Part shown: piece after piece, positions 1 through 64,000 of the stretch
Numbering within the stretch: the first letter of the stretch is position 1
How the letters are laid out: each line of letters starts with the position of its first letter
Origin: a bacterium
GTDB taxonomy: Bacteria; UBP7; UBA6624
Direction: 5' to 3'
Assembly: GCA_002716355.1 (NCBI GenBank)
Contig: PBAU01000002.1
Span: 32,000-95,999, forward strand
DNA length: 64,000 bases
Notes under the pieces: model-generated
The model's input: the letters and a program-made list of their open reading frames with translations, nothing else
Database searches by the model: none
Told to the model about the DNA's origin: nothing
Made by a program: the position numbers and the translations under genes

Positions 1-100
1 CCTTAACTGCTGAAGTTTCATTTAGTGTTGTGCTGCTGTACCATGGAAGAAAACCGCCAAGCAAGCTAATTACAAGTGATGTGATTGTTTTTTTATTCAC
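1..100 (-). CDS. Exported protein, N-terminal fragment cut by the window edge
   Basis: On the minus strand a GTG codon at 100-98 opens a frame that stays open to the left edge and encodes 33 residues. They begin MNKKTITSLVISLLGG and continue with FLPWYSS. Two lysines followed by a hydrophobic stretch and a small-residue region look like a signal peptide or an N-terminal membrane anchor. The GTG overlaps the end of the YfiH gene (its TAA is 95-93), which suggests translational coupling in one leftward operon. The rest of the gene lies outside the window, so no function can be given. Confidence 0.5.
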   Translation of the reverse strand, partial: MNKKTITSLVISLLGGFLPWYSSTTLNETSAVK

Positions 101-677
101 TTTCACTAATTTCCATTTTTATCCAATTAAAACCTTTCTTATAGCCTCTCTTGGAGGCAAAACCTGTTGAACAAATTGTACATTCCTGATTGAAGCTTAT
201 ATTTTCACCTAGTTGACTCCTTAAAATTTTACCCATGTTGAGAAAAGATTTATTGTCTCGATTAATCAAGAAGGGTTTTCCAAAGTGTTCCATGCCTTGT
301 TTTTTTCCAAATTCATAACAGCACTCTTTAGCAAAAGGGAAAACATGTATATCAACCTCTCCGTTAAAAAAACCTTGCATCTTTTGGCATATTCCGGAAG
401 CAATGCCCCTCCAGCCTGCGTGAACTATTCCTGCAGATTTTGCCCCAACAAATGCAACGCAAGTGCAATCTGCAGTTTTAATCCAATACCGTCCTGCCTT
501 GGTTGCAAAAATACCATCAGCAGCTAAATTGTTATGTTGCGGGTTTTTTAATATTTTAGTTTCATGTTTTTGCTGCAACCTTATACCTTCTTTTGGCATA
601 TATGGTGGCAAATAGAGCGAAAAGGTAACCTTTTTATTCAGTTTGGAAAACCATTTCATCATTATGGATATTATCAT
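93..677 (-). CDS. YfiH/PgeF (DUF152) family purine nucleoside-acting enzyme
   Basis: The 194-residue product has the hallmarks of the laccase-domain/YfiH family: QQKH near residue 36, TADC near residue 69 and HAGWRG near residue 86. These supply the His, Cys and His of the zinc site. CTICSTGFASKRG near the C-terminus resembles the family's closing motif. Family members act on purine nucleosides (adenosine phosphorolysis or deamination), and some are linked to peptidoglycan editing. The protein is shorter than the usual roughly 240 residues because the N-terminal strand region is reduced. The ATG at 677 is followed by another at 659, which is an equally possible start. It diverges from the tRNA-Leu gene only 11 bases away and runs into the next leftward gene with an overlap. 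Confidence 0.8.
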   Translation of the reverse strand: MIISIMMKWFSKLNKKVTFSLYLPPYMPKEGIRLQQKHETKILKNPQHNNLAADGIFATKAGRYWIKTADCTCVAFVGAKSAGIVHAGWRGIASGICQKMQGFFNGEVDIHVFPFAKECCYEFGKKQGMEHFGKPFLINRDNKSFLNMGKILRSQLGENISFNQECTICSTGFASKRGYKKGFNWIKMEISESE

Positions 678-688
678 TTAATATTGCT

Positions 689-771
689 GCCGGTGTGGCG
701 GAATGGTAGACGCGACGGACTTAAAATCCGTTGTCCGCAAGGACGTGGGGGTTCGAGTCCCTTCGCCGGCA
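689..771 (+). tRNA. tRNA-Leu, anticodon UAA
   Basis: The sequence folds as a class II tRNA. The acceptor GCCGGTG (689-695) pairs with CGCCGGC (764-770), including one G-T pair. The anticodon stem ACGGA/TCCGT (715-719 and 727-731) encloses the seven-base loop CTTAAAA, so the anticodon is TAA (722-724), which reads UUA leucine codons. A variable arm GTCCGCAAGGAC follows, then the T arm with GTTCGAG. The discriminator base is A771 and no CCA is encoded afterwards. The gene stands alone between divergent protein genes. Confidence 0.95.
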
Positions 772-782
772 TGCTTAATATT

Positions 783-1256
783 ATGGATGTTTTAATTGGG
801 CAAAAACTTGCAAAACTAAGGCAACAAAAGGGTCTTACCCTAAATGATGTTGCCAAAGAGGTGGGGATATCTGCTGTATACATCTCTCTATTGGAAAGAG
901 GGTTAAGAAAAAACCCAAGCAAAGAAGTCTTGAAAAGATTGGTTAGCCTTTATGGTGTCTCTGAAACAAGCTTGCTTAAGCCAGGATCCTCGTCGCCACC
1001 TGTTGAGGATGATTCTGGTGGTGTTGATTACACACAAACTCAAGTAACACCTGGAGCTATACCGAAAAATCCTCAGGGTATTCCTGTATCTGTTCGTCGT
1101 TTTTTAGAGAGTGAAGATGCTGATTTCCTAAGGCCAAGTGCCGGTGAAATACGAATCCTCGTTGCATGGGCGAGAAAAAACCACCATGCATCCCCTGAAG
1201 AAGTTATGTTTTATCTTATTGAGAAAGTGAGGCCATCACTACCAAAACAATTTTGA
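783..1256 (+). CDS. XRE-type helix-turn-helix regulator
   Basis: The N-terminal part (LGKLRQQKG-like segment, then DVAKEVGISAVYISLLERG) is a Cro/C1-type helix-turn-helix, spanning about residues 5 to 60. A Ser/Pro-rich linker and a C-terminal helical part of unknown function follow (about residues 100-157, with an AWARKNHHASPEEVMFYLIEKV segment split by no stop). An in-frame ATG at 771 would use the last base of tRNA-Leu, so I prefer ATG 783; no clear Shine-Dalgarno marks either one. The stop overlaps the TTG start of the thiolase gene, so the two are probably co-transcribed and the regulator may act on that gene. The target is unknown. Confidence 0.75.
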   Translation: MDVLIGQKLAKLRQQKGLTLNDVAKEVGISAVYISLLERGLRKNPSKEVLKRLVSLYGVSETSLLKPGSSSPPVEDDSGGVDYTQTQVTPGAIPKNPQGIPVSVRRFLESEDADFLRPSAGEIRILVAWARKNHHASPEEVMFYLIEKVRPSLPKQF

Positions 1257-2422
1257 AATCTGTTTGGATTGTTTCTGCCCAGAGGACGCCGATTGGAAAA
1301 TTTGGTGGTGGTTTTAAGGATTTTAATGCTGTTGACCTGGGTGTGCTGGCAACACAAAAAACCATTGCGCAAAGTGTTTTTGATGCAAAGGATGTTGATT
1401 TAACAATTTTTGGACATGGAAGACAGGGTGGAAGCGGACCAAATCCCTCAAGGCAAATTGCAATTCGATCTGGTTTGAATGAATCGACAACCTCATACAC
1501 CGTAAATCAAGCTTGTGCATCTAGTCTTTTAGCAATAAAACATGCTTTTTATGAACTTCAAAATGGTAACTCTAAAGCAATAATTGCTGGCGGTATAGAG
1601 TCAATGAGCTCTCTTCCCCATTACCTATTTGAATCCAGATGGGGCAAGGGTTACGGAAACATCAAGGGTTGGGATGCCAACTATAAAGATGGATTCTTTT
1701 GCCCTTTAGCAAATCAACTAATGGGTTTAACGGCTGAAACACTTGCAAAAGAGGCTCAAATAGACAGGCGGATGCAAGAAGAATTTGCTATTCAAAGCCA
1801 CAACAAAGCACAAAACGCTTCCAATAATGGAATTTTTAAAAATGAAATGTTCGATGTAAAAACAAAAAAATCAACAATCACAAAAGACGAAACGATTCGA
1901 GAGAATCCAGATCCCAAAAAATTAGCAAAATTACCCACTGTTTTCTTAAGTCAAGAAAAAGGTGGAACTGTCACTGCTGGAACCAGCTGTTCTATGGCAG
2001 ATGGAGCTGCGTCAATGCTTCTTGTTGGCGACATATCTCCTCCACCTGGCGCTTTAGCTAAAATTGTTGGATTTTGTGACACTGGTGTGGCGCCAACACA
2101 TATGGGAATTGGACCTGTGTCAACATGTCAAAAATTAGAAAAGATAACCAATTGGAAAACCTCTAGTTACCAACATGTTGAGCTTAATGAGGCGTTCGCT
2201 GCGCAGGTTTTAGCATGTCAACAACACCTTAACATAAAAAAGAACAGACTGAACCCTTATGGTGGCGCGATAGCTCTTGGACACCCTATTGGATGTACTG
2301 GTGCAAGAATTGCCACAACATTGTCACACTCAATAAAAAGAATGGGCAAGGGCACGCGTGGCTTGGCAACATTATGTGTAAGTGGCGGCATGGGTTTTGC
2401 TCTTGCCCTTGAAAGCTGCTAG
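1253..2422 (+). CDS. Acetyl-CoA C-acetyltransferase (thiolase)
   Basis: The 389-residue product has the thiolase layout. NQACASSL (about residue 84) carries the acyl-accepting cysteine, NEAFAAQ is near residue 310, GGAIALGHPIGCTGAR is near residue 345, and CVSGGMG near the C-terminus carries the second cysteine. Thiolases condense or cleave acetyl/acyl-CoA at the C2-C2 step of beta-oxidation or butanoate metabolism. The 3-hydroxybutyryl-CoA dehydrogenase at 9615 could catalyse the neighbouring step. The start is TTG at 1253, overlapping the TGA of the HTH regulator. The gene converges with the WecA-like gene and overlaps it by four bases. The family is clear; the exact chain-length preference is not. 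Confidence 0.9.
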   Translation: MKSVWIVSAQRTPIGKFGGGFKDFNAVDLGVLATQKTIAQSVFDAKDVDLTIFGHGRQGGSGPNPSRQIAIRSGLNESTTSYTVNQACASSLLAIKHAFYELQNGNSKAIIAGGIESMSSLPHYLFESRWGKGYGNIKGWDANYKDGFFCPLANQLMGLTAETLAKEAQIDRRMQEEFAIQSHNKAQNASNNGIFKNEMFDVKTKKSTITKDETIRENPDPKKLAKLPTVFLSQEKGGTVTAGTSCSMADGAASMLLVGDISPPPGALAKIVGFCDTGVAPTHMGIGPVSTCQKLEKITNWKTSSYQHVELNEAFAAQVLACQQHLNIKKNRLNPYGGAIALGHPIGCTGARIATTLSHSIKRMGKGTRGLATLCVSGGMGFALALESC

Positions 2423-3303
2423 GGTAAAACACTTAAGGCAAAACTTGTTGTTAACCATGTTATAAACATGAAAACAACCACCGTACCCATTTCACCATGT
2501 TTTTGTTTGAAGATATGGTGAATGTGTCTTTGATCAGGTTGGGATATTTTTTTAAATAATTTTAAAAGTGTTCTTTTTTCCCCTTTCCTGAAGGGGGCCC
2601 TTCTTATAATAGCCCAAAAAACATCCAGGAAAGGCAAAAAGAAAAACAAAATAAAAAATTGAAAATGAATATCTGGATCAAATAATTCAGGTCCTCCAAT
2701 TTGTGTAATTGAAATCCAAAATGCTATTGATCCGAGCAACAATGATCCGGAATCACCAAGATAAATGTGTTTATTTTTCAAACTTGAATAACCAGCCCCC
2801 AAAACAATAAAAGAAATTGCGAAATGCTGTCCTGACTGAAGGAATAAAACAAAACACAAAAGGGGCAGTAAACCATTAACACCGTCTAGAAAGTTAAACC
2901 CGTTAATGACTAACAACCCTAAAAGCAACAAAAAAACTAACTGATTTAAATTTAAATCGAAATTAGACAAAAACCAACAAATAACAATGGCTTGTAAAAA
3001 CAATTTTTTTAAAGCTTTCATGTCGTGCAAATCGTCAAAAAAACCTATCATGAAAAACCCAAGAAATAAAAATGGCACATAAGGTGTTAAGAGCTGTATA
3101 TCGATGCTGAGACTGTCATAAATGAAAAAACATGCAAATAAACCAAACACAATTGCCCAGCCTCCTACAAGTCTTCCGGGGTTGTTCTTGTTTCCTGTTT
3201 GTCTTTGTTTGAAAATGTCTGCATCCTTAGAGCTCTTAGAAAAATAAAAAGACAGACATGTTGTCAGGGTGAATGAGAAAATTGCGGTAAAAAAATCAGT
3301 CAT
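2419..3303 (-). CDS. Polyprenyl-phosphate glycosyl-1-phosphate transferase, WecA/TagO/MraY family
   Basis: This 294-residue multi-pass membrane protein carries the cytoplasmic motifs of glycosyltransferase family 4 phosphotransferases: GFFDDLHDMKAL (about residue 86), INGFNFLDGVNGL (about 133) and YLGDSGSLLLG (about 182). A late RRAPFRKG...PDQRHIHHIF segment corresponds to the family's HxHH loop. Such enzymes transfer a sugar-1-phosphate from a UDP-sugar to undecaprenyl phosphate and so start O-antigen, capsule or wall polymer synthesis at the inner membrane. It follows gyrB closely on the same strand. The UDP-sugar used cannot be told from the sequence, and MraY itself is less likely because no other cell-wall genes are adjacent. 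Confidence 0.85.
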   Translation of the reverse strand: MTDFFTAIFSFTLTTCLSFYFSKSSKDADIFKQRQTGNKNNPGRLVGGWAIVFGLFACFFIYDSLSIDIQLLTPYVPFLFLGFFMIGFFDDLHDMKALKKLFLQAIVICWFLSNFDLNLNQLVFLLLLGLLVINGFNFLDGVNGLLPLLCFVLFLQSGQHFAISFIVLGAGYSSLKNKHIYLGDSGSLLLGSIAFWISITQIGGPELFDPDIHFQFFILFFFLPFLDVFWAIIRRAPFRKGEKRTLLKLFKKISQPDQRHIHHIFKQKHGEMGTVVVFMFITWLTTSFALSVLP

Positions 3304-3327
3304 TATTTGGTTTTTGGCTGAAAAAAA

Positions 3328-5376
3328 TCAAATATCTATATTCATTACTTTTGTTGCATTTTTCTGAATGAAAATTTTTCTTTCTGAAACGTCTTTGCCC
3401 ATCAGGGATGTAAATGTGTTTTCGGCATCCACAACATCTTCAACCTTTACTCTTTCTAAAATTCTTGTTTCCGGATCCATGGTGGTTTCCCAAAGTTCAT
3501 CTGCATCCATCTCACCCAAACCTTTAAACCTCATAATGGTGGGGTTTCTTCCTTCCCACTTTTCCAAAAGAGCTTCCTTTTCCCTTTCATCTATAACATA
3601 CTTTTCATCTTTGCCTGCTCTTATTTTGTACAACGGGGGTCGGGCTGCATATATATGTCCATTTTCAATCAATGACGGCATGTGTCTGTAAAAAAATGTT
3701 AGCAAAAGTGTTTTAATATGTGCACCATCAACATCCGCATCGGTCATAAATATAATCTTGTTGTATCTCAACTTTTGTGCGTTAACCCCTGTTTGTGCAA
3801 TTGATGCTCGTTCGCTTAATGGGAAAATTCTTCGAACTGTTTTTGCTCCCTCTTGCATTTCAGCATCTGGGAACTCTTGTTCAAAATCCTCATCACTCAT
3901 GTATTCAGTCCTTGGCGTAAACCCTATGCCTATTGCCTGGATGAGAGCTTTGATCTCTTCATTGTTAAGCCATCTCGATTCAGTGTTGGCTTTTTCAACA
4001 TTTAAAATTTTACCCCTGAGCGGTAAAACAGCTTGGAAATGGGGATCGCGAGCTTGTTTGGAGTTGCCGCCTGCGGAGTCACCCTCGACAATAAAGAGTT
4101 CTGTTCTTGTTCTATCTTTTGAAATGCAGTCTGTAAGTTTTCCTGGAAGAACCCCGCTTCCCAGGTTCTCCTTGCTTCTTTCCAGGTCAAAAGCCTTTTT
4201 GGCTCTTTGGCTGGCTTTAGCGATGGTCACAGCGAGTAAAACAATTTTTCTGGCCTCTTGCGGGTGTTGTTCCAACCATCTGTAAAAATCACCAGAGACA
4301 GTTGAGTGAACAGCGCCTTTCGCAACAGTGCTACCGAGTTTACCTTTTGTCTGTCCTTCAAATTGTGGTTCATGCAAGCGTACAGTCACAATTGCTTGCA
4401 TTCCATATCTAATTGATTCACCGTCAACAGAAACATCCTTATCTTCCAATTTGTAATCTTTCATGTATTTCAATAAAGTTCTTGTTACACCTGTGTTTAA
4501 ACCAGTAACATGCGTTCCTCCACCTTGTGTTCGAATATTGTTAACAAAAGACAACGTTTCGCCTCTTTTTTGTGTTAAAAACTGAAGTGTTAGCTCCACG
4601 TGTACAACTGGTCCATTTTTAGTCTTAGCTTCTTTTGCACAAAAAAACGGTGTTGTTAATAGTGTGGTGTCGTTTTCTGTTAAGTCTTCTATGTATTCAG
4701 CTATGCCGCCCTCGTGGATGAATTCTTCAATGTAAACATCCACATCCCTTAGGTCCTCAAGGATGATCTTTAATCCAGGATTAAGGTAAGCCAGCTCTTT
4801 TAATCTTCTTTTTAAAGTTTTTACATTGAAGATAATTCCTTCTTTGAAAATTTGACTGTCTGGAAAAAATTGTATCTTTGTGCCTCTTGCTTTAGTTTTT
4901 CCTACCTCTTTTAAGGATGAGGTTAACTGTCCTCTTGAATAATCGATTTCATATTCCTTGCCATCCCTATAAACCCTTGCTTTCAGCCATTCCGAAAGAG
5001 CATTCACACATGAAACACCAACACCATGCAAGCCACCTGAAACTTTATAGGTTTTATCATCAAACTTACCACCTGCATGTAGGGTTCCCAGAACCAGCTC
5101 TATTGCTGGAACTTTTTTAATTTTGTGCATGTCAACAGGGATGCCTCGACCGTTATCCTCGACTTCACATGAACCATCTTCCATAAGCCTTACAGTAATT
5201 TGAGTACACTCGCCTGCCATTGCTTCGTCTATAGAGTTGTCAACAACCTCCCAAACCAAATGATGCAAACCGGCTTCTGCAGTGTCGCCTATGTACATAG
5301 CTGGACGCTTTCTTACTGCCTCCAAGCCCTCTAAAACTGTTATTTGATCGGAAGTGTATTTGTTATTTTTTGCCAT
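3328..5376 (-). CDS. gyrB: DNA gyrase subunit B
   Basis: The 682-residue protein begins with the GHKL ATPase region: EGLEAVRKRPAMYIG, then EVVDNSIDEAMAG, DNGRGIPVD and GGLHGVGVS. It continues with the transducer lysine loop QTKGKLG and the Toprim region (EGDSAGGNSKQ, PLRGKILNVEKA, TDADVDGAHI). Together with GyrA it introduces negative supercoils using ATP. The length suits the common GyrB type with a small extra insertion. ParE is the alternative, but the position in the dnaA-dnaN cluster favours GyrB. The gene order dnaA-dnaN-x-x-gyrB runs leftwards away from the presumed origin. The ATG is at 5376-5374. Confidence 0.95.
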   Translation of the reverse strand: MAKNNKYTSDQITVLEGLEAVRKRPAMYIGDTAEAGLHHLVWEVVDNSIDEAMAGECTQITVRLMEDGSCEVEDNGRGIPVDMHKIKKVPAIELVLGTLHAGGKFDDKTYKVSGGLHGVGVSCVNALSEWLKARVYRDGKEYEIDYSRGQLTSSLKEVGKTKARGTKIQFFPDSQIFKEGIIFNVKTLKRRLKELAYLNPGLKIILEDLRDVDVYIEEFIHEGGIAEYIEDLTENDTTLLTTPFFCAKEAKTKNGPVVHVELTLQFLTQKRGETLSFVNNIRTQGGGTHVTGLNTGVTRTLLKYMKDYKLEDKDVSVDGESIRYGMQAIVTVRLHEPQFEGQTKGKLGSTVAKGAVHSTVSGDFYRWLEQHPQEARKIVLLAVTIAKASQRAKKAFDLERSKENLGSGVLPGKLTDCISKDRTRTELFIVEGDSAGGNSKQARDPHFQAVLPLRGKILNVEKANTESRWLNNEEIKALIQAIGIGFTPRTEYMSDEDFEQEFPDAEMQEGAKTVRRIFPLSERASIAQTGVNAQKLRYNKIIFMTDADVDGAHIKTLLLTFFYRHMPSLIENGHIYAARPPLYKIRAGKDEKYVIDEREKEALLEKWEGRNPTIMRFKGLGEMDADELWETTMDPETRILERVKVEDVVDAENTFTSLMGKDVSERKIFIQKNATKVMNIDI

Positions 5377-5402
5377 TATTTTTATTGTACCGGTTTTTAA
5401 AT

Positions 5403-6680
5403 TTATTTTTTTATTTGTTCTAAGAGATCATGCTCCATTTGCTGTAGAGTGGATTTTTTTTCCGCCTCCATTGTTACCTCTATACGAGAATGTTCTTCTG
5501 TGTTTGCCCAAAACCAAGATCCATTTTCATAGTCTGTCCTGATCCCCTGAAGGTCTCTGACACTCACAAGAGGTGAACCTGCAAGGTTCATAACTGGTTC
5601 TTCTCGAAAAAAATTTTTCAATCTAACATGTTCTGATTTTTCCAACTGCAAGATCAAAGTTCTCTTGATGCCCTTTCCGTACTTGTCAGAAATTGAAATT
5701 CTTGTTTTTGAGAGAGGTTCTGATGTTTTTTGGAGATGATTCATTAGTGAAATTATGCAATAAAGTGCGTCTGGTACCGTATTATGCAAAAACGGTATAG
5801 TTATGTTTCCTCTCTTTACAGCCATCAAGCCATTTGTTTTTTTAAGAGCATTGTGCAAGTCCTTCTCACGAGTGGTTGTGAATACAATTTTTTGATTTAA
5901 CTCTTTGGCGATCTTCTGAAAAATATTGCTTGTGTTAACAGCGCAAACGATTGCACCATTTCTTTTTTCAAGCTCTGCTTTGTATAAGAAGGCTTGTATC
6001 CATTCGCCAGGCCACACAAAACCTTTATCGTCTATGATGAAAAATCTTTCGCCACTGTCATCCAAGACAAAACCCAAATCACAATTTTCACCTACAACAT
6101 GCCTTGCAACATCATCAACCCTGTGCTTGTATGGTTTGTTTTTATCAACTTGCAATGTAAAAACCGTGTGTGTATCAAATATTTTTTTAGCTATTTTTTC
6201 CACAACCGGATTGGAGGTTTGAATTGTTATCTTTTTGGGCTTTTGTCGTTTTCGGATTGAAAGCAGTTCGTTTAGCTGTGTTGTTGGAATATTTTTTATT
6301 TTTACTTTTTTTTCATTGTCAAAACCATTTAACCCAACCTCGGGATGTGGGTTACCTTTTTCATCAAAAACCTTAAAACCCATCATTGCTTGCGGTGAAG
6401 ATCCTGCAGTAATGATTATCGAGCAAAAATCATTTTTAACAGCCTCCCTTACAGCAAATGGTGTTAATGTTTCTTGTTTGGTTTCACAAACATTTAAACC
6501 CCAAGAATTCAACTCACCCAGGATTGCTTCTTTTACCCGTTTCCCCATAAACCTTGCCCCGTCCTCTGCAAGCAAATATTTCCTACTAGGATCAAGTGTT
6601 ATTCGTAACTGTTTTAAAATTTTATTTAAGGTTAGGTCTCTACCCCATTTTCCATAAAAATAATTATCTTTAATTTTCAT
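5403..6680 (-). CDS. Degenerate phosphohexomutase-like protein (probable pseudoenzyme)
   Basis: The 425-residue product follows the alpha-D-phosphohexomutase fold from end to end. The opening NYFYGKWGRD stands where FGT.G.RG is usual, FCSIIITAGSSPQAMMGFKVFD where the catalytic TASHNP segment is usual, DLGFVLDDSGERFFIIDDKG where the metal loop DGDGDR is usual, and GSWFWANTEEHSRIEV where the phosphate loop RPSGTEP is usual. All four active-site loops are altered: the phospho-serine position is Gly93, the three metal aspartates read D207, S209 and E211, the sugar loop GEESG reads AVKRG (287-291), and the phosphate loop is NTEEHS. It is therefore unlikely to be a normal sugar mutase. It occupies the slot between dnaN/dciA and gyrB where recF often lies, four bases from the DUF721 gene. 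The role is unknown. Confidence 0.7.
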   Translation of the reverse strand: MKIKDNYFYGKWGRDLTLNKILKQLRITLDPSRKYLLAEDGARFMGKRVKEAILGELNSWGLNVCETKQETLTPFAVREAVKNDFCSIIITAGSSPQAMMGFKVFDEKGNPHPEVGLNGFDNEKKVKIKNIPTTQLNELLSIRKRQKPKKITIQTSNPVVEKIAKKIFDTHTVFTLQVDKNKPYKHRVDDVARHVVGENCDLGFVLDDSGERFFIIDDKGFVWPGEWIQAFLYKAELEKRNGAIVCAVNTSNIFQKIAKELNQKIVFTTTREKDLHNALKKTNGLMAVKRGNITIPFLHNTVPDALYCIISLMNHLQKTSEPLSKTRISISDKYGKGIKRTLILQLEKSEHVRLKNFFREEPVMNLAGSPLVSVRDLQGIRTDYENGSWFWANTEEHSRIEVTMEAEKKSTLQQMEHDLLEQIKK

Positions 6681-6683
6681 TTC

Positions 6684-6974
6684 TTACTGCAGTGTAATTT
6701 TATTTATTTTTATCTTTTGATTTGAAAGTTTTTCGATTATCGATTTTTTATTTTTGTTAAGTGTTTTTTTAATAATTGGGTGACTTTTTTTAACACTAAC
6801 AAACAACTCTTGGTTTTTAAGGTTTTTTACCTCTGATTTTTTATAGGTTGGTTCTATTTTTTTTTTCCACACACCCCTAACCAACAAGAGTTCATTTAAG
6901 CCTGGACTGATCTTATTGATTATTTTTTGAATTTCTTTTTTGGGTTTTATACTTTGTTTAAAAATATTTTTCAC
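6684..6974 (-). CDS. DUF721/DciA-like small protein
   Basis: This 96-residue, lysine-rich protein resembles the DUF721 (DciA) domain. It has a conserved W after a short helix (VRGVWKKKIEPTYKKSEV) and then a short strand-turn region (LKNQELFVSVKKSHPIIKKTL). DciA proteins help load the replicative helicase DnaB in bacteria that lack DnaC. Position supports the call: the gene overlaps the dnaN stop by four bases in the dnaA-dnaN operon. The similarity is weak and judged from pattern and context only. Confidence 0.55.
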   Translation of the reverse strand: MKNIFKQSIKPKKEIQKIINKISPGLNELLLVRGVWKKKIEPTYKKSEVKNLKNQELFVSVKKSHPIIKKTLNKNKKSIIEKLSNQKIKINKITLQ

Positions 6975-8101
6975 CCTTCTATTTTAGGGTGCTTCAAAGT
7001 CATTAAAAAATATTTGTAACTGCTATCCTCGGGGTCTGAAAAAAGACAAGAAGAATGCGGATCTTCAAAACTGAAATTCACCTTATCGCTTTTTACAATT
7101 TTCAAAAAATCCAACATGAAGGAACTGTTCAAACAAACCAAAAAATCACCATCTTCAAAATCTTCTGCTGACAAAGTTTCCTCACCTTGGCCCCTTGCTG
7201 TATCATCTGTTGTTATGAGTATCTCTCCTTTATCAATCTTGATCAACGATGCATTATTGAGTTCCTGGTACTTACCAAACTGCTGCAACCTTTCAAGAGC
7301 TTTTGTAAATTCTTTTTTATTTAAAGTAACCTTTTTAGTATGTTTCCTTTCTAGTATTTTTTCATAGTCTGGGTATGTTGGCGTCAATATTGTCGCAAAA
7401 AATTTCACACCCTCATGAACAAACATGACATGATCACCTCTAACCTTTCCTTCCAAGATTCCAGTCCTTCCTGACAAGCCTTTCAATATACTTTTCAATG
7501 AATTTGTATCAACTTGAATCTTTCTTTCAATGCCACTGTGATCATCGATGCTTACTATAGCCATACGAAAACCATCAGTGTTCACAATTCTTAAAGAACT
7601 ACCTCTAAAATCCAATAAAGTACCGCCAGAATACCCTTGGGAAGAGCCACCTCTAGCAACAATTAAAACCTTTTCAAGAAGTGCTACAAGGTCTTCTGTT
7701 TTGATCTCAAAAACTTCATCAGAACCTTTATCGTTAAAGGGAAAGCTGGTATGAGTTTGTGGAACTATAGATTTAAGGGTGTACCTGGAGCCTGAATTCT
7801 TTAAATGCAGAGCTCCGTCTTGATCGATATCCATTAGAACATCTCCCTCCATTCTTCTGAAAAGCTCCCTCATTTCTGCAATAGGGTAAAAGGTGTTTTC
7901 GGTTTCTTCTGATATGTTTTTATCCCTGATGGTTAGTGAACAGCCAGATACATTATTAAATGTTTCCAGGATCAAGCTTTTAGATTCATATCTTAGTCCT
8001 ACATGGGATATCCCCCTTAACCCCAACAAAGCATCTCCTGCACATGCAGAAACCGTTGTCAGGCTGTCATGCAACAATGTAGAGGATATTTTTATAGCCA
8101 T
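6971..8101 (-). CDS. dnaN: DNA polymerase III sliding clamp (beta subunit)
   Basis: The 376-residue product has the length and three-domain pattern of the beta clamp. The ATG at 8101 opens MAIKISSTLLHDSL. An internal NTDGFRMAIVSI segment (about residue 174) matches the conserved TDGHRLA-type motif, and a C-terminal SSFMLDFLKIV...SCLFSD segment matches the region that forms the peptide-binding pocket. The clamp encircles DNA and tethers the replicase. It lies 85 bases downstream of dnaA on the same strand. The C-terminus ends LKHPKIEG instead of the usual MPMRL-type tail, a mild divergence. Confidence 0.9.
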   Translation of the reverse strand: MAIKISSTLLHDSLTTVSACAGDALLGLRGISHVGLRYESKSLILETFNNVSGCSLTIRDKNISEETENTFYPIAEMRELFRRMEGDVLMDIDQDGALHLKNSGSRYTLKSIVPQTHTSFPFNDKGSDEVFEIKTEDLVALLEKVLIVARGGSSQGYSGGTLLDFRGSSLRIVNTDGFRMAIVSIDDHSGIERKIQVDTNSLKSILKGLSGRTGILEGKVRGDHVMFVHEGVKFFATILTPTYPDYEKILERKHTKKVTLNKKEFTKALERLQQFGKYQELNNASLIKIDKGEILITTDDTARGQGEETLSAEDFEDGDFLVCLNSSFMLDFLKIVKSDKVNFSFEDPHSSCLFSDPEDSSYKYFLMTLKHPKIEG

Positions 8102-8186
8102 AAAAGTTATTTTAAAGAATAAATAGGATATTTGTTATTTGATTAATTAAATTAATTTTTATAAAAAACTACTTCTACTACTATTG

Positions 8187-9497
8187 TTAAAAAAGAGTTA
8201 AATTACCATTATTTTCAGGGTTAACATCTTGGTTAGAAAAATCTAAAGATATACCATGATTAATAGCAATTGATTTAACCTGACTTTTGAAAAAAGAATC
8301 TTTTTTAAGCTTTTCTTTACCCTTTTTTAACGAATATGTTATTGCAGATTTTTTAACATTTAAAACACGTGATGATGAGGCCTTGCAACCATTCGGACGA
8401 TTGCACAAAAGAACAGAAGCAGCCTGTCTAGCTAAAACAACCTCCCTGGATCTTGATCCAGAAAGTAGTGATGATTTTGAAACATTAAAAACATTGCAAA
8501 TTTCGTCTAATAGCGATGAACCAGGTAACGATGTGTCTGTAGACAATGCAAACGAAACAGAGTAGTCTTCAGGGTTTCCAATTGATTTTGACCAAAGAAA
8601 CCTGGTTGCAATCCCTTTTAGAGCCCTAACGTCAGCAGGTAGTTTTTGAAACAGGTTTGTAGGTATGGTGTCTGAATTTTTTTCTTTGATTATTTTTGAA
8701 AGCAATATTTCACGTTCTTTTTCTAAAGGCGGTGACATTTTTATTACCAGGCCAGCAGTCAGCCTGCTTATTAATCTTGGACTGAATTCACGAATTGTTC
8801 TTGGGTGTCTATCGGCAACTATAACAATAGGCCGTGATCTTGTTAAAAAGGAATCGAAAACATTAAAAAACTCTTGAAGTGTTCTTTTTCTCCCAATGAA
8901 CTTTTGTATATCGTCAACAAGCAAAGATGATTGGGAAAAAAAGTAAGATTTAAAACTGTTTAGATCTTTTTTTTCAACTGAATCAACCAACTTTTGTGTG
9001 AACTCGTCAGACGTGAAAACCCTATCGTCAAGGTTTTTTGCTGCGATATTTAGAAGATGGGTTTTTCCAATACCGGGAGGTCCGTATAAAAATATTGGAA
9101 ACAATTGATTTTCTAACTTGTTTGTTGTTGTCGAAGCGATTGCCCTAAATGCATTTTCAACCCCTCTGTAAGGGTGAAAATCGTTAAAAATCTCTTTTTT
9201 CGCACGAGGTTTTTTTTTGGTAATGATAGGAACATTTTTTGGTATTTTCTTTGAAGAGATCGATTCGATTAATTTGAAATCTTTGTAATTCAAATTGATA
9301 ATAATTTTCTTCAACAGGCCGAAGTTTTTTTCTGCAACTTTAAAATTGTATCTACCTGAAGCAGCAAGAATAACAGTGTTTTCCTGAAAGGTGATTTTTG
9401 AAGTTCTCAAAAGCGATGTTAACAAAAAGAAATTGGGTTCTAGCTTGATTTTTTGGATTATTTTTTCTTTTAGTTTTTTGCTTTTTGAAATTTCCAT
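8187..9497 (-). CDS. dnaA: Chromosomal replication initiator DnaA, with an altered box-recognition motif
   Basis: The 436-residue protein has a divergent N-terminal domain, a variable linker rich in lysine (about 80-105) and an AAA+ domain with Walker A GPPGIGKTH (139-147) and Walker B SSLLVDDIQ (190-198). A helical domain IV follows. The arginine helix ARQAASVLL (356-364) matches the family. The DNA-reading signature, usually GRDHTTV, reads VKKSAIT at 381-387 with no gap, so the residues that normally contact the TTATNCACA box are missing. It starts at ATG 9497 and heads a leftward replication operon. It is the genuine initiator by position, but its sequence preference is probably non-standard. 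Confidence 0.88.
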   Translation of the reverse strand: MEISKSKKLKEKIIQKIKLEPNFFLLTSLLRTSKITFQENTVILAASGRYNFKVAEKNFGLLKKIIINLNYKDFKLIESISSKKIPKNVPIITKKKPRAKKEIFNDFHPYRGVENAFRAIASTTTNKLENQLFPIFLYGPPGIGKTHLLNIAAKNLDDRVFTSDEFTQKLVDSVEKKDLNSFKSYFFSQSSLLVDDIQKFIGRKRTLQEFFNVFDSFLTRSRPIVIVADRHPRTIREFSPRLISRLTAGLVIKMSPPLEKEREILLSKIIKEKNSDTIPTNLFQKLPADVRALKGIATRFLWSKSIGNPEDYSVSFALSTDTSLPGSSLLDEICNVFNVSKSSLLSGSRSREVVLARQAASVLLCNRPNGCKASSSRVLNVKKSAITYSLKKGKEKLKKDSFFKSQVKSIAINHGISLDFSNQDVNPENNGNLTLF

Positions 9498-9614
9498 GAA
9501 GAGTGATTTTAAACATCAAAAAAATAATATATTTTTTTTAAAAAAGGTAACAAAAGAAAACCTAACCAACGTTATTCAACGATAAAAAAAAGATTTATCG
9601 TTTATTATTTTTTC
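9498..9614. promoter_or_regulatory. Divergent promoter region beside dnaA, possible oriC core, with an inverted repeat
   Basis: These 117 bases separate dnaA (leftward) from 3-hydroxybutyryl-CoA dehydrogenase (rightward) and are extremely AT-rich, with runs of A and T. A perfect 9-bp inverted repeat AACGATAAA (9578-9586) / TTTATCGTT (9594-9602) with a 7-base spacer sits close to the rightward start and could be an operator or an initiator site. No canonical DnaA box (TTATNCACA) is visible here or in the 85 bases between dnaA and dnaN (8102-8186). Gene orientation flips here, as expected at an origin. This is inference from layout. Confidence 0.45.
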
Positions 9615-10478
9615 ATGAAAAAAACAACAATGAAAAAACAAAAAATATTAGTCATAGGCTGTGGCCAAATGGGATCCGGGATTGCGCAAACAGCCGCAGA
9701 GCATAATCATTCTGTTTTTTTGGGAGATTTGAATAAAAGATACGTGAAACAGGCAATTGAAAAAATTCACCAAAGATGGAACATGGCTGCAGACAAGGGC
9801 AAAAGGCAAAAAGAAGAAATCAGCTGCTTCAAATCTGATTTGCATGTTTTTGAAGATGGGAATTACCAAGGTTTTGATTTCATAATTGAAGCTGTGTCCG
9901 AAGATGAAAAGGTAAAAAAACAAATATTTAAAAAAATAGGCCAAGAATCTTCAGAACACACCATCTTGGGATCCAACACGTCGTCAATATCCATAAACAC
10001 CCTTGGAGCAGCAAGCGGCTTTGCGGAAAGGACGATAGGGATTCACTTCATGAATCCGGTACCGGTTATGGAGCTGGTTGAGGTGATAGAGGGGGACAAA
10101 ACCAACATTGACACAATTCAGAAAACTCTAGACTTCATCAAAAGCATAAAAAAGATTCCAGCAAAAAGCAAAGACAGACCGGGTTTTATAAGCAACAAGA
10201 TTCTGATGCCAATGATTAACGAAGCCATACTCACACTCGAATCAGGAACAGGGTCAAAAGAGGATATAGATACCGTAATGGAGTTAGGGATGAAACACCC
10301 CATGGGCCCTTTAAAACTTGCGGATCTCATAGGCCTTGATACATGCTTGGCTATTATGAATGTTTTGCATTCTGGCTTTAAAGAAGAAAAATATAAACCA
10401 GCAAAGTTATTGGTGGAAAAAGTTGACAATAATGAGCTTGGTAGAAAAACAGGAATCGGTTTCTACAAATACAATTAA
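9615..10478 (+). CDS. 3-hydroxybutyryl-CoA dehydrogenase
   Basis: The 287-residue product starts with a Rossmann NAD(P) site, ILVIGCGQMGSGIAQTAA. It contains NTSSIS, the active-site FMNPVPVMELVEV region with its histidine (IGIHFMNP), and a C-terminal HPMGPLKLADLIGLD segment, all typical of short 3-hydroxyacyl-CoA dehydrogenases. It would oxidise or reduce 3-hydroxybutyryl-CoA/acetoacetyl-CoA, pairing with the thiolase at 1253. ATG 9615 or ATG 9630 may be the true start. It is the first gene of a long rightward series that continues into leuC after only four bases. Confidence 0.9.
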   Translation: MKKTTMKKQKILVIGCGQMGSGIAQTAAEHNHSVFLGDLNKRYVKQAIEKIHQRWNMAADKGKRQKEEISCFKSDLHVFEDGNYQGFDFIIEAVSEDEKVKKQIFKKIGQESSEHTILGSNTSSISINTLGAASGFAERTIGIHFMNPVPVMELVEVIEGDKTNIDTIQKTLDFIKSIKKIPAKSKDRPGFISNKILMPMINEAILTLESGTGSKEDIDTVMELGMKHPMGPLKLADLIGLDTCLAIMNVLHSGFKEEKYKPAKLLVEKVDNNELGRKTGIGFYKYN

Positions 10479-10482
10479 ACTT

Positions 10483-11748
10483 ATGAGTCAAACATTGGTA
10501 CAAAAAATAATTGCTGAAAAATCTGAAAAAAATAATGTTAACGTCGGTGAGATCGTCATGGCTAAAGTTGATAGAGCAATGGGTCATGACATCACGGGTC
10601 CAGCTGCAGCAGCACTGCTAAGGGAGGCTGGCATCAACAAGGTTTGGAACAAAGACAAGGTTGTTCTTGTTGCCGATCATTTTGTGCCAGCTAAGGATTT
10701 GGCCGCTGCAAAGCTGGGAAAAGAGTTGAGAATTTTTGCAGAAGAGTATGAAGTGGGTCATTACTTTGGTGAAGGCAAAGGCGGAATTTGTCATGTTGTC
10801 ATGCCGGAAGAGGGACTTGTTGCTCCTGGTGAGATTGTTATTGGTGCTGATAGCCACACATGCACAAATGGAGCTGTAGGCTGTCTTGCAACCGGTGTTG
10901 GACACACGGATCTGGCTGCAGTTTTAGCAACAGGCAAAGTTTGGTTAAGGGTTCCTGAAACCATCAAGGTTGTTTTCAAGGGTTCACCACCACCAGAGGT
11001 AACACCTAAAGATATGTCTTTGGCTCTTGGAAAGATATTGACTGTTAGCGGTGGCAACTATAAAGTTTTAGAGCTCCATGATAATACCGATACAGGTATA
11101 GATATGGAGGGTAGATTAACCATTTCAAACATGGCAATAGAGTGGGGTGCTAAAGCTGGAATATTTGTACCAGATGCTATTACCGAAACCTTCACACAAG
11201 AACGCGTTCAGCATTCTGACTGGAAAATGTTGCAACCTGATGAAAATGCTTCTTACTGCCAGAAAATCACCATAGACACAACCACATTGGAACCATTGGT
11301 TGCTATGCCTTTCAGCCCTGATAATGTAACAACCGTAAGGGAGGTTGAAAAACAAAAGGTAAAAATAGACCAAGTGTTTATTGGTTCATGCACCAATGCT
11401 CGAATCGGAGATCTTAGAGAGGTTCATGGTGTTTTTAAGAACAATCCGAATAAACAAAAAAAAGTCCCTCGTGTTGTTGTTATACCCGGTGATCAAAAAA
11501 CTTACTTAACAGCAATTAGCGAAGGCATAGCAACAGAATGCATATCAAGAGGCTGTGTTTTTTCCACCCCAACATGTGGACCCTGTCTAGGGGGCCATTC
11601 AGGAGTTATGGCTGCTGAGGAGGTGTGTTTGTCCACAAGTAATAGAAACTTTCATGGAAGAATGGGTCATCCAGATTCATTGGTTTATTTAAGTTCCCCC
11701 CTTGTTGCAGCGCATTCCGCTCTTAAAGGTTATATCTCTGCACCGTAA
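10483..11748 (+). CDS. 3-isopropylmalate/homoaconitate dehydratase, large subunit (LeuC family)
   Basis: The 421-residue product belongs to the aconitase superfamily. It has GADSHTCTNGAVG near residue 120, GSCTNARIGDLR near residue 300 and TPTCGPCLGGHSG near residue 365, which supply the three cysteines of the [4Fe-4S] cluster. It follows the compact HacA/LeuC2 type. ATG 10483 is chosen because upstream in-frame codons lie inside the preceding gene. The partner small subunit (LeuD type) is not found next to it or anywhere in the window. The exact substrate cannot be fixed. Its cluster cysteines are intact, unlike those of the Hdr-like genes at 19-24 kb. The next gene, lipB, starts directly after its stop. 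Confidence 0.85.
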   Translation: MSQTLVQKIIAEKSEKNNVNVGEIVMAKVDRAMGHDITGPAAAALLREAGINKVWNKDKVVLVADHFVPAKDLAAAKLGKELRIFAEEYEVGHYFGEGKGGICHVVMPEEGLVAPGEIVIGADSHTCTNGAVGCLATGVGHTDLAAVLATGKVWLRVPETIKVVFKGSPPPEVTPKDMSLALGKILTVSGGNYKVLELHDNTDTGIDMEGRLTISNMAIEWGAKAGIFVPDAITETFTQERVQHSDWKMLQPDENASYCQKITIDTTTLEPLVAMPFSPDNVTTVREVEKQKVKIDQVFIGSCTNARIGDLREVHGVFKNNPNKQKKVPRVVVIPGDQKTYLTAISEGIATECISRGCVFSTPTCGPCLGGHSGVMAAEEVCLSTSNRNFHGRMGHPDSLVYLSSPLVAAHSALKGYISAP

Positions 11749-12366
11749 TTGAAAACTATTTTTCACAATTTTCAACAAAAAAGCTGGATAGACAGTTACT
11801 ACCTGCAGCTACAAGCTACTGAGGATGCTAGAAGGAATGTCGAACATGTATTTTTTTTTGAACATAAAAATGTTATCACCTTAGGAACATCTTCAACCAA
11901 AAGTGATATACCAAATACAGCCAATATTAGGCGTAAAAATATTAGTATTTTTAAAACAAACAGAGGTGGTGAAGCAACCTGGCATGGTGCCGGACAACTT
12001 GTTTTTTATCCAGTTTTAAACATAAAGAAAAGACGGATCAAAGCAACAGAGTTAGTGAAAATAGTGTTACAAGCAACACAAGATGCATTGTTAAAAAAAC
12101 AAATTGAAACCTCTATAAACCTCAAGAAACCTGGCTTGTATATTCAAAATAAGAAAATCGTTTCTTTCGGCATGACGATTCAAAAAGGGATAACCATGCA
12201 TGGCGTGTCAGTGAATGTGAACAACAATAATAAAGGATTTGCAGAAATCAAACCTTGTGGGATGCCGCCAAACACTGTTTCTTCCATCAAAGCTGAAACA
12301 GGTAGCAATGAAAGTATAGAATCAATTGCTCAAGAGGTTAAGCTTCATTTGAAAAAGATTTTATGA
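11749..12366 (+). CDS. lipB: Octanoyl-[acyl-carrier-protein]-protein N-octanoyltransferase
   Basis: The 205-residue product shows the LipB pattern: FFEHKNVITLGTSS, then RGGEATWHGAGQLVFYPVLN (the conserved RGG..T.HGPGQ region), and later KIVSFGMTIQKGITMHG with the catalytic lysine-type segment and PCGMP carrying the catalytic cysteine. It moves octanoyl groups from acyl carrier protein to lipoyl domains. The start is TTG at 11749, directly after the TAA of the previous gene. It overlaps lipA by four bases and lies just upstream of the dehydrogenase complex whose E2 it would modify. Confidence 0.92.
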   Translation: MKTIFHNFQQKSWIDSYYLQLQATEDARRNVEHVFFFEHKNVITLGTSSTKSDIPNTANIRRKNISIFKTNRGGEATWHGAGQLVFYPVLNIKKRRIKATELVKIVLQATQDALLKKQIETSINLKKPGLYIQNKKIVSFGMTIQKGITMHGVSVNVNNNNKGFAEIKPCGMPPNTVSSIKAETGSNESIESIAQEVKLHLKKIL

Positions 12367-13205
12367 CACAACATCCTAATTGGACAAAGATTCAAATCAA
12401 GCCTGGTTCTACAAAATCTCTCATTGACCTTTTTGCTGAACCGGAAGAGTTTAAGATAACCACTGTTTGCGAAGAGGCATGTTGTCCCAATTTGCCAGAA
12501 TGCTGGGGCAAGGGTACAGCCACATTTATGTTGCTTGGAGATACCTGCACAAGAGGTTGTCGTTACTGTTCGGTCAAAAAAGGAATACCTGAACCACCTG
12601 ATCCCAATGAACCCGGGGATTTAGCTGAAACCATTCAAAAAATGAATGCAAAATACATTGTTTTAACAATGGTTGATAGAGATGATCTGATCGATGCCGG
12701 TGTCAGTCACATCATGGACACGGTAAACTCTATAAAGAGAATCAACCCCACAACAAAAATAGAATTACTTGTGGGTGATCTGAATGGTGAACCTGAGCTG
12801 ATTAAAGAGGTTGCCCAATCAAACATAAATGTTTTTTCTCACAATATTGAAACTGTAGAAAGGTTGTATCCAAAACTAAGACCACAAGGCAGTTACCAAC
12901 GCGCATTAAAAGTTTTAAGAGAGGCAAAAAAAACAGGTTGCCAAACAAAAACTAGCCTGATTGCCGGGATGGGGGAAACAACAGACGAGGTACTGTCTTT
13001 TTTGAAGGATATTAAAACGATTGAAGTGGATATTTTTACATCAGGACAATACTTGAGACCGTCACAAAACCAAGCACCGGTTATAAAACATCGCAGTCCA
13101 GAATGGTTTGAATTTATTGAACAGCAAGCAGAAATGTTAGGGATTAAATCCAAGTGCGGACCCCTGGTAAGATCCAGCTACATGGCTGAAACTCTATATA
13201 AATAA
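12363..13205 (+). CDS. lipA: Lipoyl synthase (radical SAM)
   Basis: The 280-residue enzyme inserts two sulfurs into octanoyl-E2. The auxiliary cluster motif CEEACCPNLPEC has its cysteines at the usual spacing, the radical SAM motif CTRGCRYC follows, and the closing VRSSY carries the serine ligand of the auxiliary cluster. All iron-sulfur ligands are present, which shows that the organism still builds such clusters. ATG 12363 overlaps the lipB stop. It is followed by two inverted repeats and then the dehydrogenase operon. Confidence 0.95.
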   Translation: MTQHPNWTKIQIKPGSTKSLIDLFAEPEEFKITTVCEEACCPNLPECWGKGTATFMLLGDTCTRGCRYCSVKKGIPEPPDPNEPGDLAETIQKMNAKYIVLTMVDRDDLIDAGVSHIMDTVNSIKRINPTTKIELLVGDLNGEPELIKEVAQSNINVFSHNIETVERLYPKLRPQGSYQRALKVLREAKKTGCQTKTSLIAGMGETTDEVLSFLKDIKTIEVDIFTSGQYLRPSQNQAPVIKHRSPEWFEFIEQQAEMLGIKSKCGPLVRSSYMAETLYK

Positions 13206-13245
13206 TACCCCCCCAGGGTATAGTTATTTTTTTTAAAAAAATAAC
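13205..13245. terminator. Two small inverted repeats between lipA and the E1 alpha gene
   Basis: Directly after the lipA stop ATACCC (13205-13210) pairs with GGGTAT (13216-13221) around a five-base loop. This is followed by the AT-only inverted repeat GTTATTTTTTT (13223-13233) / AAAAAAATAAC (13235-13245). The T run after the first hairpin is consistent with a weak intrinsic terminator or attenuator ahead of the dehydrogenase operon. The stem is short, so the call is tentative. Confidence 0.4.
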
Positions 13246-13260
13246 ATATAATTACCAGTT

Positions 13261-14400
13261 ATGAATTCGAAAAAAATAAATCAGAAACAAAAAAAATCAT
13301 TTGGGGTCGATCAACAAACAGCATTTGAAGTTCTGTATCATCCATTATTGAAAGCCAGGTTGCTTGACGAAAGAATGGTCAAGCTTTTTAATCAAGGTAG
13401 ATTTGGTGGTACATATTTTAGTGGTTGTGGTCAAGAGGCAACAAATGTTGGTGCAGGTGTTCACATGGTTGAAGGTGACATACTTGCTCCATCACATAGG
13501 CAACTAGGGGCCATGGTTGCTAGAGGTATAACCGCTAAAAGAGTGTTAGCACAAGTTTATTCAACAGCTGAATCGCCAGATGGAGCTCAGCAGCACCCAT
13601 GTCACTTTGGAGACCCGGAACTTGATATTGTTAGTCCCACAGGACATGTGGCGATACAGGTTGTTTTAGCTGCAGGTTCAGCCTACGCATATCTTTTAGA
13701 TGCGTACAGAAAAGGCGATGTGAAAATCAATTGGGACAAAGATGGAATCGTATGGGCTGGAAACTGGACGCTTAAAAAGGGATCCAAGCTCAATTGCGCT
13801 TTTGCATTTTTTGGAGATGGCGCAACAGCAAAAGGGGATTTTCATGAGTCTGTGAATTTTGCTGGAATACACAAATTACCAGTAATTTACATGGCTGAAA
13901 ATAATATATGGGCAGAGTCTGTTCACGTTACCGAGAATGTGCCTGTTGAGAGGTTAAGCGATAGAGCAGCTGCATATGGAATGCCCGGAGTTACTGTTGA
14001 TGGTCAGAATGTTTTTGAGGTTTATCACGCAGTGCAGGAGGCAGTTGAACGTGCTCGCTCTGGTGGCGGGCCAACCCTTGTTGAATGCTTGACTTATCGT
14101 TACCATGGACATTCCATGATTGATCCAGCTGATTATCGAACAGATGAAGAGGTTGAAAAATGGAAAAAGAGAGATCCTTTAATTGTTTTTGAACAGGTAG
14201 CTAAAGAGGATGGGATTTGGAGCGATAAACTCGCAAAGGAAACAGAAGACAGAATCAATAATGAGATTGAAGAGGCGATTGATTGGGTTGAAGATGAATC
14301 AACTAAACCCAAACCCGATCAATTCATTGATGTAACCTTTAGAGATCCAAAATTTAATGATGCAATTCGCAAGAGATGGGAGAAGAGAAAAAATGTCTAG
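13261..14400 (+). CDS. 2-oxoacid (pyruvate) dehydrogenase E1, alpha subunit
   Basis: The 379-residue product is the alpha half of a heterotetrameric thiamine-diphosphate E1. It contains the TPP motif FFGDGATAKGDFHES, followed by AENN, and a C-terminal YRYHGHSMIDPADYR with the phosphorylation-loop region. An extra segment of about 25 residues (around residue 155, with INWDKDGIVWAGNW) precedes the TPP motif. It decarboxylates a 2-oxoacid and passes the acyl group to the lipoyl arm of E2. Pyruvate is the likely substrate given the single complete complex and the lipoate genes, but branched-chain oxoacids or acetoin cannot be excluded. It overlaps the beta gene by eight bases. Confidence 0.88.
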   Translation: MNSKKINQKQKKSFGVDQQTAFEVLYHPLLKARLLDERMVKLFNQGRFGGTYFSGCGQEATNVGAGVHMVEGDILAPSHRQLGAMVARGITAKRVLAQVYSTAESPDGAQQHPCHFGDPELDIVSPTGHVAIQVVLAAGSAYAYLLDAYRKGDVKINWDKDGIVWAGNWTLKKGSKLNCAFAFFGDGATAKGDFHESVNFAGIHKLPVIYMAENNIWAESVHVTENVPVERLSDRAAAYGMPGVTVDGQNVFEVYHAVQEAVERARSGGGPTLVECLTYRYHGHSMIDPADYRTDEEVEKWKKRDPLIVFEQVAKEDGIWSDKLAKETEDRINNEIEEAIDWVEDESTKPKPDQFIDVTFRDPKFNDAIRKRWEKRKNV

Positions 14401-15424
14401 TAAAAATATTAGTTATATCCAGGCAATTACAGACACAATGTGGTCTGAAATGGAAATTGATGAAACGGTTTTTGTCTTAGGTCAAGATTGTGGAAGATAT
14501 GGAGGCGTGTTTAAAGCCACAGCCTGGAGGTCGGAAAAAGACGGCAAACCTGATTTAAGTAAAAAAATGTATGATGAATTTGGACCATTGAGAGTTCTTG
14601 ATGCACCTTTGGCAGAAAATGCAATCATCGGTGGTGCAATTGGTGCCGCTTTGTCTGGTTATAGGCCAATTGCTGAGATTCAATTTATGGATTTTATTGA
14701 TTGTGCTATGGGCCATATCGTGAACCAAGCAGGCACTATCTCTTTTAAGACTAATGGTAGTTGGTGTTGCCCAATTACAATTCGCACCCCTTATGGTGGA
14801 GGTATTGGCGGTGGTATGACCCATAGCCAAAGCAATGAAGCTTGGTTTTGTCATGCTGGTGGTCTAGTTGTAACCGCACCCAGCACACCAAGAGATGCAG
14901 CAGGGCTTTTAAGATCCTGCATTAGGGCAGATGATCCTTGTGTGTATATTGAGCACAAAGGTTTATATCGAGCTATAACTGGTGATGTGCCTGATGATCC
15001 CAACTTCACTATTGAATTAGGAAAAGGAAAAGTTGTTCGAGAGGGTAGTGATATTACATTGATTTCTTATGGCGCCATGTTGCACAAATGCTTAAGTGTT
15101 GCAGAAAAACTTGAATCTGAAGGCGCCAGTGTTGAGATTATTGATCCTCGAACATTATGGCCAATGGATGAAGATTTAATGATTAACTCTGCTTGTAAAA
15201 CAGGCAGGTGTGTGGTTGTTGCTGAGTCACATGCGGCGTATGGTTTCACTAGCGAGGTTGCCGCAAGAGTGCAAGAGGGTGCCTTTTGGAACCTATTAAC
15301 ACCAATTCGTACTATTGCAGGACCAGACACACCCTTCCCTTTTGAACCGGGAATGGAGGCTGCTTATCTGCCTTCAGATGATGAAATATACAACTCTTGT
15401 AAAAGAGCGTTGGGGGACGGATAA
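14393..15424 (+). CDS. 2-oxoacid (pyruvate) dehydrogenase E1, beta subunit
   Basis: The 343-residue product matches the E1 beta fold: FVLGQDCGRYGGVFKAT near the start, APLAENAIIGGAIGAALSGYRPIAEIQFMDF in the pyrimidine-binding domain (with the catalytic glutamate of LAEN), and IEIIDPRTLWPMDED in the C-terminal domain. ATG 14393 is preceded by GAGAAG and lies inside the end of the alpha gene, so translation is probably coupled. Its TAA shares a base with the ATG of the E2 gene. Confidence 0.9.
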   Translation: MSSKNISYIQAITDTMWSEMEIDETVFVLGQDCGRYGGVFKATAWRSEKDGKPDLSKKMYDEFGPLRVLDAPLAENAIIGGAIGAALSGYRPIAEIQFMDFIDCAMGHIVNQAGTISFKTNGSWCCPITIRTPYGGGIGGGMTHSQSNEAWFCHAGGLVVTAPSTPRDAAGLLRSCIRADDPCVYIEHKGLYRAITGDVPDDPNFTIELGKGKVVREGSDITLISYGAMLHKCLSVAEKLESEGASVEIIDPRTLWPMDEDLMINSACKTGRCVVVAESHAAYGFTSEVAARVQEGAFWNLLTPIRTIAGPDTPFPFEPGMEAAYLPSDDEIYNSCKRALGDG

Positions 15425-16662
15425 TGCCAATTAAAGTTCCAGTTCCCGATCTAGGTGTTTCTGTTGTTGAAGCCAAAGTGGCCGAATGGAAGAAAAAAAT
15501 AGGTGATGATGTTGTTCGTGATGAAGAGATTGGTATATTGGAAACAGACAAGATAACAACCCCAATTACAGCATTCAAAGAAGGGAAACTTGTAGCACTT
15601 TTTGCAAAACCTGGGGATACCGTTCCCGTGGGACAAACTATAGCAATTATCCAAAAAGTTGGAGAAAATTTATCCCAAGAAGATATTGATAAGTTGAATC
15701 CACATGGTTCAAAACCGACACCGGAACCGACACCGGAACCGACACCGGAACCCATTAAAACAACTGTTGACACCAAACGTCAAGGCTCAAATCCCCAAAC
15801 CCTTAAAACCAGTCCAGCTGTTAGAAGGTATGCGAGTGAGAATGACATTAACCTGGTTGATGTTCAAGGCACTGGCTCTAATGGAAGAATCCAAATGGCT
15901 GATGTTTTAGCGTTTAAAAAACCAATCAAATCTACGGGTTTAAATTTAGAACCTGATAATACTGAATCCAGAAGTCCTGTCAGCAGCTCCATGGCTGTTA
16001 TGGCAAAACATATGGTTCACTCAGTGTCAACCAGCCCGCATTTTTTAATTGTTGATGAACTTGACATGACTGAAACATTGGCTGTATATAAGAATTTAAA
16101 ACCAAAATTGCAAGAAAGCGGAATCAGGTTAACACTCATGAGCTTTTTTGTCAGAGCAGCAGCACAAGCGCTTAAGGATTTTCCAAGAATGAATGTTTCT
16201 CTTGAAAAAGACACTTTGATAACCAAGAATTATAGAAATATAGGAATGGCAGCTAGTGTTGGGGAAAGTTTGATAGTGCCTGTTATCAAGAATGCTGATC
16301 TTTTAAATATTGAAAATCTTGCAGCTGAAATCAACAGATTGTCTATTGCCGCTCAGGAAAACAAATTAACAATGCAAGACATTACAGGTGGAACATTCAC
16401 AATCACCAATGCAGGCATGTTTGGAGGCCCGTTATTTTCAGCACCTATTATCAATCAGCCTGAAGCGGCTATATTGGGTATTCACACAGTGAAAGAAAGA
16501 GCTGTTGTTGAGAATGGAAATATTGTTGTAAAACCAATGGTTTATGTATCCCTTTCAAGTGATCACAGAATGGTAGATGGCGTTTTAGCTGTTAGGTTTT
16601 TATGCAGGGTTAAAGAGTTGCTTCAGCATCCAGGCTTAATGGCAACTGGACCTCTTTTATGA
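15424..16662 (+). CDS. Dihydrolipoamide acyltransferase E2, one lipoyl domain
   Basis: The 412-residue protein has one N-terminal lipoyl domain (1-78) with the modified lysine in ETDKITT (Lys43). A short linker made of PTPE repeats follows, then a peripheral-subunit-binding domain (about 125-160, SPAVRRYASENDINLVDVQGTGSNGRI) and a catalytic domain ending with DHRMVDG, which holds the active-site histidine. It transfers acyl groups to CoA. The upstream lipB/lipA pair would supply its lipoyl group and Lpd follows downstream, so the set is self-contained. Confidence 0.92.
   Translation: MPIKVPVPDLGVSVVEAKVAEWKKKIGDDVVRDEEIGILETDKITTPITAFKEGKLVALFAKPGDTVPVGQTIAIIQKVGENLSQEDIDKLNPHGSKPTPEPTPEPTPEPIKTTVDTKRQGSNPQTLKTSPAVRRYASENDINLVDVQGTGSNGRIQMADVLAFKKPIKSTGLNLEPDNTESRSPVSSSMAVMAKHMVHSVSTSPHFLIVDELDMTETLAVYKNLKPKLQESGIRLTLMSFFVRAAAQALKDFPRMNVSLEKDTLITKNYRNIGMAASVGESLIVPVIKNADLLNIENLAAEINRLSIAAQENKLTMQDITGGTFTITNAGMFGGPLFSAPIINQPEAAILGIHTVKERAVVENGNIVVKPMVYVSLSSDHRMVDGVLAVRFLCRVKELLQHPGLMATGPLL
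15715..15750 (+). repeat. Three perfect 12-bp tandem repeats in the E2 linker
   Basis: The unit CCGACACCGGAA is repeated exactly three times and encodes PTPE each time. It forms the flexible linker between the lipoyl domain and the subunit-binding domain. Perfect identity at the DNA level implies recent slippage-type expansion, so copy number may vary between strains. Confidence 0.95.
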
Positions 16663-18035
16663 AATATGACTTGGTTGTGATAGGTGCTGGCCCAGGTGGC
16701 TATGTGTGTGCTTTACGGGCAGCACAACTCGGCTTAAAGGTAGCTGTTGTTGAAAAGAAAAAAGCGGGTGGAACATGTTTGAATGTTGGTTGCATACCAT
16801 CTAAAGCTTTATTGGATTCAACAGAAATTTTTTCTGAAATTTCACCAGGGAACGAACATGGAATAGAGGTCAGCAAAGCTAACATTAACTGGTCGACCCT
16901 GCAATCCAGAAGGGAAAAAATTGTTACCCAATTAACAGGTGGTGTTGAATTTCTTTTAAAAAAGGCTAAGGTTGATTATTATCAAGGATTTGCAGATGTG
17001 AAATCTTGTTATACGGTTGTTGTTGGCAGGAATAATCTTGCAACTAAAAATGTTGTTTTGGCCACCGGATCCACACCTGTAGAAATTCCATTTTTGCCAT
17101 TTGATGGAGAACATGTTATAAGTTCAACCGAAGCTCTTAATCAATTCAATATACCCAAAAGTCTTATTGTTGTTGGAGGAGGTTATATAGGGTTAGAAAT
17201 GGCCAGTGTTTACAGCCGAATCGGAACCCATGTCACAGTAATTGAGATGATGGATCGGATTGTTCCATTGATGGATACAGATATAAGCAAGCAGTTGCAA
17301 AAATCATTAAGAAAACAAGGCATCAAGTTTAAAACATCAACCAAGGTGACCGATTGCAAGAAAACAAAAAATAAAATTATTTTAAATTTAGAAAAAAACA
17401 AAAAAACAAGCACACAGGAGGCTGATCAAGTTCTTGTTGCTGTAGGTCGTCGGCCTAATGCAGGGGGTATTAACCTCAATGCTTTAGGAGTCACAATGGA
17501 TGAGAGGGGGTTTGTTTCTGTAAATCAAAACATGGAAACATCCATACCTGGTATTTATGCCATAGGCGATTTGGTTCCAGGTCCCATGCTTGCACATAAA
17601 GCCAGTGAGGAAGGGGTGGTTGTTGCCGAAAGAATTGCTGGCAAGCAAACAACACTTGACTATAGCTTGATTCCATCTGTAGTTTACACACACCCTGAAG
17701 GCGCTTCTATTGGTAGAACCGCAGATGAGCTTAAAAAAGCCAACGTAGAATTTAAAACAGGTATGTTTCCGTTTTCTGCATCCGGAAGAGCTATGGCTAT
17801 AGGTTGTACTGAAGGTTTTGTTAAGGTGTTAGCAGATTCCAAAACCGATAAGGTTTTAGGGGTCCATATATTAGGGCCGAAAGCTTCAGAATTAATATCT
17901 GAAGCAGCAATGGTGATGGGCTTCTGTGGCACTGCTGAAGACATAGGTGTGTTTATTCACGCGCACCCAACACTTTCGGAAGCATTAAAAGAAGCCGCTC
18001 TTGAAGCTTCTGGTCATGGTGCGATTCATACCTAA
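16659..18035 (+). CDS. lpdA: Dihydrolipoamide dehydrogenase (E3)
   Basis: The 458-residue flavoprotein has the FAD motif VIGAGPGGYVCALRAAQLG, the redox disulfide GGTCLNVGCIPSKALL, the NAD motif VVGGGYIGLEMASVYSRIG, the second FAD contact IYAIGDLVPGPMLAHKA, and the C-terminal HAHPTLSEALKEAAL with the catalytic His-Glu pair. It reoxidises dihydrolipoyl groups of E2 with NAD+. It is the last gene of the dehydrogenase set and overlaps the E2 gene by four bases. Confidence 0.95.
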   Translation: MKYDLVVIGAGPGGYVCALRAAQLGLKVAVVEKKKAGGTCLNVGCIPSKALLDSTEIFSEISPGNEHGIEVSKANINWSTLQSRREKIVTQLTGGVEFLLKKAKVDYYQGFADVKSCYTVVVGRNNLATKNVVLATGSTPVEIPFLPFDGEHVISSTEALNQFNIPKSLIVVGGGYIGLEMASVYSRIGTHVTVIEMMDRIVPLMDTDISKQLQKSLRKQGIKFKTSTKVTDCKKTKNKIILNLEKNKKTSTQEADQVLVAVGRRPNAGGINLNALGVTMDERGFVSVNQNMETSIPGIYAIGDLVPGPMLAHKASEEGVVVAERIAGKQTTLDYSLIPSVVYTHPEGASIGRTADELKKANVEFKTGMFPFSASGRAMAIGCTEGFVKVLADSKTDKVLGVHILGPKASELISEAAMVMGFCGTAEDIGVFIHAHPTLSEALKEAALEASGHGAIHT

Positions 18036-18045
18036 GGAGAAAACA

Positions 18046-18225
18046 ATGTTTGGATTTATTTTTGCTTTAGGACCAACAGAAATTGCTTTAATTGCAGTTG
18101 TTGTTTTGGTTCTTTTTGGACCCAAAAAAGTTACAGAATTCGCAAGATCTCTAGGAAGAACTAGTGGTGAATTCAAAAAAGGACTTGAAGAGGGTAAAAA
18201 GACAACAAAAGATAAAGAGGAGTAA
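18046..18225 (+). CDS. tatA: Twin-arginine translocase subunit TatA
   Basis: The 59-residue protein is one transmembrane helix followed by an amphipathic helix and a charged tail: LGPTEIALIAVVVLVLFGPKK, then EFARSLGR. These are TatA hallmarks, including the FGPKKL-like hinge. ATG 18046 is chosen because AAGGAGA (18034-18040) lies at the right distance; the frame is open further upstream inside lpd. TatA forms the pore for folded, cofactor-containing proteins. tatC follows ten bases later. Confidence 0.92.
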   Translation: MFGFIFALGPTEIALIAVVVLVLFGPKKVTEFARSLGRTSGEFKKGLEEGKKTTKDKEE

Positions 18226-18234
18226 AGCTGCTGT

Positions 18235-18945
18235 ATGCAAGACAAAAAAATGCCTCTGTCCGAGCATTTTGCTGATCTGCAAAAAACTTTATTAAACAGT
18301 CTTCTTTATTGTTTTTTTGCCTCTGTTTTGCTGTCCTTTTTTCATAAGGAATTATTAATTGCTTTTCAAAAACCACTAAACAATGTCGGAATTACTGCGT
18401 TAAATGTTTTATCTCCACAAGAGGGGTTCCTCATCCCCATCAAGTTGGTTTTAATGTGTGGTTTAATTGTGGCAACACCTTTGATTGTTAGAGAGGTTAC
18501 CTTATTTGCCTGGCCCGCATTAAGGCAAAATGAAAAACAAATACTTCAAACTTTTGTAATCCCAAGTTTTTTAATTGCACTTGTTGCAGCGTTTTTTGCT
18601 TGGCAGGTTTTAATACCAATATCAATTGAATTTCTGCTCAAGGCAACAACAAACAATAACCTACAAGCAACATGGACATTGCAATATTGGTTTGTTTTTG
18701 TTCAATCTATGTTGATTGCCTCTGTGGCTGCTTTTCAACTGCCAATAGTCATGGGGGTTTTAGCTAAATTCGGCTTAATTGACTCACATACGGTCCGGGA
18801 AAAAGGCCCACATGCAATTATTGGGCTATTGATATTATCTGGTTTTATAACCCCTCCAGATGTTGTCACGCAGATCATTATCGCCATACCATTAATCCTT
18901 CTGTTTTATTTCAGTATTTTCATAGTCAAGGCAAACGAGGATTAA
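18235..18945 (+). CDS. tatC: Twin-arginine translocase subunit TatC
   Basis: The 236-residue membrane protein has about six hydrophobic helices. It opens with MPLSEHFADLQ, the usual EHxxELR region that recognises signal peptides, and has LSPQEGFLIPIKL in the first periplasmic loop and LSGFITPPDVVTQ near the end. It is the receptor of the Tat pathway. No TatB is visible next to it, so the system may be of the TatAC type. A 69-base gap separates it from the Hdr-like genes. Confidence 0.93.
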   Translation: MQDKKMPLSEHFADLQKTLLNSLLYCFFASVLLSFFHKELLIAFQKPLNNVGITALNVLSPQEGFLIPIKLVLMCGLIVATPLIVREVTLFAWPALRQNEKQILQTFVIPSFLIALVAAFFAWQVLIPISIEFLLKATTNNNLQATWTLQYWFVFVQSMLIASVAAFQLPIVMGVLAKFGLIDSHTVREKGPHAIIGLLILSGFITPPDVVTQIIIAIPLILLFYFSIFIVKANED

Positions 18946-18990
18946 ATCTAAAATTAATTCAGGTTTTTCAATAGAATTAAAAAGTTGTAG

Positions 18991-19002
18991 ATTTGTACAA
19001 AT
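18991..19002. promoter_or_regulatory. Perfect 12-bp palindrome upstream of the HdrA-like gene
   Basis: ATTTGTACAAAT reads the same on both strands and ends just before GGAGGA, the ribosome-binding site of the gene at 19015. Its placement between tatC and the four-gene Hdr-like cluster makes it a candidate repressor site or part of a separate promoter. Short palindromes occur by chance in AT-rich DNA, so confidence is low. Confidence 0.3.
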
Positions 19003-19014
19003 GGAGGAAAAATT

Positions 19015-21336
19015 ATGGCACGAATAGGTGTTTTTCTTAGCAAAGAGGGAAAAGGTTTAGATCCGCTTAACCTACAAACCATTGCTGACAGATTGGTTGA
19101 GGAAGTGCAGGAGATAAACCATGTTTTTATACATGAAGACCTCAACACAGTTCAAGGTTTGGAAGCAATATCACAAGAGATCAAAAATCAAGATATTGGC
19201 TATGTTGTTATCGGTTGTGGCTCTATTGATCAAAGGGAAGAGAATATCAGAAAAACATTGAATACAGCTGGCATTAACGAATACCTTTTGGAGGTTGTTA
19301 ATCTTAAAGAAATGGTAGCTAACGTGCATTCAGAAGAGCCCGAGAAAGCCAATGAAAAAGCTTTTCAGCTATTGAAAACAGCAGTTATCAAGGTTGAGCA
19401 AAGTAAACCTTTAGAAAAAACACCAATGAGGGTGGAACAACAAGTTTTAGTTGTTGGCGGCGGTGTTGCAGGCATGACTGCTTCTTTGAGAATTGCAGAT
19501 GCTGGCTACAGTGTTGTTTTAGTTGAAAAGTCACCTGCATTAGGTGGAAAAGTTGCCTCTCTCAAAAATCTTTGGCCAAAACTCGAAGAGGCAGATGACT
19601 TAATGAGGAATCTTTCAATCAGTTGTCATCAACATGAAAATATAGTTATTTATGATTATTCAGAAGTTAAATCTATAGACGGAGTTCGTGGGGATTTTGA
19701 TGTTGAAATAGTCAGAAAACCAAGATTTGTTCAAAGTCAAAAAATTGTAAATTTTGAAAAAATTACAGAATCATTAAAAACGGATTTTCCAAATAAGCAC
19801 ACCGGAGGCAGGACGGTGAACAAGGTTCTTTATCAACCATACGCAGGCTGTGTCCCACCATTGTTTTTGATAGACCCAGAAAATATAAATCATCCAGATG
19901 TCAAAAAGTTAATCACACTTGTTCCTGATGGAACTGTGAATCAGAACGAAAAGGAAAAAATCGTTCATGAAAAAGCAGGTGCTGTGATTATGGCTTTTGG
20001 AGCTGGGATGATGGATTGTTCTGGCTTAACAAATTTAACTGCTGCAAATAGTGAAAATGTACACAGTGCTAGTGATTTTGAATTTTTGAATTTCAAAAAA
20101 GACGAAGAAATGTCGTTGTTATGGGTTGCAGATGCAGGAAGCAATGATCCCAAGAACGGTGTTGCTTACGCTTCCGAAGTGCCTTTGATGACCTGTGTCA
20201 AACAGGCTATTTTTGCTAAAAAAATGTCTAATGGAAAAATTCACACAACAGTTGTTTACTCAGATAGGAGATCCAGAACAAAAGGATATGAAGAATTTAT
20301 CAAAACCGCTGAGGAAAAATACCAGGTACAGATGGTTAGAGGCGCTGTTTCAAATGTAACTTCAAAGTCAAACGGGTTGTCTGTCAGCTTGCACGATTTA
20401 ATACAGGGCAAAGAGCAAAAGGTATCAGTTGACAAGGTTGTTTTGGCACAAGAGGTTGTTGCACACGATGATTCACAACATCTAGCAAGTATTGTTGATA
20501 TAGGTCGTGACGAAACAGGCTTTCTTGCTGAAACCCATCCTTCTCTGGAGCCATGTTCAACCAGTAATTCTGGAGTTTTTGTTTGTGGAGACTGTGCGTC
20601 TCCCGGTGATATCAGAGCTGCTGTTTTGACAGCTGAATCAGCAGTTGCTAAAGCTATGGCCGTTTTGGCCCAAAAAACAAGTGAGCCCTACAGGTTAAAA
20701 CAAAAAGATGAGCAACTTGCACGATTTGATGCTCCAGCAAAAGAGGTTTCTCCTGAGAGCTTTCAAACAAATGATGAAGGTGGCATGAATTACACAAGAT
20801 TAAATAATGTTTTTGGTAAAACTGAAAGCGGTGTGTCCATACCAGCCTCACCAACCAGAAACATTGAACTTGCTGGTTGGGAGCTTTCTAAGTCAATTGC
20901 AGAAATTGAAAATATTTGGACAGATGCAAAAAATGACAACTGGGAACCAAGAATAACAGGATTTGCATCACAGTATGGTGGTTATCCACTTTTGGAAACA
21001 CTTGGAAGAGAGGAGGTTTCTTATTCATCTTGTTTTAGATTTCTGAGAGTGCGCTCAACAGCACATCTGGATCCACTCCTTGTCCTCAAAAGCTTCTTTA
21101 ATGGTGCAGATGGTGTGTTTATTATTGGTGGACCTTTAGGCAAAGGCAAGTTTCACAACGACAACTACCTTGCAAAAAGAAGATTTAAAGCATTAGAAGG
21201 GGTGCTTGATGCTGGTGGGATTGAGCCAGATAGAGTCAAGATTTTATTTGTAGATTCTCACCAAATTGATGAAGTTGCTGATCAGTTGCAAAAATTCCAT
21301 AATGCTGTCTCTAGCTTAGGCCCTTTAGGTATTTGA
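19015..21336 (+). CDS. HdrA-MvhD (QmoB-like) fusion protein lacking iron-sulfur cysteines
   Basis: The 773-residue protein follows the HdrA layout: N-terminal domain (1-130), FAD domain with VVGGGVAGMTAS (146-156) and VEKSPALGG, a ferredoxin-like insert (about 235-310), the rest of the flavin domain ending with GVFVCGDCASPGDI (520-532), and a C-terminal MvhD domain (about 645-770). Aligned without gaps to the family pattern as I remember it, cluster cysteines are replaced: S9 and E11; E192 and D195; I244, F247, I250 and L254; I291, V296, L299 and V303; and in MvhD S652, G655, S681, G706 and G711. The FAD site is kept. Normal HdrA proteins bifurcate electrons from FAD through these clusters, so this one cannot do so in the usual way. 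It is first in a four-gene cluster with GGAGGA before ATG 19015. Confidence 0.82.
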   Translation: MARIGVFLSKEGKGLDPLNLQTIADRLVEEVQEINHVFIHEDLNTVQGLEAISQEIKNQDIGYVVIGCGSIDQREENIRKTLNTAGINEYLLEVVNLKEMVANVHSEEPEKANEKAFQLLKTAVIKVEQSKPLEKTPMRVEQQVLVVGGGVAGMTASLRIADAGYSVVLVEKSPALGGKVASLKNLWPKLEEADDLMRNLSISCHQHENIVIYDYSEVKSIDGVRGDFDVEIVRKPRFVQSQKIVNFEKITESLKTDFPNKHTGGRTVNKVLYQPYAGCVPPLFLIDPENINHPDVKKLITLVPDGTVNQNEKEKIVHEKAGAVIMAFGAGMMDCSGLTNLTAANSENVHSASDFEFLNFKKDEEMSLLWVADAGSNDPKNGVAYASEVPLMTCVKQAIFAKKMSNGKIHTTVVYSDRRSRTKGYEEFIKTAEEKYQVQMVRGAVSNVTSKSNGLSVSLHDLIQGKEQKVSVDKVVLAQEVVAHDDSQHLASIVDIGRDETGFLAETHPSLEPCSTSNSGVFVCGDCASPGDIRAAVLTAESAVAKAMAVLAQKTSEPYRLKQKDEQLARFDAPAKEVSPESFQTNDEGGMNYTRLNNVFGKTESGVSIPASPTRNIELAGWELSKSIAEIENIWTDAKNDNWEPRITGFASQYGGYPLLETLGREEVSYSSCFRFLRVRSTAHLDPLLVLKSFFNGADGVFIIGGPLGKGKFHNDNYLAKRRFKALEGVLDAGGIEPDRVKILFVDSHQIDEVADQLQKFHNAVSSLGPLGI

Positions 21337-21339
21337 AAC

Positions 21340-22233
21340 ATGAATGAAATGAGAATAACAATCCAACGAGAAGCCAGAAGGCTTTTACAGCTGCAAAAAG
21401 TCAGCGTTGTTATAGGTTATGAGGTTGGTCCATACCCTGGCACGACCGCTCCCTGTTTCGCTTTCACCCCAGATGACGCTCAAAGAATTGTTTTCAATAG
21501 CTTTTCGTCTATCAATTTAGCCGTTTATCTTCCAGGCATTACTGGAAATGTTGGCATAGTGGCCACACCTGCAACTGTAAGATCCATCAAAGAGCTCGAA
21601 AAAGACGGCTTGGTGAATCGTAAAAATCTGCATATTATTGGTGTGAAATTTCCAGGAATATTAGATCCTCGACATTTAAATGTTGACAGAGAGAACGAAA
21701 ATACGTTATCAGTCAATGAGCATCCAGAAGCTTTATGGGAGTGGGCACTTCATGATCTTTACGAGGAGCCAGAAGATTATGACATACTTGTTGAGCCCAG
21801 GTGGATGAATGACCTCAGTAAAGCCGGCAAACTAAAAAAACCCACCCCAAACCGTACCAGCGTTGAAAGGTTAGAGCAGATGACTCATCACGAAAGAAGG
21901 CTATACTGGATGAGTTATTTTGAAAAACATAGGCATTCAGACCATAATAAAAATTTATTTCCTTCCACTTATGCGGGAGGAGACCATTTAGAAAAGTTTA
22001 AATATATCAAATCTGCATATAGCTCGAACGAGCTTTTTTACGAACATCTTTCATGGGTTTACCAATCGATGGGTCGAGCTTCTGGCTTCGATCTCTCAGA
22101 CCTTACAGAGGACATGAATCAAATACCCCTTTCAACAATTCGAGCTTGGGCTGCTAGAGAGTTTAGAAAAAATTTTAATTACAGGCCAGGTGGGGAAGAG
22201 CCAAATCCATTACTGAAAAAGGAAAACATATAA
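21340..22233 (+). CDS. FrhB-like (coenzyme F420 hydrogenase beta / Fe-S) subunit homologue without cysteines
   Basis: The 297-residue protein matches the FrhB-like subunits found beside bacterial HdrA: VIGYEVG, then NSFSSINLAVYL, VGIVATPATVRSI, IIGVKFPGILDP, and a C-terminal double-ferredoxin region. Only one cysteine (residue 39) remains. Expected ligand positions hold A78, F104, A136, D139, H197, S200, N203, F207, T210, A212, A247, F250, S253 and E257, with flanking residues such as MTHHERR, GR (245-246) and IPL (262-264) kept. The reading frame is intact over the whole length. It begins three bases after the HdrA-like stop, so it is probably in the same complex. The intact counterparts carry electrons; what this one does is unknown. 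Confidence 0.72.
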   Translation: MNEMRITIQREARRLLQLQKVSVVIGYEVGPYPGTTAPCFAFTPDDAQRIVFNSFSSINLAVYLPGITGNVGIVATPATVRSIKELEKDGLVNRKNLHIIGVKFPGILDPRHLNVDRENENTLSVNEHPEALWEWALHDLYEEPEDYDILVEPRWMNDLSKAGKLKKPTPNRTSVERLEQMTHHERRLYWMSYFEKHRHSDHNKNLFPSTYAGGDHLEKFKYIKSAYSSNELFYEHLSWVYQSMGRASGFDLSDLTEDMNQIPLSTIRAWAAREFRKNFNYRPGGEEPNPLLKKENI

Positions 22234-22234
22234 C

Positions 22235-23257
22235 ATGAGCGACTATATTTTGTCAAAAGCTAAATTGAAATATTGGTTAGAGGATGTCAGAAAACGAAAT
22301 GAACTATGGGCACCCGTTGGATCCAAAGGCGCTGTAAGTTATTTGAAAAATCCAAAAGGTGAAAATGTTGCAACAGATTTTACAAATAGTTTGGATTGTC
22401 CAAAGTATATATTTTGCCCACAGCAAGATGCCATATGCAACTATGAGATACAAGGAAGAGGCAAGGTTGCTATTGAGGAAGTTGAGCTCGATGTGACTCC
22501 TAGAGTTGTATTTGGCTTACGGCCACCAGACATTAGAGGCATCGAAATTCTCGATGCTTACCTGTTGAAAGATCAAATTGATCGGAGATACGAGGCAAGG
22601 CGAAAAAATACAATAAATATTTGTCTTGGTTACCATAACCCACCTCCTTGCTGTTTCGCAGAGTCTGTAGGTGTCGATCTTTTTCCCAAGAGTGGCTCTG
22701 ACATTTTGTTAACTGATATTGGTAGGAGTTATTATGTTGAAACACTTTCTGAAAAAGGAGATAGCCTGATCTCGGAACATTTCAATGAAGCTGATGATAT
22801 TGTTCGAAATGAAGCCTGGGATATACAGAAGGGAAGTGAAGGAAAAACAAATTTTGATTTAAATTTGAATCGTTGGCAGGATTTCACTGATACTGAAATT
22901 TACACTTTGCCGTATTGGGATGAAATTTATTTGGGCATTATTGCTGATTCTGTCGCAACCAGGTATTTTTACTCAGGAACTTATTTTAAGATTGTTGATG
23001 TTAACAGTGGAAACAAGGGCACAAGGTATAAAACCTGGACAACAATGTATTCTCCAGGCTTTTCAACATTGGCAAATGGTTATGACTACAAGCCAAGCCT
23101 CAAGGAAAAATTTAAAGATTGGATATTAGAAATGTTTCATTTTTTTCCAAAAAGACATGGTTTTATTGGCTGTTCAGGTGCGCACAGGTGCATTGCAGGC
23201 ATGACCACCAAGCATGACCTGAGAAAAATTATTTCTAATGTGGACTTTGGAATATGA
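22235..23257 (+). CDS. AsrA/HydB-like (4Fe-4S dicluster) subunit homologue with most ligands lost
   Basis: The 340-residue protein aligns with the beta subunits of sulfhydrogenase, anaerobic sulfite reductase A and FlxB-type proteins. Recognisable parts are VVFGLRPPDIRGIEILD (91-107, where RPCD is usual), NPPPCCFAESVG (135-146), SDILLTDIG, and a C-terminal GFSTLANGYDYKP...FFPKRHGFIGCSGAHRCIAGMTT. The first ferredoxin motif has I235, D238, A241, F245, G248 and Y250 at the cysteine positions. In the last one C313 and C319 remain but the second and fourth ligands are A316 and M323. It cannot hold normal [4Fe-4S] clusters. It starts one base after the previous stop and overlaps the next gene by four bases. 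Confidence 0.72.
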   Translation: MSDYILSKAKLKYWLEDVRKRNELWAPVGSKGAVSYLKNPKGENVATDFTNSLDCPKYIFCPQQDAICNYEIQGRGKVAIEEVELDVTPRVVFGLRPPDIRGIEILDAYLLKDQIDRRYEARRKNTINICLGYHNPPPCCFAESVGVDLFPKSGSDILLTDIGRSYYVETLSEKGDSLISEHFNEADDIVRNEAWDIQKGSEGKTNFDLNLNRWQDFTDTEIYTLPYWDEIYLGIIADSVATRYFYSGTYFKIVDVNSGNKGTRYKTWTTMYSPGFSTLANGYDYKPSLKEKFKDWILEMFHFFPKRHGFIGCSGAHRCIAGMTTKHDLRKIISNVDFGI

Positions 23258-24030
23258 ATTTAGTACCAAAGATAGCAAATATAAAAAATACAGAACGGGA
23301 TGGTCGTTTAGGGTCAATATCATTTGATTTTGATGGGGACCTGAAGGCCGGACAGGTTTTCAAGATAGGGACCTTTGGAAAAGGAGAAACAACTGCTTGG
23401 GTCATAGATGCGGAAGATAAAACCGTAACCGTTTCGTTTCTGGATAACAACCCTGTCACACATAAAATCATGCTCCTTCCCACAGATGAATGCATTACTG
23501 TAAGAGGGCCATTTGGCAATGGTTTTTCACTTTTAGATGAAAGAAATATTTTATTAATTAGTCAAGATGATGGAATATTAAGCCAAAAGAAACTTATTAA
23601 TGATTTGCTCCAAAATGGTAATCAGGTCAGCTTGCTCCACTTCACCTCTTTTCCAAAAGATATATTTATGAGCTCTTCACTTAAAAAAGCTGTATCAGAT
23701 GACTCTCCTATCAATGGTGAAATTATCGATATGACAAAAAAAGGACCACAGGATTTAGATACGTTTATCAAATCTTGCATCAAGGCAAGTTACACCTCCG
23801 GAATAAACGCAGTGGCTCTATCAGGCAATGAGAATTTTCAGCAGTCTGTGTCGAGGGTTCTGGAGAAAACAATGATTAAAGATAAAAGCATACAAATTTT
23901 ATTTAATCGTAATTTTGTTTCAGGAATGGGTTGGTCTAACAAGGATCTTTACGGTACCACAAACATATGGAAAGAAGGGCCAGTATTTACATTAGATCAG
24001 GTTCGAAGATTCCCAGGTGTATTCATTTAA
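23254..24030 (+). CDS. AsrB/HydG-like flavin reductase subunit homologue lacking the [2Fe-2S] and nucleotide motifs
   Basis: The 258-residue protein has the outline of ferredoxin-NADP reductase-like gamma subunits (sulfhydrogenase gamma, AsrB, FlxA). It has an N-terminal barrel with VRGPFGNGF (83-91) and a C-terminal nucleotide-binding half ending EGPVFTLDQV. The FAD motif RxxS is replaced by the segment around TTAWVID (46-52), and the glycine-rich NAD loop reads ISQDDGILS (102-110). The four cysteines of the [2Fe-2S] site are S223, S228, D231 and W239, with exact spacing and with glycines 224, 226 and 234 retained. It closes the four-gene cluster and converges with rsmA with an eight-base overlap. 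Confidence 0.72.
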   Translation: MNLVPKIANIKNTERDGRLGSISFDFDGDLKAGQVFKIGTFGKGETTAWVIDAEDKTVTVSFLDNNPVTHKIMLLPTDECITVRGPFGNGFSLLDERNILLISQDDGILSQKKLINDLLQNGNQVSLLHFTSFPKDIFMSSSLKKAVSDDSPINGEIIDMTKKGPQDLDTFIKSCIKASYTSGINAVALSGNENFQQSVSRVLEKTMIKDKSIQILFNRNFVSGMGWSNKDLYGTTNIWKEGPVFTLDQVRRFPGVFI

Positions 24031-24796
24031 TACTGCTATTTTTTGACAGCATCATTCCTAGTTCAGGATCAATGTCTTCGGCCCGAAAGCCATCAGGTAT
24101 CCTTTCCAGCGTGCCATCAGGCACAAAACCCCTCAGTAGCTTTTTGGCATTCTTCCTTCTTTGAGAGAATATTTTTTTATTTAATTGCAAATATTGATAT
24201 GAATATTGAAAATCCTCCGTTTTTTCCTTATTCGTTAAGGTGATAATCGCACTGTCAATTTTTGGTTTTGGAAAGAATGCATTTTTTGAAATTTTTTTTT
24301 CAATCTTACATGAATAAAAAAATTGCAATGGCCCAGAAAGAAGACCGTATGATTTAGAGCTGGTTTGAGAGCAGATGCGCTCGGCAACTTCTTTTTGAAC
24401 GGTGAATATGGCGTTTTTTATCTTTTCTGGCCATCTTGCAACCAGCCATAAAATTCTCCCTGAAAGATAGTAAGGCAAATTGCCTACCAGCATGCCATTA
24501 TTTTCAGCATTTTCAGGTTGCCATTTTCGAACATCCGTCTCGATGTTGATTGATGGAAATTTGTTTTTTAAAAAGGAATTGAGGTGTTCGTCAACCTCAT
24601 AAACAGTTAGTCTATTTCTATAGGATATTTTTTCTGTTAGGAAGCCCAGGCCACCGCCAATTTCAATTGTCCAGTCACTTTCTTTTTCTTTAATTATGTT
24701 TGACAAAAAATCAAGATTTGACTTATTTGTCATGAAGTTTTGACCACGATGTTTTTTGGGTGGATGATTACGGAAGTAATCAATCGCTAGCGACAT
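24023..24796 (-). CDS. rsmA: 16S rRNA dimethyladenosine transferase
   Basis: The 257-residue product opens with PPKKHRGQNFMTNKSNL and has the SAM-binding segment WTIEIGGGLGFLTEKI and the catalytic NLPYYLSGRIL (NLPY motif). All are standard for KsgA/RsmA, which dimethylates two adenosines near the 3' end of 16S rRNA. It is slightly short at the C-terminus. It converges with the Hdr-like cluster. Confidence 0.93.
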   Translation of the reverse strand: MSLAIDYFRNHPPKKHRGQNFMTNKSNLDFLSNIIKEKESDWTIEIGGGLGFLTEKISYRNRLTVYEVDEHLNSFLKNKFPSINIETDVRKWQPENAENNGMLVGNLPYYLSGRILWLVARWPEKIKNAIFTVQKEVAERICSQTSSKSYGLLSGPLQFFYSCKIEKKISKNAFFPKPKIDSAIITLTNKEKTEDFQYSYQYLQLNKKIFSQRRKNAKKLLRGFVPDGTLERIPDGFRAEDIDPELGMMLSKNSSIK

Positions 24797-24820
24797 TAAA
24801 CTTTTTTCAGATTGGCTTAT

Positions 24821-25036
24821 TTAGACTTCCTCGTAGAGGATTAATGCACCCGATACAAACATTGGGGTCCTAACATCATCTTCTTTTGACGCATCCATGG
24901 TTACACTAGAGCCATATTTGATGTCAATAATTTTTACTTTAGATTTGTTTGCCTTTAACCACTCGTTGATTTCTCGATCAAGCGGGGGTGTTCTATAGCT
25001 CCCTAAGCTAGATTCCATAAAATGTTTTACTTTCAT
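24821..25036 (-). CDS. Small protein, DUF2758/Cse60-like
   Basis: The 71-residue product (MKVKHFMES... ending VSGALILYEEV) has a strand, a helix with DREINEWLKAN, then KVKIIDIKYGSS and a closing ALILYEE strand. This pattern resembles the small Cse60/DUF2758 proteins, whose role is poorly understood. ATG 25036 is preferred over a TTG six bases upstream. It is followed after 24 bases by rsmA on the same strand. The family assignment is tentative. Confidence 0.45.
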   Translation of the reverse strand: MKVKHFMESSLGSYRTPPLDREINEWLKANKSKVKIIDIKYGSSVTMDASKEDDVRTPMFVSGALILYEEV

Positions 25037-25131
25037 AAGCAAATCTTAATTCCAAAAACAAACAAACCTAACCCAAGAACAGCAGATTCAAAAATTAATA
25101 TCTAATTATTCAGATATAAAATTAAAAATAT

Positions 25132-26055
25132 ATGAATCGTTTAAAAAGCATAAATCTACGTTTTTTGTTGATGCCCTTTGTTCTGGCTTTTATTTTTGCT
25201 TTTGAGGATATTGACACTAAAGAGAAGTCAAGCGAGGAGTTATGGGTTGTAAATTTTTTAGCTGAAGGAGTGGTTTTACCACCCGGTCAGATAGATTTGC
25301 CAAAAATAACTATCGATTACACAAAAACTGACCATGCCAAAATTGCTAAGAATCTTTTGGGTGCAGACATAGAGGCAGAAACCTCTGTCGGTTTAACCAG
25401 AGTTATCGATCAGGGTTTTCAAACATATGCAACCGAGGACGGCCGAGAATTATTGGTTTTTCCTCATGGTGGAATCACATTTAACCATCCTTTTGCCGGG
25501 GTGCATGAGTTGTTCCCATTAACCCGCACACAGGCAGAAAGTGTTCTGGATATTTTTAATAACAATTTTAATTATTTTCCAGAAGATGCCTCACTGGTCA
25601 ATACAGGAGAAATTAAACATCCAGAATATCAGTCTTTCAACAACAGTCAAGGATTACCGTTTGGTTACATTTATGAATATGGGCGTTATTTTAAAAATGT
25701 TCTCATTAAAAATGATGTAGTCAGGGCTTTAGTGGTTGGCGGAAGAGTTTGGGAATTTTCATTTTCCTGGGGCGATCAGCCTGTTGAGATTGAAGACACT
25801 GAGGCAACAATAATCCCAGCATGGTCTGCAGTTAAGGATGCCATCGAGTATGCGTATAGGAATTTTTACGCTGGAGAATATTACGCAGATGTATTTGTTA
25901 CCAAGGTTCAACTTGTTTATACTTTTGATGGCCTACAGGAGGCATGGAAAAAGGATGAACCAAAAAGATTAGTTCCGGCATGGGTGGTCCAGATAAATAA
26001 ATCGAATGAAATTATCTTAGAAGCTTTCACCGGTCAAGTTATTCCCATTTATTAA
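25132..26055 (+). CDS. Membrane-anchored or exported protein of unknown function
   Basis: The 307-residue product has an N-terminal hydrophobic segment (FLLMPFVLAFIFAF, about residues 11-24) and an otherwise soluble body. The C-terminal third (TKVQLVYTF...RLVPAWVVQINKSNEIILEAFTGQVI) has the rhythm of PepSY or YycI-like domains, where a strand with PAW precedes an interpreted residue set. I do not recognise a specific family. It diverges from the small gene at 25036 across 95 bases, and its stop overlaps the presumed start of glycerate kinase. Confidence 0.6.
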   Translation: MNRLKSINLRFLLMPFVLAFIFAFEDIDTKEKSSEELWVVNFLAEGVVLPPGQIDLPKITIDYTKTDHAKIAKNLLGADIEAETSVGLTRVIDQGFQTYATEDGRELLVFPHGGITFNHPFAGVHELFPLTRTQAESVLDIFNNNFNYFPEDASLVNTGEIKHPEYQSFNNSQGLPFGYIYEYGRYFKNVLIKNDVVRALVVGGRVWEFSFSWGDQPVEIEDTEATIIPAWSAVKDAIEYAYRNFYAGEYYADVFVTKVQLVYTFDGLQEAWKKDEPKRLVPAWVVQINKSNEIILEAFTGQVIPIY

Positions 26056-27214
26056 AAATACAAAGAATTTTTTAATTGCTTTAGATAGCTTTAAGGGAAC
26101 CATGAGTTCCACCGAAGCAGGAGATGTTGTTGCCCAGGCTATACTTCAAAAATACCCTAAATCAAATGTATTTGTTAAGAATTTTGCAGATGGTGGTGAG
26201 GGAACGGCAGATGTCCTGTTGGATTATTTCGATCATGAAGCTCACAAGGTTAAAACCCAAGGTGCCAACGGGAAGGATATTGATGCTTATTGGTATTTTT
26301 TGAAAAAAGAAAAAGTAGCCCTGCTAGAAATGGCTTCAATTGTCGGGATTTCAATGATTCCCAAGTCCGAATTAGATCCAGAGGCTTTAAGCACTTGCGG
26401 TCTTGCTCCAGTTATTATTGACATTCTTGAAAAAGGTATTAGAAAAATCTGGTTTACTGTTGGCGGAACCTCAACGGTTGATGCTGGACTTGGCTTGCTG
26501 AAAGGGATGGGCGTTTCCACACGGGAAGGGACATTTCCTAATTCATTATTAGCAGTAAAGAAAGATATTTTTTTTGATTTTAAAAATTTAGATTCGATGA
26601 TTTCAGATCTTAAAATACACCCAGCAAAAGGCAGCTGTTTGTTTCCTGATGTTTTTTTTGATATAATAGCTGATGTTCGCGCTCCTCTTTTAGGTAAGCG
26701 AGGTGCTGTTTTGGCTTTTGGCAAGCAAAAGGGTGCTACCCCTAAAAATATTCCTATTTTGGAACAAGGGATGGCTGATTTTGCTTGTATGGTTGAAGCC
26801 AAAGTCGAGGACTCGACCTTTTTGCAAACAAAAGGTTTGGGTGCTGCTGGCGGCATCGCTCTTGGGCTGGCCTTGCTTTTTAACGTGAATATTAAAAATG
26901 GAGCTGATTTTGTTATTGACAAAATGGGGCTCAGGGACGAGATGAGTAATTTTGATTTTGTGATAACAGGAGAGGGACAGTTTAACTCTCAAACCAAACA
27001 AGGGAAAGGGCCATGGTCTATTGCATCACTAGCTGTAAGTAATAGCACCCCAGTTTTGATTATTAGTGGTTTGAAAATTAAAGAAAGAAACAAAACAAAA
27101 GATTTTTCTTTCTTGGAGGTTTCTCAGACAGTCCCAAGAAACAAAAAAGAGGCACAATTAAATCTTTTCCAAGCTATGAGTGGATGGCTTGATGATAATG
27201 AGGTGAAAAAATGA
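26051..27214 (+). CDS. Glycerate kinase, probable ATT start
   Basis: From ATT 26051 the product reads (I/M)KNTKNFLIALDSFKGTMSS, which matches the family's opening VIAPDSFKGS. The first ATG (26102) would remove the conserved DSFKG. Between the in-frame TAG at 26018 and that ATG there is no ATG, GTG or TTG, so a rare ATT start (26051 or 26075) is the best explanation. Further family motifs are FADGGEGTADVL, VGGTSTVDAGLG and ITGEGQFNSQTKQGKGP. The enzyme phosphorylates glycerate to 2-phosphoglycerate. The ATT overlaps the TAA of the upstream gene, which suggests coupling. It overlaps the next gene by four bases. Confidence 0.82.
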   Translation: MKNTKNFLIALDSFKGTMSSTEAGDVVAQAILQKYPKSNVFVKNFADGGEGTADVLLDYFDHEAHKVKTQGANGKDIDAYWYFLKKEKVALLEMASIVGISMIPKSELDPEALSTCGLAPVIIDILEKGIRKIWFTVGGTSTVDAGLGLLKGMGVSTREGTFPNSLLAVKKDIFFDFKNLDSMISDLKIHPAKGSCLFPDVFFDIIADVRAPLLGKRGAVLAFGKQKGATPKNIPILEQGMADFACMVEAKVEDSTFLQTKGLGAAGGIALGLALLFNVNIKNGADFVIDKMGLRDEMSNFDFVITGEGQFNSQTKQGKGPWSIASLAVSNSTPVLIISGLKIKERNKTKDFSFLEVSQTVPRNKKEAQLNLFQAMSGWLDDNEVKK

Positions 27215-30075
27215 AACAAAACAAAGTAATTGATATGGGTTTGATTATTACTGAAACCTTTGCAGGTATTATGCAGAAAAATATTGCAAAAGCAGGAACT
27301 TTAAAAGATCTAGAAGCCAGTTTTTTAGAATATGAGGATGCTATTGGTTTAGATGCAAAAATATTTGTTAAAAGATATGCTATGAAGTTTTTATCAAATT
27401 GTGCTTTTATAAAAAAATGGGATGATGGTTGGGTTTTAGTTCCTCATAAGCTAAAAGCACACAAGCTAGCAAGAGAAATACTAGAAGAAAGCGGATCTTT
27501 TATGTTGGAATCCAAAATAAGAAGCCAAGTTGCTAAGCGACTCGGACAGAAAGTTAGTGAGACAAAGTTATATCTAGATATAGATGATGATTTTTCATTG
27601 GCGGAAGGCTTAAGGCAGGAAGATCAAATAGGCAGAGGTGCCATTTGGGGTTTGTGTGAATGGGTTTTGATTAATAATTTAGCAAAAACCCTTATTGAAT
27701 CCCGAGGTCCAATGAAAGAAAAAAGAATCATCAGCACATTGATCGAGAATGATTTAGTTACACAGGAAAAACAACCTGTTTTTTGCCCGCAGATAGACAA
27801 GAGATTTATAGCTGAATCAGGTAATTCATGGGATGTAGGAAAGGCAAAAAAGCAACCCCTTCAGACACCTAAAACCGGAGCTTTGGAGACCAAGATAAGA
27901 GAGGAGATAACAAGCAAGGTAGAAAGATTGCTGGAGAATCAGGCATCAGACAAGAGTTTTTCAAAACAGGAGATTACAACTGCCCTGATTGGTAGTGCAA
28001 AAAGTTCTAAAGGTTCTCATTACCAGGACATGCTGGACGAGATCCTTTCTGTTTTTGAGAAATCTAAAAAGATAACCAAGGTTCGATTCGAACTTAAAAA
28101 CCCATATTGGATTAAGTCTGAAAGCCTGCCAAAGATAGATGTAAAAAAATTAGATCTAATTTTTCCACTCCCATATTCCGAACATCAGCTTTTGGGAGAC
28201 GATATATTTAATGAAAATCTTTTTGCAAATCTCTCTGATCCAGCTTTGTATTGGTTGGACGGGGATTTTTCCGAACAGGGTTTTCCTGAGGTGGAGCCAT
28301 TGTTTATTTTAACTTTCAATGACTTTGTAAATGACGAGTTAAACTACATATCACAACCATTGGTTAATGCTATTCAGGCTTCATTGCTTGCATCTAATGA
28401 GTGGGGTGAATTTGTTTTACAAACACCCGACAAGCAAGAGCTTTCTATTTTGATTAATTTTAAGCATCAAATAATTTCAGGTATGGCATCCTGGGTTAAT
28501 GGCTATGCCCAACCTGGTGATGTTTACAATTTCGAATATCTCGGATCATCTACTTTCAGGCTTGTAAAAAATAAAGAGATTAAAAATCCATCACTAGATG
28601 ACGATGAACTAGAAAGATTACTCTCCTTACAGGCAGAGAGCAAACTAACACTCAAAAAACTTGTAATTGAAGTTTTAAAACATCACCCAGGTGGTTTAAC
28701 CTTCAGCGGTATATTTAATCGCTTAATGTTTATAAGAAGAATTTCAAGAAGATCTTTAATGAGTGAGTTGACAAAATTCTTTTGTTTTGATTGTAAAGAT
28801 GATAAATGGAAATATTATGAAAAAAGATCTGACCTAGGAGAAAAGTTTTCTGCTAGCTCTTTTCCAATTGCTGGTTTAAATACCAATTGTTGGATATTGC
28901 GTGAGGAAATGCAGCCCGAAGTTGGGGATTCATTGAATATGGTTTATGGGAAAGCAGCACATAATGATTTGTTTTGCATTGTTAATCCAAAAAATCAACT
29001 TACCAGTGTGTTTCGATTAGCCGTTAAAGGTAAAAAATGCACAATTCAAGATATTACAAGCTGTGAGCCAATGCCTTTAGATAATTTTGATATCCCAAAA
29101 GCAGGTCTGAATCAGATTGAGAATTCAGTTTTTTGTGACATTAACGAAGAGCTTGAAAGGGAGGTTTTGGATTCCGAAGTTTACGCAGGAATTAAGCAGG
29201 CCTTCACGACATTTGAACCTAATCCAAGTGTAAACCAGGAGGTTACAAGAAGCTTAGAGGAGCTAGAGAGTCTTTTGGAGGATTCTGGTTCCGTTAGTCC
29301 ATTCGGTGGCTTGGCATGGCAACTTCAGCAAAAATTTACCTGGCAGGAATTTCAAAAAGTTTTAGACTCAAAGATTTATTCTCAAGAGCATGAGGACCGT
29401 TTGGATGCAGGCAAGTTTGCAAGCTGGATGGCGAAAAGACCAATAGCATGGGACTCCGAATCGATTGTTTATCCAGCTGGACATGGGGAATTGTCAATCT
29501 GCATTCTGGAAGCATTGATTTCCATAATGCAAAATGCTGATTACACCATAGAGGAAGATTCACTTAACATTAGAACAGCCCTTAATAGCGATTTTGTTTT
29601 TAACTGGAGCAAACTGTTGTCAGACCAAAGAAGAATCAAGAAGATTGTTGACATGGAAGATAGTTTTGAATTAGTTGAATTTTTATCTGGCTGGTTTAGA
29701 CGAGTAGCCAAGATTATTGAACCTAGAAAATTAGAAAGTGTAATTAACAGGTTAAGTTTTCACCTGAAAGGTATCGGATCTGTCGATATTAGCGATAAGG
29801 ATTTGCCAGAATATTTAAAATCAGAAAAATCTTCCCTGACAGGTCTAAGTCTTTCTGGAGACAAGCAAGAAAAATCTGCAACTTTGTTTGCAGATTTTAG
29901 AGGATTTTCAAAAGCCAAGATTAAGAAAACATTAAGCCTAGCACCTTCAGTTCTTGTTGATGGGGGACTGCTTGTTTTTGTTTCATTTGAAAATCAAAAA
30001 GTAAACTTTAAAAATGGAAAGCTAGAGGACCAGATCTCAATGGGTTCAATAGTTGCTAAATCTTATATCGTTTAA
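27211..30075 (+). CDS. Large protein of unknown function with winged-helix-like segments
   Basis: The 954-residue product has no catalytic motif or membrane segment that I recognise. Several parts look like winged-helix or HARE-type helical domains: about residues 85-112 (LAREILEESGSFMLESKIR), 157-182 (TLIESRGPMKEKRIISTLI) and 484-530 (LVIEVLKHHPGG followed by an Arg-rich helix). Between them are acidic, mixed alpha/beta regions. It begins inside the end of the glycerate kinase gene (ATGA overlap). Its end overlaps the convergent amidase gene by 20 bases. A DNA- or RNA-associated role is only a guess from the winged-helix-like parts. Confidence 0.6.
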   Translation: MKQNKVIDMGLIITETFAGIMQKNIAKAGTLKDLEASFLEYEDAIGLDAKIFVKRYAMKFLSNCAFIKKWDDGWVLVPHKLKAHKLAREILEESGSFMLESKIRSQVAKRLGQKVSETKLYLDIDDDFSLAEGLRQEDQIGRGAIWGLCEWVLINNLAKTLIESRGPMKEKRIISTLIENDLVTQEKQPVFCPQIDKRFIAESGNSWDVGKAKKQPLQTPKTGALETKIREEITSKVERLLENQASDKSFSKQEITTALIGSAKSSKGSHYQDMLDEILSVFEKSKKITKVRFELKNPYWIKSESLPKIDVKKLDLIFPLPYSEHQLLGDDIFNENLFANLSDPALYWLDGDFSEQGFPEVEPLFILTFNDFVNDELNYISQPLVNAIQASLLASNEWGEFVLQTPDKQELSILINFKHQIISGMASWVNGYAQPGDVYNFEYLGSSTFRLVKNKEIKNPSLDDDELERLLSLQAESKLTLKKLVIEVLKHHPGGLTFSGIFNRLMFIRRISRRSLMSELTKFFCFDCKDDKWKYYEKRSDLGEKFSASSFPIAGLNTNCWILREEMQPEVGDSLNMVYGKAAHNDLFCIVNPKNQLTSVFRLAVKGKKCTIQDITSCEPMPLDNFDIPKAGLNQIENSVFCDINEELEREVLDSEVYAGIKQAFTTFEPNPSVNQEVTRSLEELESLLEDSGSVSPFGGLAWQLQQKFTWQEFQKVLDSKIYSQEHEDRLDAGKFASWMAKRPIAWDSESIVYPAGHGELSICILEALISIMQNADYTIEEDSLNIRTALNSDFVFNWSKLLSDQRRIKKIVDMEDSFELVEFLSGWFRRVAKIIEPRKLESVINRLSFHLKGIGSVDISDKDLPEYLKSEKSSLTGLSLSGDKQEKSATLFADFRGFSKAKIKKTLSLAPSVLVDGGLLVFVSFENQKVNFKNGKLEDQISMGSIVAKSYIV

Positions 30076-30571
30076 TTTTAGACCATGGAAATAATGGTCC
30101 AGGGTCCATTTTTCTTCCTGGAGCAATTTCGTTATGGCCTACAACATGCTTACATTGAGGATGTTGGCTGCGGATCCACAATAAAAGGGTATTAAGTGAA
30201 TTTAATTGTTGGCGAGGCCAGTTGCCCCATTTTCTTCCCGCTTGCACACTCCAGCCATATCGCCAAAAAGATTTTTTTTTATAAAAGCCAGGATTTATCA
30301 ATTCAATACCTATTGAAAAATCATTAACATTATCACGATCTTGAAAGCAAGAGGCCCCTGCGTGCCAGGCTTTCTTCTCGGTATCTAGCAACTGAAAAAT
30401 TTTTCCATTATGGCTTAAAACAAAATGAACTGAAAGCCTTCTTGCATTAAGGATGTGTAATGTTTGAGCCATTGAAGTTGTTGCTGTGTAATGCAAAACA
30501 ACTAACTCAGGTTTAATTTCCATGTTTGGATGATGCGCTGTTGGTTTTTGGTGAGCGTTCTTGTAAATCAT
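30056..30571 (-). CDS. N-acetylmuramoyl-L-alanine amidase, AmpD/PGRP type
   Basis: The product has the amidase_2 zinc site: VVLHYTA supplies the first histidine, FSIGIELIN lies in the middle, and HVVGHNEIAPGRKMDPGPLFPW supplies the later histidine and aspartate-type ligands. KAWHAGAS is also typical. Such enzymes cleave the bond between muramic acid and the stem peptide. ATG 30571 gives a 171-residue protein with no signal. An upstream start at 30649 would add a hydrophobic stretch (LAFLGVAHCCLFYFI) that might export it, but it would overlap the divergent permease gene. Location is therefore unresolved. Confidence 0.82.
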   Translation of the reverse strand: MIYKNAHQKPTAHHPNMEIKPELVVLHYTATTSMAQTLHILNARRLSVHFVLSHNGKIFQLLDTEKKAWHAGASCFQDRDNVNDFSIGIELINPGFYKKKSFWRYGWSVQAGRKWGNWPRQQLNSLNTLLLWIRSQHPQCKHVVGHNEIAPGRKMDPGPLFPWSKIKRYKI

Positions 30572-30622
30572 CTTAGTGTCAATTTTATTCAGATTGTCTT
30601 GAATAAAATAGAATAAGCAACA

Positions 30623-33037
30623 ATGAGCAACCCCCAAAAAGGCCAACATGAAGAACTAGCAAGAACATTAGGACTTTATGACGTTACCATGATTGGCGTT
30701 GCTGCCATGATTGGTGCTGGCATTTTTGTTTTAACAGGAAAGGCCGCAGGCATTGCGGGTCCAGCTTTTCTATTGGCATTTTTTTTAAATGGCATTGTTG
30801 CAATGCTTACTGCTGGCGCATATGCAGAACTAGGAGCATCCTTTCCAGAAGCGGGAGGTGCTTTTATGTGGGTCGCCCAGGGTTACCGGAAAGTGGTTTC
30901 CTTTATTGCTGGGTGGATAGGATGGTTTAGTCATGTTGTAGCTGTTGCTGTTTATTCATTGGGCTTCGGTGTCTATATCTTAGAACTATTTAATTTTTTT
31001 GGATTGGTGGATCATCCAGAGGAAATGGGGTCCAGCTATCAGCTCTATGTCAAGCTTGGAGCAATAGCAATTTGTGTAATTTTATCTTGGGTCAATTTTG
31101 TTGGAGTGTCCGAAACTGGAAAATTTGGATCAATAATGAGCACAGCAAAAGTTGTCATCTTGCTTTTGTTTGCAGTTTTTGGATTCATGCGTATTTTTCA
31201 AACTGATGGTTTTGTTCATTATGAACCTTTCTTTTTATCCACAGAAGAACACGCAAGTGCAATATTGGTTTTATTTGCAATGGGTATTACATATATGGCA
31301 TTTGAGGGTTATGAGGTAATTGTCCAAGCAAGCGAGGAAGTAAAAAATCCTGAAAAAAATATACCTAAAGCTATATTTCTGTCTATTTTAGTTGTACTGC
31401 CAGTTTATTTATTGGTCGGTGGAGCTTCGCTTGGAGCATTAAACATTGATGAGATTTCACCTTCTTTAAGTGCAGGTTTTTATGGCCTGGTTGAATCTTC
31501 TCAACAACCTGCAACCAATTACAATTTAATGGCATTTTTGGGCGAAAGGGCAGTCGTTGAATCTGCTAATCAATTTGTTCTGCCTTTCCCTTTTCCTGGC
31601 TCTAACTACACTGTGGGCATGTTTCTTGTTATATTAGCAGGCATAGCTTCAACAACATCAGCACTTAACGGAACACTGTTTTCTTCCAGCAGGGTTGCAT
31701 TTGCAATGGGCAGGGAGGGTTTATTGCCTTCGATTCTTGGAAAAATTCATCATGTTAAACGAACGCCATATATGGGTTTATTTTTTACTGCATTAATTGT
31801 TCTTGTGATCGTGGTTGCATTACCGCTTTCAGCAGTGTCTGCAGCGGCAAATGTTATGTTTCTTTTATTGTTTACATTAGTGAACATGACTTTAATCAAG
31901 CTTAGAAAAACCAAACCAAAAGTGGCAAGGCCATTCAGGATGCCATTGGTTCCTCTGTTGCCATTTTTAGCCATAGTTTTACAGATAGTTATAGCTATTG
32001 GTGTATTCTTTATTCCAAATTCACCTTTTGATGCGCATGGTGGCCATTCTGCAGGTGCCATTGCCTGGGGTGTGACGTTAGCTTGGATTATCTTGGGTTT
32101 ATTGTTATATGTCGGCCCATTTAGAAAGCTTCAACCAATGTCTAGATCCAGGATTGCAAGTCAAGATACCATTCATACGCCGCAAGGAAATAGCATATTG
32201 CTTGCATTGCCAAATTCTAAAAATCAAAAACCTTTAACACATCTAGCTGCAAGCATTGCAAAAGCACAGGACAGTTTAATCCATATTGTTTCGATTGCAA
32301 CCATACCAGAAACTACACCTTTAACTTTCGCTCCAAAAAAAGATATTCAAAAAAGACATGACTTAATCTCTTCCGCAAAGCAGGAGTTAGAGAAAAGTAA
32401 GGTGAAAATTAACAGCAGTGTTGTGGTTGGAAGGCACCCTGCTGCAGTGATATGCAATGTCGCAGATTTAAGAGGTTCTGATTTGGTTTTAATGGGCTGG
32501 AGAGGCGGTAAAAAGAAAAAAGGGTTGTTTCTTGGAGACACCCTTGACAGGGTTTTGGCTGATTCCTCTAAAACTCTTGCAATATTAAAACAAGGTAAAG
32601 AAACTGAATATAAGAATGTTACTGTGGCTGTAGGTTATGGACCAAATACACAAAAATCAATTGAAATTGGGGCAAGAATCGTTTCGTCTAATCAAGGCTG
32701 CCTTACACTGTTAGCCGTTGCAAAAAATGCCGATGAAAAAGATTTTGCTAAAAAAAGGTTGCAGGCATCAGCAATAGAAATTCAGTCAGTGTATAAGGAC
32801 TTAAAGGTGGTTCAGAGCATAATTAAATCATCCTCGATTAAGAAATCAATTATTAAATCATCCAAAGAAAGCGATCTTTTGATCTTAGGGGCAAGTGTAA
32901 ATGGTGTTTTGGATAAAGCCAGACTTGGAAATATCCAAGAAAGCATTGCAAGAGAGTCCAAAGGCAGTGTTTTAACTATTAGAGCGCCTGAGGGAAGGGT
33001 GAAAAGATGGTTACATAGGTTATTAAACGATGAATAA
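30623..33037 (+). CDS. APC-family amino acid permease with C-terminal universal stress domains
   Basis: The 804-residue protein starts with an APC transporter of about twelve membrane helices (residues 10-500). The first helix carries the typical GVAAMIGAGIFVLTG substrate-binding break, and AFEGYEVI is in helix six. A soluble tail (about 515-800) contains two Usp-like domains; the second ends in a strand-loop segment DLLILGASVNGVLDKARLGNIQESIAR resembling the ATP-binding G-x2-G-x9-G-S/T loop. The tail probably senses nucleotide or energy state. It overlaps the next gene by eight bases. Confidence 0.85.
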   Translation: MSNPQKGQHEELARTLGLYDVTMIGVAAMIGAGIFVLTGKAAGIAGPAFLLAFFLNGIVAMLTAGAYAELGASFPEAGGAFMWVAQGYRKVVSFIAGWIGWFSHVVAVAVYSLGFGVYILELFNFFGLVDHPEEMGSSYQLYVKLGAIAICVILSWVNFVGVSETGKFGSIMSTAKVVILLLFAVFGFMRIFQTDGFVHYEPFFLSTEEHASAILVLFAMGITYMAFEGYEVIVQASEEVKNPEKNIPKAIFLSILVVLPVYLLVGGASLGALNIDEISPSLSAGFYGLVESSQQPATNYNLMAFLGERAVVESANQFVLPFPFPGSNYTVGMFLVILAGIASTTSALNGTLFSSSRVAFAMGREGLLPSILGKIHHVKRTPYMGLFFTALIVLVIVVALPLSAVSAAANVMFLLLFTLVNMTLIKLRKTKPKVARPFRMPLVPLLPFLAIVLQIVIAIGVFFIPNSPFDAHGGHSAGAIAWGVTLAWIILGLLLYVGPFRKLQPMSRSRIASQDTIHTPQGNSILLALPNSKNQKPLTHLAASIAKAQDSLIHIVSIATIPETTPLTFAPKKDIQKRHDLISSAKQELEKSKVKINSSVVVGRHPAAVICNVADLRGSDLVLMGWRGGKKKKGLFLGDTLDRVLADSSKTLAILKQGKETEYKNVTVAVGYGPNTQKSIEIGARIVSSNQGCLTLLAVAKNADEKDFAKKRLQASAIEIQSVYKDLKVVQSIIKSSSIKKSIIKSSKESDLLILGASVNGVLDKARLGNIQESIARESKGSVLTIRAPEGRVKRWLHRLLNDE

Positions 33038-34079
33038 AAAAATATTATTTTTGCTGATTGGGTTTTTTGGTTTTTTTGGCTGCTACAAACCAACAATACC
33101 ATGGCAGATAACAGCCTCATCCATTGTTGACACAGGCCAACATGTAAGGGCAGCTGTTAACTGGAAAGGCGGGCCTGATGGAACACCAATCAATATCACT
33201 GTTATTTATGAGTTAAATATTGATGATAATCAAACAAATTGGCAGCCTATAGCTAGACACGATAATTGGAAAAATGTACAAAGTATTGATTTTTCAGAAG
33301 ACGGAAGCTTTGTCGTTTTGGCAGCTGATTCTAAAAATCGAGATATTTGGATTTGGGAAATAGGGAAACTACCGGTAGAGTTCACATCCAATAAAGATAT
33401 AGAGGGTGATGTTACCTTGATTCAGGATTCGATTGCTTTTAGAAAAAAAGAAGGCAAGGCCCATAATTTATTTGTCAAATCGTTAAATGGCCTTGATAAC
33501 AAAAGGTTAACCAATGGTAGCTCAACACGTTGGAATCTGAAAGCTTCAGAAAGAGAAGAGGGTGTTGTTCTTTTGCATAATGTTAGATCGAGAATGAATA
33601 TAGGTTTGTCTACTGTAGGAATTGATGGTTCTAAGCCACAACGTGTTTTTGATGAGGATGGACCTGAGGTTTCTTTTGATATTGCGGGAAACTATGTTGT
33701 TTTTTCCAATGAAAATAATTGGTTTTTGTGCTCTCCTGAAGCGGGAATGGATTTTTCAAACCCCGTATGTATCAAAAATGACGCCCCATCTGCTTTCGGT
33801 TGGATTGGGGATGTTTTCATAATTAATCAGGATCTTTATGGTGGGATAGTGGCAGATGAATCTTCGCCTAATGGTAATATTTTGTTATATGTTTTTAATA
33901 ATCAGATTTATGAATTTGCTTATGAGAATAATGTAATTAAACATGTGAAATCAGAAGGAGACAAGCTAAGTTTAAGCATCAACAACCCTATGTTTGGTGA
34001 TTTTTTTGCCATCCTTAAAATGGGTGAATTTGAACTTGAAGAACTTCCAGTTATTTACGCACCTGAATCTGATAGTTGA
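33030..34079 (+). CDS. Lipoprotein with TolB/WD-like propeller character
   Basis: The 349-residue product has a lipoprotein signal (MNKKILFLLIGFFGFFGC, with Cys18 as the likely lipidated residue). The body has repeated strand patterns such as SIDFSEDGSFVVLAADS, followed by DIWIWEIG, and later VSFDIAGNYVVFSNENN, as seen in TolB/WD40-like propellers. No enzyme motif is visible. It starts inside the end of the permease gene, so the two are probably co-expressed. Its 3' end overlaps the convergent LolA-like gene by 25 bases. Confidence 0.65.
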   Translation: MNKKILFLLIGFFGFFGCYKPTIPWQITASSIVDTGQHVRAAVNWKGGPDGTPINITVIYELNIDDNQTNWQPIARHDNWKNVQSIDFSEDGSFVVLAADSKNRDIWIWEIGKLPVEFTSNKDIEGDVTLIQDSIAFRKKEGKAHNLFVKSLNGLDNKRLTNGSSTRWNLKASEREEGVVLLHNVRSRMNIGLSTVGIDGSKPQRVFDEDGPEVSFDIAGNYVVFSNENNWFLCSPEAGMDFSNPVCIKNDAPSAFGWIGDVFIINQDLYGGIVADESSPNGNILLYVFNNQIYEFAYENNVIKHVKSEGDKLSLSINNPMFGDFFAILKMGEFELEELPVIYAPESDS

Positions 34080-35005
34080 TTTTTCAACGCCAACGTCTTA
34101 AGGTGCTGCCTAAGTATTGGCTTGGGGTAATTAGATAATATTTTTAAACTCCATCCGTCTGTTATCTCCGGTAAATCCATAAGCCATCCATCCAAATCAA
34201 GATCAAAAGATTTTTTAATTATTTTAAAATTTTCACTTTTTAAACCATGTTGAAAGTAAACCATATAAATATAAGCATCTTTCTCTTTTGAAAGGTAACT
34301 CACGAAGGCGCCTTTTGTTTCTTCCTCTTCGAGTTTGTGGGTGTTTAAATAAAATGTCCTTTGCCTTGTCGTCCCCAGTATTTCCTCAGGAAGAAAAAAA
34401 TCCTTTTTTGTGGTTTTCGTGGTAATTTTATAATTATTATTATTTTCAGGAGCCACAAATAAATCATCGTTTAACTCTTCTTCATTGATGCTGATCTCAA
34501 TAACATCAGTCAACGAATAACCTTCATTCAGCGTAACCCTCTCCCTTTTCATTGGCAGCTTGTATTCTTTATGTAGCCAGTAGGTTGTCTTGAAGCCTTG
34601 CTCTTCAAAATATGTATTGGAGTTTGAAATTGTCACAATCTCAACATCATTAAAAATGTCCTCTTTTTTTATCCATTGGTCATCATCTGGAGATATTTCT
34701 GCCACTTTGCCCCACACATGCCCAGGCTTTAAAAGGTTAAAGATTTCTTTGTTTCCCGGGAATAGAGCTTTTTCGAAAAAGATGTTTGTATTTATGTCTT
34801 GCAAAACATAGACATTGCCATCTTCCCTAAGTAGAAAAAATTCATTTTTTTTCTCTTCTAAACGAATGGAATTATTTTTTGCAAAGTAACGAAGTTCATT
34901 TTTCTCAATTGTTGTTTTTTGATTTTTTTTGTAAAAGTTTATTTCACCATAAAAGGAATTTTCAACCTGGAACACACTCAGCAGAATCAGGAGAAGCCCA
35001 ATCAT
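34055..35005 (-). CDS. LolA/RseB-like exported protein in an ECF sigma operon
   Basis: The 316-residue product has a hydrophobic N-terminus (MIGLLLILLSVF). The long antiparallel-strand pattern (GEINFYKKNQKTTIEKNEL, LREDGNVYVLQD, later YWLHKEYKLPMKRERVTL) resembles LolA and RseB/MucB half-barrels. It is third in a leftward operon with an ECF sigma factor and a membrane protein, and it directly abuts the latter. In RseB-like roles the protein senses misrouted lipoprotein or lipid and protects the anti-sigma factor. The assignment rests on position plus weak fold resemblance. Confidence 0.55.
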   Translation of the reverse strand: MIGLLLILLSVFQVENSFYGEINFYKKNQKTTIEKNELRYFAKNNSIRLEEKKNEFFLLREDGNVYVLQDINTNIFFEKALFPGNKEIFNLLKPGHVWGKVAEISPDDDQWIKKEDIFNDVEIVTISNSNTYFEEQGFKTTYWLHKEYKLPMKRERVTLNEGYSLTDVIEISINEEELNDDLFVAPENNNNYKITTKTTKKDFFLPEEILGTTRQRTFYLNTHKLEEEETKGAFVSYLSKEKDAYIYMVYFQHGLKSENFKIIKKSFDLDLDGWLMDLPEITDGWSLKILSNYPKPILRQHLKTLALKNQLSDSGA

Positions 35006-35437
35006 CTATGTTAAAAAGGGATCTTCAAGTAGTAATGTATTGAAGTCGGAAACGCCACCGCTCAGGCCTGTTTGCGAAGCTTGCTCAACTTTGTTTAGAC
35101 TGTTGGCCATGTCAGTGTTATTTCGAAAAGTATCACGCACATAACCCCATCCAAAATAGGAAATCGACATTAGGCATATTGCCAATGTGGAAAAAGACAC
35201 GCCGGCAAATGAGTTAATGGCCAATTTTCTTTGTTGAATTTTTATTTTTTGATCAACTATACCAAAAATGTCAATTTTGGAATTTTTTGTCATGCCGGAC
35301 AATTCTGGAACTTTTGGCTTCTCGTTTTCAATCAAATCACACAAGATGTCTTTGACCCTTTTGGGCTTTTTCTGGCCCTGGAGACCCTTTCTGACCTCAG
35401 CCAGGAAAGCTTTATTTCTATTTTCTGAAAAAAACAT
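35006..35437 (-). CDS. Putative single-pass anti-sigma factor
   Basis: The 143-residue protein has a charged N-terminal half (EVRKGLQGQKKPKRVKD), one hydrophobic segment at about residues 76-96 (FAGVSFSTLAICLMSISYFGW) and a short external tail. It lies three bases after the sigma gene and abuts the LolA-like gene. A soluble N-terminus that binds the sigma factor and a membrane anchor would be the expected arrangement. No HxxxCxxC zinc motif is present. The call is from context. Confidence 0.55.
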   Translation of the reverse strand: MFFSENRNKAFLAEVRKGLQGQKKPKRVKDILCDLIENEKPKVPELSGMTKNSKIDIFGIVDQKIKIQQRKLAINSFAGVSFSTLAICLMSISYFGWGYVRDTFRNNTDMANSLNKVEQASQTGLSGGVSDFNTLLLEDPFLT

Positions 35438-35440
35438 TAT

Positions 35441-36019
35441 TTATTTATTATCCATATATTGTTTAAATTTTAATCTCGCTTTATGTATTCGCATCTTTAC
35501 AGCAACAACAGAGCAGCCCAATATTTCGGCCACATCCAAGTAGCTTAATTCCGCCTGAACGGCAAGCATTAAGGCCTCTCGCAAATGAACAGGTAGCTTC
35601 ATGAGTACGATTCCAATTTTTTCAGCTTGATCCTGTTGGTTCAGCACTTGTTCGGGATTGAATTCTCGAGGGTCGCTTGGGTCAAAGGCGTTGTTTTCCG
35701 AATCATTGGTGTTAAATAGACCTTCAATAGATCCCGGTCTTTTGTTTTGGGAGGTCAGTAACGTGTTGCCCTGGTTTCTGGCTATTGTGAAAAGCCATGT
35801 TTTGAATTTTTGTTTTGTGTTAAATTTTTTAGCATATTTCCACACTCTAAAAAACGACTCCGCCGCAGCTCCTTCCGCTGTGGCTGGGTCTTTGATGTAT
35901 ATGCTCAAAAAGTTAAAGAGTGGCCCCTGGTATCTTTCGACAAGCTCATTCAAGGCATCATGATTGTTCTTTGCAACTAGCTCCATCAGTTTTTCATCCG
36001 TATATCCATTTAAAGCCAT
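35441..36019 (-). CDS. ECF-type RNA polymerase sigma factor
   Basis: The protein has sigma region 2 (LNELVERYQGPLFNFLSIYIKD, AAAESFFRVWKYAKKF, FKTWLFTIARNQ) and region 4 (LPVHLREALMLAVQAELSYLDVAEILGCSVVAVKMRIHKAR). I chose ATG 36019 because GGAG lies six bases upstream; an ATG twelve bases earlier (36031) lacks a ribosome site. Adjacent genes encode a membrane protein and a LolA/RseB-like protein, so it probably answers to envelope stress. The 82 bases upstream of this start contain AT-rich promoter-like sequence but no clear consensus. Confidence 0.85.
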   Translation of the reverse strand: MALNGYTDEKLMELVAKNNHDALNELVERYQGPLFNFLSIYIKDPATAEGAAAESFFRVWKYAKKFNTKQKFKTWLFTIARNQGNTLLTSQNKRPGSIEGLFNTNDSENNAFDPSDPREFNPEQVLNQQDQAEKIGIVLMKLPVHLREALMLAVQAELSYLDVAEILGCSVVAVKMRIHKARLKFKQYMDNK

Positions 36020-36101
36020 ACTAGGCTCCATCTTATACTCATTCAGGCCGGGGTTTGTTTCTTGGAAATGTAGGTTTGATGAACTTGATTAAAAATTTCT
36101 A

Positions 36102-37463
36102 TCAATTATATTCTGGCTCTCTTATTGAAACTACAAATTCTTGTGTTGTCGTGGTGACTAATCTTGAATAGCCAATACGGAACCCATAATCTCCATGTTG
36201 TGAAAGGTTGCCATCAAATGACGGTTGCATGTTGATTGGCATGTCATCCATGCCAGAACCTGTAAAACTGATAAGCATGTCGCCACTCCAAAGGCTATTT
36301 ATTGAAAATCTGTGATGCAGCTTGAATGTGTTTGTTGCATTATGCTCCCCATGCTCCCACCAAAAAATATGCTTTCTGCCACTTGTCTCAATTGCGAGGG
36401 ATATTTGTGCTGATCTCAAGTTTATGGGAGCGTAAGCCATACCGATCCCCTCTCTCTCTGGTCCAGCTGTCCATGGGTTTGCGGGTGACCATTCTTTGTA
36501 AACGATTTGCTCAGTAGAGTCATTTTGGTAAACCAGTGTCAGTTTAGATGTGAAGGGATTGATCTCAAAGCCAAAAGACTCAGTGACATCTTCAGCAATG
36601 GGAGAATAAATAGCATCTGCACCACTCCATTGTGAGATTTGACCGCAAGCACTTACACAATGGTAAAGTTTTATTTTCTTTTTTCCGCTAGCTAGATCCA
36701 GATATCTGGCTGTTATATAGATTTTTGCACCGTTGGTTTTTAAAATTGGCGAACTGCCGACATATGACTGCAATGTGCCACCGCCATCAATAGACACTGG
36801 AGCATTCCAATCTGTAAAATCATAGGGGTTTGCTTGTAAATTTGCTAGCGGGTAGTCCATAAAGTTTAATCCCATATTAATTGGGTTGCCTAAATCGTCA
36901 AAACTTTCTTGCCAGGCCAGAAGAAGAGTGTTGTTTGTTGTGTCAATCGCAGCAGTTGGGGCCCCACCACCTACTGTGTTTGACAAACTAGACCCACAAC
37001 CTTGCAAGCTACCTCCTGTTGACCAAGTTCCATCCCAGCACCAATACGTTACATAAGTGTCAGCAGTTGGAATATCCTCAGTTGCAAAAATATGCAGTAC
37101 TCCACTATTTACTGAGTTATAAACTGAATTGTTATTATCGATAATTGCAGTCACCCCACTACATCCAATACCACCTCCAATTGTCATTTTTTCGGTTGTG
37201 CTAAAGCTCCCTGAGATGTCTTTGTAGATTTCAAGCTGACCGACACTCAGGCCACTTGAGTTGCACGCTAAAAGATAATTATTACCCTGAAAATCATAAA
37301 TATAATGAGTTTCAGAATAGACTGCAGGAGTTTGGGAAGTTGGTGCAACTGAAAGATCTTGACCGTTATATGCTATTGGGTGTGTTGCGTTTGAATTGTT
37401 GTTACCGCCACATGCGGATATTGCGATAATTAAAATTGGTAAAAGTTTAATAATTTTTTTCAT
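36102..37463 (-). CDS. Lipoprotein of unknown function
   Basis: The 453-residue product has a clear lipobox (MKKIIKLLPILIIAISAC, Cys18) followed by a GGNNNSN spacer. The body is rich in Trp, Gly, Asn and Ser and contains repeated strand-like phrases (for example NTLLLAWQESFDD and SGRKHIFWWEHGEHN). This suggests a beta-propeller or sialidase-like surface protein, but no family motif is recognised. It lies five bases from hutI on the same strand. Confidence 0.6.
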   Translation of the reverse strand: MKKIIKLLPILIIAISACGGNNNSNATHPIAYNGQDLSVAPTSQTPAVYSETHYIYDFQGNNYLLACNSSGLSVGQLEIYKDISGSFSTTEKMTIGGGIGCSGVTAIIDNNNSVYNSVNSGVLHIFATEDIPTADTYVTYWCWDGTWSTGGSLQGCGSSLSNTVGGGAPTAAIDTTNNTLLLAWQESFDDLGNPINMGLNFMDYPLANLQANPYDFTDWNAPVSIDGGGTLQSYVGSSPILKTNGAKIYITARYLDLASGKKKIKLYHCVSACGQISQWSGADAIYSPIAEDVTESFGFEINPFTSKLTLVYQNDSTEQIVYKEWSPANPWTAGPEREGIGMAYAPINLRSAQISLAIETSGRKHIFWWEHGEHNATNTFKLHHRFSINSLWSGDMLISFTGSGMDDMPINMQPSFDGNLSQHGDYGFRIGYSRLVTTTTQEFVVSIREPEYN

Positions 37464-37468
37464 AATAT

Positions 37469-38680
37469 TTAGTTTACCACTTTCTTGCCTTCAACAAACA
37501 GCATCTTCAGTTTGTTATTTTTTTCAAAAAATTTATCAATATTGTTTTTCCACACACCCAAATCGGCAATATAGCCTTTTTTGATTTTTCCAATTTTGGT
37601 CAAACCTATAGTTTTGGCAGGAATAGATGTGATTGATTTCAAAATTTCTTCATTTGTCATATTCAAGTCTCGCAAGGCCAGCCTTCCAATGTCTAATAAG
37701 GATGTGCAAAAAGACGAACCTGCATTCAGGTCTGTTGCCAAAAACACTTCAACACCAGAGTCAATTAAAAATCTTGCATTTGGCTGGATGTTGGTGTCAA
37801 GTTCAATATTGCACATGGGTAAAATCCCAACCACAATTCCACTTTCAGATAGCTTTTCTACATCACCAGTTTTTAAATGTTCAGCATGATCAATTGATGA
37901 TGCTCCATATCTGACCGCAATGTCAACTCCATTCATTTCTGAAAATTGACCTGCATGCAATGTTATCTGATAGCCAAGTGAGCAAGCATGAGAGAGAAGG
38001 AATTCAGTTTCCTCTTGGGAGAATGCGCCACTCTCTAAAAAGACATCAAATCTATTTGTTAGATTTTCTTGTCGTGCGATTTTAGCAGTATCTACCACTT
38101 CTTCAAGATATTCCTTTCTGTTTTTTTCATCTGGAACTGTATGTGCCATTAGCAATGTTGGGACTATTCGTGTTTTGTTCTCTTTTGACCATTCCGCATA
38201 TAGCCTTAAATGGTTTAATTCATCTTTTTTAGATAAACCATAACCAGTTTTTACCTCTATTGTTGTTGTGCCAGTCGCTTGCATTTTTAAAAATCTTGTA
38301 TCCATGAGTTTCTTAAGTTGTCTATTTGATGATTCACAAGTTTTTTGAACTGTATACTTGATCCCGCCACCTGCCTTCAGGATATCAATATAAGAGGCAC
38401 CCTGTTTGCGCATTTCTTTTTCAAAATGTCGATTGCCTGCATGGAGAATATGGGTGTGTGCATCCACCAAGCCAGGCGTAATGAAGGATGCTCCAAGGTC
38501 GATATGTTCCATATTTGCACCTTGCAACAATGACTGTCTGGCTTTCTCACCAGAACCGTGATTGTGAATAAGGCCATTTTTGACATGTATGGAATTAGGG
38601 CCTGGCACAATCCTTTCGCCATCCCATACATTGCCGCTTGTTGTTAGAAGGTATTCCACATAAGAATCATATTGTCGCAT
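37469..38680 (-). CDS. hutI: Imidazolonepropionase
   Basis: The protein belongs to the amidohydrolase superfamily: LVDAHTHILHAGNRHFE supplies the two metal histidines, TIEVKTGYGLSKKDEL follows, then LHAGQFSEMNGVDIAVRYGA, SIDHAEHL and ATDLNAGSSF. It opens the imidazolone ring in histidine breakdown. hutU lies nearby at 40192 but no hutH is in the window. ATG 38680 or 38695 may be the start, and the latter is one base from the ATG of the divergent carboxypeptidase. Confidence 0.92.
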   Translation of the reverse strand: MRQYDSYVEYLLTTSGNVWDGERIVPGPNSIHVKNGLIHNHGSGEKARQSLLQGANMEHIDLGASFITPGLVDAHTHILHAGNRHFEKEMRKQGASYIDILKAGGGIKYTVQKTCESSNRQLKKLMDTRFLKMQATGTTTIEVKTGYGLSKKDELNHLRLYAEWSKENKTRIVPTLLMAHTVPDEKNRKEYLEEVVDTAKIARQENLTNRFDVFLESGAFSQEETEFLLSHACSLGYQITLHAGQFSEMNGVDIAVRYGASSIDHAEHLKTGDVEKLSESGIVVGILPMCNIELDTNIQPNARFLIDSGVEVFLATDLNAGSSFCTSLLDIGRLALRDLNMTNEEILKSITSIPAKTIGLTKIGKIKKGYIADLGVWKNNIDKFFEKNNKLKMLFVEGKKVVN

Positions 38681-38696
38681 TGTAGAATTTTTCATT

Positions 38697-40199
38697 ATGA
38701 ATCCAAAAAAAGCTTTTTCCAAATTAAAAAAAATATCAGAAGACTCTCATGCAATTAGCGACGTAAGTGCAATTGTGAGCTGGGACCAGGAGGTAAACAT
38801 GCCTCCAAAAGGTTTAGAGAACAGGGGCAGAATGATGTCCTGGCTTGCACAGCAAAGACACAAAAATGCAACTAATCCAGAGATTGGAGAGGCCTTGGAA
38901 ACAACCCGTTCTGGTGACTGGAACGAAAAGGAAAAAGCTTGCTTGAGGGAATGGCAAAGAGGTTGGGACCTTTCAACCAAGATACCGGCTGACTTGGTTC
39001 AAAGAGCAGCACTGGCTTCAGTCAAGGGGCATGAATCATGGAAGTCTGCCAGGGAGAAGAATGATTTTTCCATTTTTAGAGATGATCTAAAAGAGCTTAT
39101 TGACCTCAGCAAAGAACGAGCCGAATGTATTGGTTATACAACTGAATCCTATGATGCGCTTTTGGACATGTACCAAGCTGGCATGAATGTTCAAGGTATT
39201 GATGCATTATTTACAAATTTAAAAAACAAATTAACCCCTTTATTGGAGGAAATTCTTGATTGGCAGGGAGAGATTGAGGATGATCCTGTTGCAGGTCATT
39301 ACTCACAAGAAGAGCAGAAAAAATTCTGTGAGTGGGGTGCAAAGCATATCGGTTTTGATTTTGATGCAGGCAGGATTGACACTGCAGTACATCCATTTTG
39401 CTCTGGTGCTGGACCAGGTGACATAAGGCTTACAACAAGATACAATCTTGAAAATCCTTTTGACTCTTTCTTTGGTTCATTGCATGAAACTGGTCATGGA
39501 CTTTACGAACAGGGCTTACCTTCAGGAAAGGATGAGTATGGAACACCATTGAGTGAATCTGTTTCATTAGGCATTCATGAAAGTCAATCTTTATTCTGGG
39601 AATCAATTGTTGGCCAAAGTCCCGAATTTTGGGAATACGTGCTTCCTTTTTTCAAAGAGCACTTCCCCGGCAGGGCTGATTCGGTCACACATGCACAAAT
39701 CGTCAGGAGGACAAACAAGGTTTCAAGATCACTCATTAGGGTTGAAGCAGACGAGGTTACATATCCGCTTCATGTTATTTTGCGATTCGAAATCGAGAGG
39801 GATATTTTTAGAGGTAATTTATCTGTAGACGATTTGCCTGACGCTTGGAACCAAAAGATGCAAGAGCTTATTGGTGTAACTCCACCCAACAACACTTTGG
39901 GCGTGCTGCAGGATGTGCATTGGTCAATGGGTGGTTTTGGGTACTTCCCAACTTATGCTCTCGGCAGGCTGTATTCAGCTCAATTCACAGAAACACTTTC
40001 CAAGGATGTTCCAAGCTGGAAAGATGATATGGCTAAAGGTGATTGTTCTCCAGCTTTGGAATGGTCACGAAAAAATATTCATTCAAGAGGTTCAATTTAC
40101 AGAACTGAACAATTGATTGAAAAAGTGACAGGCACACCACCAAGTGAAGAGCCATTCTTGAATTATTTAAGAAAGAAATATAAGTCGATTTTTAGTTAG
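38697..40199 (+). CDS. M32 family metallocarboxypeptidase (Taq type)
   Basis: The 500-residue product carries [13 protein letters not shown] (the HExxH-type zinc motif of family M32) and [11 protein letters not shown], which supplies the third ligand and the conserved ES-x-S-x2-W/F segment. [14 protein letters not shown] is also family-typical. Such cytosolic enzymes trim amino acids from the C-termini of peptides. It is flanked by hut genes on the opposite strand, so the locus may serve peptide and amino acid catabolism. It converges with hutU and overlaps it by eight bases. Confidence 0.93.
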
Positions 40200-41925
40200 C
40201 TAAGTCGATATTCATGTCAGAAGCATTTTGTATAGCGTCTTCATAACCTGCATCTGCATGTCTTGCAACACCGATTCCAGGATCATTGGTTAAGACCCTG
40301 TCCAGTCTTTTTTCTTTAGATTTGGTCCCATCAGCAACAACCACCATTCCTGCATGCATAGACATGCCCGTTCCAACTCCGCCTCCACTGTGAAAAGACA
40401 CCCAGGAAGCCCCAGATGCTGCATTTAGCGCAAAATTCAATAATGGCCAATCTGCAACAGCATCCGACCCATCAGCCATTGCTTCTGTCTCCCTGCTAGG
40501 GCTTGCAACCGAACCAGTATCCAAATGATCTCTACCTATAACAATAGGGGCATCAAGGGTTTTGTTTTTGACCATGTCATTCATCGCTAAACCCGCTTTA
40601 GCGCGGTCTCCATATTTAAGCCAGCAAATCCTTGTAGGCATACCTTCAAAAGGCACTCTAGTTTGGGCTAATTTAATCCATTGTGCTAAAAATTTATCAT
40701 CCGGAAACAACTCCAGCATCCTTTTATCGGTTTTTTCTATATCTTTTTTGTTTCCAGATAATGCTGCCCACCTAAAAGGACCCATACCTTTTGAAAAAAG
40801 AGGCCTGATATAGGCCGGCAAAAAACCAGGATAAATATACTCATTCCCTTTTTTAACCTTTTTAAACCCAGCAAAATAAGCTTGATCCCTAAGGGCATTG
40901 CCATAATCAAAAGCAATTGATCCTCTTTTCTGCATGCCTAAAATTGCATCTACATGTTTCACTATGGTTTCTTGTGATTTTTTTGCATACTCTTTTGGAT
41001 CAGATGTTCTAAGTCTATTTAGATCACCAAGATCTCCTTCCGGCCAGTATGACAAAAGGTTATGAGCCGATGTTTGATCTGTAACTATATCGGGAATCTC
41101 ATCTCGTTTAAGCAATTCTGTGGCAACTGTAGCTATATTGCCAACAAGCCCAACAGATAAACCTTTACCCTGAAGCACAGCTTCATCTTTCCACTTCAAG
41201 GCCTCTTCAAGGCTGTCTGTTATTTTGTCACAGAAACCTTGCTTGACCTTTTTTTCAATTCGTTCTTTTAAAACCTCAACACATATGATGCATGCTCCAG
41301 CCATTGCGCCTGCAAGAGGTTGTGCGCCACTCATCCCACCAACCCCTCCTGTTAATATCCATCTATTTGTTAGGTCAGTGGTTCCATATTCTTTTTCTGC
41401 AAGGGCAACAAATGTTTGGTATGTTCCCTGCAGTATGCCCTGTGTGCCTATGTATATCCATGATCCAGCAGTCATTTGGCCATACATAAACAAACCTTTT
41501 CTATCCAACTCATTAAAGTGTTCGTCATTAGCCCAGTTCGGAACCAAATTGCTATTTGCAATAATTACCCTGGGTGCATCTTCATGTGTTTTCCCTACGT
41601 AAACTGCTTTACCACTTTGAACACAGAGTGTTTCGTCAGGCTGTAATCTTTTAAGAGTATCGAGTATCCGAGCATATTCCTTCCAATTTCTTGCTGCTCT
41701 TCCTGACCCTCCGTATACTATTAATTTTTCCCAATCTATAGCCACTCTTGGATCAAGATTATTTTGAAGCATCCTGTAAGCAGCTTCAATATCCCAATTT
41801 TTACATGTTTTAGATCTTCCAACCGGAGCGCTGGGTGGTTTGTTAGGCTTGGCATCCATAAACATAGGCCTGCCGTAAAGAGATTTTTCGTTAAATTTGT
41901 CTGCTTGAAAAAAGTTCATTCCCAA
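40192..41925 (-). CDS. hutU: Urocanate hydratase
   Basis: The 577-residue product matches urocanase: [18 protein letters not shown] in the NAD-binding domain, [27 protein letters not shown], and [23 protein letters not shown] near the end. It hydrates urocanate to imidazolone propionate using bound NAD as an electrophile, one step before HutI. It overlaps an unknown gene at its start. Confidence 0.95.
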
Positions 41926-42422
41926 CTATCTTCTTTGATGTTTGGGGGTGTTATTTCATATTTTGAAGAAAGTGTTTTTTGCAAATAGAGTGAAGTTGTT
42001 GTGATTCTTTGTACTGATTCAATAATGCATTGCAATGTCAATTCACTCGCTTCTTTATTTTCACATGAATAGAGCCATCCATCGCCAGGAGCAGAAACAT
42101 TTGAAAAACTTGAATGCGCAATTGATAAAGAATCTTTTAGAAATGCAATTCTTTTTTCTTGAGGGAATGGTAGGCATTGAGCTTCACTTTTAAAAACAAC
42201 AGCTCCATTTTCATCTTTGTGAATTCCAAGAACCACAGGAACCGTTCGACGTGGCCAGAAGCCGATAGAAACACTGTCATCGTCATCTTCCATCGTGTGC
42301 TCCATGAAGTTTATTTTGAGTTTTTTGCAAACCTCCACGAGCAGCTCTCTTCCAAGCCCCAATTCATCTTTTAGAGGTTTTAAGTTGTCAAAAATATTTT
42401 CTGAACCCACTGGATTTATCAT
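41916..42422 (-). CDS. Unknown protein, YbjN/secretion-chaperone-like
   Basis: The 168-residue product has no signal or membrane segment. The pattern of an N-terminal helix, a strand with [14 protein letters not shown], and a long C-terminal helix ([25 protein letters not shown]) recalls YbjN or CesT-type chaperone folds, but no certain assignment can be made. It lies between an M24 peptidase and hutU on the same strand and overlaps hutU by ten bases. Confidence 0.5.
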
Positions 42423-42440
42423 AACAATTTAAATAAAAAA

Positions 42441-43607
42441 TTAAACTAAAAACCAATCTTTTTGTGGCTCTGTTGTGACAATTGGAAGAGGATTGATTAC
42501 TAGGTTGATCTCACTTCGTATGCCCCATTCTGGATAATAAACACCAGGTTCAATCGTTCCTGCCCATCCTGGAAGCAGCGATCTTGTGTCTTTTGCCTCA
42601 TAGCTGTCTAGTTGAGCAGCATCACCATGGGCGCTTGTAAGTCCCAGATTATGGCCTGTCCTATGAATGAACCCCTCTCCAAATCCATGATTTTCAATTA
42701 CATTTCTAACAGCCTGGTCAACCTCATAACCGGCAATCGATCTTTTCTCCAAAAAAGCTCTCTTTATTACCTGAACCCCCGCATCTCTGGCTTCTAAAAC
42801 AGCATAAAAACCCTTGTCGATAACCTTGTCAACTTTTCCTCGTTTTGCCATCCATGTTATATCGGCATATGCAGGTTTGTCAGATTTTTTTGTTGCCCAT
42901 AAATCTATAAGAAGCACAAAATTTTCTCCCAATCTTGCACTTCCCTCTTTTGGTGTTGCGTAATGGGGATCGCCAGCATTTCCATTAACTGCAACTACAG
43001 GTGGATGGTCAGTTGTCATGCCCATTTCTTCAAAACTTTCTAGTATCCAATTTTGAACCATTGATTCATCCAGTTCAAAAGGTTTTGCCTTAGACACTCG
43101 ATCAAAAACACCTTGGACTATTGATGTTAAATTTATTGCTGATTCACAATGGGATTCAATTGTTTTTTCGGACCATAGTAAAAGATGTTCCTGCGAGATG
43201 TTTTCACTACTTTTTAAACTGCAATCCATTGATCTTAGTAGGTCAATCAACCCCCCATCAAGATAAGAGAGATAGGGAATCTTGCCATCTTCACACCATT
43301 CCACATAAATGGTTTTTCCTGCAATCATTGATGTCAATGTTCTTTTCCAATCTTCAAAATTTTGATATTTTCTAATTTGCACATCAGTGAATGCCAGACT
43401 TTTTGATTCAATTCCATTGACAATCATTTCTGCTTTTCCTTTTTTTGGAATCCAGAGCGCCCATCGCCTGCTTAAAAACACATTATCTGGTAAAAATTTT
43501 CTAGCAATTGGATTATGTGAATGGAAATCTGCAACAAACCATCCATCAACTGCATGGCTGGAAAGGTTGTTTTGAATTTCTTTAATCAATAAATCGAGTT
43601 GTTTCAT
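42441..43607 (-). CDS. M24 family Xaa-Pro aminopeptidase-like protein
   Basis: The 388-residue product has an N-terminal creatinase-like domain and a C-terminal pita-bread domain with the metal site: LLIDLWATKK and YADITWMA supply the aspartates, HRTGHNLGL the histidine, IEPGVYYPEWGIRSEINLVI the glutamates. It probably releases residues ahead of proline in peptides. It diverges from the PI-PLC-like gene across only 28 bases that include TATACT, a plausible -10 box. Confidence 0.88.
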   Translation of the reverse strand: MKQLDLLIKEIQNNLSSHAVDGWFVADFHSHNPIARKFLPDNVFLSRRWALWIPKKGKAEMIVNGIESKSLAFTDVQIRKYQNFEDWKRTLTSMIAGKTIYVEWCEDGKIPYLSYLDGGLIDLLRSMDCSLKSSENISQEHLLLWSEKTIESHCESAINLTSIVQGVFDRVSKAKPFELDESMVQNWILESFEEMGMTTDHPPVVAVNGNAGDPHYATPKEGSARLGENFVLLIDLWATKKSDKPAYADITWMAKRGKVDKVIDKGFYAVLEARDAGVQVIKRAFLEKRSIAGYEVDQAVRNVIENHGFGEGFIHRTGHNLGLTSAHGDAAQLDSYEAKDTRSLLPGWAGTIEPGVYYPEWGIRSEINLVINPLPIVTTEPQKDWFLV

Positions 43608-43635
43608 TGTGGAAAATTTTATACTATGCTAAGTT

Positions 43636-44436
43636 ATGTTTTTTCTAATGATGTTGTTAATGAAACCATGCCTCGGGCATGATCAGCATTGTGACAAAAG
43701 ATACGACGAGCTTTCTTACCTTGTTACGCATAATGCGATGTCGACATCAGAAGATAGATGGCTTTTCCCCAACCAGGATCGAGGTCTCATTGCTCAGCTG
43801 AACGATGGCGTTAGAGGCTTGTCGTGGGACATCTACGAGCATAATCAGGAGGTTTATCTTTGCCATGGTTATTGCTGGCTTGGAAAAAGGAAATTAATGC
43901 ATGACCTTGTTGAACTCAAAGGTTGGCTAGATGATAACCCCAGAGAGATAGTCTCGATTTTTTTTGAAAGCTATGTCGGGAAGAAGCCGGTTGTCGAGCT
44001 TTTTGAGCAGTCTGGAATGATTAGCTATGTTCACCATCAAGCCCTTGAGCAAGATTGGCCATCCATAATTGATATGATCGACAGCGGAAAAAGGGTTGTT
44101 GTTTTCACAAGTCGGGAAGGCGGTATTGACGACTGGTACCATGATGCCTGGAGGTATGTTTGGGATACAGATTTTTCATACAAAAGCATCGATGACTTTT
44201 CATGCTCAAGGCTCAGGGGCCCAAAAGACCTTTCAGGTCTTTACAGCATAAATCATTTTTTGACAAACCCACTTGCCTCAAAAACACTTGCCTCAAAAGC
44301 AAACCCGTCTGTTTACAAAAGAGCTGAGAGCTGTTGGGTAAAGACTGGGCAAAGGCCCAATTTTATTTTTGTTGATTTTTATTCGGTCGGAAACACCTTG
44401 GAGGCGGTAAGAAAATTAAACTTGTTACATTTTTAA
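43636..44436 (+). CDS. PI-PLC X-domain phosphodiesterase-like protein
   Basis: The 266-residue product matches the PI-PLC X-domain superfamily. THNAMS and VYLCHGYC supply the two catalytic histidines; LNDGVRGLSWDIYEHN supplies the acidic calcium or substrate region; and NFIFVDFYSVGN closes the barrel. A weak hydrophobic N-terminus (MFFLMMLLM) may be a signal peptide. Bacterial members act on phosphoinositides or GPI anchors, or are of unknown substrate. It lies just upstream of the phosphate operon, which might hint at phosphate scavenging. Confidence 0.82.
   Translation: MFFLMMLLMKPCLGHDQHCDKRYDELSYLVTHNAMSTSEDRWLFPNQDRGLIAQLNDGVRGLSWDIYEHNQEVYLCHGYCWLGKRKLMHDLVELKGWLDDNPREIVSIFFESYVGKKPVVELFEQSGMISYVHHQALEQDWPSIIDMIDSGKRVVVFTSREGGIDDWYHDAWRYVWDTDFSYKSIDDFSCSRLRGPKDLSGLYSINHFLTNPLASKTLASKANPSVYKRAESCWVKTGQRPNFIFVDFYSVGNTLEAVRKLNLLHF
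44271..44300 (+). repeat. Two 15-bp tandem repeats in the PI-PLC-like gene
   Basis: ACTTGCCTCAAAAAC is followed directly by ACTTGCCTCAAAAGC, one base different. They encode the repeated peptide LASKT/LASKA in the C-terminal part of the protein. It is a small in-frame duplication with no further significance visible. Confidence 0.85.
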
Positions 44437-44445
44437 AACAAGTTT
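44418..44445. promoter_or_regulatory. Inverted repeat between the PI-PLC-like gene and the phosphate regulator
   Basis: AAACTTGTT (44418-44426) pairs with AACAAGTTT (44437-44445) around a 10-base loop. The loop contains the stop region of the upstream gene. The left arm includes TTGTTACA followed by a T run and AAAA, the same word that appears ahead of pstS (45420-45427). It may be a weak terminator, an operator of the PhoU-winged-helix regulator, or both. Confidence 0.35.
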
Positions 44446-44479
44446 GAATGCACATAACAAATATACAATTGAGAAGATG

Positions 44480-45412
44480 ATGACAGAGGATCGTACAAAC
44501 AAGGTTCATTTAAACGTTATCAGGTTAGGCAAGCTGGTTGTTTTTGCGTTAAAAAAAGCTCTTAAGGGTAGCACCTTTAACATAGATGCTTTTCTTGCAA
44601 AATGCAGAGCAAGAGAGACTGAAATCAACCTGTTAGAGATGGAAATTGAACAGGATCTCCAGACTTTAATGAGACCAGAGCTGGAAGATAAAGATTGTCG
44701 TCACTTTACAGCGTTGTTGAAAATCAATAATGACCTTGAGAGGATTGGCGATTATGCCATGGCGATAGCTAAATATCTTGTTGATGTTGACATGTCAGAA
44801 ACGGTGAAAATTGAATCCAAATTTAAAAAATTATCAAAAGCATCTATAGAGATGCTTGAAAGATCCGTTAAGGCAATAGAGCTTGAAGATATCAACCTAG
44901 CCAAGCAGGTTATTCGTGATGACGATTATGTTGATAAATTGAACAAGGCAATAATCAAGATTCTTTTAAGCAGTAAAAATCCAGATATGGCTTCGGTTGT
45001 TTCGTTGGTTAATTTGTGTAGAAGATTGGAGAGGACAGCAGATCATGCAACCAACATAGCAGAAGATTTGGTTTTTTGGATAGAGGGTGATGTTTTGAGG
45101 CATCCCACAAAAAAAAGATCCTTTATGTTTAATGAGATTGAAATATATCCAAACAGCAGAGAGATTAAGATTTCAGAAAAGGTCCATCTTTCTAAAAGTG
45201 AATGGGAGATATTCATACACCTTATAGAAAGATCTCCAGACGGTGTTTCTAGAGAGGATCTTATGAAAAATGCTTTAGGCTACGACTCTTCTGTTGAAAC
45301 TCGAACTATCGATCAACACGTGGTTAGATTGCGAAAAAAACTAGGCCACAAAAAAACACTTTTGAAATCTATAGCTGGATTCGGTTACAAAGTGGTTAAT
45401 TCAAAGAATTAA
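44480..45412 (+). CDS. PhoU domain fused to a PhoB-type winged-helix DNA-binding domain
   Basis: The 310-residue product has two parts. Residues about 5-205 form a PhoU double repeat with ERIGDYAMAIAKYL and ERTADHATNIAEDLVFWIEG. Residues about 215-310 form an OmpR/PhoB C-terminal winged helix (LSKSEWEIFIHLIERS, SREDLM, ETRTIDQHVVRLRKKLG, SIAGFGYKV). There is no receiver domain. I use ATG 44480, with GAGAAG six bases upstream; ATG 44477 and TTG 44444 are alternatives. It precedes pstSCAB-B-phoU, so it probably lets a PhoU module that senses Pst activity control transcription directly. No PhoR or PhoB is in the window. Confidence 0.85.
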   Translation: MTEDRTNKVHLNVIRLGKLVVFALKKALKGSTFNIDAFLAKCRARETEINLLEMEIEQDLQTLMRPELEDKDCRHFTALLKINNDLERIGDYAMAIAKYLVDVDMSETVKIESKFKKLSKASIEMLERSVKAIELEDINLAKQVIRDDDYVDKLNKAIIKILLSSKNPDMASVVSLVNLCRRLERTADHATNIAEDLVFWIEGDVLRHPTKKRSFMFNEIEIYPNSREIKISEKVHLSKSEWEIFIHLIERSPDGVSREDLMKNALGYDSSVETRTIDQHVVRLRKKLGHKKTLLKSIAGFGYKVVNSKN

Positions 45413-45500
45413 AACAAATTTGTTACAAGTTTTTAAAAAATCACAAAGAATACTATTTAAGATTTCAACTTAAATCCAAAAAGGAGGATTTTATATAAAA
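45413..45500 (+). promoter_or_regulatory. pstS upstream region with palindrome and shared word
   Basis: The 88-base gap contains the perfect palindrome AACAAATTTGTT (45413-45424), overlapping TTGTTACA (45420-45427) and then TTTTTAAAA. The same TTGTTACA plus T run and AAAA occurs before the PhoU-winged-helix gene at 44422. AAGGAGG (45481-45487) is the ribosome site for pstS. A Pho-box-like operator recognised by the upstream regulator is plausible but unproven; the enterobacterial CTGTCAT repeat is absent. Confidence 0.4.
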
Positions 45501-46385
45501 ATGAAATTTAAATTTTCAAGCTTTTTTATATTGTTAGTTTTAGTAGTTACCAGTTGTGCAAGGCCGCAGGATTCTGAAGGAAATGCCGCAGGAAGTAGTT
45601 CCTCGGGAAGCGAGCAAAGCATACAGGTGACAGGCTCTGACACCATGGTTAACTTAGGTCAAGCATGGGCTGAAGAATATACAAAAACGAACCCCAACGC
45701 ATATATTGCTGTTGGTGGCGGAGGCTCTGGTGTTGGGATCGCTGCCTTGATGAATGGAACTGCTGATCTCGCAAATTCATCCAGAGCAATTAAGGACAAA
45801 GAGATCTCAAAGGCAAACGAACTTGGCTTCGGTATCAAGGAGTATATTGTTGGTTGGGATGGGCTTGCTGTTGTCGTTCACCCAGATAATCCAGTTAACC
45901 AATTGTCAATTTTGCAAATCGCAGAAATTTTTACTGCCAAAATTACAAACTGGAAAGAGGTTGGTGGTGATGATTTAGAGATTGTTTTGTTGTCACGAGA
46001 GGTAAATAGTGGAACACATGTTTACTTCAAAGAAAATGTCGTTGGATCTTTAGGTAAGGGTACTGAATTCAGCGAAGAGGCGTTATTGATGCCAAGTAGC
46101 CAAGCACTTGCTGATGAGGTAACAAATAATATTGGCGCAATTGGCTATTATGGCATGGGTTATTTGTCACCATCACAAAAGCCAATTGATGTATCTGTTG
46201 ATGGGGTTGTTTTTGTTCCACCAACTATAGAAAATGTTCTTAATAAAACATATCCAATTGCGAGACCCCTACACATGTTTTCAAGAGATAACATTTCTGC
46301 AGCAGCAAAAGCTTATATTGAGTGGATAATGGGAGAGGGGGGCCAGGCTGTTGTTGCAGCACAGGATTTTGTCCCCTTGAGCTGA
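45501..46385 (+). CDS. pstS: Phosphate ABC transporter, substrate-binding lipoprotein
   Basis: The 294-residue product has a lipoprotein signal ending VVTSC (Cys19) and then a Ser/Gly spacer. The PstS/SBP pattern follows: VTGSDTMVNLGQAWAEEY, VGGGGSGVGIAALMNGTADLANSSRAI, and LSREVNSGTHVYFKENV for the phosphate contacts. It captures phosphate at the outer face of the inner membrane and passes it to PstCA. Confidence 0.95.
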   Translation: MKFKFSSFFILLVLVVTSCARPQDSEGNAAGSSSSGSEQSIQVTGSDTMVNLGQAWAEEYTKTNPNAYIAVGGGGSGVGIAALMNGTADLANSSRAIKDKEISKANELGFGIKEYIVGWDGLAVVVHPDNPVNQLSILQIAEIFTAKITNWKEVGGDDLEIVLLSREVNSGTHVYFKENVVGSLGKGTEFSEEALLMPSSQALADEVTNNIGAIGYYGMGYLSPSQKPIDVSVDGVVFVPPTIENVLNKTYPIARPLHMFSRDNISAAAKAYIEWIMGEGGQAVVAAQDFVPLS

Positions 46386-46416
46386 CTTTAGCCTGATTTG
46401 ATTAAGATTTGAACTT

Positions 46417-47328
46417 GTGAAAAATATAAAATTAAAAAAGCATAAAACAGAGACTTTCAAACAGCCTCTGTCTGAAAAAATAACAGAGGCATGCTTGCGT
46501 TTTGCAGCATGGCTATGCATCTTTTTTATTGCCTGCATTCTTTATTTTTTAGTAAAAGAAAGTGGCGGGGTTTTTTTTAGTGACATTTTTACTATTACAG
46601 GTAAATTTTGGAGACCAATCAGTGAACCTCCAGATTTTGGTGTTTGGGTATTGCTTGCAGGCAGTTTGGCAGTAACGTTAACAGCATCTCTAATCGCAGT
46701 GCCCCTAGGGATTTGTGCAGCTATTTTTATCGGCGAACTGCTGCCACAGAAATTTAGAGAATTTTTGAAAGTTATAGTTGAATTTCTAGCAGCAATACCA
46801 AGTGTTGTTATTGGGTTCTTGGGCATGATTATTCTTGCACCATACATCAAGGAAGCTTTTGACCTAAAAACAGGCTTAACGGCTTTTTCGGCAGCATTGA
46901 TGCTTGCATGGATGGCAATGCCGACAATAGTCAGTTTAACTGAGGATGCTCTCAGAAGTGTACCTGATACTTTAAGAGATGGGGCTCTTGCTCTTGGTGC
47001 TACCAAATGGCAAATGATCACAAGGGTGCTTTTGCCAACAGCAAAACCAGGCATACTTGCTGCAGCAATGCTTGGTGTTGGAAGGGTGATAGGTGAAACA
47101 ATGGCGGTTTTAATGATTAGTGGTAATTCTGCCAGGATACCAAGTAGCATCATGGAGCCAGTCAGAACTCTCACTGCAACAATTGCTGCAGAAATGGGAG
47201 AAACAGTCAAGGGCGATGAGCATTATCAAGCCCTTTTTGGCTTGGGTGTTGTTTTATTTATTATCACATTGCTAATTAATACTGCAGCAGATAGGTTTAT
47301 TAATAAAAAATACACAGAAGAATCATGA
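46417..47328 (+). CDS. pstC: Phosphate ABC transporter permease PstC
   Basis: The 303-residue permease has six hydrophobic helices, the MetI-type EAA loop DALRSVPDTLRDGALALGATKWQ split by no break, and VIGETMAVLMISGN after it. A start at GTG 46417 gives the full cytoplasmic N-terminus. It pairs with PstA, whose ATG overlaps its stop. Confidence 0.95.
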   Translation: MKNIKLKKHKTETFKQPLSEKITEACLRFAAWLCIFFIACILYFLVKESGGVFFSDIFTITGKFWRPISEPPDFGVWVLLAGSLAVTLTASLIAVPLGICAAIFIGELLPQKFREFLKVIVEFLAAIPSVVIGFLGMIILAPYIKEAFDLKTGLTAFSAALMLAWMAMPTIVSLTEDALRSVPDTLRDGALALGATKWQMITRVLLPTAKPGILAAAMLGVGRVIGETMAVLMISGNSARIPSSIMEPVRTLTATIAAEMGETVKGDEHYQALFGLGVVLFIITLLINTAADRFINKKYTEES

Positions 47329-48185
47329 ACTTTAAAAAACAAAATCCAATCAACCAGCAAAAAAGGGCCACTTTTGGCTTGGGGCTTATAACAGCCATTG
47401 TGGTTATTCCGGTTTTATTGATACTAGGTGTTGTTTTTGTTAAGGGTATTTCAGTTATAGATTGGAACTTCCTGACCACTGAACCCACCAATGGTTTAAG
47501 AGAGGGCGGGGTTTTCCCGGCCATAGTTGGAACATTGATCCTGGTTGTTGGGGCCGTGGTTTGGAGTGTCCCTTTTGGTGTGGCTACTGCAATTTATCTT
47601 GTTGAATATTCTCCAAGAAGCCGAGCAGCTAACTTGGTTAGGTTAGCAATCTTAAATTTAGCAGGAGTCCCCAGTGTTGTTTACGGGTTGTTTGGCTTGG
47701 GGGTGTTTGTCATAGCTTTAAAATTTGGCGCAAGCATTTTAGCGGGAACTTTAACCCTTGCTCTGATGGGTTTGCCAGTAATAGTCACATCAACTGCAGA
47801 AGCGTTAAAAGCTGTTCCTGATAGATTCAGAGAAGCAAGCTTGGCATTGGGTGCTAGCAAATGGCAAACAACTAGGCATGTTGTTCTTCCAAACTCCATA
47901 CAGGGAATTTTGACCGGAATAATTTTAGAAATTAGTCGTGCTGGCGGAGAGACTGCACCAATTTTGTTCACTGTAGCAGCTTTTTATTTACCAAGATTGC
48001 CACAAAGTATCTTTGATCAGGTCATGGCGCTTCCAATGCATCTTTTTGCAATCTCAACACAGGTGCCTAACATAGGCTTGGATGTGAGATATGCAGTTGC
48101 CTTAACGTTGTTGTTTTTAGTTTTAGGCATCAATGCAGTTGCAATTTCCATAAGAGCAAAAATTAGGAAAAACAGAATATGGTAA
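47325..48185 (+). CDS. pstA: Phosphate ABC transporter permease PstA
   Basis: The 286-residue permease has the typical IDWNFLTTEPTNGLREGGVFPAIVGT opening region, LAGVPSVVYGLFGLGVF, and the EAA loop AVPDRFREASLALGASKWQ, followed by SRAGGETAPILFT. It overlaps pstC by four bases and the first pstB gene by seven, so the operon is tightly coupled. Confidence 0.95.
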   Translation: MNFKKQNPINQQKRATFGLGLITAIVVIPVLLILGVVFVKGISVIDWNFLTTEPTNGLREGGVFPAIVGTLILVVGAVVWSVPFGVATAIYLVEYSPRSRAANLVRLAILNLAGVPSVVYGLFGLGVFVIALKFGASILAGTLTLALMGLPVIVTSTAEALKAVPDRFREASLALGASKWQTTRHVVLPNSIQGILTGIILEISRAGGETAPILFTVAAFYLPRLPQSIFDQVMALPMHLFAISTQVPNIGLDVRYAVALTLLFLVLGINAVAISIRAKIRKNRIW

Positions 48186-48928
48186 AAGAAATCATTATTA
48201 AATCTTTGTCGGTTTCATATGGAAACAAACAGGCAATAAGAAATTTGTCTTTATCGGTTGAAAAAAATGAAATATTAGGAATCATTGGTCCTACTACTTC
48301 AGGAAAAACAACCTTACTTACAGTTTTAAACAGAATGATCGACACAATACCGTCAGTTGCGATTTCCGGCAATGTTTCCATGGGTGATATTGATGTTTTG
48401 ACAACACCAAACATCCATAGTCTCAGGAGGTCTGTTGGGATGATTTTTGCCCTTCCGGTCGCTTTGCCCATGACTATTAGGGAAAATGTTGAATATGGCC
48501 CAAAGATGGCTGGAGAGGCAAAAGGAGAGTTGGAGACAAGGGTTAAAGAAAGTCTTGTGCAGGCTGGATTATGGGATGAGGTGCACGACAGGTTGGACAC
48601 CCCGGCATTAAAGCTTTCAGGCGGCCAGCAACAAAGGCTTTGCATCGCAAGGGCTTTAGCATTAAAGCCAAAGGTTTTATTGCTTGATGAGCCTTGTTCG
48701 GGGCTTGATCCAATCTCAACATCCAGAATAGAGGATACACTGAGTCAATTAAAAAATGACATGACTATCATCTTGGTCACAAACAACCCCCATCAAGCTG
48801 CTCGTGTTGCTCATCGAACAGCTTTTATGCTTAAGGGCGAGCTTATCGAGCTTGCTGACACAGACACACTGTTCACAAATCCTGCAGACAATAGAACAAA
48901 AGAATACATTGAGGGTAAATTTGGATAA
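48179..48928 (+). CDS. PstB-type ATPase 1, with degenerate Q-loop and H-loop
   Basis: The 249-residue ATPase has Walker A GPTTSGKTT (37-45), signature LSGGQQQRL (146-154), and Walker B LLLDEP with the catalytic Glu171. The Q-loop glutamine is replaced by Ala91 (usual FQ reads FA) and the H-loop histidine by Asn202 (usual VTHN reads VTNN). Its own nucleotide pocket is therefore likely poor in hydrolysis, while its signature helix is intact and can complete the partner's site. The next gene encodes a PstB with the complementary defect, so the two probably form a heterodimer on PstCA. Confidence 0.88.
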   Translation: MVKEIIIKSLSVSYGNKQAIRNLSLSVEKNEILGIIGPTTSGKTTLLTVLNRMIDTIPSVAISGNVSMGDIDVLTTPNIHSLRRSVGMIFALPVALPMTIRENVEYGPKMAGEAKGELETRVKESLVQAGLWDEVHDRLDTPALKLSGGQQQRLCIARALALKPKVLLLDEPCSGLDPISTSRIEDTLSQLKNDMTIILVTNNPHQAARVAHRTAFMLKGELIELADTDTLFTNPADNRTKEYIEGKFG

Positions 48929-49692
48929 TGGCAAAAACTCTAATTAAATCTGAAAAATTCAATTTGTGGTATGGTGACTTTCAAGCTTTAATTGATATAG
49001 ATCTCGACATACCAGAAAATCAAGTTACAGCTGTTGTGGGTCCTTCAGGATGCGGAAAAAGCACTTTTGTTCGTTGTATCAACAGGCTAAACGATCAAAT
49101 AAACACAGTTAGCACCAAGGGTTCTATTTTTATTGATGGGACAGACATTTACCAATATACGGCTGATGAGGTTGTTGGGCTTAGGCGATCTGTCGGGATG
49201 GTTTTTCAGAGACCCAACCCCTTTCCGCTTTCTGTTTTTGAAAACGTTGCTTTTGGCTTAAAGACAAACCCCATGGTTCCTGATCATCAAACCATAAAAA
49301 AGGAAGTCAATAAAGCGCTGCAAGCGGTAGGTTTGCTTGAGGACCTAGACGGTAACCTTGCGAGACCAGGAACCAGTCTTTCCCTGGAACAGCAGCAAAG
49401 ATTATGTATTGCAAGATGCCTGCCAACAAGGCCCAAAATATTGCTTATGGACGAACCTTGTTCAGCATTGGATCCAAGCGATACCGATAAGGTAGAGGAG
49501 CTCATAAGGGAATTAAGGAAAGACTATACCGTTGTGATAGTGACCCACAACCTACAACAAGCTGGCAGAATTTCTGATCAATCTGTATTATTCCATTTGG
49601 GCAAAATTATTGAAGCAGCACCAACAGCAGATTTCTTCCAGAACCCGAAAGAAAAAAGAACAAGAGACTTTATTACAGGTCGTTATGGTTAG
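48928..49692 (+). CDS. PstB-type ATPase 2, with altered ABC signature
   Basis: The 254-residue ATPase has a perfect Walker A GPSGCGKST (38-46), Q-loop Gln94 in VFQRPNPFP, Walker B LLMDEP with Glu176, and H-loop His207 in VTHN. Its ABC signature, normally LSGGQ, reads LSLEQ (151-155). The protein therefore supplies a good nucleotide pocket but a poor signature. Combined with PstB1 it yields one consensus site (its own pocket with the PstB1 signature) and one degenerate site. The ATG shares a base with the previous stop. Confidence 0.9.
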   Translation: MAKTLIKSEKFNLWYGDFQALIDIDLDIPENQVTAVVGPSGCGKSTFVRCINRLNDQINTVSTKGSIFIDGTDIYQYTADEVVGLRRSVGMVFQRPNPFPLSVFENVAFGLKTNPMVPDHQTIKKEVNKALQAVGLLEDLDGNLARPGTSLSLEQQQRLCIARCLPTRPKILLMDEPCSALDPSDTDKVEELIRELRKDYTVVIVTHNLQQAGRISDQSVLFHLGKIIEAAPTADFFQNPKEKRTRDFITGRYG

Positions 49693-49701
49693 GAGTTAAA
49701 T

Positions 49702-50349
49702 ATGACTAAAAGATTAACAAAACTTATTGATAAAATCAAAGTAAAAACCTTGGCAATGGCTCAAGATGTTTGCAAATCAATGGATGATGCAATGGAGGCA
49801 ATTTTAAATTCTAGCGATGATAAATATCAAGCAATGAAACAACGAGAAGATAATATTGATTCGCTAGAAGTTGAGATCGAAGAATCCATACTTGGCACCA
49901 TTGCTGTCCATCAACCTGTTGCAGATGATTTAAGAATTCTTGCAGCAATGTTGAAGATTACAAATGACTTAGAAAGAATTGGTGATTATGCGATCAAAAT
50001 TGCTCAAAGGGGCAAGGATATTGACGCCAACTTGATCAAGAGCATCAAAGCTCCTTTGTCTAAATTGGGAACATCTTCAATCCAGATGATTAAAGATGCA
50101 GTACAGGCTTTAGACGCAGGAGATGCAGATTTAGCCCAGAAGGTTAGAGATGCTGATGACCAGGTGGATGAGCTTAACAAATCCCTCATAAAGGAATTAT
50201 CCAAAATCGATGATGATGACTTTGAGTCCTTGGTCGCACTGGTTTCAATATCCAGAAGATTCGAAAGAGCTGCTGATCATGCAACAAACATAGCAGAAGA
50301 TGTTTTGTTCTGGCTTGAAGGCAGGATATTCAGACACGGTGAAACCTAA
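49702..50349 (+). CDS. phoU: Phosphate transport regulator PhoU
   Basis: The 215-residue helical protein has two PhoU repeats: ILAAMLKITNDLERIGDYAIKIA and VSISRRFERAADHATNIAEDVLFWLEGR. It links Pst activity to signalling and limits phosphate uptake. It is the second PhoU module of the operon; the first, at 44480, is fused to a DNA-binding domain and resembles this one in the ERAADHATNIAED region, so the two probably arose by duplication and may pair with each other. Confidence 0.93.
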   Translation: MTKRLTKLIDKIKVKTLAMAQDVCKSMDDAMEAILNSSDDKYQAMKQREDNIDSLEVEIEESILGTIAVHQPVADDLRILAAMLKITNDLERIGDYAIKIAQRGKDIDANLIKSIKAPLSKLGTSSIQMIKDAVQALDAGDADLAQKVRDADDQVDELNKSLIKELSKIDDDDFESLVALVSISRRFERAADHATNIAEDVLFWLEGRIFRHGET

Positions 50350-50354
50350 ACCAG

Positions 50355-50380
50355 CACTTGGGCATAAAATTGCCTAAGTG
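50355..50380 (+). promoter_or_regulatory. Hairpin between phoU and the deacetylase gene that covers its GTG start
   Basis: CACTTGGGCA (50355-50364) and TGCCTAAGTG (50371-50380) form a 10-bp stem with one G-T pair and a six-base loop. It follows the phoU stop and its right arm contains the GTG start (50378-50380) of the deacetylase gene. It could end the phosphate operon or control the start of the next gene. It is not followed by a T run, so a standard intrinsic terminator is unlikely. Confidence 0.45.
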
Positions 50381-51265
50381 AAAAAAGTTCGTTATTTTCA
50401 AAGACCATCAGAGTATTGGAAGGATCATGTTTTCCCAATGCGAAAAATGGATTTGTTGAAAAAACGTATCGAAGAATCGTTTTCAATTGATTTTGTTGAG
50501 CCTGACAGTTTGCCAGAAGGTTCAATTGCACTCACGCATCACCGCAATTTTATAAATCGTATACATTCATATTTTGATAACCCCGAAGCTTCTTATGGTG
50601 AGTTTGAAGCAAGATGTGACAGTTGGGTTTTTGAGAACGAATGCAAGGCGGTTGCCGGCACTTTGTCTGCATGCAGGGATGCCTTGCTGCAGGGTTGGGG
50701 TTTTAATATTGGCGGCGGATTGCACCATTCTTTCCCTGATCATGGAGAGGGTTTCTGTATCATTAACGATATTGCAATTTCAATTAACCAACTTATCAAA
50801 GAGGGCAATATCCATAATGCAGCTGTAGTCGATCTTGACGTGCATCAAGGCAATGGTACTGCTGTTTGTTTCCAAAATAGCCCAAATGTAAAAACAATCT
50901 CATTGCATCAACAGCATAATTATCCATCCTGGAAACCTAAATCAGATTTAGACATTGGTTTAGACGACGGAACAGGTGATAGCGCTTATTTGCAGCATCT
51001 ATCAACTGCACTTGATTGGCTTTCAACACAAGATAAACCTGACTTGGTTTTATTTTTGGCAGGTGCTGACCCTTATCGAAAAGACCAGCTTGGAGGGCTT
51101 GCGCTCACAAAAGCGGGCTTAAGCTCAAGAGATAGGCTTGTAATAGAGTGGTGCAAAAATAAAAATTGCCCAGTAGCGATTGTTTTGGCTGGTGGCTACG
51201 CTAAGGATGTAAATGACGTTGTTGATATACACTTTAATACATTCAAATGTTTAATGGAGGTTTAA
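50378..51265 (+). CDS. Histone deacetylase-superfamily deacetylase
   Basis: The 295-residue product has the zinc-dependent deacetylase site: GGGLHHSFPDHGEGFCIINDIA with the paired histidines, VVDLDVHQGNGTA with two zinc ligands, and LAGADPYRKDQLGGLALT. It is compact like class IV or bacterial acetoin/acetylpolyamine-type members. The substrate could be acetylated polyamines, acyl sugars or protein lysines; position next to a mannoside set does not decide it. The start is GTG 50378, inside a hairpin. Confidence 0.88.
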   Translation: MKKVRYFQRPSEYWKDHVFPMRKMDLLKKRIEESFSIDFVEPDSLPEGSIALTHHRNFINRIHSYFDNPEASYGEFEARCDSWVFENECKAVAGTLSACRDALLQGWGFNIGGGLHHSFPDHGEGFCIINDIAISINQLIKEGNIHNAAVVDLDVHQGNGTAVCFQNSPNVKTISLHQQHNYPSWKPKSDLDIGLDDGTGDSAYLQHLSTALDWLSTQDKPDLVLFLAGADPYRKDQLGGLALTKAGLSSRDRLVIEWCKNKNCPVAIVLAGGYAKDVNDVVDIHFNTFKCLMEV

Positions 51266-51269
51266 GGTG

Positions 51270-52094
51270 ATGTTGTTAGGTTTGTTATTTATATCTAATC
51301 TTTTTAATTCAGACTGCACAGATGCAGAAAAATCCTTTAGGGGTTATTTAGCACATGAGTCAAAAAGCGAAATCACGATAGATGGAAAGTTGGATGATCT
51401 CTCATGGAGAAAAGCACTATGGTCGGATTGTTTTGTAGACATAGAGGGATCACTTCAGCCTAATCCAAAATATAAAACGAGATTAAAAATGTTATGGGAT
51501 GAGAATTACTTTTACATCGCTGCACTAATGGAGGATCCTCATATTTGGGCCGTAAGCACAGAACGAGATTCTTATATTTGGCAAAATGAAGGGGATTTTG
51601 AGGTTTTTATAGATCCCGACAGTAATTCTTTGGACTATATTGAAATTGAAATTAACGCCATGGGAACAGAATGGGATCTTCTTATGGATAAACCGTATAG
51701 CGAAGGTGGCGTTAATGATGATAGTTGGGATATTCAAGGCCTTAAATCAGCAGTTACTATTGATGGAACCTTAAACAACCCTGAAGATATAGATAAAAAA
51801 TGGATAGTTGAAATTGCAATTCCCTGGAAAGGTATAAACCAAACCGCAAATGTTTCTATGCCGCCAAAAAATAATGATTCTTGGAGAATTAATTTTTCTA
51901 GAGTATGGTGGGATCACGAAGTGATTGATGGCCGTTATGTCAAGATTGGAGAGGCTTTTGAAGGCCTGGAGTCAAATTGGGTTTGGTCTGCACAGGGTGT
52001 GATCAATATGCATGATCCTAGCCTTTGGGGCTTTGTAACTTTTAAAAAATTTGAAAAATCTCAAAATCGCATACTTGATTTTTTGTCTAGGTGA
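51270..52094 (+). CDS. Exported CBM9-like carbohydrate-binding protein
   Basis: The 274-residue product has an N-terminal signal-like segment (MLLGLLFISNLF) and then the CBM9 pattern: DGKLDDLSWRKA, LKMLWDENYFYIAALMEDP, EGDFEVFIDPD, YIEIEINAMGTEWD, and a late INFSRVWWDHEV. CBM9 domains bind sugar ends. ATG 51270 is chosen because GGAGG lies nine bases upstream; a GTG three bases earlier is possible. It precedes a sugar-type symporter and two mannoside enzymes, so it may bind glycans at the cell surface. Confidence 0.8.
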   Translation: MLLGLLFISNLFNSDCTDAEKSFRGYLAHESKSEITIDGKLDDLSWRKALWSDCFVDIEGSLQPNPKYKTRLKMLWDENYFYIAALMEDPHIWAVSTERDSYIWQNEGDFEVFIDPDSNSLDYIEIEINAMGTEWDLLMDKPYSEGGVNDDSWDIQGLKSAVTIDGTLNNPEDIDKKWIVEIAIPWKGINQTANVSMPPKNNDSWRINFSRVWWDHEVIDGRYVKIGEAFEGLESNWVWSAQGVINMHDPSLWGFVTFKKFEKSQNRILDFLSR

Positions 52095-52099
52095 ATTGA

Positions 52100-54037
52100 A
52101 TGAATGCTGGTCCTCTTGATTGGTTGATCATATTTGTCACTTGGGGTATTTTGGTTTTATCGGTTCCAATTGCCAAAAAATACATGAGGAGCGTTGCTGA
52201 CTACCTTTCTGCAGGAAGATCGGCAGGCAGATATATTTTATCTGTTGCTCAAGGTATAGCTGCGCTTGGTGCAATTTCTGTTGTAGCGATGATGGAACAG
52301 AATTATGTTGCCGGTTTTTCAATGTCTTGGTGGGGGCTAACTATGAATCTTGTTGTTCTCGCTGTCACCGCTTCAGGTTGGGTCATTTATCGTTTTAGGG
52401 AAACCAGGTGTTTAACATTAGCAGAATTTTTTGAACGAAGATACAGTAAAAAATTTCGTATTTTTTCAGGGCTTATAGCTTTCATTTCCGGAATTGTTAA
52501 TTTCGGAATCTTCCCCGCAGTTGGAGCAAGGTTCTTTTTGAATTATCTTGGATTGCCAGGGCATCTCAGCCTGCTTGGCTTTGATATCCCCACTTTTGCA
52601 ATCCTGATGCTTTTTCTTCTTGGGACATCTTTGTATTTTGTTTTTTCTGGAGGGCATGTTGCAGTCACAATTGCAGATTTCATCCAAGGGGTCTTCAGCA
52701 ACGTGGTTTTCATTTGGATGATTTTGTTTTTCTTATTTAATGTTTCCTGGGATCAGATTTTTTATTCATTAAATCAGGCACCAGAAAATGCATCATTGAT
52801 CAACCCATTTAAAACAAGCCAGGTCGAGGATTTTAACCTAGGCTTCTTTTTGATTGGTATATTGATTTACATTTATGGAACCATGTCTTGGCAAGGTACG
52901 CAAGCGTATAACGCCTCGGCCAAAAACGCACATGAAGCTAAAATGGGCAGCCTGTTAGGAAATTGGCGAAATATCCCCCAAAATCTTTTCATGCTTTTCA
53001 TACCAATAATTGCATATACCGTTTTGCATCATCCGGACTTTAGCCTTCAGGCCGATTTTGTAAATTCAACCTTATCTAATGAGGAAAACAATGCAGTTGT
53101 GAATCAATTAAGAGTTCCTGCTGTATTGATATCAATGCTACCTCCTGGTCTAATGGGGGCTTTTGCCGCAGTGATGTTGGCTGCTTTTATTAGCACTCAT
53201 GACACTTACCTTCACTCATGGGGTAGCATCTTTGTTCAAGATGTATACATGCCCTTTCAAAAGAAACCTTTAACCCAAGAAAAACATTTAAAGATTTTAA
53301 AGTGGTCCACGATCGGTGTCGCTATTTTCATATTCATCTTTTCACTAATCTTTCAACAGAGTGAATACATCCTTTTGTTTTTTGCAATTACTGGTGCTAT
53401 CTTCTTTGGTGGGTCCGGAGCTGTTCTGATAGGTGGTCTTTATTGGAACAAAGGCACAACCAAGGGAGCATGGTGGGCAATGTCATTAGGTGCGTCGCTA
53501 TCAGTTTTCGGCATCTTCGGTGAAAGGTACATTGAGGCTTGGCCTGACTGGTTGAATGGGCAGGTTATGACGGGTATTGTTATTTTGTGCTGTATTGTCA
53601 CATATGTGCTTGTGTCTTTAAACTCAAAACAAGCCGGTATAGATTTAAATAAACTTCTTTATAGAGGAAAACATGAAACAGAAAAAGAAAAAAAATTAAT
53701 ACAATTGCAAGTTCCGAGAGGGCTAAAAGCAATAGGCATCACTGAAGAGTTTACAAAATCTGATCGACGACTTTACTATATTACTTATACCTGGGTTATT
53801 GGTTGGTTCCTGACATTTCTAATTGGAACAATATATAACTTAAACAAGACTGTAGTCGATGATAGCTGGATTGCCTTTTGGAAGACTTATATGTGGATAA
53901 ATGTTGTTGTAGCTATATTGGTTACGATTTGGTTTACATACAATGGTTTTAATGATCTAAAAGGCATGTTGAAGGAATTGAAAAGAAAAAAGATAGACAT
54001 TAAGGATAACGGTTTTATTTCAGATGACAACATTTAA
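52100..54037 (+). CDS. Sodium:solute symporter (SSS family)
   Basis: The 645-residue membrane protein has about thirteen hydrophobic helices. SSS features are LAEFFERRYSKKFRIFSG, ISGIVNFGIFPAVGARFF, the MLPPGLMGAFAAVMLAAFISTHDTYLHSWGS segment, and a hydrophilic stretch before the last helices. It uses the sodium gradient to import a sugar, glycoside or related solute. It overlaps the GH130 gene by 14 bases, so the transported substrate is probably a mannoside. Confidence 0.88.
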   Translation: MNAGPLDWLIIFVTWGILVLSVPIAKKYMRSVADYLSAGRSAGRYILSVAQGIAALGAISVVAMMEQNYVAGFSMSWWGLTMNLVVLAVTASGWVIYRFRETRCLTLAEFFERRYSKKFRIFSGLIAFISGIVNFGIFPAVGARFFLNYLGLPGHLSLLGFDIPTFAILMLFLLGTSLYFVFSGGHVAVTIADFIQGVFSNVVFIWMILFFLFNVSWDQIFYSLNQAPENASLINPFKTSQVEDFNLGFFLIGILIYIYGTMSWQGTQAYNASAKNAHEAKMGSLLGNWRNIPQNLFMLFIPIIAYTVLHHPDFSLQADFVNSTLSNEENNAVVNQLRVPAVLISMLPPGLMGAFAAVMLAAFISTHDTYLHSWGSIFVQDVYMPFQKKPLTQEKHLKILKWSTIGVAIFIFIFSLIFQQSEYILLFFAITGAIFFGGSGAVLIGGLYWNKGTTKGAWWAMSLGASLSVFGIFGERYIEAWPDWLNGQVMTGIVILCCIVTYVLVSLNSKQAGIDLNKLLYRGKHETEKEKKLIQLQVPRGLKAIGITEEFTKSDRRLYYITYTWVIGWFLTFLIGTIYNLNKTVVDDSWIAFWKTYMWINVVVAILVTIWFTYNGFNDLKGMLKELKRKKIDIKDNGFISDDNI

Positions 54038-54977
54038 CAGATATTCAAAAAATCCAATCATTACAAGGAAAGATATACCTTTAAGTTGCACAAATGGAAT
54101 TGAATCAAGTTCGGTTTTCAACCCAGGTGCAATTCTTGACAATGGTGTTTTTCATTTGTTGTTAAGGGTGCAAAGCAGGCAAAGAAAAACTTTCTTAACC
54201 CACTGCTCAAGCACAAATGGGCATGACTTTACTGTTGATGCTCAGTCTGTGAAAATCAACGGGATTAATGAATTGGGCTTCGAGATTTTCCACGTTTACG
54301 ACCCTAGGATTGTCAAAATTGAGGATGTTTTTTTGGTTTCAGCCGCAGTTGATGTTGAAGAGGGGTGCAGAACAGCAATTTTTTCAACTAAAGATTTCAA
54401 AGAGATGGATTTGATCCATATGGGAGATATTGATTCCAGAAACGGTGTTCTTTTTCCAGAGAAAATCAATGGCCATTATTGTCTTTTAGACAGGCCGAAT
54501 AATCAGTTTGCAGGAGGTGTAATGTCAGGTTCTCAGATTTGCTTTTCAGCATCTACCGATTTGGTCTCCTGGGGACGTTCGGTTCCAGTAATGAGTGGAA
54601 ATCATCATTATTGGGATGAGCTTATTGGCGCAGGCCCTCCGCCGATACGAACCAAAGAAGGTTGGCTGCTTGTTTATCATGGCGTTGCGACTCACTTTAT
54701 GAGTAGCAACATATATCAAGCTGGTGTTGCTTTGTTGGATATTGATGAGCCACACAAGATTCTTGCAAGATGTCCAGCTAATATCTTTGAACCCAGAGAA
54801 AGTTACGAACTAACAGGACAGGTACCAAATGTTGTATTTCCCACAGGCTTGCTGGTTGATGCGTCTTCCAAAAACCCTGAAAACTGCAATGAGGTTCTAA
54901 TGTATTATGGTGCAGCTGATTCAAGTGTTTGTCTTGCCAAAACAACCATTCAAAAATTATTGGATTGTTTTAAATGA
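54024..54977 (+). CDS. GH130 family beta-mannoside phosphorylase-like enzyme
   Basis: The 317-residue product is a five-bladed propeller enzyme of family GH130: FNPGAILDNGVFHLLLRVQS, HVYDPRIVKIED (with the catalytic aspartate region), DSRNGVLFPEKINGHYCLLDRP, and WWD-like YWDELIGAGPPPIRTKEGWLLVYHG. Family members split beta-mannosides with phosphate to give mannose-1-phosphate. Paired with a GH38 alpha-mannosidase it suggests breakdown of N-glycan or yeast mannan fragments. It overlaps both neighbours. Confidence 0.9.
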   Translation: MTTFNRYSKNPIITRKDIPLSCTNGIESSSVFNPGAILDNGVFHLLLRVQSRQRKTFLTHCSSTNGHDFTVDAQSVKINGINELGFEIFHVYDPRIVKIEDVFLVSAAVDVEEGCRTAIFSTKDFKEMDLIHMGDIDSRNGVLFPEKINGHYCLLDRPNNQFAGGVMSGSQICFSASTDLVSWGRSVPVMSGNHHYWDELIGAGPPPIRTKEGWLLVYHGVATHFMSSNIYQAGVALLDIDEPHKILARCPANIFEPRESYELTGQVPNVVFPTGLLVDASSKNPENCNEVLMYYGAADSSVCLAKTTIQKLLDCFK

Positions 54978-57706
54978 TCAACCCACAAAAAGCTTTTATA
55001 GTCTCTCATACACATTGGGACAGAGAGTGGTACAGAACCTATCATGATTTCAAAGTCGATCTTTCAAATGTGGTTAGAGAAGTCTTAGATTTACTTGAAG
55101 GTGCAAATGATTTCAATCATTTTGTTTTGGACGGACAAACAATTATTTTGAGAGATTATCTTTCGCTTTTCCCAGAAGATGCACCTCGTATAAAAAAACT
55201 AGTTCAAAAAGGCAAGTTGTCACTAGGTCCTTGGTACATTCTTCCAGATGAGTTTTTAATTAGCTCTGAATCAACCATACGCAATTTGTTGCTTGGCTTC
55301 GCAACAGCTGAAGATTTCGGTGGTGTTCAGCGTGTTGGTTATATGCCTGATTCCTTTGGGCATGTTGCTCAGGTACCGCAAATATTGAAAAATATTGGTA
55401 TAGATTCATTTATTTATACACGTGGCTCAGGTCCAGAGATTGAGGACCTGGGTTTTGAGTATTTTTGGGAAGCCCCAGATGGCAGCAAGGTTCTTGCTGT
55501 CAATCAATGCAATGGTTATTGCAATGCTGCTGGACTTGGGCTCCATGAGATATGGCATGCCCACACAAATCGTAATGTTGATTTAGACCTGGCCTCCAAG
55601 CAGGTCAAAGATCTTTTTTCTAAAATGTCTGAATTGTCAAACTCCCCAATATTTTTATTGAATAATGGTTGTGATCATTTTCCACCACAAAAAGATTTTG
55701 ATGCAATTCTTGAAAAAATCAAATTAGATTTTCCTGAAACGAGTTTTGAGCATTCCGGATTTGATGCTTTTGTCAAGGAGCTTTATAAACATTCAGGATC
55801 TTTCAAAACCCACAAGGGAGAGTTGTTGTCAGGTTACCACCACTTCATTCTTTCTGGAGTGTGGTCTGCTCGAACTTACCTCAAGCAAATTAATGACAAT
55901 GCGCAAACATGGCTATCTGGAATCCTGGAGCCCTTAGCTTCTCATTATCATTTTTCACTTTCAAAAACATATCCATCTGAACACATTTTTAATTCGTGGA
56001 AAAAGCTGTTAGAAAATCACCCACATGATTCGATATGCGGATGCAGCACAGATGAGGTTCATAGCGAAATGATCCCCAGGTTTAGAGCAGTTACAGAAAC
56101 TTCGGAATCGGTTCTGCAAAAGATAATGAGCGAGATAACCCCCACTTTTGCAAGAGAGGAGAAAAATGATGAGCAAACATGTTTCACTGTGTTTAACGCA
56201 CTACCTGAAAAAAGAGAATGTGTGATCAATAGGCTGATCGTTTTGCAACCTTTTGAAGGGGATATTGAGGATTGGGTTCTTGTTGACTCCACCGGTGAGC
56301 AAATACCATTTCACATAACGGAAATATCTCATTTTGAAAGGTTTTGGGCGATTGACTATCGAAGAGAGAGCGACAATCACAAAAACATTAAACGTCTTCA
56401 CCTTTATCAAGATAAGTTCAAGCATAGGGTTGCTAGCAGCTCAAAACAAAAAGATGAATTCGACACATTTTTTAATATTCAATTTGTTGACACCTTACCT
56501 TCCGTGGGGCATAAGTTGTATTTCCTTAAAAGGGAAACACACCAGAAGAAAGCTGAGCAGAAGCTACAAATCGGTGTTGATTTTCTAGAAAATGATTTTT
56601 TAAAGGTTTCGATAAACGCTAATGGAACAATTAACATCCTCAACAAAGAAACACAGAAGAGCCATGAGGGTTTAAATATCCTAGAAAGCTCTGGGGATAA
56701 GGGGGATGAATATGACTATAGCCTATGTGGTAGCAGTCAAACCGTAACATCAGCAGAGACATCTGCTTCTATTGATATTGTTGAGGCGACCCCATATAAA
56801 GGCTCTTTGAGAATTAATTTTGATTTGAATTTGCCCAAGTCGATCGATGAGATCAGGCAAAACAGATCAAGCGAAACAGAAAAATGCAATGTTAAGATTG
56901 ATGTTTCACTGGAGCACCTTGAGCCCTACGTAAGGATTAAGACAAAATTCAATAACCAGGTAGAAGACCACAGATTGCGTGCAGGTTTCCCAATGCCTAA
57001 TTCAAACAGTGTTTTTTCAGATGGCCATTTCTATATCAATAAAAGACCTTCTGAGTTTCCTGTAGATGATAATTGGACTCAACCACATACAAGGACTTAC
57101 CCGCAACAAGATTTTTCTTTTTGCCATGATGGCAAAAATGGATTGGCTGTTTTTTCTAAAGGTTTGCATGAGCTTGAAATCAAAAAAGGAACTCTTTGGT
57201 TGACTTTATTGAGGGCTGTTGGTTGGCTTTCTAGGGATGATTTTGAATCCAGAAAAAATAATAATGCGGGACCGACAATCTACACTCCTGACGCTCAGTG
57301 CAAAGGTGAAAATGCTTACGAGTATGCTCTTTATCCTTTTTCGGGAGATTGGGTTAAGTCCAAAGTTAAACATTGGGCCACAAGGTACAAAACAGATTTA
57401 AAGTCAATGCAGGGAGTTGTAGACGGGGCAATAAGCGACGATTGGCTTTTAGAAAAAAAGAATGATGCGGTTGCCATAACGGCAATTAAGAAACATGAAT
57501 CTCGCAACACATTGGTTGTGAGAATGTTTAACCTCACCGATGAGGATGTTCTAGAAAAAATATCAACATCTAAACAAATCAAAACATGCTGGAAATTGAA
57601 TCTCATCGAATCCAGACAAAGCCAAATCAAGCATCAATTAAATGCTTTTCAGGTTACATTAAAAGCACATGAGATCGGCACTTTTGAGGTTGAGTTTGAA
57701 TCATGA
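54974..57706 (+). CDS. GH38 alpha-mannosidase
   Basis: The 910-residue product opens with the zinc motif VSHTHWDREWYRTYH and has GYMPDSFGHVAQVPQILKN, where the Asp is the nucleophile, then NNGCDH, SARTYLKQ and HDSICGCSTDEVH. The C-terminal half is beta-rich as usual. It has no export signal, so it acts in the cytoplasm on imported alpha-mannosides. It follows the symporter and GH130 genes with four-base overlap and precedes a gamma-glutamyltransferase gene likewise. Confidence 0.95.
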   Translation: MINPQKAFIVSHTHWDREWYRTYHDFKVDLSNVVREVLDLLEGANDFNHFVLDGQTIILRDYLSLFPEDAPRIKKLVQKGKLSLGPWYILPDEFLISSESTIRNLLLGFATAEDFGGVQRVGYMPDSFGHVAQVPQILKNIGIDSFIYTRGSGPEIEDLGFEYFWEAPDGSKVLAVNQCNGYCNAAGLGLHEIWHAHTNRNVDLDLASKQVKDLFSKMSELSNSPIFLLNNGCDHFPPQKDFDAILEKIKLDFPETSFEHSGFDAFVKELYKHSGSFKTHKGELLSGYHHFILSGVWSARTYLKQINDNAQTWLSGILEPLASHYHFSLSKTYPSEHIFNSWKKLLENHPHDSICGCSTDEVHSEMIPRFRAVTETSESVLQKIMSEITPTFAREEKNDEQTCFTVFNALPEKRECVINRLIVLQPFEGDIEDWVLVDSTGEQIPFHITEISHFERFWAIDYRRESDNHKNIKRLHLYQDKFKHRVASSSKQKDEFDTFFNIQFVDTLPSVGHKLYFLKRETHQKKAEQKLQIGVDFLENDFLKVSINANGTINILNKETQKSHEGLNILESSGDKGDEYDYSLCGSSQTVTSAETSASIDIVEATPYKGSLRINFDLNLPKSIDEIRQNRSSETEKCNVKIDVSLEHLEPYVRIKTKFNNQVEDHRLRAGFPMPNSNSVFSDGHFYINKRPSEFPVDDNWTQPHTRTYPQQDFSFCHDGKNGLAVFSKGLHELEIKKGTLWLTLLRAVGWLSRDDFESRKNNNAGPTIYTPDAQCKGENAYEYALYPFSGDWVKSKVKHWATRYKTDLKSMQGVVDGAISDDWLLEKKNDAVAITAIKKHESRNTLVVRMFNLTDEDVLEKISTSKQIKTCWKLNLIESRQSQIKHQLNAFQVTLKAHEIGTFEVEFES

Positions 57707-59346
57707 AGATTAAATTTCCTATTTTTTTAATTTTCATTTTGGCAATGGGCCCACAAAAGGGAATAGTGGTTGCCGATAACCAGATTGCTGTTGATATCGG
57801 TTCTCAAATATTGAAAGAAGGGAATGCTTTTGATGCTGCTGTTACAACAGCTTTGATTTTAGGAATTACACACCCTCACAGTAGTGGCATTGGAGGAGGA
57901 GGTTTTGTTGTTTTTAAAAATGACAATGCAATTGGCTCTCTCGATTTTCGTGAAATGGCTCCTTCAAGCTTCTATCCAGAAGTGTTTATTGATGGTAGAA
58001 ATTCAAGATTAGGGGCATGGTCTGTCGGTGTTCCAGGAGAGCTTGCCGGTCTGTTTGAATTGCACAAAGGGCGTGGGGCTCTTCCATGGAGCGAAGTTGT
58101 TAAACCAGCAACAAGATTAGCGGAAGAGGGTTTTGTTGTCGGGCCCGTTCTTGCTGCTGCAATTAAATCCAATTTTGATTCAATTCTTAGCGACCCAGGC
58201 CTCAGCGTTATTTTTGCACCTGGTGGAAACATGCTAAAAGAGGGTGATCTTTGCCAACGACCCAATCTTGCAAAAACATTAAAAAAGCTTGAATTAGGTT
58301 TAGCGGATTTTTACAGTTGGGACACTGCTGAGAGGTCTGTTGTTTTTTTAAATTCCAAAGGTGGTGATTTTGGTTTGTATGATTTTGAATCTTATGAAAC
58401 AAAATACAGAAAACCTGTTTCTGGATCTTTTCGTGATTTTGATATATACAGCATGCCCCCACCATCTTCTGGAGGTATCGCCATTGTGCAGATGCTCGGC
58501 ATATTTGAAGCTTCAGGATTATTTTTTGACAGAAGCTTAAATGCAACCAGATCTTTCCTTCATGCTATGACACATGCATTTGCAGATAGAGCTGCATATG
58601 GTGGCGATCCTGATTTTTCAGAAATTCCAATGGACAGACTTTTGGACTCTAGCTTGCACGCAACTCTATCTGTTTGGTCTCCTGAAAAGGGGCCTCAGCC
58701 CACAATTGAAGCAGGGCTCGCTTCCATTAAGGGCGATTTGCCCATTGTCAATCAGGCTGACGATGACGGTACGACTCATTTCTCAATACTAGATAAATTT
58801 GGGAATGCCGTTTCTCTCACTTCAACCATCAACTTAGCTTTTGGATCCAAAATGATGGATCCGCAAACAGGTATTATCTTTAATAACGAAATGGATGATT
58901 TTGCAGCAAGGCCAGGTGTTCCGAATGCATTTGGTTTGATCCAGGGTGCAGCAAATGCTCCGAATGCAAAAAAAAGACCATTATCATCAATGTCACCAAC
59001 GATAGTTGTAAGCAACGGACAGGTCTATCTGGCCTTAGGCGCTTCTGGTGGCCCTAGGATTATCACCGGAACAATACAAACATTATTAACGATACTCGAT
59101 GGCGGCTTAAGCCCTCAAGATGCACTCAGCCTTCCTAGACTTCACCACCAATGGCTTCCAGAAACAGTATGGCATGAACAGGGATTTGAGCCGATGGTTT
59201 TAGCAGAGTTGCAATCGGAAGGTTTTTTATTTAAGGTTGGATCAAGCGGTGTTGTGCAGGTTGCAATGTTTCAAGATGGAGAATTTAAAGGCGCTGCAGA
59301 TCCCAGGAAGGGTGCTGAAGTGAATATTTCAATTGTGCATGAATGA
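57703..59346 (+). CDS. Gamma-glutamyltransferase
   Basis: The 547-residue product has a signal peptide (MKIKFPIFLIFILAMG), GIVVADNQIAVDIG, HPHSSGIGGGGFVVF, and the autocatalytic DDGTTHFSILD (the second Thr begins the small subunit), followed by AVSLTSTIN and ASGGPRIITG. The mature periplasmic enzyme removes gamma-glutamyl groups from glutathione and similar compounds, giving amino acids. It overlaps GH38 by four bases and the next gene by eight bases. Confidence 0.93.
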   Translation: MKIKFPIFLIFILAMGPQKGIVVADNQIAVDIGSQILKEGNAFDAAVTTALILGITHPHSSGIGGGGFVVFKNDNAIGSLDFREMAPSSFYPEVFIDGRNSRLGAWSVGVPGELAGLFELHKGRGALPWSEVVKPATRLAEEGFVVGPVLAAAIKSNFDSILSDPGLSVIFAPGGNMLKEGDLCQRPNLAKTLKKLELGLADFYSWDTAERSVVFLNSKGGDFGLYDFESYETKYRKPVSGSFRDFDIYSMPPPSSGGIAIVQMLGIFEASGLFFDRSLNATRSFLHAMTHAFADRAAYGGDPDFSEIPMDRLLDSSLHATLSVWSPEKGPQPTIEAGLASIKGDLPIVNQADDDGTTHFSILDKFGNAVSLTSTINLAFGSKMMDPQTGIIFNNEMDDFAARPGVPNAFGLIQGAANAPNAKKRPLSSMSPTIVVSNGQVYLALGASGGPRIITGTIQTLLTILDGGLSPQDALSLPRLHHQWLPETVWHEQGFEPMVLAELQSEGFLFKVGSSGVVQVAMFQDGEFKGAADPRKGAEVNISIVHE

Positions 59347-59884
59347 TGTTAAGCCAACAATATTAGAGTTTTCCATAGGCTCCTTTTTTTCTGGATATAG
59401 AAAAATTGCTTGGGTCGATTCAATCTCTTATTCCACTATCAAAAAAATCAAGTGGCCCAAATGTAGAGATTGCTATTCTTCAATATGCAAGGATTGCTTT
59501 TCTAAAATCAGATTCCATTTCCACAAACGGCTTCATCGTTTTTACGCAAATAAAACCCCGCAAAATCCCGATAACTGGTTTCAATATGGTCACTCACCGT
59601 TTTCAAAAAAGCATCTTGAGGAAATTTCTCAAGATGCACTGTACCCCAACTATCTTCCTTGTTTGCTAAATCACCCTAGCGGGATTTTGCCTCGAAAAAA
59701 AGTTTGGATATATTTCTGGAAAGAGATGGACAGACTAGATATATGGAATTGGCAGAAATCATATCGCCAAATCGAACCTAATGACGGGCTTGAATGGGAA
59801 TTGAAAATCAAAAGGGCAGGCAGGAGGCATAGGCGAATCGTCGGGGGCAAGAGAGATACCCTAAAGGCTTTAACCAGTTTGTAA
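59339..59884 (+). CDS. Hypothetical protein with a Trp-rich C-terminal domain
   Basis: The 181-residue product is not known to me by name. Its N-terminal EFSIGSFFSGY and C-terminal IYFWKEMDRLDIWNWQKSY, then DGLEWELKIKRAGRR, resemble a recurrent family of small hypothetical proteins that combine a conserved W, a DG..W strand and a basic end. A CxxC-like set (CRDCYSSICKDC) lies at about residue 42. ATG 59339 is preferred over TTG 59333. It fills the space between two enzyme genes; a second open frame in the same DNA (59406-59669) is less convincing. Confidence 0.55.
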   Translation: MNDVKPTILEFSIGSFFSGYRKIAWVDSISYSTIKKIKWPKCRDCYSSICKDCFSKIRFHFHKRLHRFYANKTPQNPDNWFQYGHSPFSKKHLEEISQDALYPNYLPCLLNHPSGILPRKKVWIYFWKEMDRLDIWNWQKSYRQIEPNDGLEWELKIKRAGRRHRRIVGGKRDTLKALTSL

Positions 59885-59924
59885 AGATTATGGAAGGTCT
59901 AGCTTACACCCAACTTTGGCAATC

Positions 59925-60779
59925 ATGATCATTTTCCTTATCTCCCAAATGTTTTTTTACACTCAGCCAGAAGAGGTAAATGTCATGTCTTTCAATATCA
60001 GGTACGGAGCAGCTAATGACGGTATAAACAAATGGGACAATAGGAAAGAGTTTGTATATGAAACGATTAAGCAAGAGACATATGATTTTATTGGTGTTCA
60101 GGAGGCTTTGCACTTTCAGATCCAGGCAATAAATGCCGAGCTGATCGATCACAATGTTTTTTTTAGAGGTAGAGGCTGGTCGCCTTTAACAGGTGAAGCA
60201 TGCGGTATTTTTTACAGTAATTCCTGGGAGATTATCATTAATGAATCAGGTACGTTTTGGCTGTCAGAAAAACCTGATACACCAGCATCTAAAAGTTGGG
60301 ATTCTTCACTGCCCAGAATTGTTACCTGGGCTAAATTCAGAAACAAAATATCGAACAATTTTGTTTATGTTTACAACACGCACTTTGACCATCTGGGACA
60401 ACAAGCAAGGGAGCAGAGTTCAAAGATTATCATTGAACACATCAGTAAAAGAGAGCATGATGCCCCTGTAATTTTGCTTGGTGATTTCAATGCTGCAGAA
60501 AACAATAAGGCAATTGCCATTTTGAAAAAAGGCATGCCTGAAGGTTTGTCTTTTTTTGACCCTTGGAATCAAATGCATCCAGAAGAAACCCAAAGAGGAA
60601 CTTTCAATTATTGGAAGAGTGAAAAGGATGGACCGAAGATTGATTATATTTTTGCTTTAAAGGGTACTCGCGTATTGGACGCACAGATATTGAGAAGGAC
60701 TTTTGAAGGGAGGAATTCTTCTGACCATTACCCGGTAACAGCAAAACTTGTTTTAACGGCATCCTTGGGGGATTACTAA
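59925..60779 (+). CDS. Endonuclease/exonuclease/phosphatase family protein
   Basis: The 284-residue product has the EEP fold: VMSFNIRYGAANDG, FIGVQEALHFQ with the metal Glu, YNTHFDHLGQQAREQSS, ILLGDFNA and NSSDHYPV with the catalytic Asp-His pair. A short hydrophobic start (MIIFLISQMFFY) may export it. It probably cleaves phosphodiesters in nucleic acids or lipids. ATG 59925 is chosen over an upstream TTG. Confidence 0.87.
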   Translation: MIIFLISQMFFYTQPEEVNVMSFNIRYGAANDGINKWDNRKEFVYETIKQETYDFIGVQEALHFQIQAINAELIDHNVFFRGRGWSPLTGEACGIFYSNSWEIIINESGTFWLSEKPDTPASKSWDSSLPRIVTWAKFRNKISNNFVYVYNTHFDHLGQQAREQSSKIIIEHISKREHDAPVILLGDFNAAENNKAIAILKKGMPEGLSFFDPWNQMHPEETQRGTFNYWKSEKDGPKIDYIFALKGTRVLDAQILRRTFEGRNSSDHYPVTAKLVLTASLGDY

Positions 60780-60795
60780 TTAGAATTAAAAAACA

Positions 60796-61140
60796 ATGAA
60801 GATTAAATTTATTTTTGCTCTTTTGGCTTTTGTTTTTTTTGGCTGTGGAGATGGTCAGATATTTGGGAATGTAATATGTGATACAGCTCCAAGCGCAAAT
60901 CCAATATCGGGCATGGACCCACTTGAGGTTACTTTTACTGAAAACGCCCAAGGAGCCGTTGGGTACCTATGGTCTTTTGGAGACCTCAATACATCAACTG
61001 AGGAAAACCCCGTACATACTTTTCAACTGTTGGATCCCAATGTAAATCAGCAGTACACTGTGACCTTAAGAGCTTTTGGAATCAATGAATCTTTTGCTGA
61101 TTGCCCATCCATTTCAATAACTGTTGAATCTTCTCAATAA
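60796..61140 (+). CDS. Small lipoprotein with one PKD-like domain
   Basis: The 114-residue product has a lipoprotein signal (MKIKFIFALLAFVFFGC, Cys17). It has a single PKD-like beta domain (ANPISGMDPLEVTFTENA, YLWSFGDLNTSTEENPVHTF, and TVTLRAFG), as found in surface proteins that bind other proteins or polysaccharides. Nothing else can be said of its role. Confidence 0.8.
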   Translation: MKIKFIFALLAFVFFGCGDGQIFGNVICDTAPSANPISGMDPLEVTFTENAQGAVGYLWSFGDLNTSTEENPVHTFQLLDPNVNQQYTVTLRAFGINESFADCPSISITVESSQ

Positions 61141-61153
61141 GATTTAAGAAACA

Positions 61154-61921
61154 ATGCTGTTTTTCCAAATATTGGCAATCCTGATTCAGCTTGGGGTTCC
61201 TGTTTTCCTGTTTTTTTTGATTTGGAAGAAATGGAAAATAGACAATCGTTTGATTTATGCAGGATCTGCTGCTTTTCTTGGATCCCAACTGATTCATCTG
61301 CCACTGAATTGGTATTTGGCTAATGTTGGCCTGCTTGATGGATCGGGCTTAGTTACACTTTTGATTCTTTCATTCACTGCAGGTTTGTGTGAAGAGCCAG
61401 CACGTTATTTTGTTTTAAAGCGATGGTGGCCAGCATCTAACACTTACAAGGAGGCAATTGCCTTTGGGGCTGGTCATGGCGGAATCGAGTCGTTAGGGGT
61501 TGGGCTTTTGTCAATATTTAGTGTTATGAATTTTTGGAATATCAAAAACGGTGGAATAATTCCAGGCATCACACCCGAAGATCTGATGTTAGCAAGAGAA
61601 CAGATAGAAGCATCTCTTGCGATGCCTTCCTGGCTGCAGCTTGCAGGGGGTTTTGAAAGGATTTTTGCAATTGTTTTTCACTTTTCAGCATCATGCATCG
61701 TTATGTTTTCTATTGCAAAAAACAAACCAATGCTTGTTTGGCTCGCAATTTTATGGCATACGCTTTTCAATTTTGCTGGATTGTCGGTCCTGTTCCTTGC
61801 AGGCGGGGCAACTGAGCCAAATGCAATTATGTATTCCGAATTAACACTTTTGGTTTTGATGATTCCGTCGATTTGGATCATAAAAACAACTAGGAAAAGC
61901 TTAAAGTCGAATCAATATTGA
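61154..61921 (+). CDS. YhfC-type membrane peptidase-like protein
   Basis: The 255-residue protein has about seven hydrophobic helices. CEEPARYFVLKRW (EExxR) and AFGAGHGGIESLGVG, with a late LWHTLFN segment, match the YhfC/DUF2324 family, related to CAAX-type intramembrane proteases. The glutamates and histidines would form the metal site. It converges with the DUF411 gene and overlaps it by ten bases. Confidence 0.75.
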   Translation: MLFFQILAILIQLGVPVFLFFLIWKKWKIDNRLIYAGSAAFLGSQLIHLPLNWYLANVGLLDGSGLVTLLILSFTAGLCEEPARYFVLKRWWPASNTYKEAIAFGAGHGGIESLGVGLLSIFSVMNFWNIKNGGIIPGITPEDLMLAREQIEASLAMPSWLQLAGGFERIFAIVFHFSASCIVMFSIAKNKPMLVWLAILWHTLFNFAGLSVLFLAGGATEPNAIMYSELTLLVLMIPSIWIIKTTRKSLKSNQY

Positions 61922-62409
61922 TCTTGCATCGTTGCTATCTCGGCGTAAACTTCAGTTGTCCCATCTTCTTTTACCAGAATGATTGAATAAGGGTCAAACA
62001 TATCGCCCATTTCCATACCAGGGCTTCCCATAGGCATCCTCGGAACGGAAAGGCCTATTGCCCCTTCAGGCGGATCCATAAGGAATTCAAGGATGAATTT
62101 TGCAGGAATATGCCCTTCAAAAAAATAGCCATTCTTGCTTGTTCCCGTATGGCAGGATGCAAGATTTTCACCAATGCCAAGTTGCTTTTTCATTCTGTTG
62201 AGTGCAAAAGGGTCATGGTCATAGCTTTTAACCTTTATGCCATTTTCTTCAAGATGGCTGTTCCAGAGCTTGCAACAGCCGCAAGTCGGTGTTTTATGGA
62301 CACTGATGACGATACTGGAAGTATCTCCTTGTTCCGGATCGGCAGAATTGCCAAGAGCCCAAATAAACCCAACTAAAAGGATCCAGAATAAATTTGAATT
62401 TTTTTTCAT
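61912..62409 (-). CDS. DUF411 metal-binding protein
   Basis: The 165-residue product has a signal-type N-terminus (NLFWILLVGFIWALG), then VHKTPTCGCCKLWNSHLEE and ASCHTG, and a Met-rich end (VPRMPMGSPGMEMG). These are DUF411 features, linked to copper or other soft metals in the periplasm. ATG 62409 has GGGGA seven bases upstream; a frame start at 62478 would overlap merC. The paired MerC-like gene lies 13 bases upstream on the same strand. Confidence 0.85.
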   Translation of the reverse strand: MKKNSNLFWILLVGFIWALGNSADPEQGDTSSIVISVHKTPTCGCCKLWNSHLEENGIKVKSYDHDPFALNRMKKQLGIGENLASCHTGTSKNGYFFEGHIPAKFILEFLMDPPEGAIGLSVPRMPMGSPGMEMGDMFDPYSIILVKEDGTTEVYAEIATMQDQY

Positions 62410-62422
62410 ACTGTAATCCCCA

Positions 62423-62830
62423 TTAGCAATCTTTGCAGTTTTTTGAAACGCATAATCTTTGATTTTGGATATGTGCATAAGAGATAATTAAGGTACCTAA
62501 TGTAGTCAATGCGACCTCTCCCGTTTCACCAAGTGCATCGTGTGCCCAGGTAGCTGCAATAACCAGTACAGCCATTCCGCTAAAGCCGTATGAGATGATA
62601 TGTTTTTGATTATGCTTTTTGCAACCCATAAACAAAGCCAGCATGCTTAATGGAATGATTACAAGAAGTAGCATCTTGTGGAAAGATTCATCCCCAAAAA
62701 ATGTCAGGCCCAATGTTGGAAATAGCAACAGGAATACAGGCAGAAACAGGCAATGCAGAAAGCATAAGGCTGAAAAGCCTATAGCCAGCTTGTCAAGAAA
62801 GTTATTTTTTGCTTCCACACGCGGAATCAT
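62423..62830 (-). CDS. MerC-domain inner-membrane protein
   Basis: The 135-residue protein has four hydrophobic helices and the MerC pattern ALCFLHCLFLPVFLLL near the N-terminus, with GCKKHNQ and late CVSKNCKDC as further cysteine groups. MerC proteins carry mercury or other soft metal ions across the inner membrane. No merA or merR is nearby. It probably works with the DUF411 protein. Confidence 0.85.
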   Translation of the reverse strand: MIPRVEAKNNFLDKLAIGFSALCFLHCLFLPVFLLLFPTLGLTFFGDESFHKMLLLVIIPLSMLALFMGCKKHNQKHIISYGFSGMAVLVIAATWAHDALGETGEVALTTLGTLIISYAHIQNQRLCVSKNCKDC

Positions 62831-62857
62831 AACTTTAAAAGGTAGTTTTTTATGATT

Positions 62858-63931
62858 TTATGGCCAGATTGATGTGTCAGGATCAGATATTTCCCAATCA
62901 AAAGGCCATCCATTCGGACATGGGGGATAGGTCTGAAAGATCCAGCCCATCCCTTCATAGCTCCATGTTGCAAGGGTGAATAGTGGGCCCAGTTCATATG
63001 ATACTGACCTCACCTCTTCGCAATCAGTAAGGTTGATGGAGAGGAGGGTTGTGTCCCAGTAACCCAATATGATTTTCCATGCATTTAGAGGAGGGTTTGC
63101 ATTTCCTGTAAATCCTATTTGATCTTCTGTTTCCTGAAGAAAAAAAAGAAGATCAGTGTGTATAGCTGGACCTGTTCCATTGTTGTCATCCATGTAATGC
63201 AAAGGAAAACCTTTTCCAATACCTCCGCCAGGGGAGATATTGTCACTCCAATAAAGAGTGCCCTTGGGGTCATTTGAAATTGGATCCCTGTACCAATTTA
63301 TGTCTTGTCCAAGATGGTCTGTTTCGCCGCCTATGTAAAGATCATTGTTGTCGTACCTGAAGAAGAAACACGATGCATCATTCGGCATGGTGTCAACAGA
63401 GTTCGCAACATCCTGCCAGCTTGTTTCCCATGAGCATTTTACGAATTCATACCATTCTTCAGGCATGCTTCCGGGGAGAAGAAAATGACCACCAATGTCA
63501 TAAACGGCGGATACAGGGCACCCTCCATTTGGTCCAGTGTTGTAGTCAACAGTGGAAATATGCCCGGAAAAATTACACCATAATCTTGTGTCTGTTATTT
63601 TTGTAACAAGTACAAGTTGCCCGACATTTGGCTCGGTTCCAGCAGGGATGCCATATGTAACGCTTCCTACAGGTCCATCTGTGCAGTTTTCCTGTAACGG
63701 GAATGATGCGTAAAGGGATTGTGGAGAGCAGAAGTAAACCATTTCATATTCTTTGTCTGGGGTGGTTTTGTCTATCTCGTATCCAAGTGCTGACATGACA
63801 AACCACTCGCTTTCCCCATCTCCCCCATGAATATGCCAATTTTGAATTAAATTCAGGGGAGGTGTTGGATTGTTGTTTGGGCAGCCAGTAAGCAAAAAAA
63901 CAAATCCAAAAATCAATAATATTTTTTTCAC
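62858..63931 (-). CDS. Lipoprotein of unknown function
   Basis: The 357-residue product has a lipoprotein signal (MKKILLIFGFVFLLTGC, Cys17) and a Pro/Asn spacer. The body is rich in Trp, Asp, Asn and Gly with several Cys, and no family motif is seen. The start is GTG at 63931, preceded by a strong AAGGAGG on the minus strand, so the GTG is well supported. Between 63932 and the window edge nothing but this leader sequence is visible. Confidence 0.65.
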   Translation of the reverse strand: MKKILLIFGFVFLLTGCPNNNPTPPLNLIQNWHIHGGDGESEWFVMSALGYEIDKTTPDKEYEMVYFCSPQSLYASFPLQENCTDGPVGSVTYGIPAGTEPNVGQLVLVTKITDTRLWCNFSGHISTVDYNTGPNGGCPVSAVYDIGGHFLLPGSMPEEWYEFVKCSWETSWQDVANSVDTMPNDASCFFFRYDNNDLYIGGETDHLGQDINWYRDPISNDPKGTLYWSDNISPGGGIGKGFPLHYMDDNNGTGPAIHTDLLFFLQETEDQIGFTGNANPPLNAWKIILGYWDTTLLSINLTDCEEVRSVSYELGPLFTLATWSYEGMGWIFQTYPPCPNGWPFDWEISDPDTSIWP

Positions 63932-64000
63932 AAGAACCTCCTTTTTTCTTTTATACCCTTGATTTTAATGCAAGGTTTCCGATATAAAGGGGGGAGACTA

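Follow-up and report, generated by a model that had tools for sequence, protein, structure and literature searches.

A four-gene HdrA/Flx-type cassette in UBP7 bacteria that appears to be kept under selection after losing nearly all of its iron–sulfur ligands

In this work we have analysed a stretch of 64,000 nucleotides (the window) from a 1.26-Mb, 87%-complete MAG of the bacterial candidate phylum UBP7, in which four adjacent genes, P1 to P4, encode homologues of the subunits of an HdrA/Flx-type complex and nearly every cysteine that should bind an iron–sulfur cluster has been replaced. Sequence comparison traces the four genes back to a canonical HdrA-FlxDCBA-type cassette (HdrA, MvhD, FrhB-like, AsrA, AsrB), an electron machine which in UBP7 seems to have been converted to another function. 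We give an even chance to the reading, drawn from the comparison of three genomes, that the quartet is now a maintained cluster-free flavoprotein complex, or a flavin-sensing scaffold, with a retained fold in an aerobic lineage.

Results

The quartet lies at positions 19015–24030 of the window and consists of four intact, nearly abutting ORFs, with gaps of 3 and 1 bp followed by a 4-bp overlap:

19015–21336, + strand: P1, HdrA-MvhD (FlxD) fusion, 773 aa, all Fe-S cysteines lost (NCBIfam HdrA2, PDB 5odc_A)
21340–22233, + strand: P2, FrhB/FlxC-like, 297 aa, near-invariant cysteines 15/15 lost (profile matches by cassette position, ligand scoring)
22235–23257, + strand: P3, AsrA/HydB/FlxB-like, 340 aa, cysteines 12/15 lost (NCBIfam ShyB, PDB 9nez_B)
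23254–24030, + strand: P4, AsrB/PyrK/FlxA-like, 258 aa, [2Fe-2S] cysteines and NAD and flavin motifs lost (NCBIfam)

The closest relatives in public genomes were found in UBP7_UBA7824 (94% identity over P3) and NIOZ-UU106 (55%), which places the MAG in UBP7; a wider contig scan reached only close relatives, and the known UBP7 quartets, including that of the window MAG, number three from two genera. P1 is a full-length homologue of HdrA/HdrA2 (type Ia), with an FAD/thioredoxin-reductase core and a C-terminal MvhD. It matches NCBIfam HdrA2 (E 3.7e-116), Pfam FlpD/MvhD (5e-24) and the archaeal HdrA of solved structure (PDB 5odc_A, E 3e-68), and its MvhD part matches that structure's MvhD (E 2e-18). 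In each of the three UBP7 genomes, which are incomplete MAGs, no HdrA homologue other than P1 was found. P3 matches the NCBIfam sulfhydrogenase beta subunit ShyB (6.8e-19) and AsrA (2e-9), the beta subunit in PDB 9nez_B (3e-13) and the Pfam domain Fer4_22 (1e-7), while P4 matches NCBIfam PyrK/AsrB (1.4e-13 and 3e-11) and resembles the sulfhydrogenase gamma subunit (PDB 9nez).

P2 had no convincing match in Pfam or NCBIfam. When 383 non-UBP7 genomes were searched with a profile made from its three UBP7 members, 30 of them yielded homologues. Around the 20 best-scoring loci the genes repeatedly stand in the order HdrA–MvhD–P2–P3–P4, HdrA and MvhD being encoded separately; a few of these canonical loci are truncated or interrupted. 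Since the profile matches the FrhB/FlxC-like gene at its proper place in the cassette, P2 can be assigned as the FrhB/FlxC-like subunit. The canonical cassette, complete in its cysteines, is spread over many unrelated bacterial families and has the same order as in UBP7, where the gene order is of the HdrA-FlxD-FlxC-FlxB-FlxA type. This shared order argues for homology of each gene of the UBP7 quartet to its counterpart in an HdrA-FlxDCBA-type cassette. The Flx names follow the usage for this family, which reportedly goes back to Ramos et al. 2015 (cited in PMC12054007). At five canonical cassettes (L063, L068, L070, L072 and L076) the HdrA ORF has about 1480–1540 aa and contains repeated HdrA-like modules.

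The FlxABCD-HdrABC and HdrA-MvhD-FrhB-like-AsrA-AsrB cassettes of anaerobic bacteria share with the quartet their families, order, full-length homology and tight operon. In UBP7, however, HdrA and MvhD are fused, two Fer4 domains are deleted, the FlxA-like NAD/flavin motifs and most ligand-type cysteines are gone, and neither hdrB nor hdrC adjoins the quartet at this locus. Type Ia HdrA (HdrA2, the HdrA-MvhD fusion) has in common with P1 the domain order HdrA then MvhD, the FAD motif and the equivalents of K409 and E356 discussed below, but P1 is without any Fe-S ligand. P3 is also homologous to the beta subunit of sulfhydrogenase (HydB) and to AsrA, and P4 to the gamma subunit (HydG) and AsrB, whereas no hydrogenase or siroheme subunit is adjacent in UBP7 and the ligands and the NAD and flavin motifs are absent.

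To score the ligands we aligned 10–20 canonical sequences per family with MAFFT and took as ligand columns those with cysteine in at least 90% of them. Sixty-two of these 65 near-invariant columns are lost in all three UBP7 quartets: 25 of 25 in the HdrA part of P1, all five in its MvhD domain, all 15 in P2, 12 of 15 in P3 (C140, C313 and C319 are kept) and five of five in P4, among them the four [2Fe-2S] cysteines, with one column that is probably no ligand. Among 343 equally invariant non-cysteine columns, 136 were kept and 207 changed (Fisher p = 1.4e-9; the test takes columns as independent, which is not strictly so, but the contrast is nevertheless large). Because the loss of cysteine far exceeds this background, it is directed at cysteine. 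In the ferredoxin-like domain of HdrA, for example, C-x2-C-x2-C-x3-C has become I-x2-F-x2-I-x3-L. The former cluster sites of P1 are:

19744–19776, + strand: residues 244–254, formerly CxxCxxCxxxC, now I..F..I...L (second genus L..L..A...L), by alignment
20131–20187, + strand: residues 373–391, once the cluster insertion of HdrA, with D, A, P, L in place of C, C, CC, by alignment
20947–21327, + strand: MvhD/FlpD domain without its [2Fe-2S] cysteines (Pfam FlpD 5e-24; 5/5 lost)

These results agree with an earlier note on this DNA, which had assigned the genes to HdrA-MvhD, FrhB-like, AsrA/HydB-like and AsrB/HydG-like families (now borne out by profile matches and cassette order) and had described a concerted replacement of nearly every cluster-binding cysteine, which we find in every one of the four proteins and in each of the three genomes. 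Its description of the motif spacing as conserved almost throughout is right for most former ligand sites but not for the two C-terminal Fer4 domains of HdrA (eight cysteines), which were deleted and have a linker in their place. The same note had asked whether these families ever had ligands. Outside UBP7, 26 of the 27 P2 homologues examined carry two full CxxCxxCxxxC motifs, the remaining one being ended early by a stop, and the canonical HdrA, MvhD, P3 and P4 families all possess near-invariant cysteine columns. No cysteine-free relative from outside UBP7 was found with the P2 profile among 386 sampled genomes, nor with the P3 profile in four small phyla, where matches reached at most 156 bits as against about 690–750 for UBP7. 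A literature search for a cluster-free HdrA found no paper.

Beyond the cysteines, the following sites of P1 and P3 are of interest:

19441–19557, + strand: P1 residues 143–181, FAD-binding Rossmann motif GGGVAG...VEK..GG, retained (Pfam Pyr_redox_2/FAD_oxidored)
20080–20082, + strand: P1 E356, equivalent to E356 of M. thermolithotrophicus HdrA, retained, by alignment
20200–20202, + strand: P1 K396, equivalent to the flavin-N5 lysine K409 of M. thermolithotrophicus HdrA, retained, by alignment
23156–23215, + strand: P3 residues 308–327, with H308, C313, H317, C319 and H327 invariant in the three genomes, candidate replacement metal site, by alignment

In P1 many residues of the HdrA core are retained, including the invariant G148, G150, G153, E171, G177 and G178 of the FAD motif. 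In the M. thermolithotrophicus HdrA the flavin N5 is held by K409 and E356, a pair put forward as a signature of bifurcating enzymes (PMC12054007), and the three UBP7 members all have equivalents of the two. The E356 match depends on the MAFFT alignment, phmmer having put a neighbouring glutamate there for the window protein, and NIOZ-UU106 keeps the context FER...SGGPT around it. P4, on the other hand, has lost both the glycine-rich NAD loop (GGGxG, where GGG has become SQD or SMD) and the SSP motif on the flavin side. By these alignments no cofactor site of the quartet can still be recognised except the HdrA FAD pocket, as had been noticed earlier, and conservation of this pocket extends to the N5 lysine. 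In P3, H308, C313, H317, C319 and H327 could possibly form a mononuclear metal site. AF2 models from three sequences reached a pLDDT of 43 for P1 and 28 for P3, and the case for a retained fold therefore rests on sequence homology.

Relative to UBA7824, dN/dS (Nei-Gojobori) was 0.040 for P1, 0.020 for P2, 0.033 for P3 and 0.036 for P4, compared with 0.038 for the neighbouring E3 (lpd), 0.031 for tatC, 0.070 for rsmA and 0.181 for glycerate kinase; the values are approximate because dS, at about 0.9–2.5, is near saturation. No frameshifts occur in the quartet genes. Identity across genera is 60% for P2, 56% for P3, 54% for E3, 51% for P1, 37% for P4 and 34% for TatC, which makes P2 and P3 the most constrained subunits of the quartet. 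In the HdrA tree the UBP7 proteins form a single clade (100/100) on a stem of 1.91 changes per site with ordinary divergence after it, the position of the UBP7 branch and of the root not being resolved. A long stem with ordinary divergence after it is consistent with a shift of function after which constraint returned.

Upstream of the quartet, the window contains:

9615–18035, + strand: hbd, aconitase-family large subunit, lipB, lipA, PDH E1a, E1b, E2 and E3
18235–18945, + strand: tatC, directly upstream of the quartet (Pfam TatC 4e-46)

tatC is thus placed between the PDH operon and the quartet. In NIOZ-UU106 (L032) it lies at 4083–4769 and overlaps the start of P1 (4766–7114), so tatC and P1 are probably co-transcribed. 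In the second genus synteny extends through the entire block, with unrelated genes (rsmA, glycerate kinase) among those kept, and functional links of the quartet to PDH or Tat are for this reason only suggestions. As internal controls, LipA in the upstream block keeps CxxxxCxxxxxC and CxxxCxxC, and the ligand cysteines of the aconitase-family subunit are intact too. A NuoI-like ferredoxin protein has its two four-cysteine motifs in each of the three genomes, and SufBD is present as well. The cysteine loss is therefore specific to the quartet in an organism that still makes and uses clusters, and we rejected a genome-wide loss of Fe-S chemistry. All three UBP7 genomes encode a haem-copper oxidase (COX1), and UBP7 genomes also hold a gene for a 2-oxoacid:ferredoxin-type oxidoreductase, so ferredoxin chemistry is not gone. 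UBP7 MAGs have been reported from open-ocean vertical profiles (PMC10834958) and from hydrothermal sediment (PMC9213671).

Some other features of the region were seen. A gene (27211–30075 in the window) for a 954-aa protein which has no Pfam or NCBIfam match lies downstream of glycerate kinase in each of the three genomes; purifying selection on it is strong (dN/dS 0.04), yet identity across genera is only 34%. An amino-acid permease at 30623–33037 is fused to universal stress protein domains. Close to the beginning of the UBA7824 contig L031, an ORF (223–1065) combines a CcdA-like membrane segment with the C-terminal half of PDH E2; misassembly of the MAG is the probable cause.

Discussion

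Iron–sulfur relays are generally regarded as the reason for which HdrA/Flx-type complexes exist. Why, then, would bacteria keep such a complex without them? In the explanation that we prefer, the UBP7 stem lineage would have discarded all [4Fe-4S] and [2Fe-2S] clusters, and the terminal AsrB-like subunit would have given up its NAD/flavin function, with the fold and the set of subunits kept. Where the ferredoxin-like domain of HdrA had its cluster sites, cysteine gave way mainly to aliphatic and aromatic residues, which may repack the empty cavities. P1 would hold FAD with the N5 lysine and its partner glutamate, and this flavin could serve two-electron (hydride or thiol-type) chemistry or redox sensing. 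P2, P3, the MvhD domain and P4 would assemble with it as a scaffold and offer a new surface for docking or for a substrate. Life with oxygen is the probable driver, because the genomes encode a haem-copper oxidase and pyruvate dehydrogenase; as the ferredoxin-type 2-oxoacid oxidoreductase is still encoded, oxygen is an incomplete explanation. It also speaks against a cluster-free flavoprotein that P4 has no route from NAD(P)H to a flavin and that no electron donor is evident. The earlier note had spoken of a cluster-free version of an electron-bifurcating-type complex. The loss of cluster ligands under selection stands, but no electron relay remains, so the quartet cannot bifurcate as HdrA does and should not be called electron-bifurcating. 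More tentatively, at somewhat below an even chance, an entire multi-cluster bifurcating-type complex may have become a cluster-free flavoenzyme with a new reaction, which keeps the bifurcation-type flavin pocket and handles paired electrons only.

Precedents for the loss of a cofactor in a retained complex concern single subunits. FhcB of the methylotroph formyltransferase/hydrolase complex and Nqo3 of complex I are subunits of redox complexes which were retained in an aerobic context after losing the catalytic Mo/W cofactor, whereas in UBP7 the loss extends across four subunits. FhcB has been described as a scaffold without cofactor (PMC10100899). Could the quartet be a pseudoenzyme of this kind, a structural or regulatory scaffold that organises another enzyme, such as the upstream PDH or the Tat machinery, with FAD as a structural element or sensor? 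We consider this unlikely, though worth serious attention. Every electron exit and the NAD site are gone, and the quartet adjoins the PDH operon and tatC in the second genus too. Adjacency is weak evidence, however, where the entire block is syntenic, and a scaffold would not need to keep the lysine and glutamate that tune the flavin N5.

A new enzyme with a new metal site in P2 or P3, for example mononuclear zinc or iron at C313/H317/C319/H327/H308 of P3, is in our view improbable. These residues and the motifs NPPPCCFAESVGVDLFP, FPKRHGF and GCSGAHRC are invariant in the three genomes, and both subunits are better conserved across genera than E3. Nevertheless, conserved cysteines and histidines may be structural, the sample is three sequences and no catalytic motif was recognised. 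Very little can be said for an ancestral branch of the families that never had ligands, or for cysteines hidden by recoding or misassembly. UBP7 does sit on a long branch with an unresolved root position, but every sampled full-length homologue of every subunit carries ligands, archaeal HdrA included, and we rejected an ancestrally cluster-free family for this reason; as to recoding or misassembly, three independent MAGs agree and the neighbouring Fe-S proteins read normally. Finally, a decaying remnant (pseudogenes) of an anaerobic complex, suggested by the loss of functional residues, is scarcely credible and was rejected, since the ORFs are free of frameshifts, dN/dS is 0.02–0.04 in the comparison with a relative and the four genes stay together by synteny in two genera, all of which upholds the earlier claim that the quartet is maintained by selection.

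If a complex is kept under strong selection after its relay has been lost, its protein framework would have another selectable function. The UBP7 quartet may be regarded as a natural experiment on the survival of ferredoxin folds that have no clusters, and on whether a bifurcation-type flavin site can serve a separate purpose. It may likewise be one on the recycling of anaerobic machinery once a lineage respires oxygen.
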